The translations under genes and the position numbers were made by a program. From Ianthella basta (taxonomy: Eukaryota > Porifera > Demospongiae > Verongiida > Ianthellidae), in assembly GCA_964019415.1 (NCBI GenBank), contig OZ025879.1:6539368-6603367 (forward strand): a stretch of 64,000 nucleotides of DNA, given 5' to 3'. Below the pieces are notes generated by a model. The model saw only the letters and a list, made by a program, of their open reading frames with translations. It was not told the DNA's origin and ran no database searches. Positions 1 to 64,000 of this stretch are shown in pieces (positions within the stretch are counted from its first letter, which is position 1; each line of letters starts with the position of its first letter).

Positions 1-1023
1 TGACTGCAGGGAGGTAGGGGATCATCACCCAAGGGGAAGTACCACACATTAACTCAGTGGGTGTCACCTCACAAAACTAGTATGGCATAAAAACAAATTC
101 ACACTCCTGCAACCTCAGCACTTGACAGGTTCCACCTATCGCAATTCCGCCACACTGTACCTTGCACCTGACTGCACTTCATCGGCTCAAAGTAAGACCA
201 GGCACAGTGCAACTAAATATACACTAAATACACAGTTACATAATTATACAGCTTAGTGCTTATACATCAAGTCCTTCCTTCTTTGGTCTGCTACTAACTC
301 CCCTAGTCTCGCAGGACCAGACCCTTTTCTTTTGGTATTGCATAACCCGCCCATCCACTTGTGCAACAAATAGGTCTGGCCCAAAAGACTACTCCCTCCC
401 CATGTTTACAGCAGTGCCAATGGTAGGGGAGATGAAATGGCGGCATGCTTAGGTTAACATACTACCTTAACTTAAGGCTACTAACTTTAATAGGTACAAA
501 ACTTTAGTAACTTTAGTAAGTAGTAAAAATCACTAAAATTTGTACCCACCATTCTTTTTTGTACGAGTAAGTATACACAAAAATCTGGAAATTGCTACCA
601 AACACTAAATTTAGTTGCCACTAAATTTTGTAGCATATATTAAGGTAGTCCCGCCCGTGGTAGACGGGCTGGTGTTGACACCAACAAAGACAGGAGACAA
701 CAGTCTCTGTCTAATTGAACTGTACACGTGTGCTTGCATAATGTAATTTGGTATAGTATAGTCACTTCTGGCTGAGACCTCAAAATGGGACACAACGCAC
801 TAAGTGCATCAGAACAGGCTTAGTGTCTGGCAAGGCTAGAGTAAACGAATTAAGTAAATTATAACATGCTGTTCTGGCGCACAGACCTGATACAGCGACT
901 TGGATATAGACGGCATTACAGGGGAGAAGGAGGGGGGGGGGGGGGATTCGTTGAATGCATGAGATCAAAGACGCACACCACCACAATTATCACGTAACTT
1001 CCACTGGAATAATAACAGCCTAC
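1..1023. other. Left-edge non-coding stretch
   Basis: No exon is supported here. It presumably contains the downstream intron of the minus-strand gene whose first exon ends at 1024. It holds one short MITE (304-391), AT-rich sequence, and a run of G near 932-945. Exons of that minus-strand gene could lie further left, outside the window. Confidence 0.5.
304..391. mobile_element. Short TAGTC...GACTA MITE
   Basis: An 88-bp element starts TAGTCTCGCAGGACCAGACC and ends in a diverged inverted copy (AGGTCTGGCCCAAAAGACTA). The ends match two other elements in the window (42012-42805 and 58758-58870) that carry 9-bp target duplications. Here the flanks are similar but not a clean 9-bp duplication. 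It is probably a non-autonomous Mutator-like element; the family call is inference. Confidence 0.5.
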
Positions 1024-1252
1024 CTTTAACTCTCGCCCTCCTGCAGTAGATGAAGATGAGGGTGGACAACAGGACGGCGAAGAGAGCGTACAGCCAGTGG
1101 CTAGACAGGAGCTCCACCTGATACGCAGCCAGGTCCCATAGCTCATTCAACAGGGTGGACGCTGCTTCGACTGAACCCACCCCTACGGCGGTGTGGTCGG
1201 ACAGCTGAGGGGATACCGTTGGTTCGGATACTAGTACTTGTTCTCTGGCCAT
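1024..1252 (-). CDS. First coding exon of a membrane-anchored protein (partial)
   Basis: The open frame starts at an ATG in good context (A at -3, G at +4; 1252) and encodes about 76 residues. It ends at a donor, AAAG|GTAGGC, at 1024/1023. The protein begins MAREQVLVSEPTVSPQ, has an acidic/polar N-terminus of about 45 residues, then one strong hydrophobic helix (HWLYALFAVLLSTLIFIYC) followed at once by a basic stop-transfer run (RRARVK). This looks like a single-pass anchor facing the cytosol. An upstream in-frame ATG (1291) would add 13 residues. The layout resembles the N-terminal anchor of enzymes such as NADPH-cytochrome P450 reductase, but nothing catalytic is visible in this exon, so I name no gene. 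The rest lies leftward, probably beyond the window. Confidence 0.5.
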
Positions 1253-1787
1253 TTTAAGCCAGCCATATAAACGCCGGAGGCGCAACGACACGCTCTGGCC
1301 ATGGATACTCTACCCCCATGCTCTGACCGAGGTGTTTGACTATTAAATCATGGACAGCTATATGTGTTCGCAAATGGCTGATTTTTGAAAGGGAATTCGC
1401 GTTTTATTTTTGCGAACGGTAGCGTAATTATTCTCTTAATTAGCAATAGCTAAAAATTTATGCAACATACGTATCAATCACGTATCAGAAGGTTAGCTCA
1501 TGCAAAAGTCCCTTCTACGGTGATACCAGGGTTAGCTGCTGCAGCTCCTCTCTGAACTGCAATCTCCAAATCATCCAGGAGGGCTTTTCTCAGACCCGTA
1601 AGCAAGTTTTGAAAAAGGGGGGTTACAGTCCAGGAAGAGATGTCTGAAGGAAAATTTCCCACCCAATGACATCACAACAAAAGGAAGATGTTGTAAAAGG
1701 CCATACATGCATAATGTAATTGGTAGAATAGAACAACAAAGCTTGATAACAAAATGTTTCCGGTCCTCAATAAAGACTTGGAAAACT

Positions 1788-1875
1788 AAAAAAACGGTTA
1801 GGTTCTTAATTTTATGCACCCCAGCTCCAGTTTGTACACACCCAACAATCCCCCCCCCCCCCCCCCCCCAAAGCA
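1788..1875. repeat. Dispersed repeat with poly-C tract, copy 1
   Basis: The string GTTAGGTTC-TAATTTTATGCACC, a poly-C run and ATGGGCCTG also occur, diverged, at 3858-3952. The two copies share the order gene-free leader, poly-C, ATGGGCCTG. It is probably part of an interspersed repeat; family unknown. Confidence 0.5.
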
Positions 1876-2106
1876 TATGGGCCTGTCTCTGATGGTTCAA
1901 GTAGCGAGCCACTGTACATCTACTTTGTTAGCTCCTTCTTAGAGCCCTATGCCTAGATGTTTAAACACAACACAGGCATCAAAAAACACAATATATAAGT
2001 ACGTATGTACAATAGGAACATACAGGGAGTGGGTGGTATTAAATAGTGTTTGGATCATAGTACGGGCATTCCTGTTCTGCGTTGTGCCTCATTGTCTGAT
2101 GTGTGT

Positions 2107-2117
2107 GTACATCCACA

Positions 2118-2159
<42 letters not shown>

Positions 2160-2160
2160 C
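2107..2160. repeat. (TG)n microsatellite
   Basis: TG-dinucleotide run with a few interruptions, in the spacer left of PTRH1. Another (CA)n run with CG interruptions lies at 2607-2705, just past the PTRH1 stop codon. Cys-Val and His-Thr open frames over such tracts are artefacts. Confidence 0.9.
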
Positions 2161-2744
2161 ATGCATGCATAGTATTAATCCTGTAGAGAGAATGGAGAAA
2201 GAAGTCACAGGCACATCCAACTATCACAAAACACACAGTCATCACTGGCAGAGTGTATGTGTGGGTGCAGGTGGGCACATTATTACAGACTATTTTAATG
2301 TGTGAGTTGACAGCTACTGCACATCCACCTTAGAAGTGGATGAGAACACTACAGAGTTGGTGTCAATCACTTGTCTGAAATACATAGCACAACTCTTTGA
2401 ATTGCACAATGAAGACTGTCTAATGAGGCCAACTCTGGGCTACAAACACTTTGTGATATGCAGAAGACGGCTGTTTCACAGAACGGCAATACATTGTGTG
2501 TGCTGCTACTGTTTAGGAAAGGGTGGCTACTCTAGACAGATGGTCGACTGATTGCTAGAGAAATAATAGAGGGCTCCCTCTGTCCATGCTACATGTTGGC
2601 CCATAGCACACACACACACACACACACACGCACACACACACACACACACGCACACACACACACGCACACAAACACACACACACACACGCACACGCACACG
2701 CACACCTGTGACTTGATGGCTGGTTGGCTGTGTGTCTGCGTGTG

Positions 2745-4494
<1,750 letters not shown>

Positions 4495-4601
4495 CCTCAA
4501 GTTGGCAGTTTTGGCAACCAAATTTTAATGACCACCAGCAAATCTCGAAACGGACATTTTGATGCACGTGACATGTCAAGTGATAAACACACGCGCAGAA
4601 A
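4495..4601. promoter_or_regulatory. Putative bidirectional promoter of PTRH1 and DNTTIP2
   Basis: Only 107 bp separate the PTRH1 ATG (4494, minus) from the DNTTIP2 ATG (4602, plus), so both genes probably share one core promoter, unless a 5' UTR is spliced. I see no clear TATA box; CACGTG occurs at about 4565. The corresponding segment is missing from the second copy at 20700. Confidence 0.6.
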
Positions 4602-5435
4602 ATGGTGCTCACCAGACGCTCTGCCGCAGCTATAAGCAAGCAACGACTAAAGGAGAAGGCAAGGAAGGCCGAGCATCTTGACACAGAGGAGGAAGGGAGC
4701 AAGGAAGAAAGTACAGAACAAGAAGAAACGGAAACGGAGCCAGATGGCGGGCCAATATCCAAAGAAGACGCTGACAACGTTGAGCAGGTTGTAGAGAAGA
4801 TGGAGAGCGACTCGATGGAGAGTTTAACTGCAGCAGCTTGTAGCATCTTAAGAAGAGCAATGGTAGACGCGCGACCCGAGCGAGTAGACAGCGATGACGA
4901 AGTAATGGAAGAAGACTGTATGGAATCAGAAGGACCATCTGGTAACTTCATGCCTCTGTCTGGGACGGATCTTGTGGAGGAAACGTCCTTGAAGAAAAAG
5001 AAGAAGAAGAAGAGAGAGTTAGTTGCATTTTATGATATAGTGCAAGTGTGAGAATGCTACTTACTGGTATCCCTTTCGGTTCCATATTGCCCAATGAATG
5101 TGAAATTTATGCTGGCAGCAATATTTACAGTGATCAGCTTAACAGACCAGACCAGCCTTTAATATACGCAAGTGAACATGTACAAACAAGCTAGGGTAAT
5201 GCTGATCCAATTATTTTACCTGATCTTCTAATGGCCTTTTTCTGTTCTCCTCAGTCTTGCCCATTTGTCTTCAAGACTACAACCGGACCTACCAAAGACC
5301 TCATATTTGACTTTTGATAAGTTTGACTTTGTGAAGGATAGATTGCAGGGCAAGGCAGTGGGCGAGAGCTCTCTGAAGAAGAACATCGATGAGTTGGTGA
5401 GTGTGTAGTGGCATGTGCACTCGCACATATACACG

Positions 5436-5492
<57 letters not shown>

Positions 5493-5670
5493 TGCACAAA
5501 TTTACAAATTCACAGTATATTAAATTGTGCACGTTCTGATATTTGATACACATTCTGTCCCCCTCCCTTGTTGGTGCAGCTGGTGAAAAAGACAGTGTTG
5601 ACTGCTGATGTGGTAAAGAATGACACAGTTCCAGTGAGGCTGTCCAAGCACAAGCGACAGAGACTGAAGA

Positions 5671-5738
<68 letters not shown>

Positions 5739-6491
5739 GTTAGTTTAGAGGCATGGGTTTGCTGATATGTAATGAGTCACCTCATTCCCATCATTGCAGG
5801 CTGTTAAAGAACAAACAGCTGGAGATGCTTGGTTCAACTTGCCTGCCACTCAGATCACTCCAGAGCTGCGCAATGACTTGAAGGTGTTGCATATGAGAGG
5901 GGCTATAGACCCACAACGGCACTACAAGAAGGCAGACAACAAAGAACTGCCCAAGTACTTCCAGGTACGCAACAGGAACTCTGTCTGTGAATTTTAGACT
6001 CTAGCTCTATTTTCATTCCCACCCCTCACTGCCCCGCCCACCTAGGTTGGTCGTGTTGTAGGTGGTCCTTTAGATTTCTACTCTGGGAGGATTCCAAAGA
6101 AGCAGCGCCGAAACACCATTGTGGAGGAGCTTATGGCTGACATGAAATTCAGAAAGTGAGTCATTCGTAGCTAGCACCCCAGCATGCAGGTGCTGTTCTC
6201 CTCCTCCCCTGGGTATGGATGGCCCTTATGGTTTGGAGACTTTTCAATGCCAACCAGAGATGATCCATGTACATACCTTGTGAATCTACCTTCACACTTA
6301 ATCTGCATATCAGTGGGTTTTGGGCGTTGTTCGTTGGGACAAGTCCAGTGGAGTTTGTCTTACTGCTCCAAGTACTATACCTCCTTTTCAGATTTCAGAA
6401 GAGAAAGTTTCAAGAGCTGCAAGCGAAATCATCAAGTGGTACTCGGCGATACAGAAAGATGAAGAAAAGGGGACATTATAAGAACAAGTAG
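4602..6491 (+). CDS. DNTTIP2: DNTTIP2 / Fcf2 pre-rRNA processing factor, complete
   Basis: This is a nucleolar factor of the small-subunit processome, needed for early pre-rRNA cleavages (role known from yeast Fcf2 and human DNTTIP2). Exons: 4602-5017, 5255-5396, 5580-5672, 5800-5964, 6046-6155, 6392-6491. Phases fit throughout and give 341 aa. The N-terminus is low-complexity, rich in Glu/Asp and Lys, and ends in a Lys run typical of nucleolar proteins. The Fcf2 domain fills residues about 218-341: WFNLPATQITPELRNDL, then HYKKADNKELPKYFQ, GGPLDFYSGRIPKKQR and a basic tail RYRKMKKRGHYKNK. Human DNTTIP2 is longer, but mainly in the acidic N-terminal part. The exon-1 donor is GTTAGT at 5018, chosen because only it gives the phase needed by exon 2. 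The intron-3 donor opens straight into a (GT)n run. Confidence 0.9.
5433..5490. repeat. (CA)n in DNTTIP2 intron 2
   Basis: A CA run sits in intron 2, and a (GT)n run of about 32 units (5673-5736) begins exactly at the intron-3 donor. Both arrays recur at the same intron positions in the duplicated copy (about 21190-21302 and 21483-21581), but longer. They therefore predate the duplication and have since changed length. Confidence 0.85.
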
Positions 6492-6966
6492 TCACCCAGT
6501 TTTGTTCACTAATCACTCAGTTTTATTACTTCACATCAACTCCTTTTCCATTAATTTGGTCAACTGTCAGCTATGCAGCTTGCACGTGGGTCACTTGTGA
6601 AAGGAGCTTAAGACCCTACTCCTCCCTAGAACCTCACTTCTCACTGCTAGCTAGCTAAAAGCAAGTGGTGAGAGAGTTCTCACACCAGCTATATATTTAA
6701 TATTATGTAGCTAACTAAAAGTGGCCTTTGAAGTTTGTTCAAAGATTTATTGTTGAGGGTGTTCCCCAAATGTCATGCCTGGGGAACCACTGGTCTCATA
6801 CATGTATGCATGATTTAGCTAGCTACATAAACAGTGAAACTACTTGCCACCAAATATGGTCATCCCACGTGCCAAGCCACACCTCTTCATAATAATATAT
6901 GTGCAGAAGTTCCCCTAAAATACATGCATTTACAGCTACGTAACGATTCTGTGTGGGACATGTACA
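6492..6966. other. Spacer between DNTTIP2 and ANK-A
   Basis: It contains the DNTTIP2 3' UTR and the ANK-A upstream region. GCTAGCTA-type short palindromic strings are frequent. No ORF, RNA gene or clear poly(A) signal could be supported. Confidence 0.5.
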
Positions 6967-9900
6967 ATGGCGTCAAAGGATTTGGGCTCATCAGCATCAA
7001 CAGGAACCGACACAGGTTTGTTGGTTGTACAAAGGTAGCTAGCTATAGCTAACGCACTGAACCAGCCACTGAATTGGTGCAGATATCTAGCTAGCTAGAC
7101 AGGTACCTGATTCTAGCTATTTATGCATCTCGCTCAGATGAACTGGAACGTGGTTCCGAAGATCTTGGGGAATCTACGTGCACGTGGGGAAGTACGCAAG
7201 CAGTTGAGCAGCCAGAGCAAGAGTCCACTGCTAACGGAGAATCATCATCACGTTTCGAGTCCCCCACACGGCACCTGAATACCATGCCCTCTCCACTTCA
7301 GCCGCTGCCACATGATTCTCAAGCGGACCCGTACAAACACATACACAGACCGCAGCAACAACCGTTTTCCCCTCCACCGGCCACTGATCGCGACCAGTCG
7401 CCAGAAGTTGTAAACATGACCAATGTCACTATGTACTTCGGCGAAGCTAGAAATTGCCCTATCAATATTCTTCGCCCACGGTTGCAGCCAGGCGCCAGTG
7501 CCCCGGGAGCACAACGTGATTTCAGTGTTACACGAGTGTCAAGATTCAGTTCAGAGTTCGGTAGCATCATATCAAGAATCAAGGCAGCAATCAGGGATGA
7601 AGGGAAAGAAGATGACGTTCTGGACAGCGCTGCTGCATTGACAGGGATTAGACCCAGGGATAGGGTGTTTCCTCAAGCTGGCGAAGCTCAATCAATTGGG
7701 CATTTTTTCCGGCTGGGCAGTCAATATGAATGGTGGAATTGGCTAGATTTTGATAGGCTCTCCCTACTTCTAGATGTGTGCGAGTGCGCTAGGGCCCAAG
7801 AGATACTCAGAAATTATGCTGAATGCCTGTCTGCTCATGTCCATGATAGGCTAGCAGCACTGAATGCAAATCCACCACGAAGTCACCAGCACTGGCTCGA
7901 AATGAAATGCGACTGCGATCATTATAATATCACCATAGAAGTCATCAAGGAGCACAAGCAGTTCTTGATGAATCGCCTTCGGGTACCGCGAGAAGCCTTC
8001 ACCTTTTGCGATTACTATGAGGGGTGTGTCACCACCATATGGGTAGTTCACTCCCCAGTCCAAGCTGAAGCTATCAAGCAGCGCATCCTCACTTTTGATG
8101 GAGCTAAAACGCAGAAGACTGAGCATGGCTCCCTCGTCTCAGCACCCTGTGCATGTGACCTAACCTCAGGTGAGCCTGTCACCAAATTTGTATTTTGAAA
8201 TTGTCTGTACATGGCCATTGGTATTATATGTAGGTCTGTTTTCTAAATGCATGTGGGACTGGAATCATTTTTTCACATAATTCTCATATTGTGTTGACTC
8301 TTTAGTATCATATTGGCAATTTTCCCTGCCTTGTATTCACATCCGGGTTTATTGAGGCATATCTGAGTGCAGTATGTGTGTATTGGGAATTTGCTGCATG
8401 TAGTCCTGTTTGACCTGGTGAGGAATGACTCCCTGAACGTGAAAGGATGCACACCTGAAGACCTGTCTGTGAAGTCAAAGCAAGGGGAAACCCTGCTTAT
8501 GGCTGCAGTGAGAAGGAACAATTCTACCCTGGTTAAGGAGCTTTTGGAAAAAGGTCCTCCACAGGATATTAAAGACTTCAAAGACACTGAGGTATAATTG
8601 TTTTGTCTGTGAAGTCCTCTTGCATTGCAACTTGCCACTTTGGTCATGTTTCCACATAGTTGGAACAAACTGCAGTAACCTTTGCTGCCTGTCAAAATTA
8701 TTGCAAGTGCCTACAAGTACTTCTCAGGTAAACCCCATCTTCTAATGGAACTAAGGGTGAATAATTATGTATGATACATAGGACCATAATAACCAAACTG
8801 TTTGGTCTTTCTCCATTCCTGTGTCGTGCACAGCTACGGTTGCCATCCAGCTATTCCAGATGTTGCTGGAAAGGTACCGCTGTTCTATGCCTGTGCAAAT
8901 GACTGTGCTTCCTGTGTGAATCAGATAACACGCTATGACTCTGGACTCAAAGTGAGTTGATGCATACCATAAGGATGGCCATCAAGTGAGCACAAGTCAG
9001 TGTATGCATGATTTCTATTCATCACGTGCACAGCACCTACAGTGGACTGTCAAATTTCTCTCTGCTGTTTGTGTCTCGGGCAAAGTTATTCAAGCCATTG
9101 ATTTGGCAAAGAAGCGGTGAGGACAACCAACACAATCGAGCTCCTGTAGGTGGCTTGCTTAATAGTGCTTGCCACAGATCTGTCACTCTGTTACACCAGG
9201 ATACTCATGGTTGCATAATATTATAAGAAGAGGTGTAACATTAATTCAAATGAGGACAGTTTGTAGCAGTTGGTCCACTGCTGAGGTTTGATTGACAGAG
9301 ATTAATCACTGGGAATATTACACCAACCAGCCTCCTACACCAATGGTGTCTCAGGAGGCTGGGGGGCATCACGCCCTATTAATGGCAACCAGTGATCACA
9401 GCCTTCCCCCGCTAGTCATCCTACAAAGATGGTAGAGCCACAGACAGCTGTTTCGCCCTAGTTGGGGCTCATCAGTGTGGCGTACTGAAGGATGGTAGGA
9501 TGACTACTCTTGTGTCCACCACTAGTGAAACACTTGTGGTTTCGACAAGAGCGAATACTAATGGGGGAAGGCTGCAAGTCATTTACAAAAGCGTGACTTG
9601 GCGCAAGGTTGTTAAGAGGACAGTTTGTAGCAGTTGGTCCACTGCTGAGGTTTGATTGACAGAGATTAATCACTGGGAATATTACACCAACCAATTAATT
9701 CAAATGATTGTATCCCACCACTCTGGTATATCTCATTGCAGAAGGCAACAAAGGATTGTTGTTCCAGCTTTGTTTGAAGCTGCCACATCAGGGAACTTTG
9801 CACATGCTGCTGAGGTTCTGGAGGAAGGAGATGACCTAGATGCTAAGGTGATCTGTTTAATTAGTACACCGTTCAATTCATCATTGTACATTTGTCATGT

Positions 9901-12900
9901 TCTTGTACCCATTTGCAATGTGCATGTTCCTGGTGTACTTTGTGTGTAGGATGAAAATGGATCAGGGCCAGCATATGTGGCTGCTTGCCATGGCCATCTG
10001 GGATTCCTGAAGGAGTGGGAAATGGTGAGTCCTTTCAGGATCCATGCAAATAGTCCAGATTGCAAATTGAAGTAATTGTTATTGAAAATATGCATAGTAT
10101 ATGTCAGACTGATTGAATGGTAGTCATTATGCCAAACCTGGGGGGGGCCTAAAATTGAGCCCTATATTGAGTTGGCAATGGTGATTGCCTTGCCCCATTC
10201 GTCCAACGAAGATGGAAGAGCCACAGACAGCTGTTTTGCCCTGATTAAGGCTCATCAGTGTGGCGTACTGATGGTCAATCCATCAATCTATTGCCTCTGC
10301 AGTAGCTAATTGCAAGCAACTGCCTCCTTTCAGTGTCAGATAATAATAATGTAATATAAACCAAAGGCCCATGCATGCAGGATTCGATTATTACTATTCC
10401 TAGGCCGATGCCTTTCTCTTGCTATTTCAAAGTTCTATATGGACAGTTACTGAGTAATGAATCAGATTGTGTCTTAGGACTCATGCAGTCACCACTGCAT
10501 GGTCTTCAACACACCCATCAGATCAGCTGTGATTCTGGTCATAATTCACGCCTCACCACCCATTGTACAGTATGCAGCAACCCACACTATGTGTCATAAA
10601 TGTTTTACTATTTGTGAGTAAGAGGAGGGTCAAGGCAGGAGGTGCTAACAATACAGTTACAAGACATGCATACACAGTAAATTTGGTATATAGTGTTTCC
10701 AATCCACCACTGGTGTACCATGCACACATCGTTTTACAGTGTGTGCTGCTTGAAACACCACCCAATGCCGAGGGATGCGACTGGCTTGCACTGACAAATG
10801 TTTGCAGCAGTTATTATACAGTATAGCTTTTCACCAGTTTATCTTTGTATTGGATTCATTCTGTATGTAGCATGGTTACAAAGCTGTATGCTTCACTGAA
10901 GACAAAAGCACCATTCTGCATGGAGCTGTATTGAGTGGTGCAACGAATGTGGTGGAGTACGTCTTACATTGCATGGCGGATGAGAAAGCACGGGATACTA
11001 GTGCAAGAGGACCACCAGGATCAGCCCCCTGGGACGTGAATGCTAGAAATCACAAAGGAGAATCTGCACTGGAGCTAGCAGCTGTGAAAGGTACATATAA
11101 TTATACAAAATGTTTCCTCCAAAAATAAGGGCAGATGTAGGATGGTGCAGTGTGTACCTGCAAGGTATGGCAAAACCACCTGGCGGAAAAATCGTAGGAA
11201 CAAGGAGGAGCGCTGGTCCATGCAAAGAGGGGGGGCCAGTCGGTCCATGCAACAAGGAGGGCCGGTCCATGCAAAACCCAGGTCATTACCATGCGCTGAC
11301 TTTGAATACGTTTTCACCATCCTTACATCTGCCAACATTTTGCCGCGCTTGCGGTCTTGCTACCATCCCCTGTTTCTCCGCCTGCATATTATAGTGCAAT
11401 TGTACATGTGAGTGTGCAATAACAAGGGCTGCCACAGGAGACTATCCTATTGCATGCATATGCCCACTGCAGCTATATGTTCCCATGTACATATATCATG
11501 CCACCATGCTGCATGCATACATCCATGTACATGACTGAAGCACTAATGATGAAAGCCTGAATAGCCAGAAACTGCAGTCTGGTGTGCAGCATGGCGCATG
11601 CACAGCTGCACTTTGTACGCCGTATAAGCCATTCACATCCTGGATATAGGGAGTTTGAACTTCACAAGTGTTGACAGTGAAGTGTACAATGTTTGTACTG
11701 GTGTACACTGTAAAACAGTGTTGGATTCAGACCGCCATTGGTGTTTCTCAGGAACTAAAGGTATTAAAGTTGTTTGAAACCACTGCTTGTCCCTGAGAAC
11801 CACCACTGGTGGCCCAAAACCACCGCTGTTTTTACAGTGAGAGTCAAACAGAGAGGGCCTGAAACTGGGTGCACCGGTTTGCAGGCAGCAATGTAGTGAA
11901 GAGCAATGGTAAGCAATAACATGTACTAGCAGCTGAGCTGGGTGGTTTTTCCAGAGTCTCAACGTGTAGCAAGATGCATAGCTACATAAGTGATGAAGCC
12001 AAAGAATGTGGGTACTGCAGCTAGCTGTTACATCGAAACACGTAATGGACTGCATGGAAGAGCAGGAGGGCCTTGATTCGAGAGCACAGCAAAGTAGATT
12101 GAGTAGCAAGCAATTTGCAAGGATAAACCTTAGCTAATAACTATAGCGTACAGAGCACATGCAACAAAGCAGAAAGATGGGAAAATTGTAAGGCTGTACC
12201 TGTGGGTGTAAAGGGGAAGCTGAAGAGCTAGAATGGGCATGCAGTAGTAGTAGGCGCAGCAAAATGTTGGCAGATGTAGGGATGGTGAAAACGTATTCAA
12301 AGTCAGCGCATGTTAATGACCTGGGTTTTGCATGGACCGGCCCTCCTTGTTGCATGGACCAGCGCTCCTCCTTGTTCCTACGATTTTTCAACCAGGTGGT
12401 TTTGCCATACCTTGCAGGTACACACTGCACCATCCCTACATCTGCCCTTGTTTTTGGAGGAAACATTTTACATACCCTTGTTTCTCCACTTTTTATGGAA
12501 CACAAATTACACATGGGCCAGTCAACTTTTAAGGCTTCCAAACAACAGTGGCAACAAGGGGCATTGCAATGGACCAGCCCTCCTTGTTGCATGGATCGGC
12601 TGCCCCCCCCCCCCCCCTCTTTGCATGGACCGGCGCTCCTCCTTGTTCCTACGATTTTTCTGCCAGGTGGTTTTGCCATACCTTGCAGGTACACACTGCA
12701 CCATCCCTACCCAAGGGGCAGCATCATAGACACACTCATGTGTCTATAGTAGCACAATATGGGTTGTGCTGGGTGGGCAGCCTAGGGTAGGCTGTGGCAG
12801 GTGGGTCAAAGATATATATAATAATTATTACAATTACTTATGTTTGGATATGCGGAGAGTTAGTTGTGATGCAGGCTAGGACGGCAGAACGGGGGGTTAG

Positions 12901-15900
12901 GGGCTCCCCTCCAAAAATACTAGTTCCAGGTAATCTTGTCCATAGGTCCAGCCTGGCTTTGTCACCTAGCACCTCCTATAAACCCAATCTTTGTTCACTG
13001 TCAGGAGGGATATGCTGGCTTTGTGTAGCTATGCAGCTACCCACACCACAGGTGGTCTAGATGTAGCTATGGCCCCTACATACAAGAGATTTGCACCATA
13101 TCTAACTACATCCCTGATGTAGGTTGTGGAGTAAAACTGAAAGTGGCAGCTAGCTAAAGCGCTGGCCGGAAGCAACCGCACAGTAATTGCAAATGGCTGT
13201 CACAAATGGCACGACCGCGGATGACCTTCGAACGGCACGCAGACGAACGCTAGTCGAAGCTTGTCTTGTATTCACTTTGGAACAGTCATCTGACCGCGCT
13301 GTGGAAGTATTGAATTGAAACTGAAGGAGGATTAGGCGAATAGCGGTGCTAAAACGTGCGGTGACGTCACCATTAAATGGCGCCTTTCTCCCAGGAACGT
13401 CTCCCTAACTTCTGGAAACCTCCATTTGTGAACTTGTTCGCAGAGTCATCTAACCTACAAAAGGCACTTACAGGTCGAAAGCGCTGTAGAACCGTGGGTG
13501 AACTATTCTCGTACTCCCTATCGTTCGTGCGCTACGGTTGACGAAGAAGAAGACGAAACACGGAAAAAGGCGCCGATGCTTTCTTCACAACGGCGCGCGC
13601 ACGGGGGGAAGTAAGGTTAGCTCTGTATACTGTACAGCCTCCCTTCCTTGTAGGCGGTTTCTTGTGTCGGTTCTTACTACTGTTCAGGAGTAGTGCTATT
13701 TTCCGTTTGTATTACAGCATACAAACAACCAACACCATCCCTACATAGACAGCACTACCGTGCTGTCTGATAAACTTGTATGGTGTATTCTCTAGCTCAC
13801 TATGGGCATGCAGTTTGAGAACATTCTTTTACTGTCCTCTATTGTTTTCCTTGAAGGTCATAGTGACATGATTGACCTTATGGTCAGTCGTGGTGCCAGC
13901 CCATGTGTCCCCTCCTCCAGTGGCCATCTTGTGTCCTCTCAGTATCCAGGTGTGCGAGACCATCTGGATGTCATCCGGAAAGGGCATGCGCTGAAGTAAG
14001 TACAGCCTTGGCTGTTTTCATTAGAGTCTCAGTCACTCTGTGGCCCACGATTGTGCATTATGCGGAAATATAGCATTAATGGTTTGTCCTGTATAAATTT
14101 TGTTCTATTTCACGGAATGATTTGACTGTGCACTCTAAATTCTCATGGGACTAAACTGTAGACGATTGCTATCAATCCATGAAATCCACAAAAATTTACT
14201 GCTATGAGTATTCAGGTCCATACAGTTTTTGCTGCCATGGAATGCCGATTGTTCTGTTTATTGCAGATTAGAAACAGCAATCAAGAAGAAGCACACACTG
14301 GCAGAGTTTTGCAAATCTTGGCAGGTTTGTGGCAATCATTTTGCTTACATGTATGGATGCATTTAACTATAGTTATGTGTTGTAACCATAGCAACAATTC
14401 AAAACACACCTCAAGCCCATGTTGTAGCCGAACTACTGTACAGTGCTACATCTTGTAGCCTCAAGGCACGTGATCAGTACTTGCAATAATTGCATTGTTC
14501 ATTTATTGTTAGTGTTTGCCTATATATAGCTTTAGTCAGTGCTAACACTTAATTGTATGTAAGATCTGTTTGTCTATTTGGATTTGGGTAAAAGCTATGC
14601 AGTATGTAAGCCATACATATATCAGAGAGTTCGATAGTACTCTCTATGTAGGGATGGTACAGGGTGTTTCGAATTCGCAATACATTGGTATAGGGATGAA
14701 ATCGCGAAAAGCGTCGAAAACTGCCGAAACGAGGCTTTGTAGGGCTAAATACGAAATATTCATACACTAAACTGATCTGCAAGGCAAGCGAACGCGGTCT
14801 GTCGGCGAGAAAATGACACTCGAAAACATCCATTTTCATCTTCATATTCTTCTACTTCTTCTTCTTCTTCTTCTTCATATTCTTCTTCACCAGCTGTAAC
14901 TGACGAATTACAAAACTACTGAAAATTAACCGAGCTGTATTCTTTCGAAGTATAGGCTCCGAAAGCGTATTGTTCAGACTTTGGGGTTACCGAGTCTTTC
15001 GGGAGACGTTGCTACGTGCAAGATGCCATTTTATGATGACATTGAAGAACGGCAGTTTTCCGCCTACTGTTCCTTCAGTTTCTGCCCAAAAGCTAGCCAA
15101 CGCCGTCAGTAGGCCGTTTCAGGTGTCAAGGGCTTAGGCCAAAGTTAGCTTGCGCGTCGTTTCAAAGGTCATCCGTGGACCCGCCATTTTTAATTAGTAC
15201 TCGGCTAACTTCCGGTCACTGTTTCTAAGCTCTTAGGTGGGCTGGCGCGGAAGCTAGGAGATAGCTGACACCTCGAGCTCCAGGATTAAAGAAATAAGGT
15301 CCTACACTGTAACCTGCATGGTTGTCCTCTAGTGGCACTTAGCATGTGCAGCTTGCACATCATAAAAAGTACAGAAACTAGAAATAATAAAAATTTTCTA
15401 CAAAATAGCAAGGATGTAGGGATGGCACAAAAAATACAGAAACAAGTAAAGGCTGTTACACAGTGGAGCATCAACCATCATCCCTACATTCAAGGGCGTA
15501 GAACTATAAGGTGCGACATTCTTGCATGTAGGGACCATGGTTGATGCTGCATTGTGTAACAGCCTTTACTTGTTTCTGTACTTTTTGTGCCATCCCTACA
15601 TCCTTGCTATTTTTGTAGAAAATTTTTCTTATTCCTATATATACAGTAATTCCACATTGAATGCTCATGAATTAGTTGCAAAGAATCTCAAAACTCAATC
15701 CTTTTGCTGGTAAAATTCACTCACAATGCTGTTCTCAGCTACGGTTTTCTCCTTACCTTTTTGATTTTCCCTTTGTAGCCAAATGCTGTTTTAATGCCTT
15801 ATACACAAAGTCATCTATGCATTTAACAATATATTGTTCCCTAGGACCCCTATGACCACAATCTGACAACCTCTAGTGGACACAACATGCTTTTGGTGGC

Positions 15901-17633
15901 AGCTGAGTACGGCAGACATGATGTTCTACAGTATCTCTTAGACTCCTTGTATCAGATTCCTGGCAATGGCAGCCAGGTCCTGACAGAGCTGCAGGCTGCC
16001 AAAGGATGTAGTCAAGCAGATGCATTACAGGCAAGTGGTGAAGATGTGAGACACACTGAAGGAGTGGACTCTGCAAGTATGTGAAGATGCACCATGCACT
16101 GTCTGTGATATTTCATGGCCATATATGTACCAATCCAGAGTAAGTTGTTATGTTCATTTGTAGGTAAGGCAAAGCACATGTTAAAGTCTGAGGGACTTAT
16201 GGAGCTGCTTCCATTGTCACCTGATAGTGGATTCTGTGATTCTGGTAACTGCATGTGCATATTACAATCATGTTATCTGCTCTGCAGTCATGGCGCCCTA
16301 GTATATGCTACTCATTTCTTATTAGGAACTGTAAAAGGTGCAACTGCAGGTGTGGCAAGTAATGAGCCATCTCCATCCTTGATTGTGTACTTACACGGGA
16401 AGGTCACTGTTGATGGAAGCACAGCAGCTCATCGAGCAGCAGTAACCAATATGTGAGCTATTTTATTGAATTATGTGCTGGTGTGTACATCAGTAATTTT
16501 GTATTATTTAACATGTGGTATGTGGGTTGATTGCTGAAATTTTAACCCAAGGGTGCTTATATCAGCTGACTTGAAGCTGATTGAGGCTCATAAATAGCCC
16601 AGGTGTGATATTTTGACAATCAACCAATTCTACCTTACATTTGACATTGTATGTTACTGTATGCATACAATTTTTTGGAAATTCTATTGAGTTTAATTTG
16701 CAAGGTAGTGGACGTTCACAAAAGTATACACTTCAATGTACAGCAGAGTAACTCATCACACATTCTCCTCTTTCCCTTAATAACCTTCCTCTAAGACATC
16801 TGACACAAGGTTACGAGTATATACCCTTATTGACCATACAGGCATCGCAACCTTGCTACGCTCTTGGACAGATGTCCCTCGCTAGCCAATGCCCAGAATT
16901 CATCTGGCAACACCCCACTGCATTTGGCTGTTATGTGGAACAATAAAACCTGCATCAAGGTCCTGATGGTACGTACAGTAACACTGTGTACAGTACATAA
17001 GACATCACTTCACTGAAAGGTACAACACAACTGTATGTATTGTTTTGTCAGGAGCCCAGCAGAAAGACTAACTTTGCAATTGGAAATCATAATGATGATT
17101 ATCCTGACCAGGTGTTTCAAGTTCCGTGTAGATTGAAAACAAAGGTATGTACATAACATGCAGTAATATGTAGTAATACATAGTTATAAAGAACAGATTG
17201 AGGTGTTGTCTGAGGTCCTAACTACAACGGAGGATTGTAGCTGGACAGTGCATGTGTCATTATGCCACAGAAGCAAATCAGTACTTTGTTACTCATAGCA
17301 TTTGTTGAATATACAACAAACTGCGTGTGTGAGCTAACCGGCCACATCACACTGTACAGTTGTGCACCTGTTTACTACAAAGTGTTCAGCAGTTGTGCAA
17401 AAGCTAGAAAGATTTTATTCTTGTTTAACTCCTCTGCACAATGAATACAGGACATGCAATGTATATAGTGCAACCCTAATCAGTACAGCAGTTGTGGGGC
17501 TGCTGATTGTACTGTTGCTTTTGTTCTAATTATTTCCTTCTCTTGAATCCATGAATTGCTCTCTTGCTTGGATGAATCATTGCAGCTAAGAGAGAAACGC
17601 GTAGAGCAGATGGCAGTGCAATCTAGAGAATAG
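6967..17633 (+). CDS. ANK-A: N-terminal WW-centred domain plus ankyrin repeats
   Basis: Exons: 6967-7015, 7138-8169, 8404-8591, 8660-8727, 8834-8951, 9043-9116, 9742-9847, 9950-10024, 10871-11090, 13857-13995, 14267-14324, 15845-16076, 16164-16244, 16326-16452, 16842-16968, 17052-17144, 17586-17633. All phases agree; 944 aa. Residues 1-360 have no signal peptide. They carry a Ser/Pro-rich start and then a domain conserved in ANK-B (GEARNCPI; FFRLGSQYEWWNWLDFDRL; HWLEMKCDCD; IKEHKQFLMNRL; YEGCVTTIW). This resembles, from memory, helical domains in cnidarian and sponge receptor-like proteins. Residues 361 to about 900 form degenerate ankyrin repeats (GETLLMAAVRRNN, ALELAAVKG, NTPLHLAVMWNNKTCIKVL). 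Short basic C-terminus, LREKRVEQM. It probably acts as a cytosolic adaptor or sensor; function is inference. Several introns hold mobile DNA. Confidence 0.8.
9254..9693. mobile_element. 440-bp insertion with terminal direct repeats in ANK-A intron
   Basis: Flanked by a 14-bp duplication (ATTAATTCAAATGA at 9240-9253 and 9694-9707). The ANK-D paralogous intron (near 58140) is the uninterrupted empty site. About 75-80 bp is directly repeated at the two ends (from 9254 and from about 9617, starting GGACAGTTTGTAGCAG). The middle contains CCACAGACAGCTGTTTCGCC, a motif that recurs at 10217-10272. The target-duplication length fits a SINE-like retroposon; the terminal repeats could also mean a miniature terminal-repeat element. 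Class unresolved. Confidence 0.7.
10140..10280. mobile_element. Fragment related to the 9254-9693 insertion
   Basis: CCACAGACAGCTGTTTTGCCC followed by GGCTCATCAGTGTGGCGTAC matches the middle of the element at 9254-9693 with few differences. It lies in the next large ANK-A intron and its ends are not clear. Confidence 0.55.
11108..13766. mobile_element. 2.66-kb compound insertion in ANK-A intron
   Basis: The same intron in ANK-D is only 97 bp (59384-59480). Its sequence runs straight across the point where ANK-A diverges (left TATAATTATAC, right AAACTTGTATGGTG), so the whole block is an insertion. It holds a long inverted repeat (about 11110-11345 against 12255-12475, with a further copy near 12600-12715). 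Arms carry GATGTAGG-type motifs and a Cys-poor 'GGTCCATGCAA' repeat. It also holds a body (about 13140-13766) ending in the hairpin AGACAGCACTACCGTGCTGT. This body recurs at 14643, 29460 and 53141. No long ORF. Confidence 0.7.
14643..15630 (-). mobile_element. Composite palindrome-plus-body element, reverse copy
   Basis: Read on the minus strand it has a near-perfect palindrome (about 15386-15630, arms about 110 bp with GGATGTAGGGATGGCAC), then a body (15290 to 14643) sharing GGTCATCCGTGG/GCCATTTTT, a GAAGAAGAAG-type run and the terminal CTATGTAGGGATGG with the other copies. The homologous ANK-C intron (39794-40454) lacks it, so it inserted after the A/C split. Confidence 0.6.
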
Positions 17634-17647
17634 TGAGATCCAGCTAC

Positions 17648-17757
17648 ACAACACACACACGCACGCACACATGCACCTACCCACCCACCCACACACCCAC
17701 ACACCCACCCACACGCACGCACGCACACACACGCACGCACGCACACACACGAGCGCG

Positions 17758-17792
<35 letters not shown>
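17648..17792. repeat. (CA)n with CG and CACC interruptions
   Basis: A compound microsatellite lies just after the ANK-A stop codon, in the 3' UTR. ANK-C has an equivalent CA array at 42827-42945 at the same place, pushed away from its stop by the element at 42012-42805. Confidence 0.85.
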
Positions 17793-18005
17793 TATGTTTG
17801 CCACACACACAGTGTCATGGTGTTTTCAGTGGATGTCCTATTGCATGTACAAAATACGTAAGCAGTTGTCAGCTGTATATAGGTACATGCTTCTACTTAG
17901 GACTGCATTAGTTCAGCCCACACTGCTACACGACTGAAAACAATGCCTCTCTGCAGCTTTGCTACCAGTTATGTTAAAATGCATATGGAGGTCTATGTAT
18001 AGCTC

Positions 18006-18011
18006 AATAAA
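18006..18011 (+). terminator. Candidate poly(A) signal of ANK-A
   Basis: AATAAA lies 373 bp past the ANK-A stop codon, followed by TG-rich sequence. It would put the ANK-A 3' end at about 18030, before BMS1 copy 1 starts at 18615. Confidence 0.4.
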
Positions 18012-18039
18012 CTAGCTTCATACAGTGCAATACATTACT

Positions 18040-18330
18040 GCATGTATTGTTTCCTTTGTGTCCCACCATACTGCAGCATTGTTGAGGCAAAGCCACAATA
18101 TATTCAACCTGGTATTCACCGTAAGTTGTGTAACTGACTATAACCAGCACATAGCTGTGCCTATGACAACAACATCACTTGCACTAACAGTAGGCTACTG
18201 TTAGCATTCACTAGGCGCCTCTGCTGTTTCCTCTGTGCAGTATTACCAAGGAGCTGCAGCAGAGGCACACTCAGTCCACTGTACAGTGCTGACAGTGAAT
18301 GGAGTTATCAACGTCGTGTATATCTCACAC
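18040..18330 (+). other. Conserved exon-like blocks downstream of ANK-A
   Basis: Two blocks, GCAAAGCCACAATATATTCA (about 18090) and TATTACCAAGGAGCTGCAG (about 18241) behind TGTGCAG, are nearly identical at 43010 and 43153 downstream of ANK-C, each with splice-like edges. They could be alternative 3' exons or simply young duplicated sequence. In ANK-A the in-phase reading of the first block stops at once. Confidence 0.35.
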
Positions 18331-19339
18331 AGTGATAGCTATTGCACTCTAACGATATAGCTAGCTAGCTACACTTCGAGCCCTACTTATGGCATGCATT
18401 AAATTTTGTAACTTTGGAATCCACATTATGGCAAACTATCTTATATACGTAATTAAACGAATAGATGACTGTACTTATTAAATTGCATAGAAATTCGTAT
18501 ACATCACGTGTGAGTTTTCAAGTAAGAGCACTGAAACCATGTGCATGCATTTAAACGCCCTAAGCGGGGTATACCGGTGCTTTTGTGTATAGGTTATACG
18601 CCCCGTGCAGCAAAATGGAGGACGCAAAGCAGAAGAGCCACAGAAAGAGACAGGCTGGCCCTAAAGCAGATAAGAAGAAGCAGCGGAAGCAGTCCGTTGT
18701 TGGCGATGGCAAGTCCCAAAACGTCAAAGCCTTCACGTTCAAGTCCACCGTTCGGGCGGCTCGTTCAGCTAGGCGGACGTTGGACGTGCAAACCAAGAAG
18801 CACCACTTGCCCGTGGTGGACCGGACACCGTTGGAGCCGCCCCCCGTGGTGGTGGCCGTGGTTGGTCCACCCAAGGTTGGAAAGAGCACCCTCATCTCCA
18901 GCCTGGTAAAGAACTATTCCAGACAGACCCTCACTGATGTCAAGGGACCAGTAACAGTGGTGTCAGGTGGGAGGAGGAGAGGGGAGGCGCTTAGGGAGCT
19001 ACATACATGCCTACTCTGTAGTGGTCGAGTCTGTAGTGAACAGTAGCAAGCAGCATACTAGCATTCTGTACAGTGTTACTGAAACTGAACATTATTACTA
19101 TTATTGTGCCTTATTACTGTATAATGTCAATTACTAAGCCACACTCCTGTTGCTCTATAACTACCTGTACATATGTATATGCATTCATGTTGTCAGTGGC
19201 TGACATGTGACCTAGACACTGTGTGTTGCTGTATGCTGCTGTGCAGGGAAGAAGAGACGATTGAGTCTTATTGAGTGTGGGAATGACATCAACTCAATGA
19301 TTGACATTGGCAAGATTGCAGACTTGGTAAGAGTTGTGG

Positions 19340-19368
19340 TGTGTGTGTGTGTGTGTGTGTGTGTGTGC
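19340..19368. repeat. (GT)n in BMS1 copy-1 intron 2
   Basis: Short GT run just after the exon-2 donor, followed by GCGCGC and ATGCATGCATG. Confidence 0.8.
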
Positions 19369-19414
19369 ACGCGCGCGCACATGCATGCATGTGTGGTATG
19401 CTGTGTTGGGTTAA

Positions 19415-19872
19415 GGTAGAGGCCTACCTAGAATCAGGAATATGGACCGCGAGCAGTGTTAGTGCAGTACCTTCGCATTCTCTTGAGCTATTGTAGATTG
19501 CTTGGTATCATTTTAGTGTGCAGAAAAAGCTCTTTCCAATGATGTACGTATAACAGTAGCACTTTTAGCACAGCTGGTGTAAATGAGATTACTGTGACTC
19601 AACTTGGACTGATTCATTACTGTAGCAGCCCTCCTGGAGTCAGTTTTGCAAGCAGCAGCTTCATTCCTCTTCAGTGTGTTCCCCAAGCATGTGTGTATGC
19701 AATCTCATTTACACCAGCTGTGCTAAAAGTGCTACTGTTATACATCATTGGAAAGAGCTTTTTCTGCACAATAAAATGATACCAAGCAATCTACAATAGC
19801 TCAAGAGAATGCGAAGATATTGCACTAACACTGCTCGCGGTCGATATTCCTGTTTCTAGGTAGGCCTCTACC
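19415..19872. mobile_element. TTAA-flanked foldback element in BMS1 intron
   Basis: A 458-bp element flanked by TTAA on both sides (19411-19414 and 19873-19876). Inverted arms of about 170 bp start GGTAGAGGCCTACCTAGAA and end with the complement. The TTAA duplication suggests mobilisation by a piggyBac-type transposase; no ORF inside. It is absent from BMS1 copy 2, which is truncated before this intron ends. Confidence 0.7.
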
Positions 19873-20289
19873 TTAAGTTGCATTTTTGAACAGCCATATG
19901 GTCCATGATATGGATATACTTGTGTGTGTGTGCTAGTGGGTCAGTTAGTGCTCATATGCACACAGGTACGCATTCAGTATGTTGTTTAGTGACAACTTCT
20001 GGAACGTACCCTTCTTGATGTACAGTGTGCATTACTTTTGGCCTGTCCCCACTCCAGGTTCTCCTTCTAATTGATGCCAGTTTTGGTTTTGAAATGGAGA
20101 CATTTGAGTTCCTGAACATCCTTCAAGCTCATGGCTTCCCCAAAGTGATGGGCATCCTCACACATCTCGACGTGTTCAAGAACCAAAAGACGCTGAAGAA
20201 GATCAAGAAGGCTCTGAAGCAGCGTTTCTGGACTGAAGTGCAGCAGGTAGACACATGCATGTAGTGCTGAGTGCTTTCTCAGCACCTAC

Positions 20290-20547
20290 ACTGTGTAGTG
20301 TGCACGTACCTACACACAGAGACATCTCCTTATAAAGGACAACCTAAATTGAGGGCACCTTTCTAACAGCGCCATTTGTCCATACTACGTAGAAAAGAGT
20401 GCTTAAACTGCACTGGAGTGTGGACACCTCTCTAATCAGGACACTTGGGGGGGCTGTCGCCAACTCTCCCATAGGTGTCTGAAATAGAGAGGTGTCACTG
20501 TATTCTACAGTCTCCCCTCCATCTCTTCCCGACGATTGAGCCTTATT
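20290..20547. other. Duplication junction region
   Basis: This stretch lies between the last BMS1 exon and the PTRH1 scrap. It contains a GACACCTCTCTAATCAGGACA-type repeat motif and, at about 20531-20547, ACGATTGAGCCTTATTG. That string matches BMS1 exon 2 (19257 and 44223) with at most one difference and abuts PTRH1 sequence directly. It reads as a breakpoint with a short templated insert. Confidence 0.5.
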
Positions 20548-20700
20548 GGCTTCAACAGCCACAGCACGTTACCACTGCTGGACATAACAGTGTGAGTGAT
20601 GTATCCCTTGCACTCCTGGTCCAACACCCACTGAAGGCCAAGTCGAGCAGCCACCGAGTCCACCACCATACTCCCTATGCTGTGTCTCATTCTCTTCATG
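20548..20700 (-). pseudogene. PTRH1: PTRH1 exon-2 fragment
   Basis: Matches PTRH1 exon 2 (4120-4269) almost base for base and encodes, on the minus strand, MKRMRHSIGSMVVDSVAAR through GNVLWLLKP. The GLGN start, the FMN motif and all other exons are missing. At 20700/20701 it is fused directly to DNTTIP2 exon-1 sequence equivalent to 4937, so 666 bp including both starts and the shared promoter are deleted. It cannot encode a hydrolase. Confidence 0.9.
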
Positions 20701-21228
20701 CATCTGGTAACTTCATGTCTCTGTCTGGGACGGATCTTGTGGGGGAAAAGTCCTTGTAGAAAAAGAAGAAGAAGAGAGAGTTAGTTGCATTTTGTGATAT
20801 AGTGCAGATGTGAGACGGCTACTTACTGGTATCCCTTTCGGTTCCGTATTGCCCAATGAATGTGAAATTGATGCTGGCAGCAATATTTACAGTGATCAGA
20901 TTAGAAGACCAGACCAGCTTTTAATATCATGCACAAGCGGACATGTACAAACAAGCTAGGGTTCTGCTGGTCCATTTATTTTAGCTGATTTTCTAATGGC
21001 CTTTTACTGTTCTCCTCAGACTTGCCCATTTGTCTTCAAGACTACAACTGGACCTACCAAAGACCTCATATTTGACTTTTGATAAGTTTGACTTTGTGAA
21101 GGATAGATTGCATGGCAAGGCAGTGGGTGAGAGCTCTCTGAAGAAGAACATCGATGAGTTGGTGAGTGTGTAGTGGCATGCGCACTCGCACACACACACA
21201 CACACACACATGCATGCACACACACACA

Positions 21229-21303
<75 letters not shown>

Positions 21304-21480
21304 TGCACAAATTTACAAATTCACAGTATATTAAATTGTGCACATTCTGATATTTGATGCACATTCTGTTCCCCTCCCTGTTGGTGCAGCTGGTGAAAAA
21401 GACAGTGTTGACTGCTGATGTGGTAAAGAATGACACAGTTTCAGTGAGGCTGTCCAAGCACAAGCGACAGAGACTGAAGA

Positions 21481-21571
<91 letters not shown>

Positions 21572-22524
21572 TGTGTGTGTGTTAGTTAGTTTAGAGGCAT
21601 GGGTTTGCTGATATGTAATGAGTCACCTCATTCCCATCATTGCAGGCTGTTAAAGAACAAACAGCTGGAGATGCTTGGTTCAACTTGCCTGCCACTCAGA
21701 TCACTCCAGAGCTGCGCAATGACTTGAAGGTGTTGCATATGAGAGGGGCTATAGACCCACAACGGCACTACAAGAAGGCAGACAACAAAGAACTGCCCAA
21801 GTACTTCCAGGTACGAAACAGGAGCTCTGTCTGTGAATTTTAGACTCTAGCTCGCTTTTCATTCCCACCCCTTGCTGCCCCGCCCACCTAGGTTGGTCGT
21901 GTTGTAGGTGGTCCTTTAGATTTCTACTCTGGAAGGATACCAAAGAAGCAGCGCCGAAACACCATTGTGGAGGAGCTTATGGCTGACATGAAATTCAGAA
22001 AGTGAGTCAGTTGTAGATAGCACCCCAGCATGCAGGTACTGTCCTCCTCCTCCCTGGGTATGGATGGCCCTCATGGTTTGGAGACTTTTCAATGCCAACC
22101 AGAGATGGTCCATGTGCATACCTTGTGAATTTACCTTCACACTTGATCTGCTCTGTGTGAATGAATAACACATATTCATAGAACATGTATTGGGGATGCA
22201 GTCACATGTTTCAGTATGTTACTGGCGATGATCCCCCCAGTGTGTTACACCACCTGTATGAATACCACTGTGTGGTTTACTGCACTCTGCTGGTCATAGT
22301 GTGCCATTTATAGTCTATGGGGTCATCTACTGCTTATCAACATGGACGTTCAGTTGGGTGTTGTCCATAGGGAGAGGTCCAGTGGAGTTTGTCTAGTTCT
22401 ACTGAGTAATATGCCTCTTTGCAGGTTTCAGAAGAGAAAGTTTCAAGAGCTGCAGGCGAAATCCTCAAGAGGTACTAGGCGATACAGAAAAATGAAGAAA
22501 AGGGACCATTATAAAAACAAGTAA
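20701..22524 (+). pseudogene. DNTTIP2: DNTTIP2 second copy, 5'-truncated
   Basis: Exons 2-6 are preserved at 21020-21161, 21390-21482, 21646-21810, 21892-22001 and 22425-22524, with correct splice sites and the same phases as copy 1. Exon 4 (165 bp) appears identical in both copies, and the whole Fcf2 domain is open to a proper stop. Exon 1 survives only as its last part (20701 to about 20780), has no start codon and has an in-frame TAG near 20757 where copy 1 has AAG. The shared promoter is gone. It is either a pseudogene or a remnant that could be transcribed from elsewhere, for example the BMS1 fragment upstream on the same strand. Confidence 0.85.
21190..21302. repeat. (CA)n in DNTTIP2 copy-2 intron 2
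   Basis: Long CA array at the position homologous to 5433-5490. A matching (GT)n of about 50 units at 21483-21581 starts at the intron-3 donor. Confidence 0.9.
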
Positions 22525-22951
22525 TCACTCTAATCATTATTGTTATACTTCAGATCAGCTTTTATCTTGTTTTGGTGCACCATCATCTGTATAATTATGT
22601 TTGGATTGTACGTATGTTGTGTATTCTGCCGCTGATTACTATATGCTATGTTGGATCTTGATCGGACTGGGGCCCTGACTGCGGCGAGAACATGAGCTGG
22701 ATGTGCAGAAAGATGTTCAAACTCTGAAAGGAATAGGAGACCTGCATCCCTTCTCTACTTGCTGCAGGAATCTCACCTCTCCCTGCTATATATAATTATA
22801 GCCAAGTGGTAAGGGAGACACAATGGTCATAATTTAATTTGCTTGCCTGATGTCACCGGCTATGTAAACAGTGAAAGCATTGCCATGGTTTCGCGGTGAT
22901 GCAGGAATTTCCCAGATCATGTGCATTCCTTATAGGGGAGACGATTGCAAC
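22525..22951. other. Spacer upstream of ANK-B
   Basis: Partly homologous to the 6492-6966 spacer upstream of ANK-A (both between DNTTIP2 and an ANK start codon), so the duplication ran through it. No gene seen. Confidence 0.5.
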
Positions 22952-25900
22952 ATGGCGCTACAAGATTCGGGCTTGGCGAGCACACCATCAAGCGATCATA
23001 ACCGTTAGTTAGTTACACACGTGTCTAGAACGCCTGTTTTAGCAGAACAGACAATATAAAATTAATAATTAAAGCTTAGCCTAGTCAATCGCTTGCTAGC
23101 CAAGTAGGGAAGACACGTAAGTTTGACCTGTATGGAGTTTTAATTTCTTGTTTCTTGCTCCCGCCAGCCTTTGCTTCGAGCGGCAGTCAGAGGGAACATA
23201 TGGAGGATGGCGATTCCTCGCCGTACCCTTCACAGGAATCCAGGAACGGCAGTGGGAATAGCTATGTGGTTGTGCCGCAGTCTTCGCCGCGGACGACCAG
23301 GCGCTCGCGGAGTGACTGTGCCACGGCAAGAAGTGACCTGCCGGCGCCCCCCCTACAGCCAGTTGAGGTTCCTGCGATGATACCAAGAAATGAGGCCAAT
23401 TCTGCACCGATTGGTAGTGCAGAGCCAGAAAGCCAACTTCCTTGCACCACCCCTAATGGTGCGACTACTTTGCAGTACGTACAGTTTAATGTCGGGGAGG
23501 TTCGAAACTCTCCTATCACTATCGCTGGCAAGGTGGTTGGCAGCGACGTCAATCAGGGTACGCAGGGCCTTGTACCGACCGATGGCCAAGTAGCGGAGTT
23601 CAGCATTGAATTTGGGAAAGTCACACACGCGATCATCGAAAAGGTGAAAGAAGAGAAAACGGAAAAGCTTCTACTGAGCATTGCCGCTGAGATGACTGGC
23701 CCTGATCCTGATGATTCGATCTTCCCTGGTGCAGCAGAAGCCAATACAATTGAGGATTTCTTTCAGCTAGGAAGGAAGAAAAAGTGGTGGCACTGGCTTG
23801 ATTTTGAAAGGCTAATTCTTATTTTAGAAAAGACCAAGTGCCGGCGTGCTGTGGAAATAGTCCAGCAGTACATGAAGATGCTGTCTGATCATGTGACTGA
23901 TAGACTGTCGGTGCTAGATAAAACCCACCCCCGTGATGAAGGGCACTGGATGGAGATGAAATGCCAGTGTGATCTTGCCAACCTTACGCTGAAAGCCATC
24001 AAGAAGCACAAACAGTTCCTAGTTAATCGTCTCGGGGTACCTCCCCTGGGCTTCACATTTTTTGAGGCCTACGAGGGATGCATGGTGACAGTGTGGAGGA
24101 TTCACTCTGAGGTGCAGGCTGTGGAGGTCAGGAATAAGCTCATGTCAATAGAAGGATGCTGCAAGTTTGAAGAGCCTGACAGAGAAATAGTCAAGGCCAC
24201 CCTTTTCACTCCATTCCCTGGTGAGATGTTGCAGTACAGTCGGTCATCACTGTGCATGCAACACTGTGAAATGTAGCAAAGGCAATGTCGATGACACATG
24301 ACCAGAAGCTGTATGTCTGCGGTGGACTACTGAAATTGTGGTATTTGGCAGATTTTGCTATGACTTTTGGGCAAGCCTATGCCATATAATGATAAATTGC
24401 TATATGTTAACAATTTAATGGGTGGAAATATTTCATGGCGAATTGTTCTCAAACCGCCAATCCACCAAAATGTAGTCCCCACCTAAATCTGATATATACA
24501 TCTGCTTGTATAATAATTATGCAGATTTGTTTGCTGACGTTAAGCAAGGCACCCTGGACGTAGACTCACTCACAGAGGCACATTTGTGTGCAGTGAATGA
24601 CTCTTTGCACACTCTTCTCTCACTGGCTGTGAAGTGTAACAGGCCCGGAATTGTGAAGAAGCTGCTTGAGAAAGGCCTCTCTCAGAAAGTCAAAGACTTC
24701 AAGGCTACTGAGGTATAGTGCTTTTGTAGATCATGATGGTGTTTCTTTCTGATATTGCTTTAGCTATTCTCTGGTTCATCTGTTTGTTCTATTAGCTCAA
24801 CACATCCATATCTGTTTCACTGCATGTTGGTTTAAGCATCCTTCCAAACATTACGAGTATTATAAAAACTGCTATTTTTACATTTAATTTACTGCAGTAT
24901 GCAATAAACTTACTTCTCTCCCTTTCAGATGAAGCAGACAGCTATTAACATTGCTGCTCACAAAGACTTCTGTGGTTGCCTGAAAGCTCTTGTCCTGTAA
25001 GTTTGTTTTGTGTTGGTCCACAATTCTTTCTTACATCGCCCAAACCACCATTGGCAGAGAAGAATGGAGGTGTACTGGGGTGATGTCAGACTATGCAGGA
25101 CTTTGCATAGGGCTTGTACAAGTGTTTATATAGAGTGCTCTATATGCAAACCATATGACGCAAAAGATTTTATTGAGGGCCATAATTTTAACAGATGGAT
25201 CTTTGATTGCAAGAGTTCCCTCACTTTCTAAATTAGTCAAAGGTACCCTCAAATATTCCTATATGAAGTGTAGCAATTCAGTCTTCCTCTCATACCAATA
25301 CTAGTTTGCACGGCACACATTAAGGTGAATGACAATAATCTACTATCCGCCTAGCCACTCGTGCCATTACTAACACAACCTCAAATTAAGCAAGAAACAG
25401 CAGTAACTACCATAAATCTTCTAAAAATTTGAAAATCTGATTTTTGCAATCTCTCCTCAGTCTTGACTTGAAATACCATGTATCCTCTAATTTTTTGTCC
25501 TTCCAATTTTTCGTCATCTGTATGAAAAGTGTGGTTTTCTTCTAATTCTCTGACAAAATTCGCCGTATTCTAATTCCACGTCATTCTTCCAATTCACCAT
25601 CATTATAATAGTATTCTATTGTGACGTCACCTTCTTTGTCCTTTGTTTGAAGCTTTAATCGCCTTCTTTGTCCCCTGTTCAATTCATAGCTTAAGCCGTT
25701 CACGATGGACAAAGAGTTGCGCCGTTATGGGTTGCGTTCGCCTCGTCTACCTGATAGCCCTCCTGCTGTCCATACAGGTACCTTACTGCGGCATAACTCA
25801 CTGATGTGCCTTTCAAAAGTGACTTCGCCAACACTATTAGAGGGTACCATGTCACGTTCAGCTAGCTGACCAATTTACGTACTTCTAAATGACGTTGCTT

Positions 25901-28900
25901 TTGAGAATCTTTAGAAGATATACGGTATTCAAAAATTTGAATTCTTGGGCGACTCTAAAATTTGTGTAGAACTCTAATTTTCAGCAATGGTTACCAGGGT
26001 ACTGCATAATACACCTTTGAAATGGCGTCTAACAATGGTAAATGCACCTAATAAAGCAGTGTTGTCTTCAGAGATGTCCACTGCATTGCAATTAGCTAGC
26101 TAGCTACTGGCTACGAGTAGTGTAGGTGACAACTACAGTGCTCCTGTCCTAATTGTTGTTTTTCTTGGCAATCCATATGAAATCCTCTGCCATACTGGGG
26201 CTCCAAACTGCCTTGTAAACATGATTCACGCACATAACGCACAACATCATGTCAAGGAAAGAGCCAGTAGCGGCCATTTTTTGCTTATGGAGCTTTCCAG
26301 AAAATGGCGACAGAGCGTGCCTTGAATTTTGCAAGAGGTTCTAATTTTCACAAGACACGAATGAAAATGAACATATTTCCTTCTAAACTTTAAAATTCAG
26401 AATTGAAAAGTCTAAAAATTCCCATTTTTAGAAGATTTAGGTTAGCTAGCTAGCTAAACCCAGAAAATGAACCATGCCTACATACTGGAACAGAATTAAT
26501 TAAAGTAAAGTATATAGCCCATCAAGCAGCAGAGTACGGATCTGATCCATTATGTGCCAATTATCTACAACAAAACACTGTACTCTTATGTATTTGTGCA
26601 AAATGTTAATGAATGAAGTGTTGGAATGCCATTCTGCCGACTGTATGCTCATCAAACATTTGACACTATTTGTGGCATAATCCCCTCTTCCAATACCATT
26701 GTAGGCATGGCTGCCACCCTGCTGTTCCAGATGTGGCCGAGAAGGTGGCCTTGCAGTATGCCTGTTCTAATGACTGTGTCTCCTGTGTGGCACAAATCTG
26801 TGAAGCTCCAGGCACTGCTGCCCTCACCGTAAGTACTCCCAGGAAGCTTACCACAAACTTGAAAGGGTGTACTCATCTGTGCAATGCATGATTAACTGAG
26901 TTACTAGCCTCTCTCAGAGATGGCAGCAATGGGTCATATGGGTAATATCAATACTTGATTGCACATGTTATACATGAACCTGAGCAGAATGCGTGTACGT
27001 AGTTTTTTGGTTATTGCATACAAATGGAACATTGTGTACAAGGAAGATCATGCAGATGAGTGCATGCCCAAAGTTGTACGAAGAAGATGTGAGTACAGGA
27101 ATTTTAGGATATACTTTAACAAAACATTAGCATTGTACAGATGCAAACTTCTTTTACTGTCAATTCTTTAACTGTTACAGAGAAATGTGTAAACATGATA
27201 CCCCTGTAAATATGCCTGCACATCAAGTGTGACTGCAGGCATGTGTCCTGGACATAGTGTGTTGTGACGTTCCACCTTTACCAATGCTGTTCACAGGGTT
27301 TGGATTGGGCGAGAGGTTTTCTTGCCAAGCCATGTTATTCAGAAGCAGTAACACAGGAGATCAGCAAGGCACAAGCAAGGTGCGTGCGCTAGTGGTGTAG
27401 GCATTACTGTAGGCTCTCAATTTGACCTTAATTCTAGCCTTCACCTCATGCCCCAGTGCCTAGGCTATACTAGGGCATACATTCAAAATGCAAACAGCCT
27501 CACTGGGAAGCTGCAAAACGTAGAGTATGCCTGAGAAACATGAGGAAGAAGGCGAAGTAAAGTGCATTGTGAGAAGTAGACAAGTTGCTAGATAGCTGAT
27601 GGAAAGATGTTATCACCATGCGTGCTACTTCTTGTGGAGCCTATGTTGTAGTGCTCTGCACAAGCGTAACGGATATACATACGCGAGCATAGAATTTCAT
27701 TGTGCAAGCTGCGGATATACATACATACATACATACGGGGGGCGACAATGCATCATGATTACTTGCCTTGCCCTTCGGCTCGGCAATAAGAGATAATCTC
27801 TATAGTATATTTTTGTCAGCAGGATAATGTGTGGATGCACTAAATAGAATTGGTACAGCACAGACTAGTGTATAACTCGCATATATTCTTATAGACGGCA
27901 ACGTGAGGTGGTCACTCCTGCCCTGTTTGAAGCTGCCAGGACTGGAGAGCTTTCGCTTGTTACAGACGTTTTGGAGGAAGGAGATGACATAAATGTGAAG
28001 GTGAGCAGTGTACATATATGCATATATAATAGCTTAACTATTTCTGTGCACCTTTTATGTACAACATCACTGACCCATGTAACGCATTGTGGTATACATA
28101 ATTATGTGTACATATGTATGTGTGTGTATGCATACTATACATATGTGTGTGTATGCATACTGTACATGTGTGTTTGTCCGTGTACTGCATAGTTACAGTA
28201 TAAACTGTATTATATGTGTGTGTATATTTGTGCAGATGAGTGCATGCATGCATACCGTGTGACAGTGTGTGTGCTTGCATGACATGTGTGTATACACAGT
28301 AAGAGTTGTCTTGTTGCATGTATGATACAGTCCAAATGTGGAGAATGGCCTCTGTATGTTGCTGCTAAGCATGGCCACCTCGATCTGATGAAGGAATTGG
28401 AAGAGGTATGTAAGCTGGTAGTCTCAGTCTCTTGTCAAATCAGACTCAAGGTAGCAATTGTCAGTTTGTCATCTGTACATCTTCTTGTGTACGTACCTCT
28501 AGTATGATAGCAGTATCCAAGTGGTCGGCCTCACCAATGATGGTAATACCATTCTTCACGCTGCTGTCCTAAGTCATTCAAATGAAGTGGTGGAGTACGC
28601 CTTGCAGCGCATGGTTGAAGAGCAGGAGAGCAGCCTGCTTGGATCTGATGTGAATGCTAGAAATAATGAAGGAGAGTCTGCACTGGAGTTGGCAACTAAG
28701 TCAGGTACATTGTTGCTGCATGTGCATGATTAACAAAACTGTTATCTAGTGACCAAGGGTATTACTTGTCAGGCTTTTACTGTGTAAGAATATCATTAGA
28801 AATATCTTCTCTCGCTGCTACGTACATACGTACGTATGTATGTTCATATTGTTTTGCCTGCATTGAATTTAACGGTTAATTAATGGCAGAGGTCAGATCT

Positions 28901-31900
28901 CGCTTAAATGCCAGGGCCATTGCAGGCATTCCTTAATAGGGGCTGGGCCTCAAAATTAGAGCCAAGTTTCAAAGTTAGGAGATGGCCAAGTTTGATAAGA
29001 CAATTAACATAATGGATCTCTTTGACAACTATTGTATGGCCTTGAGGTCCAATGTGATTGCCATGTGCATGACCTGACATGGACTGCCTGCTGCAGTAGT
29101 GTATAAAAACATATTCTACAAAAATTACTAAAGATGTAGGGCTGGCATAAAAAGTACAGAAACAATTTGCAAGGAAAGGCTACTACACAGTGGAGCGTTC
29201 ACCATTGTCCCTACATTGAAGAGTGCTGCACTATGCACTATGCTTTTGCATGTAGGGACAGTGGTGAATGCTCCACTGTGTAGTAACCTTTCCTTGTTCC
29301 TTTACTTTTTATGCAAGCCCTACATCTTTAGTAGTTTTTGTAGAAAATTTTTATTTTTTCTTGCTTCTGCACTTTTTATGGAGCGTAAGCTCAGATATGA
29401 TACATTGCCACAACCACAGGACAACAATGCAGGTATATGGTCCTCATGTTTTTATTCTGGAGCAGAGCCGAAGTGGCAGCTAGGACCTAGGCTCCGCACT
29501 AACTCAGAAACGTCCACCGGAAGCTCACATTAAATATAATGGCGTCCCACTGGCACAACCACTGTGGATGTCCTTGTAAACGGCGCGCTGGCTGACGGCA
29601 GCCGAAGCTTGTCCCGTATGCACTTGCAAACACTCATATGACCACGTTGTGGGGCTATTGGTCCAAAACTTAAAAGAGGAGTGACCAACCGTGCATGGCA
29701 CATATAATTACGTCATTGTAAAATGGAGTCCTGTGCCTAGCCAATGTCTTACGAAGGCTGGGAAATCTCCATTTGTGGACTGGCTCGCGGAGCCATCTAA
29801 CCTACAAAAGGCACTTACCTGCCGAAAGCATCATAGAACTAAGGGTAATTTATCATCCTACTCTTTATTGTTCGGGAGCTACAGCAGACGAAGAAGAAGA
29901 AGACGACAAAACATGGAAAAAGGCATCAACGCTTTGTACTCAACGGCACGCCGGCGCATGGAAGTAAGGTTAGCTATATAAACTGTACAGCCTCCCTTCC
30001 TCGCTGGCAGTTGGTTTCTTTTGCCGCTTCTTGCTTCTGTTCAGGAGTAGCGCTACTTTTGTTTATATTACAGCATACAAACAACCACTGCCATCCCTAC
30101 ATAGACAGCACTACCGTGCATGCTGTCTGATAATTGTATGATGTCTACTTCAAGATTAAGGCTGGGGGTGTGGATAAAGAAGAGTGAAGAATTGGCTGTG
30201 AGCTTCTGGTCAGAGCGGCAGCTCCTAGCTCAATGGATGTGAGCAGCTTCCCAGTATCTCAACTGCTCACATTTTTATCTCATATAACCTTCTGCGCTCA
30301 GGCGTCCTCTTATTGGGCTTGCCCATTTGACACTTGCACAAATGTCAATCTTGATTAATTGTTGAAAATTACTTGGTATTGGTGTGTAGTTAAGCACATC
30401 CACAGATTTTGTTTGCTTCAACTGAATAGATTCTCACAACGTTAACTTGACTGAAGACCATGCACATCCGTATCCCTCATGGCTTATTCTGTGCAGGTAG
30501 CCAAGAAATGCTAGAGCATCTGCTAAGCAATGGTGCTCATCCTTCTGTCCCATCCTCCTGTGGGGAGCTCCTCACGTTCACCGGAGACCTAGATGTCCAG
30601 GATGTACTGGACCAGCACCGAAAGGCTCACTGGCTCAAGTCAGTGATGTTGAATAGAATTGTGTGCATTTTAAATTGTCTTAACAGTACAAGCGCCAGTG
30701 TTACTACGCGTATCTGTAGTCTGTACAGTACACCAAACTAATGCAATATCTTTCTCATATTCAGACTTTTCACTGCAATGGGTGGGAAGAGATCACCACT
30801 AAAGCAGTTTCTAAGAGTTTGGCAGGTATTCATAGCAAATGCATGCATTGTACTATGCATATTACGGCATGCGCAAATTGAAAGGTACTTACTGCAGATG
30901 TTAATGCTAAGTTGCTAACCCATCCTTCAGGATCCCTATGACCACAACTTAAGAAGCCCATATGGAGACAACATGCTTATGATGGCTGCTAGAGTAGGGA
31001 AAAGTGATGTTGTAAAGTTTCTCTTGGATTCCCTTAAACGCATCACAGAAGACAGAGTTCTAACAAAGTTCCATAGTGCCCTGCCTCAAGGAGATGCTTT
31101 CCCTGGTAGCCTGTTCCAAGAATACATGGACGGTAACACGAGATTACAATTAGCATTTGTCCAAGGCAACTGAACCTGCTATACTACTGTATGTCTTTCT
31201 CCCACACAGCCAAGGCCAAGCCTGGTGCTAAGTACAGCTCTCCAGTGCTGAGCAAGTATCTCCTCATGGTGAACCAATTTGATGGCTACACAGCAGCTCA
31301 CTGTGCAGCTACTAGTGGCAGGTATGTGTGATGATAGCTTCATACCCCAGGGTACACATGTTGGCAATAATTCAGCAGTGGTGGAAAGGATGGGCACGGT
31401 ACCAACTGCTGCGTGGACCACAGTTTGTACTGTGGCAAAACCTGATAGTCTAAGAGTGTTGAATTTCTGTTCTGCTCCAGGGTGAAGACCCTTACCTACA
31501 TTTTGGAGTGCAATCCCACGTGTGTTGGCATTCAAGACAAACAAGGCAACACTCCGCTGCACATTGCAGCAATTGGAAATCATACCTCATGCATCAAGAA
31601 GCTAATGGTATGCCATAAGTATTGCTTTCACTGATTTCACAGTCCTGTGTATGCATATAAGTTTTGTTTCAATCTCTGTACTGCGTCGTGGCATCTGTGT
31701 GTTCAAGTGCTGAATGTGTACTCTAGTACGTTGCTCCTATACAGGAATTTGCTTCACCTGCCGATGTGAGTACTCCCAACAAGAAAGGACAGTTTGCCGA
31801 TGAGTTAATGATCCAAGGAGTACACTTTTGGACACTTCGTGGCAAGGTATGCACATGACATTAGCCATGGTAACAGTTTGCAATTAACAGCTAATTGGCA

Positions 31901-32039
31901 CCTTCCACAATAAGATTAGAGTCTTGTTTGTGCTCATCTGCATGAAAATTTTAGATGCAATTTTTGCTGACATGTAGCATAGGTACAGAGTATATATGTG
32001 TATGTATAAGTGGAGAGGTGTGCATGTGTGCGTGTGAGT

Positions 32040-32136
<97 letters not shown>

Positions 32137-32300
32137 TGTGTGTCACATGTGTGTATGTGAATGCTCAATGCTTCTCACAACACCCAACCATGCTTATGCC
32201 GTATATTCCTGGTTGCTTATTAACGAAAGTATACGCCTTCCTCTCTTCCTCTCAGCTACAAGCACAAAGAAGAAAGTACTCCAAGATTTCATCTGTGTAA
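22952..32300 (+). CDS. ANK-B: N-terminal WW-centred domain plus ankyrin repeats
   Basis: Exons: 22952-23003, 23168-24220, 24525-24712, 24929-24996, 26705-26828, 27297-27379, 27895-28000, 28331-28405, 28503-28704, 30497-30638, 30765-30825, 30931-31132, 31210-31321, 31481-31607, 31745-31846, 32256-32300. All phases agree; 913 aa. Residues 1-368 start MALQDSGLASTPSSD and carry the same domain as ANK-A (GEVRNSPI; FFQLGRKKKWWHWLDFERL; HWMEMKCQCD; IKKHKQFLVNRL; YEGCMVTVW). Ankyrin repeats follow (TPLHIAAIGNHTSCIKKL near the end); the C-terminus, LQAQRRKYSKISSV, differs from ANK-A. It is far more diverged from A than C or D are, so it is an older paralogue, although it sits behind the young DNTTIP2 duplicate. 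It merges two A exons (16164 and 16326) into one (31210). Confidence 0.8.
25413..26439. mobile_element. About 1-kb inverted-repeat element in ANK-B intron 4
   Basis: Ends are inverted copies (TAAATCTTCTAAAAAT at 25413, ATTTTTAGAAGATTTA at 26424). The inside repeats TTCTAATT-type strings. A GC-richer island at about 25703-25780 reads MDKELRRYGLRSPRLPDSPP and ends in a good donor, CAG|GTACCT. This looks like a first coding exon, perhaps captured from a host gene. No transposase. Confidence 0.5.
29110..30130 (+). mobile_element. Composite palindrome-plus-body element in ANK-B intron
   Basis: The palindrome (29110-29352, GATGTAGGGCTGGCAT arms) is followed by a body (about 29460-30130) with AATGGCGTCC, a CGAAGAAGAAGAAGACG run and the closing CCATCCCTACATAGACAGCA plus hairpin. 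It is the same family as 13140-13766, 14643-15630 and 52945-53705. Confidence 0.6.
32041..32146. repeat. (GT)n in ANK-B last intron
   Basis: About 50 GT units, lightly interrupted, between exons 31745-31846 and 32256-32300. Confidence 0.9.
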
Positions 32301-34543
32301 GTTTCAGTGTGCTGTCTGCATACATAGGGATAATGATAGTTGTTTGTATGCTGTGGGAAAAGTGGTGCTGTTCCTGTATAGGACTGAAATTAAGCAAAAC
32401 GGCTACCCATGAGGAAATATGGACTGTGTATCATTAGAAATGTCCTTTGAAGACATAAGCCGGCACAGTCCTTTCCATGTAATGCTGAGCGAGAGTGAGT
32501 GTAGATATGCCAAGGTAGGCCATTTTCAACAATCCCTACATCTGTCAACATTCAGTTTGTTTTACGCAAATACTGCCAGATGTACGTACAGTAGGGATTG
32601 TTGAAAGTGAGTTAGGAATTTCTTTCAATACATAAGTGACACTGCTCCATCTACCCTACATCTGAGCTGTATCTACCAGAACACAGAGTATGTATGTTTG
32701 GGGGACTCAGCTCCATCTTTACATCTAGTGATTAAATTGTATTTGTTACGCATCAACAGTTCTTGCAGTGGTGGCCACAGGGCAGAGGAAGGCACTTCAA
32801 GTGATGACAGTAAGTTTATTTATATTCTCCAATTGTATGTTTCTGAGCTATTTTTGTTGTTTCTGTGCCATTCTTCAGTGGCCATTGACCAAGGAAACAG
32901 GTGTGATCAGCCTGCCTCTGGTACCTACTTTGGGCATTGCCATTCTGAACCCTTGGTATTCTATGCCTGACTTCACTAATTGTGCATTAGTCTGATAGAC
33001 CACTGTAATCGATTGATCATGGACTGTAACAATGTGACAAGTATATTTCAAACGGTGTAGTGTCCATGACAGTGTATGTTAGTTACTTGTTCATCATCAT
33101 ACCTTCTTCACCAAAAGTGGAGCTTTCCTTCTGCCCCGGTTAGTAACCTAGTTAGCTGTGAAGAAATGCTCGACCAAGTCACTCTGTGTAATCCGTCCAC
33201 TTTTCAATATAATGTAGTTATTAAGTAAGCACGCTGTGCAGCAAGACCCTCCTGTGACAAACACAGCTGACAGGTGCCTTATCCTGTCTTGTCTTGCTCA
33301 AGTCGATCTATCTTGTCTAGTCTAAATGGTCATGCTCTGTTCAGGTCCTCTCAATCGATTGTAGTTACTGGGGCCTAAGTCCAAGTGGGCAGCTATTGCT
33401 AGCCTGCAGGGTGATAATAAGAACATGTAAGAGGTCGCTGTGGTCAATATTTACTTCAGATCCCTATCATTATATGTACGTCATGCATTTTGGTACAAGT
33501 TTTTCATCAAGAGCTGCAAGCAGTACGTACTATATATAGTGCATGCATAATGGACTGTGCATGATGAATGGTGCAAACAGATGAAATGCCTACAATGCTC
33601 TCTGTAATTATAGAACTCTTTAATAGCAATAGGCCTGCATGCGTATAGCTAAAAATAGCTGTGCAGTGGATATATATAATATAGATATTGTATCTGAATA
33701 AGCTCTCAGACTTACTGGTGTATAATATATGCATGTTGTGCACGTGCCACAGTTGGTGCATGAATGTGTAACTATGCACGGAAACACTAGAGCTGCCAAA
33801 CATGGTAATCGAGATCTACCAGCAGAACCTCTTCGATGAATAGTTATATATCTTTTAATATAATTATAGCTAACTTGCAGCTGTCATGCTAAAGAAAATT
33901 TAATGACATTGTAGCTATATAGCTCCAGTTCCATTTAGTATACAGAATGGATTTCAATTCGAAGTATATAGCCACATGGCCAGTTGCAGCTATATAGAAA
34001 AGAGCTGATTCATTATTAATAGCTACAGAACTTGCAGCTTAATTTCATGTAGCGTCTAGCATCTAGTCTAGTTGTAAGCTGCAAGGACGTTTTCTGACGT
34101 CACGATACAGAAAGATTTAGATAATGGGCCATTAGCAATTAAATATTAATTGCATGAACGAACAGTCCTTTGACCGAAAAAATATTTTTATGGAATGGCT
34201 GCTGCCACCGAAATATCGGTAGGTTGGGGTTAGGGTTAGGGTTAGGGTTAAGGTTAGGGTTAATCACACAGTCCGGTGGTTGGAGTAGCCCTATGGCTTT
34301 TAAAGACACCGCCCAATGGCAGGAACAATTATGTGACACCAGTATTACTGTAACCACCGCATTTTCGGTGGCAGTAGCAGCGACCATATTTCTATGACGG
34401 CAAAACGGACGGGGCTATACGCAACCGCGTAGCCATGCATGGTCATGGAATTCCTCCTGCTTTACGTGTAAGCTAGGGCGTACGCATGGGCCGAGGATCC
34501 TGCTAATTCGAATTTATACGGTATTAATAGTTTGGAGAACACA
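32301..34543. other. Spacer between ANK-B and ANK-C
   Basis: It contains a small palindrome (about 32525-32610, CAATCCCTACATCTG arms) and two exon-like blocks (32770-32813 after TTGCAG, 32879-32920 after TTCAG) that could be alternative 3' exons of ANK-B. AT-rich sequence with many ATATAGCTA strings follows, then the telomere-type element at 34185-34395. No gene supported. Confidence 0.45.
34185..34395. mobile_element. Inverted-repeat element carrying telomere-type repeats
   Basis: Left arm ATGGCTGCTGCCACCGAAAT and right arm (inverted) CATTTTCGGTGGCAGTAGCA flank a tract at about 34217-34262. The tract is a run of GGTTAG units (about six to seven, one GGTTAA variant), the animal telomere unit. 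The repeats are thus internal to a small element rather than at a chromosome end. Confidence 0.6.
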
Positions 34544-34644
34544 ATGACTTCCAAATCTAGCGCCAAAACAGATTCTCAGGAAGGTATGGGACACAGGCAG
34601 CTGCATTCTGCATAATATCTTTGTTGTCACGACTAACTAGCGAT

Positions 34645-35612
34645 GTACGGTCGGGTATAATTTTCGGACCAAAACGGACCGACAGGACCGGACCAATACA
34701 TTAGATAGGGGCCGTGCGGTCGATCAGCTACTCGCACTTTCGCCCTTTGTATCGACTTGTCTGCACTAGATTGGCTTTCTCTGTACTTGGTACGACTCTC
34801 CAGACGGGACCAGTAAGTTAGAGCACCATTCGACTAACTGATACTTAACTATTTTATGTATAAACATCCTGTCGCAAGCCGAACAGCGCTCTAATTTACT
34901 GGAGAGTCTTACCAAGCGCACAGAAAACCAATGGAGAGCAAGACAAGTCAATACAAAGGGCAAACGTGTGAGTGGCAGCGTTTTGATCGACCGCACAGGC
35001 CCCTATTTAATGTATTGGTCCGGTCCGGTGTCACAGTTTATTTTACCCCCCGTATAAAGTATCCCCCCGGGTAACCGAAGGTTGGTTAAACGACACAGAA
35101 ATGCTGATAGAAGCTAGTAAAATGCACCCTGCTGCAGGATGAGACTTACCGCTACCAGAAGAGACTGTTAGGTGATGATATCTGCAAACCCTGCACTTCC
35201 TTCGCAGTCCTTGCAGAAGACCACATCGATCGTGTAGTCCTCTGAGTTCTCGAAGAATGTCAAGAGGGCACTACTACAACGAGCAGAAGTTTTTGAGTAG
35301 CAGTACGGCGTGCAGATTCGCAAACTGGTGGACATCGATGTGCAGGTACATCGACGCTACAGCCTGAGCATGTGAGGAGCATGAAACGGTCTGAATCTTA
35401 GCTACTGCTTGTCAAAGCAGGGTTGATGGCTTCCAGAACAACCCCTCGAGGTGAAACACACCAAAAAGAGTTAAGGAATACTCAGAAATTCGAAGTCGGG
35501 GGATAAAGTATCCTAGTTTATTTTACCCGGGGGGATACAAAACTGGGGGGATGGAATAAACCGTGACACCGGTCGGTCCGTTCTGGTCCGAAAATTATAC
35601 ACGGCCCGATGT
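34645..35612. mobile_element. Foldback MITE with a second element nested in it
   Basis: Outer arms (about 34645-34830 and 34890-35028 plus 35570-35612) are complementary: GTATAATTTTCGGACCAAAA against its inverse, and TACATTAGATAGGGGCC against GGCCCCTATTTAATGTA. The arm is split by an inner element at about 35028-35569 with its own ends (GTGTCACAGTTTATTTTACC / GGAATAAACCGTGACACC). The inner one therefore arrived later. Lies in the ANK-C 5' region. Confidence 0.65.
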
Positions 35613-36971
35613 ACTAAGAATGAATAATTTCATCTCACTCAGATGATCTGTCACTCTGTTACTCCAGGATACTCATGGTTGCATATAAGAGGAGGTATGA
35701 CATTAATTCAAATGATGGTATCCCACCACTCTGGTATATCTTATTGCAGAAGGCAACAAAGGATTGTTGCTCCAGCTTTATTTGAAGCTGCCACATCAGG
35801 GAACTTTGCACATGCTGCTGAGGTTCTGGAGGAAGGAGATGACCTAGATGTTAAGGTGATCTGTTTAATTGGTACACAGTTGTACTTGTTCATTTGGTAT
35901 AGGCTCATTGCTGCGTAAAAGGCTACTGAAGGTAGTTTTTATCACTCGAAACTACCTTCATTAGTTGTTAATCATTGTACATTTGTCATGTTATTGTACC
36001 TGTTTGCAATGTGTTCCTGGTGTACTCTTTGTGTAGGATGAGAATGGAGCAGGGCCTGCATATGTGGCCGCTTGCCACAGCCATCTGGAATTCCTGAAGG
36101 AGTGGGAAATGGCGAGTCCTTTCAGGATCCATGCAAATCATCCAGATTGCATGCAAGCTAAAATAATTGTTATTCAAAATGAGGATAGTATGTGTCCAAC
36201 AGATGTATCATAAACCAAAGGCCCAGGGTTTGATTATTATTGTTCCCAGTACCTGTACCTTTCTTTTGCTACTTCGAAGGTTTACGGACAGTAATGGCCT
36301 ATAGATTGTGTCTTAGACTCATGCAGCCACCACTGGTCTTCAGCACACCCACTGGACCCCTAGCTGTGATTCTGTCTGGTCATAATCACTTCTCACCACC
36401 CATGTACAGTTCACAGCAACCCACAACTATGTATCATAAAATTTACTATTTGTGTGTGAGTGAGAAAAGGGTTGAGGCCAGAGGTGCTAACAAGACAATT
36501 TGTTTTGTGATTCAGCCATGATATGTACACAATAAATTCAGTGGTGTTTCCAATGGACCATGCGCTGTTTTACAGTGTGTGCCGCTTGAAACACCACTAG
36601 ATGCTGAGGGATTATGAATAACCACCTGCATGAGAAGTAACCTCACTCCAACTGTGCAATGAATATGATTGGCTTGAACTGACAAATGCTTACGTCAGTT
36701 GTTATACGTAGCTTTTTACCAGATTATCGTTGTGTTGGATTCATTCTGTAGCATGTTAACAAAGTTGTATGCTTCACCAAAGACAGAAGCACCATTTTGC
36801 ATGGAGCTGTTTTGAGTGGTGCAACGAATGTGGTGGAGTACGTCTTACAATGCATGGCTGATGAGAAAGCACGAGATACTAGTGCAAGAGGACCACCAGG
36901 ATCAGCCCCCTGGGACGTGAATGCTAGAAATCACAAAGGAGAATCTGCACTGGAGCTAGCAGCTGTGAAAG

Positions 36972-39313
<2,342 letters not shown>

Positions 39314-42011
39314 GTCACAATGACGTGATTGACCTTATGGTCAGTCATGGTGCCAGCCCATGTGTCCCCTCCTCCAGTGGCTGTCTTGTGTCCTCTCAGT
39401 TTGAAGGCGTGGAACACAATCTGGATGTCATCCGGAAAGGGCATGTGCTGAAGTAAGTACATCCTTGACTCTTTTCATTAGAGCCTCAGACACTCTGTGG
39501 CCCACGATTGTGTAGTATAATATATATGCGGAAATATGGCATTAATGGTTTGTCCTGTATAAATTAATTGTTCTGTTTCACGGAATGATTTGACCATGCA
39601 CTCAAATTCTCATGGGACTAAACTTTCGAGGATGGCTATCAATCCATGAAATCCACAAAAATTTACTGCTATGAGTATTCAGGTCCATACAGTTTTTGCT
39701 GCCATATGGAATGCAGATTGTTCTGTTTATTGCAGATTGAAAACCGCAATCAAGAAGAAGCACACACTGGCAGAGTTTTGCAAATCTTGGCAGGTTTGTG
39801 GCAATCATTTTGCTTAACATGTGGATGTGTTTATCTAATTATGTGTTGTAGTCAAAGCAACAATTCGAAAGACACCTCAAGCCCATGTGTAGCCGAGCTA
39901 CTGTACAATGCCATATCATGTAGCCTCAAGACACTTGATCAGTATGCAGTGTGTACACTGTAGCTACATGTATATAACTCCACATTAAATTCTCATGAAT
40001 TAGTTACACAGAATCTCACCTACTTTAGAAATGGTTTTTCTTAAGTCATGTTAGTTTTTATACCAGTTGATGAAGATCTACAGATCAAAATGTCCTGGAC
40101 ATAGATTGATTGTTTGTGATCTCCAGTGGCTGCGATATTGCTCAAAAACTGCCTTCAGTCCTCTACACATGCCACCAACCAGTTATTTGTTGATCTACTT
40201 GAAACACTTTGTAATTTCAGCTACTACTGCTACGTACATTAGCTGCATGGTGCATAACTTGGCATTGTGCGTAAGCTCACAACCAAGAGCAGGGCACTAC
40301 TGCTAGTATATTTAAGTGGCTAACCTTAGTCTATCATCGACAACTGCTATATAGCAGGCACTGTATAATTATTATATCTTTTGCTTAAATTAAGTAGCAA
40401 TTGATTCCTTATACACAAAGTCATCTACGCATTTAACAATGCATTGTTCCCTAGGACCCCTATGACCACAATCTGACAACCTCTAGTGGATACAACATGC
40501 TTATGGTAGCAGCTGAGTACGGCAGACACGATGTTCTACAGTATCTCTTAGACTCCTTGAATCAGATTCCTGGCGGTAGCAGCCAGGTCCTGACAAAGCT
40601 GCAGACACTGACTGTTGAAGGATATAGTCAAGCAAGTGCATTGCAGCCAAGTAGTGAAGATGTGGGATACACTGTAGGAGTGGATTCTGCAAGTATGTGA
40701 AGAGGCATCACTGTCTGTAATATTTCATGGCCATGTATGTATTATACCAATCCAGAGTAAGTTGTTTTGTTCATTTGTAGGTAAGGCAACGCACACATCA
40801 AAGTCTGAGGGACTTATGAAGCGATTTCCATGGTCACCTGCAGCTGATAGTGGAATCTGTGACTCTGGTAACTGTGCATAGTACAATCATGTTATGTGTT
40901 CTGACACCCTAGTATATGCTACTCATTTCTTTCTACAAAATGTAGATGCACCTGCAGTGGTGACAAGTAACAAGCCATCTCCTTCCTTGATGATGTACTT
41001 GCACAGTAAGGCTCATGTTGATGGAAGCACAGCAGCACACCGAGCAGCAGTAACCAATATGTGAGCTAGGTATTTTATTGAATTATGTGCTGGTGTGTAT
41101 ATGAATAATTTTTGTATTATTTGACGTATGGTATGCAGGTTGATTGCTGATTTTTTTTCCCGAGGGTGCTTATATCAGCTGACATGAAGCTGAGGCTTAT
41201 AAATAGCCTGGGTGCGATATTTTGACAATCAAAACCAATTCTACCATACGTTAGACATTGTATGTTACCATAATTATGCTTACAATGTTTTCGGAACTTC
41301 TTTTGAGTTTAATTTGTAAGTTAGTGTGGACATTCCCAAAAGTATACACTTCAATGTACAGTAGAGTAACTCATCACACATTCTCCTCTCCCCCTTAAAA
41401 CTTTCCTCAAAGACATCTGACACAAGGTTACAAGTATATTCCTTTATTAATCATACAGGCATCGCAACCTTGCTACGCTCTTGGACATATGTCCCTCACT
41501 AGCCAATGCCCAGGATTCATCTGGCAACACCCCACTGCATTTGGCTATTCTGTGGAACAATAAAGCCTGCATCAAGGTCCTAATGGTATGTACAAACATT
41601 AAGTACATATGTAAGACATTACTTCACTTAGAGTTGCAATGAACCCTGCACATGCACTTTACTTTGTCAGGAGCCCAGCAGAAAGACCAACTTTGCACTT
41701 AGAAACCATAATGATGATTATCCCGACCAAGTGTTGCAAGTTCCAGGCAGATTGAAAACAAAGGTATGTACACGACATGCAGTAATAAATAGTAATATTA
41801 GAATACATTGCAAAAGAACAGCCTAGCACATGAGGCACTTGAAAAGTATTGATTGATATTGTATTCTAGCTTGCTCCTGATAAATTTGTTTCTTTCTCCT
41901 GTATCCATGAATTGCTCTCTTCTTTAATGCATTAAAGATGTTGCAACTAAGAGAGAAGCGTGTGCAGCAGACGGCAGTGCAGTCTACAGATTAGTGAGAT
42001 CCAGTTACACC

Positions 42012-42805
42012 TAGTCTGGCGCGCTAGCCCCTACTTCCGGCCCCCGATTGCGCGTGGGCAGGGAAGGTAGGGTCTAGCAACTATTGTCAATTTCACACCT
42101 CGGTTCGACCAATGAAATCGCTGGCAACCGAAATCACACCGCCAATTATCCTGCTTGCCGCTCCGCGGGCGTCTACCGAAGGTGAATGTGCGAAGATGTC
42201 TACAGAACGCTCGCTTCAGTCCTTGCTACAATCTATGGAACCCGCGGTCCTGGGCGAGTGCATAAGCACGGAATCGCGGACACTGGGCTTCGCAAACCTA
42301 AAACCGGAGCAGCACCGCGCCGTGTGCGCCAGCGTGCTGATCCACGAGTTGTACTAGTTTGCTCCTTGTAGCGTCTAACTCTGCCTCCAGCCTCTCCACT
42401 TTCGCAACCATGTCACTGCACCGCTTGCAAACAATGATAATAGCGTTGCCTGGCAGTTTCAACGAAATCTGGCTTATTTCGTCCAGCTTCTGTCCGAGAG
42501 CGGTGAACTCGAGCGCCTTAGAGACCCTTCTCCTCTCCTTGTGCGGCACTTGGACGGCAGCGCAGACGCAGCATGTTGTTGGGAAGTGACTGGAGTCTAA
42601 TTGCCTCGCCATTCGTATTCCTTCCCTTCATCGAAGTCGTTTAAGCACACCAGCGATCGCTTCACACCCGTTTGTACGACGTCTCCAGTAAACGCCCTCG
42701 GCGACGATTGCGCAAGGTGTGAAATTGACACAATAGTTGCTAGACCCTACCTTCCCTGCCCACGCGCAATCGGGGGCCGGAAGTAGGGGCTAGCGCGCCA
42801 GACTA
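42012..42805. mobile_element. Mutator-like element with 9-bp target duplication
   Basis: The 794-bp element has near-perfect inverted repeats of about 85-90 bp (TAGTCTGGCGCGCTAGCCCC at the left, its complement at the right). It is flanked by AGTTACACC at 42003-42011 and 42806-42814. The ANK-A 3' UTR at 17634-17660 is the empty site. A 9-bp duplication and long inverted repeats are typical of Mutator-like elements. The inside is GC-rich and CpG-rich compared with the surroundings and holds an ORF on the minus strand. It is young, judging from arm identity. Confidence 0.8.
42298..42612 (-). CDS. Cys-rich coiled-coil ORF inside the 42012-42805 element
   Basis: An open frame of 104 codons starts MARQLDSSHFPTTCCVCAAV. 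It has a Cys pair (CCVC) early and a second pair (VCKRC) about 45 residues later, as in a small zinc-binding module. A heptad-like helix follows (MVAKVERLEAELDATRSKLV), predicted coiled coil. It has no DDE transposase motif. It occupies the middle of a Mutator-like element and its base composition differs from host introns, so it may be a captured host gene fragment. I do not recognise the source; whether it is expressed is unknown. Confidence 0.4.
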   Translation of the reverse strand: MARQLDSSHFPTTCCVCAAVQVPHKERRRVSKALEFTALGQKLDEISQISLKLPGNAIIIVCKRCSDMVAKVERLEAELDATRSKLVQLVDQHAGAHGAVLLRF

Positions 42806-42826
42806 AGTTACACCACACACATTAGC

Positions 42827-42945
42827 ACACACACACACACACACACATGCACACACACACACACACATGCACACGCGTGCACACACACACACACACACAC
42901 ATGCACACGCGCGCGCACACACACACACGCACGCACGCACACAGT
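42827..42945. repeat. (CA)n with CG interruptions, ANK-C 3' side
   Basis: Homologous in position to 17648-17792 downstream of ANK-A. Conserved blocks at about 43003-43035 and 43153-43200 correspond to those at 18077-18300. Confidence 0.85.
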
Positions 42946-43607
42946 TATCCTTATAGACTGCTTACAGTGCTGTACATTACTGCATGTGTCCTTTACAGCA
43001 TTCTAGAGGCAAAGCCACAATATATTCAACCTGGTAAGTTGTGTAACTAACTATAACCAGCTCATAGCTGTGCATGTGGCACCAGCACTTGCACTATCAG
43101 TATAGGCTAATGTTAGCATTCACTAGGAGCCTCTGCTGTTTCCTCTGTGCAGTATTACCAAGGAGCTGCAGTAGAGGCACACTCAGTCCACCCTACAGCA
43201 CTGACAGTGAAGGGAGTTATCCGCCTCGTGTAGCTCTCACACATTGAAGTTACACACAAACAATAGCTTGCTAGCTATGCCTTGAGTCCTTCCCATGCAT
43301 GCATTAATTTTTAATTTTTGTAACTTTCGAATCCACATTGTGTGACAAGCAAATTACGTGTTATTTAACATGTAAAGTAGCTAATGTATTAACGTAAATT
43401 ACGACAAGCAAATTACCTTGAAACGAATAAAAATACTTATTGTACCTAATATACCTAGTATACCTAAGTGTAGTTCAGAAACACGTACACATCACGCGTG
43501 AGTTTTCAAGTAAGAAAACTGAAAAGGTGCTATATAAATTATACATGCCCATTAGAGATTTAAACGCCCCCAAGCAATGCTCTTGTGTATACGCCCCGTG
43601 ATGCAAA

Positions 43608-44292
43608 ATGGAGGACGCGAAGCAGAAGAGCCACAGAAAGAGACAGGCTGGTCCTAAAGCAGATAAGAAGAAGCAGCGGAAGCAGTCCGCTGTTGGCGAT
43701 GGCAAGTCCCAAAACGTCAAAGCCTTTACGTTCAAGTCCACCGTTCGGGCGGCTCGTTCAGCTAGGCGGACGTTGGACATGCAGACCAAGAAGCACCACT
43801 TGCCCGTGGTGGACCGGACGCCGCTGGAGCCGCCTCCCGTGGTGGTGGCCGTGGTTGGTCCACCCAAAGTTGGAAAGAGCACCCTCATCTCCAGCCTGGT
43901 AAAGAACTATTCCAGACAGACCCTCACTGATGTCAAGGGACCAGTCACAGTGGTGTCAGGTAGGAGGAGGGGAGGGGAGGCGCTTAGGGAGCTGCATACA
44001 GGCCTGCTCCGTGGAGTCTGTAGTGAACAGTAGCAAGCAGCATACTAGCATACTGTACAGTACTACCAAAAGTGAGAATCATTATTGTTCTTGTGCCTTA
44101 TTACTGTATAATCTCACTTGGTAGTCACACTTCTACCATGCACTTTACCAGCATGTACATGTTGCCAGTGGCTGCATGACATGTGACCTAGTCACTGTAT
44201 GCTGCTGTACAAGGAAGAAGAGACGGTTGAGCCTTATTGAGTGTGGGAATGACATCAACTCAATGATTGACATTGGCAAGATTGCGGACTTG
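43608..44292 (+). pseudogene. BMS1: BMS1 5' part, copy 2 (first two exons only)
   Basis: Exon 1 (43608-43959) is open and nearly identical to copy 1, with the P-loop GPPKVGKST, and ends at a GTAGGA donor. The exon-2 equivalent (44213-44292) keeps KKRRLSLIECGNDINSMIDI and its GTAAGA donor. Its acceptor, however, reads ACAA where copy 1 has GCAG; the nearest AG is one base later and would shift the frame. No third exon (DASFGFEMETFEF) follows. It sits behind ANK-C exactly as copy 1 sits behind ANK-A, so it came with that duplication. Non-functional as BMS1. Confidence 0.85.
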
Positions 44293-44572
44293 GTAAGAAA
44301 TGTGTTGTGTCATCGTCAGCACCTTGAGGTTTATGGAAATCAACGTTGTCCTTTCCCATTTTCCACATCTCCCCCACCCATGCTGCAACACTGGTGGCAT
44401 CATCATGGTGCCTCTGACCTCCCTCCAGCTTGAATGTATGCTCTATATATGTTGTTAATGTCCTTTCTTTGGATCAAGTGTATTCTTTTGAAGTCAGCAC
44501 TGACTGAGCTACGTGTGTCATTTAGAATGTTGTCAAACGTTACACCTTGAGCTAGCTTGCCTGCAATTTTTA

Positions 44573-44597
44573 GGGGCTGCCGCAGGCAGCCCCTATA
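44573..44597. repeat. GC-rich perfect hairpin
   Basis: TAGGGGCTGCCGCAGGCAGC continues to CCCTA: a perfect inverted repeat with a minimal loop. A related GGGGCGGCAGCCCC core lies inside a larger hairpin at about 45717-45773, whose stem is AAGTATTTCGAGTT / AACTCGAAATACTT. Confidence 0.6.
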
Positions 44598-45317
44598 TTG
44601 TTTTCAAATTGACGTTTTCATATGGCTTCATGTTACGGATATTATATATAGATATATGTATATATATATATAATACGCCAACCTACGGTTGTACGTCAAT
44701 GCTTACATTTATATTGAATGTATTGGGCGAAGTATTGGGTATAGGGAATTTATATTGTCGGCCATTTTATTCGGCCGGAAGTGGACCGTGTGCGAGGCCA
44801 AGGGACTTTGAAAACCGGCTTCCAAACGATGTTTTAGCGAACTTTGAACGTTGTCTTCCGCCTCTGATCCTGGAACAGACTCCTACAGCACTTCTGGTCG
44901 ACGGGCAAAGACACAGCTTCGAGACAGCGCCCAACAGGTCATCGACTTCGCCCCACGCCTTCTTCGATAATGGCCGCGCCGCCTCGGAGGACTTCCCTCC
45001 GCCGCCTGGAACACATGACAGGAGTAACGTAGAAACTGGTGAACGCCGTGATATGTACACGCTAACGTTCTTCAACCGTTTCTAGCGTTGAAAAGCTTAA
45101 CTCGCACGGTTGCCCTTCTAAATGCTCTTCAGAACCTGGCCCACGCGTACTGCGCTGTAGCAAACGTACGTAGCTTTTGCCACCACAGACCACTAGCTAC
45201 TCTGGCGACTGTGGGTTCCTTGGTACATTATGTTTCTGTAATTACTCACTGTAAATGCACGTGCTATAAGCAGTCATGTGTCTGTCTGCTGGACATTTCT
45301 CTGTGCATGTGTTGTGG

Positions 45318-45378
<61 letters not shown>

Positions 45379-45556
45379 GTGTGTGTGTGTGTGTGTATGT
45401 GGTGTGTGTGTGTGGTGTGTGTGTGTGTGGTGTGTGTGTGCATGAGGTGTGTGTGTGGTGTGTGTGTGCATGAGGTGTGTGTGTGGTGTGTGTGTGCGTG
45501 TGGTGTGTGTGTGTGTGTGTGCATGTGTATGTGTGTGTGTGTGTGTGTGTGTGCAT

Positions 45557-45640
<84 letters not shown>
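45318..45640. repeat. Complex (TG)n array with higher-order repeats
   Basis: Pure TG runs at both ends enclose tandem units of the type GTGTGGTGTGTGTGTGCATGAG and TGTGCATGTGTATG. It is a minisatellite grown out of a microsatellite. Confidence 0.85.
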
Positions 45641-45644
<4 letters not shown>

Positions 45645-45927
45645 AAGTTACTGAGGTATTGTGACGCGATGTCATGTTTACCTATTGTGAGTGACAGAGC
45701 AGCGACCGAAGGGAGCAAGTATTTCGAGTTGGGGCGGCAGCCCCACGAGTTTTTAACTCGAAATACTTGTTACCCTATCTTTTTAACTTTACCTAATGTG
45801 GCCTAGCCTGGTTTCATGTCATAGTATGTGTGGCACACTTCTGCTTTCGTTGACTGCACGGTGTGACTCTCTGTCAGCGTGATTGCAGCTGTGCAGTGGC
45901 TGGTAATTTTGGAGGAGCCCTGGCTTT

Positions 45928-45970
45928 TTAGCTTTCTCTGCCCCACCCCCTTAGGACGGGGCAGAGAAAG
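45928..45970. repeat. 15-bp perfect stem hairpin
   Basis: AGCTTTCTCTGCCCC, a 13-base loop, then GGGGCAGAGAAAGCT. A perfect stem could be a foldback repeat or a small structured RNA. Nothing else supports an RNA gene. Confidence 0.5.
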
Positions 45971-46714
45971 CTCTATTGCACTGGTAGTAGGAAGTGGTGT
46001 GTGGTTTGTCACCAGTGGCCTTCACGAGCCATACATGTAGTTTAACCCTGGTTGAACGTAGTTAACGGCGTAACTCGGGAGCTTCGCCAGTATATATGTC
46101 ATGGTTAGGTGCGTTGTGCACGTGAGGCATGTCAGACTATGTCGCAGGGCTCTGCGCATGCGCAGCACTTGCCTCGTGCTCCCTCGGCGCATTGACAGGA
46201 TTTTTTTGTCATTGTTCGTAACAGTAGTAGCAGTATTTCTACCCATCATGCACTCCATTTTCACTTCTTTCTCATCTTCTCATTCAAGGGTGTTTTTTTA
46301 TTCACTTGCTCTCACTCTTCACCCCATCTCAGTCATCCATGACCCAGCTCACATGCCTTACCTTATGATTTTCTCCGCTTTCTCACAAAGTGTGAAAGGG
46401 TGGTGGGTCTCCCCCAGGTGTGGCCTCTAAGTTATATTAATCACTATGTGGCGCCAGCACAGGGGTCAAAGGTCAAAGGCCACATTGGGGTACGCCTTTA
46501 ACACCAAGCAGGGTTCCAATATGGTACCACGCTGCTTCTAGTTACGGGGCTAGGTAGACAATTGGATAGGTAACTGGCCGGGGAACCCTAGCTCACAATG
46601 CACTGGTGCAGCTAAGGGGTCCCCTAGATTTGAGCGGGAGAGGTAGACATTAAATCATGTTATGCCTCATAAGCAGCCTTACACTCAGCAAAGTCTGTAG
46701 TCAGTGCTATATTA

Positions 46715-47196
46715 CAGAACTTTTTGGGTTGGTTGTCCCGACCGGATATGTGCAATTGGTTATCGGTTATCAATTTACAACCTGGTGATGTCATTATGGC
46801 GGCTACAAGTCTAGCGGCATTTGGAACGAGGAAAACTGGAACAAAGCGTATTCGGACGATTTAAGGCTAAGAATGGTGGGGACGTTTCTGTACCAAGAGG
46901 AAAACGCCTTCTCGATACGTGAACAGACAGCACGGGGGCTAAACAGGCTCGTACCGATCGCGTGCAACGATTTTCTGTGTAACCTGCTTCCAGACCGCTG
47001 AGAAAACTGTCGAATCACGACCAGTCGGTGATTAGGTCGCCCGCCTTCGCCACGCACCCTGAATCTTCTGTACACCGTCCGCCAATAGAATTGGGTATAC
47101 TAAAAGTCACGCAAAAATGACGTCACAAGGTTGGTAATTGATAACCGATAACCGATTGCAACCATCCGGTCAGGACAACCAACCCAAAAAGTACTG
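46715..47196. mobile_element. MITE with long inverted repeats
   Basis: The 482-bp element has ends CAGAACTTTTTGGGTTGGTT and its near complement (AACCAACCCAAAAAGTACTG); the arms run about 90 bp and include GGTTATCGGTTATCAATT. It is flanked by TATTA on both sides (46710-46714, 47197-47201), a probable 5-bp target duplication. It has a minus-strand frame of 90 codons but no recognised motif. Confidence 0.7.
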
Positions 47197-48441
47197 TATT
47201 ATGTGCTTTTGTTGTTTCCTCTTTTTAGCATAGAGGTACACACTCATGCACCCGAGGACAACACACCTAGGAGCACAGGCAGTGTGTGTGCTGTAATCCT
47301 GGTTTACATAGCTGCTAATATGATGTGACTAGACCTTCTTTGCTGCTGAAATTCTTCAGTTCAGTGTCCATCTTAATGGACTGTTCCTTAGACAGATGGC
47401 TTCTCAGTTGGCTACGTAGCGGCAAGAAAAGTCGCAGTTTTCTTCTTGACTTGTCATTCTTCCTTCACTCTCTACTCTGTGTTCATTTTTCTAGTGTCGA
47501 AGAAGACCCCAGTGCAAGGAGAACTGCTTTAAACAGGTGAAGCAGGAATACAGCTGGTCTGCCATGCTGCTACACAGCTTTCCCGCAGAGGTTAACCTTA
47601 CAGCTGCTGTTCCCTATCCTGTAGCGTAGTAACTTGTTTGTTAACCTATGTTTGTTACCCTATCTGGGGCGGATCGAGAAACTTTTATTACTGGTTTCCA
47701 ACACATAAAGGTATAGCTATAACGAAGCATAGACATTATAAGACTGATACATGCAAATACTAGCCAGAGGTGATGTGACCAGTTTCTGGAAACCTTGGAA
47801 ACACCCTTGGATCCGACCTTGCCCTATCTTTGTTAAGCCATGTTTGTTAGACATGCATGAAACATCTTTAATCTTATTCATTGTACCTATTACCGCGTTT
47901 ACACTGACCCAGTTCGGTTCGGATATCAGTCATACAGTCAGGATATATGTCATACAGCATCAGTATGGGTCTTAGTCTTGTTTCCGATTGGTCCCCTGTG
48001 ATCGCCTTGGTGACAAGTCATTTAGTATTTAAGCTCATGTTTTACATGCTATTTTTATGTTATTTTGTTTTAGTTATTTGAGTTGGTATGCTGCCCCCTG
48101 TGCATGTGTTCATTGAATTGTTGCGCTGAGTACTCTTTCAGTTGTTTGTTCGTTGTTGATATTGAAACTCTACCGCGCTTTCAAGATATCACACTTTCCT
48201 TTCACATCTATGACTTGCCAATTAATCTGATCCTGTATTGGGCCATGTCCCCTTAAGCTCCCCTTTTTCTTATGTGCTCCTGTCTTAGCCTAGAGTCACC
48301 TTTGTATGTGTATAATGATATTCATAGTCTGCATGTTGTGTGTCTAGTTTAGTGATATTCATTATAAGTTCAATGATATTCATAGGTGGGGCTACCTGTT
48401 TCTCCCTAATCGATCGCGCGATCGAGAGGATGCGAGAGGGG

Positions 48442-51400
48442 ATGGCAGCACTCTCGCCCAAGATCACCTTTCTCTGTTGTGCAGTAGCACTAGCCATAGT
48501 TGTTGTGGAGAGGTCAGTCGGCGGAGATCAGATCGTTCAGTGCGCGGATACAAAATTGAGAGGTATAGTTACAACAGCTAGCAGTTTCACGTTCTAATGA
48601 GCTCACTAATGATAGCATACGGTATCTTTGATGACAGTTAGCTGATACGTAGGTCGTTGTTTTGGGACAAATAGTAGTTGTTTAAAGCAGGCTCTGAGTC
48701 AGGTGGCAGACTAAGACTTAGTTTTTGCCTTGCATGTCAATTAATGTAGCCCATCGGATAATGCTATTTGGCCTGTCACTGGAAAATTGGTCCTGAAAAT
48801 GGTCCTAGGACCAAGTATTGGTCCACGGACCAGAATTATCTGAAAAATTGGTCCTAACCTGAAAATTTTGGTCCCACTAAGTAGGAGTGTATATAAACTA
48901 ATATGACACAATTCTTGTATTAGCTAGCTATGTGTATACATAATATTATTTTAGGACAATTGCAAGGTAGACTACAACAGCACAGCATCAAATTTTATCA
49001 GCCTAAACTGGCCCACTCAGGACCACGTTTGGCAGCCAAATATAGTCATAGCTATTTGTCTACATGGTTAGCTACTACACAGAACTTCAAAGTACAGGCT
49101 TTCTCGTCTGTCTAAAGTTACAATCCGCTGCTGGCGATAGTCCCGTCGTAAACGAACACCTCGACAAATTCAATACTTAACAGCAATAAATTTGCTCACA
49201 TCCTAGTGCTATCCCTTGCTGGCTTCTTCTGCTGCTCAGGAAGGAGAGTCTAGCCATTGTGAAGAACGAACTCGGCATCATTCACTCGAGCAGATTGGCC
49301 TCTTACCGTGTTCCGCACGTGCTGGGAAAATCCTACACTAGATCGCCTGCTTTTCTGCTTCCCGGATAACTTTGATTAACTCTATCTTGTTCTTCAATAC
49401 TTTAGAGACGATTTGTTCGCAACCGAGCTGGTAGTGCTGGTATATCACTTCGGATTAGCTTTCGCTCCGACCAATTTTTTCGTGACACTTCTTGTTAGCA
49501 CCTCTCGCGCGGTCGTCAAGGGGTCTGATCTAGCTCCTCGATCTTTGGCTATCCGCACCCACTAAACAAGCTAACATGACTACACGCATTGCTGCTGAGG
49601 CAGACCTCAAGCTCAGCACTACTGATACCGTAGTACTTTTAGACGTTAGAGCGTTTAAAGATCGCTACCACCCCACTACGATCGCTGCACAAGCCGTTTA
49701 AAGGCTCGTTTTTGCAAGACAGACCAATATTCGAATCTCGGATCAGCATTTTCAGTGAAAATGGCCAGCTATGGGCCATTTCCCCTGGAATATTGGTCCC
49801 TAGGACCAATTTTTTGCCGGACCAAAATTTCCGTGCAAGTTCCTCAGCTGAACTGGCAGTCAGTGAGGGCAGGATCCCTATCTAAAGCCTTTATATAGAT
49901 CAGAACTATATACGCAAAGACCTTCATTCAGGTATGTCCAAGTAAACCATGGTCTTACTGTGAAAATGATTTGTGCACCTCTTTATGCAGCCATCCACTT
50001 CAAGCTTCCTTTTCGCCTGGGCAAGCTGTATAATTATGTCTCTTTCCTGTAACTATCAATGCCCAGTAAGCCAACCTAGGCCTATTTCATACATATACAG
50101 GACACTAGGCCTGCACCTTGCCATACATCGAGCTGTATTGCATGGTTACAGCCCACAGTACAAGCCAATCAGATTACAGATATGCTACATACTATGTCAC
50201 TAACCAAGTCATGTCAACCAGTGAGTTACCAATCAGCCATGCAGCAAGCATGCATGTAAACGCGTTCCCAAGCAATCATTGCTGATGTGCAGTAGCATTG
50301 GTTCTCTCTATAATATAATTGGTATGTGATGTCATAGCACATCTGTAATTTGGTTAGGTTAAACTATGGACTGCAACTTGCGCAACTCACTGTATTGCAA
50401 TGCACCAGGCCAATTCCCCATTACATATAATTGGACTATGCGTGATGTGAGGCTATAAGCCAACTTTGGTTGAGCAACCTCGGACTCACTCCCATCTGCC
50501 GTCACTTCTGTGGCACTGTTAAGTGCCCCTCCATTGACACCGGACAATGAATTGAATGTTAGTGATGGATGCCTCAGATATTTCCTGTCCTGCCAGTTTT
50601 GCTACAGTATGTATTAATATTTGCAGGAGACAGATTACTTGCCCCACAACCATTGTGAAAGAAAGATAACGTTCAGACCTACACATGGTAAGGAAAGAAA
50701 GGGGGATCGAAGGGAAAAATGGCAGTGAACCGGCCCAGCACTGGCAACCTCCAGATCTTTAGTCGACCCTTTAGCAGCCGGGTCACTGGTCACCGCCAAC
50801 AGCCTCTGATCCATTGTTAATTAGCATTTTCGAGTGTCACTGATTAGTCAGTGCCCGGTGTGGGAGTTTCAAAGGAGGCTCTGGATAGAGCCCGCCCACA
50901 TTGGTATATAAGGAAGGAATGGATCAGTGGCGCTAAAGGGTCGGCTAAAGATCTGGAGGTTGCCGGTGCTGGTCCTGTTCACTGCCATTTTCCCCTTCCC
51001 CCCTTCTTTCCTTACCATGTGTAGTTCCGAACGTTATCCTTCATTCGTGTCACCATGGTACATAGACCATCTTAAATAACCATTGTGAAAGCTATCATAT
51101 TTGCACATGCATGCAGTGTTATATGACTTGCGTGGGTGAGTGTGAATGTTCAGTACAGAATGTGTCATATAAAATATGCACGAAGGGGGCATTTTGTGTG
51201 ACCTGCTGGGCCCAGTATTTGCGGCTGTTGTGAAATTGCTCTATTCTCACAATTGCTATTCCAGTCCAAGGTCATTGTGGTACCTCCAATGCAAGCGTGT
51301 GTCAGGCAGTGGAGAACTTCACTCTAACTTTGACATGCTCTCCATGTGGTGACCAGGACACAGTGCAGTGGACCTTCAGCAGTTCATCTGAGGAGGATTT

Positions 51401-54400
51401 CAAGTGTCTTCCTGAGCAGAACAAGACTCTGGTGATTGCTGCAATCAACGTGGCAAACGAGAAAGCCTCAGGGTGCTACGTGTGTGAATGTGGCAACAGT
51501 GAACATATCTTCACCGTACAAGTGGGCCTTCCAGGTGAGCACTGGAATCTTATGTACAGCATGTACAAGGAATGTATGTATGAACTTTCCTGAGGAATTA
51601 AAGTGCACTCACAGCAGAGGAGGAATTGGCACTCACAGCCCAAACGGCATGTGCTTAGAATCATACGGGAACCGTTTACTCAACCATTGATTTCATGACC
51701 CAACACTCACTGCTCCAGCCATATGTATGTGCATTACATGTATAGCTCCATACTTGCTTCTAGGTGAATGCATGGCATTGTGGGGTGAGCCAGAGCAAGC
51801 ATGTTACTGGCTGGCTCGAGGCTTACGAGTATGTACCTAACAGCCATCAATGCTGTGACCCTGGTCCCTGTTCACCAGTTCCTTCGGGTTCCTGAGATAC
51901 AGTTGCCCTCTATGTAGAACTTAAGATACACAGATGCTTCTCTTGCAATGCTGCCTGACTCTACCTGTTGACCTCAAGCATAGGTGGCACTTTAGAGCAG
52001 AACTTTCTCTGGCTCACTGCAATATAGTGGCACCCTGCTGTTTTCTTATGAGTTGGACAGGCACTAAGACCTGCAGTTGGCTGATATAGTTTTGCTACCA
52101 CTAACCACATTCCCCCTCTCCCCTCCTCCCAGTGCCTCCCACATTTCTGGTAAGGACAGTGGAAGATGGCAGCTCCACCCACTTTAACCTCCACCCTGTG
52201 ATACGTCGTGTTCCTCTGAATGAGACCACCCCTGGTGTTGTCTGCATCAACTGCTCTGCCACGGGCTACCCTGAACTTCACTACTGGTGGTACTATTATG
52301 ATGGCAGTGAAGATTACTATAATGCGTCCAGTGACCCCTGCCTCTCGTTTTATGACGACCAACCCGAGGTAGGGGGTACAACTACTTCTACTGGTATATA
52401 TACGTGTTTCTTTTGTGGGTACTGTGTGAATGGGATATTTCATCTGCTTACACTCCTGAATCACTCACTTGCACACTGTGTGTGGATTGTAGTAGCAGTT
52501 GTCACACAGCTTGGTAGATTTGTGTGATGTGTTGAACATGCTAGCTCTTAGGCAGATGATGATTTATATGCTGGCATTTGTAGGCAAACTAAGAGTGTTA
52601 TACATACTGATAGGATGGAGAATGCTCTTCCAACCTTAACTGGAGGAGGTAACTGGTTATATATATATTCTTCATATAGGATGTCCTGACTCCAACAGTA
52701 TATTTATATAATACCATGCATGCTGAAGTGAAAGTACATTTAATTATTCAGTCATGCATTCTGGTTCAGTAACACTTATTTAAAGCAGATCAAACTTTCT
52801 GTGATGCCTCCTTAAATACGTACCCAGCCGGGGCACTGATACAGTACTTACTATGTCTATGTGCATGGGATTCTTTACTGCATCATTTGCGGAAATGTGT
52901 TATGAGTGACAATTTTGGGTAGCACATTTTTATTACTAGAAATAATACAAATTTTCTACAAAAATAGTAAGGATGTAGGAATGGCATAAAAAGGACAGAA
53001 ACAAGTAAAGGCTGTTACACAGTGGAGCATTAACCATGGTCCCTACATGCAAGAATGTTACACCTTATAGTCCTACATCCTTGAATGTAGGGACGATGGT
53101 TAATGCTCCACTGTGTAACAGCCTTTACTTGTTTCTGTCCTAACCCAGCGAGGAACGGCGACCGGAAGCCAACCGTGGCTGGGAAATGCACGCACGACCG
53201 CGAAAGTCCTTCAAACGGCACGCAAGCTAACTGCTGCAGCTGCTAACAATGGCACCAGTCACTCCGGTTTCATTCGGTTTAATTACGTAATTTGAAAATG
53301 GCGTCCGTCCCGCTTGGCCAAGCAACACAGCAGGAGTCGTGGCAAGCGCCGTCTTCCGCACTAACTCGCGCCGCCTTCTAACCTACAAAGGAATGCAGCC
53401 AGCCAAAAATGTTGCAATATGGTGTGTGAAGTATTCTCCTGGTCCCTCTGGTTTGTGCACTACGGCTGTCGAAGAAGAAGAAGACGAAACGTGGGAAATG
53501 TCGAGGGTGCTATCTACGTATAGGCGCACCTTCGCTGTGAAGTAAGGTTATATATGTCCACTGTTTAGTCCCCGCTTCGTCATGGTAAGCTTCGTTCGCC
53601 GGTTTTCGGTCCTGTTCAGGAGTAGCGCGACTTTTCGTTTGTATTACAGCATACAAACAACCACTGCCATCCCTACATAGACAGCACTACCGTGCTGTCT
53701 GATTATGTAGTCTCTTGGCCTTATGTATCTATAAAATGGTGAATGCGTGTTATTGTTTTCTCACACAGGCTTAATGTGTAGCACTGATGTGATACAAGTG
53801 TATGTGTACATATGTGCTATAGACTTCTGCCTGCCTGAAAGAGGCCCACGTGTCAGGATTTCCCCAGTATCTTGTTCCCCCCTCTATCCACACAGGTGCT
53901 GTGCTTCACACCCACCATTCACAACGTTGAGCAACAGCGAATGTACTATTGTCAAGTGTCCAACATTGTGCAAACAGTGACTGCTCAACAATACATTACA
54001 TATCCAGGTCAGTGGCATATCCAATACTCTCTTTTAAGATAAGGAGTTTGATGTCCAGAGCAAAATGATGCCAATCAATTTTGGAGCACTGGTACTTCTA
54101 GTTTGACTTTGGGTATTGTATATGTGCTCCTTGTTCATAAGCATGTTTGGCATGTGCCTAGAAATGTTGCTGTTGTATGGGCATATGATGGCTACAGGTA
54201 TGGGGCATCTACAGCTAGTTATTCATACATACAGGTGTGGGAGATATTATGTACGGGTAGCTATGCATGGAGCATGACAAGGGTACAGGCCACGGCTATG
54301 TACTGTATGTATGAGCAAGTTGGAATAATTATTAGTACATAAATTGTGTGTGCATACATTCTCACCAAAACGATTTCTAAAGGTTAATTCTAGTCCTAAT

Positions 54401-57400
54401 AATAAACCTTCTTCTAAGACTCTTGAGTGAGTTACAACTCCAGATACCTGGTATCTGAATTCATTGACCAGTTTATACCCATTCACAGAGACGTCATGAG
54501 TTAGCTAGCATGTGGCCTCTCCATTTCTAATATCAGCTACACATGAGGGAGACGAACTGAGAGTGTCTTGAGTTTGGACACATCCAGCCACCTCATGAGT
54601 TTGTACTACCTCAGAATTCTTGTTATAGCATTTTCATAATACTGTAGAAATGTTTCCCCATTACACCTTGTTCTAAATGCAGGGTCGGCAGAAATGTCTG
54701 AATGGTTTATGAGACCCCATCAATTGCAGAGTCGAGGGGAAATTCCTCTCATTGGTGGCAGTGCCACTGCAGTCTGTGCGGCCTACCCACAGATTGACCT
54801 GCAAGTGGAATACTACGTCTGTGCAGTGCCGAACATGGCAGACACTGACAAGTCGGCCTGTCTCTTTGACAGTCTCACTTGCTGCAGTTGCAGTTGTCTT
54901 GACAACTCATGCCACCATAAGCTTGGCATCAATGTCACTACTAACACATTCTCTGACTCTCTGGGCATACCCACTGATGGGTGCAAAGTGGATTCTGCTA
55001 CTGAAGGCGATTTTGTGTGTGTCGTAGAGAAAAATATATCTGCAGATGGTACTGCCTCAGCTAAGCAGTTTATTGGCAATTTCTCCTTTGTATTGCCGCA
55101 AAGGATGAACACTGCATCACTCACACCTTGGGAAGATAGGGATGTTGTTGCAACTATTACTGCAAGTCCTATTATTATCACCATCGGTATTGTGCTGTGC
55201 GTAAGACACTATAGAAGATGCAAGAGGGATACTGTGAGAATGGGCAGTAAAAGGGAAGCCAATGATGGCAATGAGGAAGACAAAAGAGAAGGTTAAGCAA
55301 ACCCACACTACACACAAATTACAGTTATTGCTAAACTTGCATGCATGTTAGAAGATGCATGCAATACTACAATTTGCAGTGTGATGTAAAAGTGATTCCA
55401 TACCATCCAAGTTGATCACATGCAGTTACAAATTCGGATTTGCTGTTCTGTAAGTTAATCTCTTTGTGATACCTTCAAGATTTTCACTGCCACATGCATT
55501 CAATTGTAGCAGTCTGCAACACTGTGGACTGCTCTTTCCAGTCAGTGAAGGTCATCACTGAACTGGGGGGAAGAGAAGAAATTGTTGCCCAGTGGAAGTT
55601 AAGAAGTGATGGAAAGTTAGAGCTACCTGGATTCTTGCCAGGGGCCACCTACTTGGTAGTGTATACTTCTGATAAGGAACGTGTGAAGATTCCCATTGCA
55701 GTAGCCACTGGTGAGTCAGTAGTACCGCTATACCCACCAGGGCACATTTATATAGTTTCTTGGAGTAAATGCATGCATGAATATGCAGGGATGTCTTTAG
55801 GCCATTTGTGTTCCGAACCTGTCTTGAGAATGCAGCATGGACCCTTTAAAAAATTCTCATGAATCCCTCAGCATCAAATAGTATTACTTATGTATGCATA
55901 CTTATTGTTTATACTGTATGGCTGGAAATTTGGTGGGGAGTTTTTGCGATTGGCAGTTTTGCCAATATTTCTTCCACCAAAATTTGTCGGCATTATTGTT
56001 CAGTCATAGTTTCCCGTATAAACTAGGCTTGTAGCTGGATGCATTTGGCCTATAGGTTAATTATTGGCATGAAGCTCACAATTGACAGCTGCACACAAGG
56101 ACACTTTTCCAAAAGGTTTTGTACACCAGAGGTAGGATAGCTGTCTAGACTAGCGCGAGGAAGCCAAAAGCAATCGGAATTGCTTTGTGTGAGGACTGAT
56201 GTTAATATTATTGTCAGTAATTTACTGTGGAAGATTTTGGCAATCTGTTCTCTGTTTCTGCAATGGAGTGGTACAATTATATGCAAAGTCACAGTTAGCA
56301 AGGAAGCATCAGCAGATCTACCAAGCTAGAGAAGACTTGGATTCTCATTTGCACATTGAAGAATTTGTGGACAAAGCTAAGAATTGGAATATCGTCAAAC
56401 AACAGCATGTGTACTCCACAGCCACATTTCATCATCAGTGCAATCTATTTCTTGTCCATTCCCAATTAGCTATATTGTGATGAATATCATTATGGCACGA
56501 GGCTTACCCAACCGCCAAAGTAAATTTCGCCAAATACAATAATATCATTAATCCATCAAAATAAAGTCCCACCAAAATCTCCTGCCACAAGATAGTAGTA
56601 AATATAGTGCTTTTACCAAACCTGAACAAATGGCAATCCCTGTTTGATTTCAATGTGTTAATCACAATTTGAACAACATGCAAACTGTGTGAGTGTAATG
56701 TGTGCATACCTTGCTAAATTATGTGCATGCACTTGCCTGAATATTTGCCTGTAAGAACCTAACTTGACTTCCTTTCAACTTGACTTGACTTTCTTGTATT
56801 GCAGACTCTGACATTGATGAACGTTTGCGTAGCATCAACCAAGCCCTTGTTAAGGGAATCGACATAAATCCCAAAGTGCTGGCTGACATGTTTGCAGAAG
56901 GGGTGGTGAACAGACACCAGAATGGGCAGATACATGCCAGGCATGAGAGACATGAGCCACGTGATGTGATTGCTGCCTACTTTGCTAACAGTGTAGTCAA
57001 CAACTGGCCTGATGATATATTTGAGCAGCAGATAATGAATCTAGTGTCAGTGTTGAGGGCCTCTGATGATGATACAGCCAATCTCAGTGTGGCAGACAAG
57101 CTGTTCAAAGCTATGCATCCTGAAACCTCTGCAGGTGTGACTCATGATTAAACTGGATGTAAAAATGTATGTATACGCCTAGTTCTTATATTGTGTTGAC
57201 TCATTAGTATCATATTGATAAACTTCCCTGCCTTGTATTCACATCCGGGTTCATTTAGGCATATCTGAGTGCAGTATGTGTGTATTGAAAACTCATACTT
57301 GTAGTGCTGTTTGACCTGGTGAAGAATGGCTCTCTGGATGTGACAGGATACACACCTGAAGACCTGTCTGTGAAGTCAAAGCAAGGGAAGACGCTAGTAA

Positions 57401-60400
57401 TGGCTGCAGTGACAAGGAACAACTCAACCCTGGTTAAGGAGCTTTTGGAAAAAGGTCTCCCACCGGATATTAAAGACTTCAAAGACACTGAGGTATATTA
57501 GCTTTATCCATGAAGTCCTCTTGCATTGCAACTTGCCACTTTGGTCATGTTTCCATATAGTCAGAACAAACTGCAGTTACCTTTGCTGCCTGTCGAAATT
57601 ATTGCAAGTGCCTACAAGTACTTCTCAGGTAAACCCCATCTTCTAATGGAACTAAGGGTGAACATGTATGATGTATAAGACGATGATAACCAAACTGTTC
57701 AGTCTTACTCCATTCCTGTGTCGTCCCCAGCTACGGTTGCCATCCAGCTATTCCAGATGTTACTGGAAGGTTACCGCTGCTCTATGCTTGTGCAAATGAC
57801 TGTGCTGACTGTGTGAATCAGATAACACGCTATGACTCTGGGCTCAAAGTGAGTTGATGCATATCATAAGGATGCCCATCAAGTGAGCATGAATCAGTGT
57901 GTGTTTTATATATTCTTCACATGGCGCATAGCACCTACAGTGGACTATCAAATTTCTCTCTGCTGTTTGTGTCTCGGGCAAAGTTATTCAAGCCATTGAC
58001 TTGGCAAAGAAGCGGTGAGGACAACCAACACAATCGAGCTCCTGTACATGGCTTGCTTAATAGTGTTTGCCACAGATCTGTCACTCTGTTACTCCAGGGT
58101 ACTCATGGTTGCATATAAGAGGAGGTATGACATTAATTCAAATGATTGTATTCCATGCACCACTCTGGTGTATCTCATTACAGAAGGCAACAAAGGATTG
58201 TTGCTCCAGCTTTGTTTGAAGCTGCCACATCAGGGAACTTTGCACATGCTGCTGAGGTTCTGGAGGAAGGAGATGACCTAGATGCTAAGGTGATCTGTTT
58301 AATTAGTACACAGTTCAGCTCATCATCGTACATTTGTCATGTCCTGGTATACTCTTTGTGTAGGATGAAAATGGAGCAGGGCCAGCATATGTGGCTGCTT
58401 GCCATGGCCATCTGGGATTCCTGAAGGAGTGGGAAGTGGTGAGTCCTTTCAGGGTCCATGCAAATTGTTCCAATGGCGAACTGAAATAATTGCTAATCAA
58501 AATGAGGATAGTATAATATGTCCGACAGATGTATTATAAGCCATAGGCCCATGCATGCAGGGTTCAATTAGTATTATTCCTAGGACTGTACCTTTCTTTT
58601 GCTATTTTGAAGGTTTACAGACAGTAATGGATCAGATTGTGTCTTAGGACTCATGCAGTCACCACTGGTCTTCAACACAACCATCGAACCCCTAGCTGTG
58701 ATTCCAGTCATAATTCACTTCTCACCAGCCATTGTACAGTATGCAGCAACCCACAGCTAGTCTTGCGTAGCCGACCGCTTTTCCCCCCATTATTAATTAA
58801 TGACATATTCGGTCAATGACATCAACATATAAAAATGGAGGTAGGAATACCTGTCAGCTATGCAAGACTAACCCACAACTACGTATCATATATTTTTTAC
58901 CATTTGTGTGTGAGTGAGAGGAGGGTTGGGGCCAGAGGTGCTACCAAGATAATTTGTTATGTGATACGGTCAAGATACATATGTATACAGTAAATTCAGT
59001 GGTGTTTCCAATCCACCACTGATTGACCGCCATTTTACAGTGTGTGCCACTTGAAACACCACCAAATACTCGAGGGATGCGACTGGTTCGCACTGACAAA
59101 GGCTTGGGTCTGTTATAGCTTTTCACCAGTTTATCTTTTGTAATAGATTCATTCTTTCTGTAGTGTGGTAACAAGGTTGTATGCTTTACCAAAGACAGAA
59201 GCACCATTCTGCATGGAGCTGTATTGAGCGGTAAAACAAATGTGGTGGAGTACGTCTTACAGTGCATGGCGGATGAGAAAGCACGGGATACTAGTGCAAG
59301 AGGACCACCAGGATCAGCCCCCTGGGACGTGAACGCTAGAAATCACAAAGGAGAATCTGCACTGGAGCTAGCAGCTGTGAAAGGTACATATAATTTTATA
59401 CATAAGCTTGTATGGTGTATTCTATAGCTCACTATTTGAGAACATTCTAGTATTACTGTCCTCTATTATTTTCCTTGAAGGTCACAAGGACATGATTGAC
59501 CTTTTGGTCAGTCGTGGTGCCAGCCCGTGTGTCCCCTCCTCCAGTGGCCGTCTTGTGTCCTCTAAGTATCTAGGTGTCCAACACAATCTGAATGTCATCC
59601 GGAAAGAGCATGCACTGAAGTTAGTAAGTACAGCCTTGGCTGTTTTCATTGGAGCATCAGACACTCTGTAGCATACCGCATAATGGGAAATTTTTGCAGG
59701 AGAATATTTTTGCAAAATCCCAAAAATTGGCCCGAACTGTAATTTTGCAGAAATATTTTCGCATTTTAGTTGAGCAGATAAGCCGCTCCCCATGACAATG
59801 GCAGCTGACTATGCACGCTCATGGACTGCCCAGAACATAGCAAAACAAACGTATAGCAGAACTTACTCCCTTCTCCTCTGTCCTTTTACAAGTGCAAGGA
59901 CGTCTCATTGGGGTATTGCACTAACACTCTCCGTGTTCATTGAATTGGTTAGATAACCAAGCTAATTTACATGGAAACGTAAGACATACACATAGTATTT
60001 GAAGACATGCATAGTTCAGAATCACAGCATGATTTAGTTCATTTACAGGTGGCCCTCACTGACAATCACATCAATGGGGGTATCTGACAGGTCACATCTG
60101 GCTGGTCTGTGGAGGGCTGATCTTGCGCCTCTTAGATTAGTGGAGTCAATGAGTGAGAATCCAAGCTTGCAACAATCATCTTCATTGTCTCACTGTATCC
60201 ATGGGGATGAGTGCTTGACTGATCAATGAAGCCAATCTTTTGTAGAAGATTGCTGCAGAGGGACCCCGCCCACCAGTGGTAGATAGCACTAGGGGTGTGA
60301 AAGAGCCGTACTCAATCTTGATGATTTTCCTCTCATAATGCCTTCTCCTTACCTTCTCGTTCTGTCTGTATGACGATTGGATAGTCTTGTTGGCATAGGC

Positions 60401-63400
60401 TCATGTGAATGAGGTAAACACTCTTATGTCAACAAAGCACTTTGCCTACAGTTTCCCCAGAAACCTACGGCCTTCACATCTATAGTCTTGCATGGTCATC
60501 AACATTTGCGGTTCTGAGTTGGAACATTCCTTCAGAGAGGGGTTGTAGATGTGACTGTCTCCACACTCAATCGGGCATATCTCCGTGTGAGGAGCTGAGC
60601 AGTCAAGTCATGAATATGGTCCTGTCTAATTGTAGGAAACACTCCTTTGTAGCAGTTAATGGCATTGGAGGTGAAGAATGGAGCGCCACATCAGGCAATG
60701 ACTTGGAAGCCCTAGTGGGTCCCAGTCATACCATATGCAAAGGGCATCACGAAAAGCCTGCTTTTGTAGGGAGATCTGATAGAAAGTGTGGTGCTCTGCA
60801 GCCTTCTGGAGCTTAGGTGGCAAGCTAGGTGTTCTTCAGAGCTATGGCTTCCTCACATTGTCTTTCATGGTGGTGCTTCTTGGTCTCATGCTTCCGATGC
60901 TCCTGCATGCATATGGTTTGAGCAGATAAGAGTGATTTGCTGTTCTGCCCTGTGTAAAGAACGATGAGAGGTGAGATGACCATGCAAATCATGATGCTCT
61001 GTACTGTTCCGCAGCCTGCTCTGCAACTCTGGGTATTCCATGGCCTCCTTCCCTGACTGGAAGTGCAAAGAGTTGCCTTTCAGTGTCACTGATATTGCTG
61101 CGACCAGTCATGGCATGCAGATATCTAAGCCTTATAGTGCATCTTTGACAGGTTGCAGCTTGTCACACAGGTCAGGCATAGCACGAATCAGATAGTTCCA
61201 TTTGCACATAAAGCCATTAATCAGTGCAGAGTAGGCTGATTGAGGTTGGGATTGAGCAATTGTGACCAGCCAATCAATCTCTTCTGCCCATTGGTTGACC
61301 TTGATGGTGATGAATGTCTCTGAGAAAGAGTACTGAGGGGAACACCAAGGTAGGTCTTTGAATCTCTCGAATTGGTTATTAGCTACCAGTAGCTAGTCTC
61401 CTCTTCACCTGTATCACTGTAAACGATTACATTCTCCACTGCTTCATTGGCTGATGCAATAGTGGGGTATGGTACTACTGTTCAAGGTGAGATATCTGTC
61501 TTAGGTAGCACTGAATCAGCTCTCTCAAAGTAGCAACTTTGATATAACAGACTTTCTCGTAGCTATTCGTTTGCAGGGCGGCAGCACAAGCACAAGGCAC
61601 TGTGCCTTCTTAGCCAGCATACGTAGCTGCTGCCGAGTCCTAGTTAAGCCATTATTTTGTCTTAGTTTGCCACCAAACATATTAAAAACACAGGGTTAAT
61701 GGAAAATGTTCATGGAGAATATTTTCATGAATCAATCTATCTGTGAAATTCACGAAAAAGTTCTCCTGCAAATTTTCCCACTATATGGTAATTTATATGC
61801 TCTACAGTATTTGGCAGTACAGTGGTACTTGCCTAAGATTGTCACTGTGTTAGGCAGCCACCTCTCTAAAACAGCCAGCCTCCCTGGCTCCAAATATCAC
61901 TAACACATTACAATGTACCTCTGTAGAGCAGCCACCTCTCTATATGAAGTCAGTAGAACTGGCCCAAAGGTGGCTGTCTTAGACAGCTTTCAGTGTATAA
62001 CACTAACATTTGGTTCTGTATCCTTTCTATTTACGGGATGATTTGCCCGCTCTAAATTCTCAAGAGAATAAACTTTTGTGGATAAGGCTGTCAATCTGTA
62101 AAACCCATGAAAGTTTACTGCCACGAGTATTCAGGTCCATACGGTTTTGCTGCCACGGGATTCAGATTATTATGTTCTATTCATTGCAGATTGGAAACTG
62201 CAATCAAGGAGAAGCACACACTGGTAGAGTTTTGCAAATCCTGGCAGGTTTGTGGCAATCATTATGCTTAGCTTGTATGTGTGCATAACCAGTATGCCCA
62301 TCACAAAATTTAAAGGTAGGCCACTCCTGCTAGTGTAGACAAAATCTCAACAAGCAGTCTATTCAAGCATCTAACCTTGGCCTACCATCAACTTCCTCCA
62401 GCAGGGACTGTATAATTATGTTCTTTACTTCTTACACAAAGTCATCTATTTACAATGCATTGTCTTGTAGGACCCCTATGACCACAATCTGACAACCTCT
62501 AGTGGATACAACATGCTTATGGTGGCAGCTGAGTACGGCAGACACGATGTTCTACAGTATCTGTTAGACTCCTTGAATCAGATTCCTGGAGATGGCAGCC
62601 AGGTTCTGACAGAGCTGCAGGCTCCTGTAGGATGTGATCTAACAGATGCATGGCAACCATGTAGTACAGGTGAGGAATACTCTGAAGGAGTGAACTCTAC
62701 AGGTACACATGTGAAAATACACTTTACTGTCCGTGTTATTTCATGGCCATATATTGTGCTAGTCCTAACATTGCTATATGTTCACTAGCTGATTACCCAC
62801 CCTTCAGGTGAGTTCCAGCTTATCGTTCAAAAATTTGAGCCTTTAACCAGTCGAAACTGCATGTCTATTTAATTGGGAGCATTCTGTAGACTCTCTCCAT
62901 AGGCACAGAATTTCCTTGTGTTGATTTGTTTGTCTGAAGGAGTCCAGTGGCAAAGGCACTAACTGGCCTTAGATCACTCCCTCCAACTCCACCAACTCCA
63001 TAGGCACAGAGTTTCCTTATGTTGATTCATTTGTCTGAAGGAGTCCAGCGGCGAAGGCATTAGCCACTTTAGGTCACTCCTCGAATTGCTGTGGTGTAGC
63101 CTTACACTTTGCGTGTAGATTGGTGGAACATTTGAAGGAGGAATTCACATTCAACGAAACCACGATCTTTACCCTATCTCTTGGATATGGTGGTAACCTT
63201 AAAATATGCAAGAACTTAGACAGAACAACGTTTAACCCAAAAATCAGCTCAATCATTTTACTCTTGATATGCCTTTCCCTATTCCTATCACCATTGGTGG
63301 CCATCCATAAAAACCGAGGGAGAAACTCCTGACCATAATAATGTCATTTACGTCCATTACAATAAGATTTTACAGATAAGGCAACACACACATCAAAGTC

Positions 63401-63413
63401 TGTGGATTTATGA
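48442..63413 (+). CDS. ANK-D: Ig-domain transmembrane receptor with cytoplasmic ankyrin repeats
   Basis: Exons: 48442-48562 (signal peptide, MAALSPKITFLCCAVALAIV), 51265-51534 (Ig1), 52133-52368 plus 53896-54007 (Ig2), 54683-55291 (Ig3-like, TM, juxtamembrane), 55510-55710, 56805-57134, then ankyrin exons 57305-57492, 57561-57628, 57731-57848, 57941-58014, 58184-58289, 58364-58438, 59164-59383, 59481-59619, 62190-62247, 62471-62702, 63376-. Every junction is in phase. Ig marks: LTLTC...VQWTF...CYVCEC; INCSATGYPELHYWWYY...MYYCQVSN. Many N-glycosylation sites precede the TM helix (residues about 402-421). A 330-bp helical exon precedes the ankyrins. In the 63376 exon a one-base loss against ANK-A gives a stop at 63413 (1064 aa); otherwise the gene runs out of the window. 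The first exon is joined by phase and position only, so it is the least certain. Likely a surface recognition receptor. Confidence 0.7.
48785..49830. mobile_element. Insertion in ANK-D intron 1 with GGTCC-rich ends
   Basis: GAAAATTGGTCCTGAAAATGG and CTAGGACCAAGTATTGGTCC at the left are mirrored by TGGAATATTGGTCCCTAGGA and CCAATTTTTTGCCGGACCA at the right. It probably belongs to a 1-kb non-autonomous element. Boundaries approximate; no coding capacity seen. Confidence 0.4.
50660..51045. mobile_element. MITE with about 110-bp inverted repeats in ANK-D intron 1
   Basis: Left GATAACGTTCAGACCTACAC and right GTGTAGTTCCGAACGTTATC are inverted copies. Within the arms, AACCTCCAGATCTTTAG pairs with CTAAAGATCTGGAGGTT, and AATGGCAGTGAAC with GTTCACTGCCATT. 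The non-palindromic centre is about 130 bp. No ORF. Confidence 0.7.
52945..53705 (+). mobile_element. Composite palindrome-plus-body element in ANK-D Ig2 intron
   Basis: Palindrome (52945-53140, shorter right arm) directly followed by a body (53141-53705) with AATGGCGTCC, GAAGAAGAAGAAGACGAAAC, a TTCAGGAGTAGCGC block and the final CCATCCCTACATAGACAGCA plus hairpin. This copy shows most clearly that palindrome and body touch. It splits the two half-exons of the second Ig domain. Confidence 0.6.
58758..58870. mobile_element. 113-bp TAGTC...GACTA MITE in ANK-D intron
   Basis: Starts TAGTCTTGCGTAG, ends CTATGCAAGACTA. Flanked by ACCCACAGC (58749-58757) and ACCCACAAC (58871-58879), a 9-bp duplication with one change. 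The paralogous introns of ANK-A (about 10578) and ANK-C (about 36420) are empty sites. Ends match the elements at 304 and 42012. Confidence 0.75.
59684..61790 (-). mobile_element. Reverse-transcriptase element fossil in ANK-D intron
   Basis: A 2.5-kb ANK-D intron whose ANK-A and ANK-C counterparts are under 300 bp. On the minus strand, about 61000-61400 shows a stretch typical of the C-terminal part of reverse transcriptases of animal retroelements (AQSQPQSAYSALINGFMCKW, then LPARLGGLG-like context). The element is old and broken in several places. TGGGAAATTTTTGCAGGAGAA near 59686 and an inverted match near 61770 may be its edges or those of a host MITE. Family not resolved. Confidence 0.5.
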
Positions 63414-64000
63414 AGCTAGTTCTGTTGTCACCTCATAATGGATTCTGTGGCTCTGGTAACTGCATGTGCATAGTACAATCATGTTATATGCTCTGCAGTC
63501 AAGACACTCTAGTATACACTACTCATTCTTCCTGTGAACTGTAAAAGGTGCAACTGCAGGAGTGGCAAGGAACAGGTCATCTCCATCTTTGATGATGTAC
63601 TTACGCAGTAAGGCTCATGTTGATGGAAGCACAGCAGCACACCGAGCAGCAGTAACCAATATGTGAGCTATTTTTATGAATTATGTGTGCTGGTGTGTAT
63701 GATATATTATAATGCAGTTTGATTGTGGACATTTTATAGTGGCGGGTTTAGAGGGGGTCCAGGGGTGCAAAGGAACCCCCTTTTGCTAGTCCTATGTATG
63801 ATTTTGGGCAGTTTTTAGACCAGAAAGAGGCGTGGTGGCCATATATCAGGGGCACTGTGTGTGTACCTAACTACTTTAGAAACCCCCTTTCGGAAATCCT
63901 AGATCCGCCAATGTTTTAACCCAAGGGTATCCATATCAATTGCCATGTAGCTGAGGCTAATAAAGAGCCCAGGTGCAATGTTATGACAGTCAACCAACTC
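63414..64000 (+). other. ANK-D downstream exon relics
   Basis: A block at about 63569-63662 is homologous to ANK-A exon 16326-16452 (DGSTAAHRAAVTNM, donor GTGAGC). The old acceptor AG is lost, but a GCAG 18 bases into the ANK-A-equivalent exon keeps the same phase. Further exons would lie beyond the window. Confidence 0.5.
63737..63911. mobile_element. Short MITE at the right edge
   Basis: Ends TGGCGGGTTTAGAGGGGGTC and its weak inverse (GGAAATCCTAGATCCGCCA), about 175 bp, in the ANK-D region past the 63550-63663 exon-like block. ANK-A and ANK-C lack it at the homologous place (about 16530 and 41155). Class not resolved. Confidence 0.55.

Follow-up and report, generated by a model that had tools for sequence, protein, structure and literature searches.

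The locus and its exons

The DNA analysed here, referred to as the window, is a stretch of 64,000 nucleotides of the sponge Ianthella basta (contig OZ025879.1, here C12, positions 6539368-6603367), and it was compared with the genome assembly of 209 Mb in 96 contigs; coordinates given without a contig are those of the window. Exons were rebuilt by hand, and their borders and phases were then checked. The modelled exons E1-E17, all on the plus strand, are bounded by AG/GT, and they are more than chance open frames, since E1-E7 have relatives elsewhere in the genome and E8-E17 have relatives within the window. A first-pass annotation had joined these exons into one protein with a signal peptide, three Ig-like domains, one transmembrane (TM) helix, two cytoplasmic exons and an ankyrin array. 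Judged by the relatives of each part, two unrelated gene families adjoin in the window, an Ig-TM receptor and an ankyrin gene.

The receptor exons and their family

E1 (48442..48562) is a signal-peptide exon, with a possible upstream ATG at 48430 and relatives at C12:6361520, 6230406 and 6203127. By hydropathy only, the strong hydrophobic segments of the receptor are residues 4-22 (2.28) and 402-420 (2.35, the best 19-residue hydropathy window, in E5), and the next reaches 1.23; the signal-peptide-like exon and the single TM helix proposed earlier were thus both recovered. E2 (51265..51534) carries the first Ig-like domain (Pfam Ig_3, E 0.0031, below the cut-off), and its protein sequence is 87% identical to that at C12:6360057-6360323. 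E3 (52133..52368) and E4 (53896..54007), each with relatives in the receptor cluster described below, form the two halves of a second Ig-like domain and together match Ig_3 at E 8.5e-5, also below the cut-off, while the whole Ig part matches Pfam Ig at E 2.7e-6, again below the curated cut-off. E5 (54683..55291) encodes a Cys-rich membrane-proximal domain with invariant cysteines, followed by the TM helix. Of the three Ig domains claimed, then, two have weak matches, and the third, in E5, is unsupported because no Ig model was matched at E of 1 or below by any of nine E5 family members (nine of 12 stop-free family sequences were used, the 12 including the window copy). A PDB profile search with the E5 family likewise gave no match. 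The exon-2 family comparison used seven of nine sequences; sequences with stops or X were left out of the family sets.

The TM helix is followed by the two cytoplasmic exons of the first-pass annotation, both of which could be modelled with AG/GT borders and have relatives in the genome. E6 (55513..55710) has no Pfam match, and it is apparently the last exon in several genes of the cluster, where reading on from it soon meets a stop. E7 (56805..57134) looks weakly CARD-like from its profile scores, a resemblance absent from the first-pass annotation. Pfam CARD was matched by 2 of the 15 E7 family members (all 15 sequences kept were used), with a best E of 0.0017, below the cut-off; the window copy is not among the two, and one of them matches Mak10 almost equally well (E 0.0028). 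Alignment of the E7 family by hhalign with 20 CARDs from this genome gave a probability score of 83 and E 9.1e-6 over 37 columns, covering the first half of the domain only. In a PDB search with E7, the RAIDD CARD came tenth of 14 matches (E 1), below designed repeat proteins and a glycan-binding protein. The window E7 itself has no Pfam match, an NCBIfam scan of the E7 family returned no CARD, and a search for E7 relatives in viral contigs found none. The genome holds at least 147 CARD matches above the cut-off, among the best 150 of 367 candidates.

A protein search with E1-E5 gave 73 matches in the genome. Twenty E5-like places, some with internal stops, lie at C12:6188706-6405515, a cluster of about 220 kb, all on the minus strand. 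The nearest relative (C12:6346310-6361621, minus strand) has E1-E7 in the same order, with protein identities of 72-95% for E2-E7 and 44% for E1, and its DNA can be aligned through the greater part of introns 2, 4 and 5 and, in places, through the other introns. The window copy belongs to the C12 receptor family, with which it shares the order of its exons and a DNA similarity that crosses their borders. It appears to be an outlier of the cluster, which lies some 180-400 kb along the chromosome and on the other strand. Compared with its nearest relative, the receptor has an omega of 0.447 over 572 codons, with 0.97 for E2 and 0.81 for E6. The small contigs C32 (10,000 bases) and C89 (43,383 bases) also hold receptor relatives. 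A stretch at 44699-45771, upstream of E1, also occurs inside the locus of the nearest relative (C12:6358090-6358879) and at 6340003, and is perhaps tied to a rearrangement.

Tails seem to vary within the cluster. Several genes stop soon after E6, the nearest relative stops after one E7-like domain, and genes further removed have two. Among the paired exons listed, all six second ones reach a stop within 21 residues, whereas six of the seven first ones are open over all 45 residues examined, from which it follows that the family ends with an E7-like domain. Taken together, the predicted anatomy and the family support the receptor role that had been suggested for the Ig-TM part.

The tandem ankyrin array

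Four tandem copies of the ankyrin gene lie in the window, copy 1 at about 7.1-17 kb, copy 2 at about 23-31.6 kb, copy 3 at about 35.6-41.7 kb and copy 4 from 57.2 kb. E8-E17 are thus part of this tandem array, as its copy 4. Its first ankyrin exon, E8 (57305..57492), is 84% identical to copy 1 at 8406; E9-E14 (57561-57628, 57731-57848, 57941-58014, 58184-58289, 58364-58438 and 59164-59383) are placed by their paralogs and by Pfam, and Ank_2 is matched at E 1.3e-28 over E8-E15, so the ankyrin array of the first-pass annotation stands. E16 (62190-62247) and E17 (62471-62669) follow from paralogs and the phase model. A last exon ending at 63413, as drawn earlier, finds no support; homology with copies 1 and 3 instead gives E18 at 63560..63662 on the plus strand after E17, and another ankyrin exon, at 64507-64632, falls outside the window.

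The earlier annotation also described correct phase at all 16 junctions, and here E15 is the exception. It runs to 59619 (from 59481) with a weak donor, GAA/GTTAGT, and only this donor brings it into phase with E16; with the strong donor GTAAGT, four bases further on, it runs to 59623 and the frame shifts to a stop in E17. At this position copies 1 and 3 have a strong CTGAA/GTAAGT, and copy 4 is four bases longer. Intron 15 holds open frames on the minus strand at 60000-61400, which may be reverse transcriptase remains.

Copy 1 begins with a head exon (modelled at 7095..8169), whose donor CAG/GTGAGC at 8170 is of phase 1 and fits the next exon, and the open frame that holds the corresponding head exon of copy 2 (23080..24273) has 43% identity to it; both lie on the plus strand. 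For copy 3 (35645..41652, plus strand) the comparison turned up no head exon and no E8-E11. No head exon was found for copy 4, though copies 1 and 2 have one. A copy 4 head elsewhere upstream was considered and rejected, the matches being those of copies 1 and 2 and two distant places on contig C1. In the E8 frame, no ATG precedes the first repeat. The main domain of the copy 1 and 2 head exons, about 200 residues long, has no significant Pfam match, and it recurs, at about 30% identity, in open frames of great length on contig C1 (C1:8576687 and C1:8585182). At the other end of the gene, copies 1 (17443-17526) and 4 (64718-64768) have a hydrophobic stretch that might be a C-terminal membrane anchor. 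The tandem unit contains a second gene, at 18019-19367, 42848-44310 (where the match of the 42.8 kb copy ends) and from 64919, which presumably resembles a BMS1-type ribosome-biogenesis GTPase.

Codon changes indicate constraint in copies 3 and 4. Those specific to copy 4 over E12-E19 comprise 18 synonymous and 20 nonsynonymous (omega 0.335, binomial p 0.0009), and copy 4 compared with copy 1 over E8-E17 has an omega of 0.434. Headless copy 3 has 14 synonymous and 10 nonsynonymous changes (omega 0.21, p 0.0002), and copy 1, with its head, has 8.5 and 21.5 (omega 0.77, p 0.40).

A shared stop and a seam between the families

Reading through the end of E7 (57135..57151, plus strand) gives GVTHD and then TAA, with an ATTAAA at 57147; the nearest relative reads VGVTD and then TAA. 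The in-frame TAA at 57149-57151 and the ATTAAA are common to both, and over 57135-57171 the window copy and the nearest relative are identical at 32 of 34 aligned bases, with one 3-base gap. The match to receptor DNA ends at 57171 and that to ankyrin copy 1 begins at 57180, which places a seam between receptor-family and ankyrin-family DNA (57171..57180, without strand) inside intron 7 of the first-pass annotation. When 56950-57350 was used as a query, its positions 1-222 matched C12:6346272-6346490 (minus strand) and 231-400 matched C12:6547645-6547815 (plus strand). Only one of the five DNA matches to this query crosses the seam, namely the window itself, and no second instance of the seam was found in the genome. 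As read from this comparison, the window thus shows two families, a common stop, a seam and an absent head exon. The common stop and the ATTAAA predict a transcript that would end between 55291 and 57305.

One receptor or two units

The window probably holds a receptor of 630 residues, of the order Ig-Ig-TM-CARD-like and ending at 57151, followed by a headless ankyrin fragment. Two separate units are likelier than one protein because the stop lies just ahead of the seam. Under this reading, 48442-57151 would be a complete single-pass receptor gene with its TAA at 57149-57151, encoding in order a signal peptide, two Ig-like domains, the Cys-rich membrane-proximal domain, the TM helix, the short E6 and the CARD-like E7. 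A rearrangement would have set the 3' end of the receptor against intron 1 of one of the ankyrin genes of the tandem array, and the loss of the first exon of that gene would have left the headless fragment. The receptor mRNA would end near 57151. At the surface the Ig domains may bind a ligand or a like receptor, and clustering may bring the CARD-like tails together, so that CARD adaptors would be recruited. A minor read-through product, with E6 or E7 joined to E8, may also exist.

Some points count against the two-unit reading. The E7 donor is passable (CAG/GTGTGA, 7 of 9 consensus positions) and in phase with E8. The ankyrin exons of copy 4 are constrained, and the missing ATG in the E8 frame would be unusual in an independent gene. 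The CARD assignment, moreover, is weak, being limited to the first half of the domain and excluding the window copy.

A possible, though less probable, alternative is that a single chimeric receptor is made, Ig-Ig-TM-E6-(CARD-like E7)-ankyrin, in which E7, or E6 skipping E7, has been spliced to E8 since the rearrangement. Both the E6 to E8 and the E7 to E8 joins are in phase, and in read-through chimeras the final exon of the upstream gene is often left out, the splice running to the second exon of the downstream gene. If the weak E15 donor is used, an 18-exon model is open for 1074 residues up to E18, and within it the copy 4 ankyrin exons stay open and show constraint. With its head exon gone, copy 4 would need a new head to be expressed, and between E7 and E8 there is no AATAAA, only the ATTAAA at 57147. 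Against this, the in-frame stop and ATTAAA come right after E7 and are common to the relative, splicing from the strong E15 donor would cause a frameshift, and the seam has no second example in the genome. Correct phase at all junctions was rejected as proof of one protein, as the join of E7 to E8 alone bears on the question; that join is weak evidence, since phase 1 is common to the E8 acceptor and to the introns that follow E5, E6 and E7. Constraint was rejected as proof too. A similar constraint is seen in headless copy 3, for which no link to a receptor is known, so the constraint may predate the rearrangement and cannot separate a live fusion from a fragment that carries old constraint. 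Nor was the proposed order of domains found again in the family: no similar ankyrin exons were found downstream of the nearest relative among the matches listed, and none of the 115 ankyrin matches listed (best 121 of 760 candidates, in this genome) falls in the receptor cluster. With a common stop, different relatives and the seam, the comparison leans against the one-protein claim.

In a further form of the fusion, rather unlikely in our judgement, the protein would be a new-born chimera, in which an Ig-TM-CARD-like head has been placed on a beheaded ankyrin gene and is spliced across the seam, the stop-ended form being a second isoform. If a fusion were true, a single rearrangement would have given rise to a new receptor architecture, relatives of both parent genes can still be seen nearby, and an ankyrin scaffold would be placed under an Ig ectodomain. 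Searches of an open-access library of papers turned up no Ig-TM-ankyrin receptor, which does not prove its absence from print.

An assembly artefact at the seam, by which a receptor copy would have been wrongly joined to the ankyrin array, is improbable. Near copies stand in tandem in this region, the seam occurs only once, and the small contigs C32 and C89 carry receptor relatives, all of which would fit an artefact; yet the seam lies well inside a contig of 7.8 Mb, and assembly mis-joins usually sit in sequence common to both sides, which is not the case here because the flanking matches do not overlap (57171 and 57180). It is very improbable that the receptor transcript stops just after E5 (REG and then a stop), leaving a short-tailed receptor with E6 and E7 as alternative or separate exons, for although the E5 donor is poor (AAG/GTTAAG, 6 of 9 consensus positions) and an in-frame stop directly follows it in both the window copy and the nearest relative, E6 follows E5 in six other genes of the cluster, four with intact E6 matches and two with a stop or broken frame.

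Comparison with known receptor systems

The stop-ended receptor belongs to a cluster of about 220 kb with 20 E5-like places, whose genes seem to end in different ways, with E6, with a single CARD-like exon or with a pair of them. This layout is what would be expected of a system for self/non-self or microbe recognition, and the cluster is possibly a recognition complex. In sponges, receptors of this kind are poorly known. The Hydractinia Alr genes of the allorecognition complex form a tandem cluster of Ig-like TM receptor genes, and the window family resembles them in this, although the tails differ. The UNC5 netrin receptors combine an Ig ectodomain, a TM helix and a death-fold domain in the tail, and also have TSP1, ZU5 and UPA domains. 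The window receptor would share the Ig, TM and death-fold tail with UNC5, but a Pfam search of E1-E7 found no TSP1, ZU5 or UPA.

Closer counterparts come from sponges. In Dysidea avara, TR154561_c0_g1 is listed with Ig domains and a CARD, and it changed 1 h after microbial cues with a log fold change of 10.5 (PMC6208332); going by these listed domains, the predicted window receptor would be like it in combining Ig domains with a CARD-like one in a single sponge gene. Sponge Ig-TIR receptors have been described as well (PMC6208332; PMC12909245), and for D. avara 39 CARD genes are given, along with 14 TIR genes of which six have an Ig domain (PMC12909245). As far as these accounts go, the Ig-TIR receptors and the putative receptor of the window would both carry Ig domains outside the cell and an immune signalling domain inside it, TIR in the former and CARD-like in the latter.
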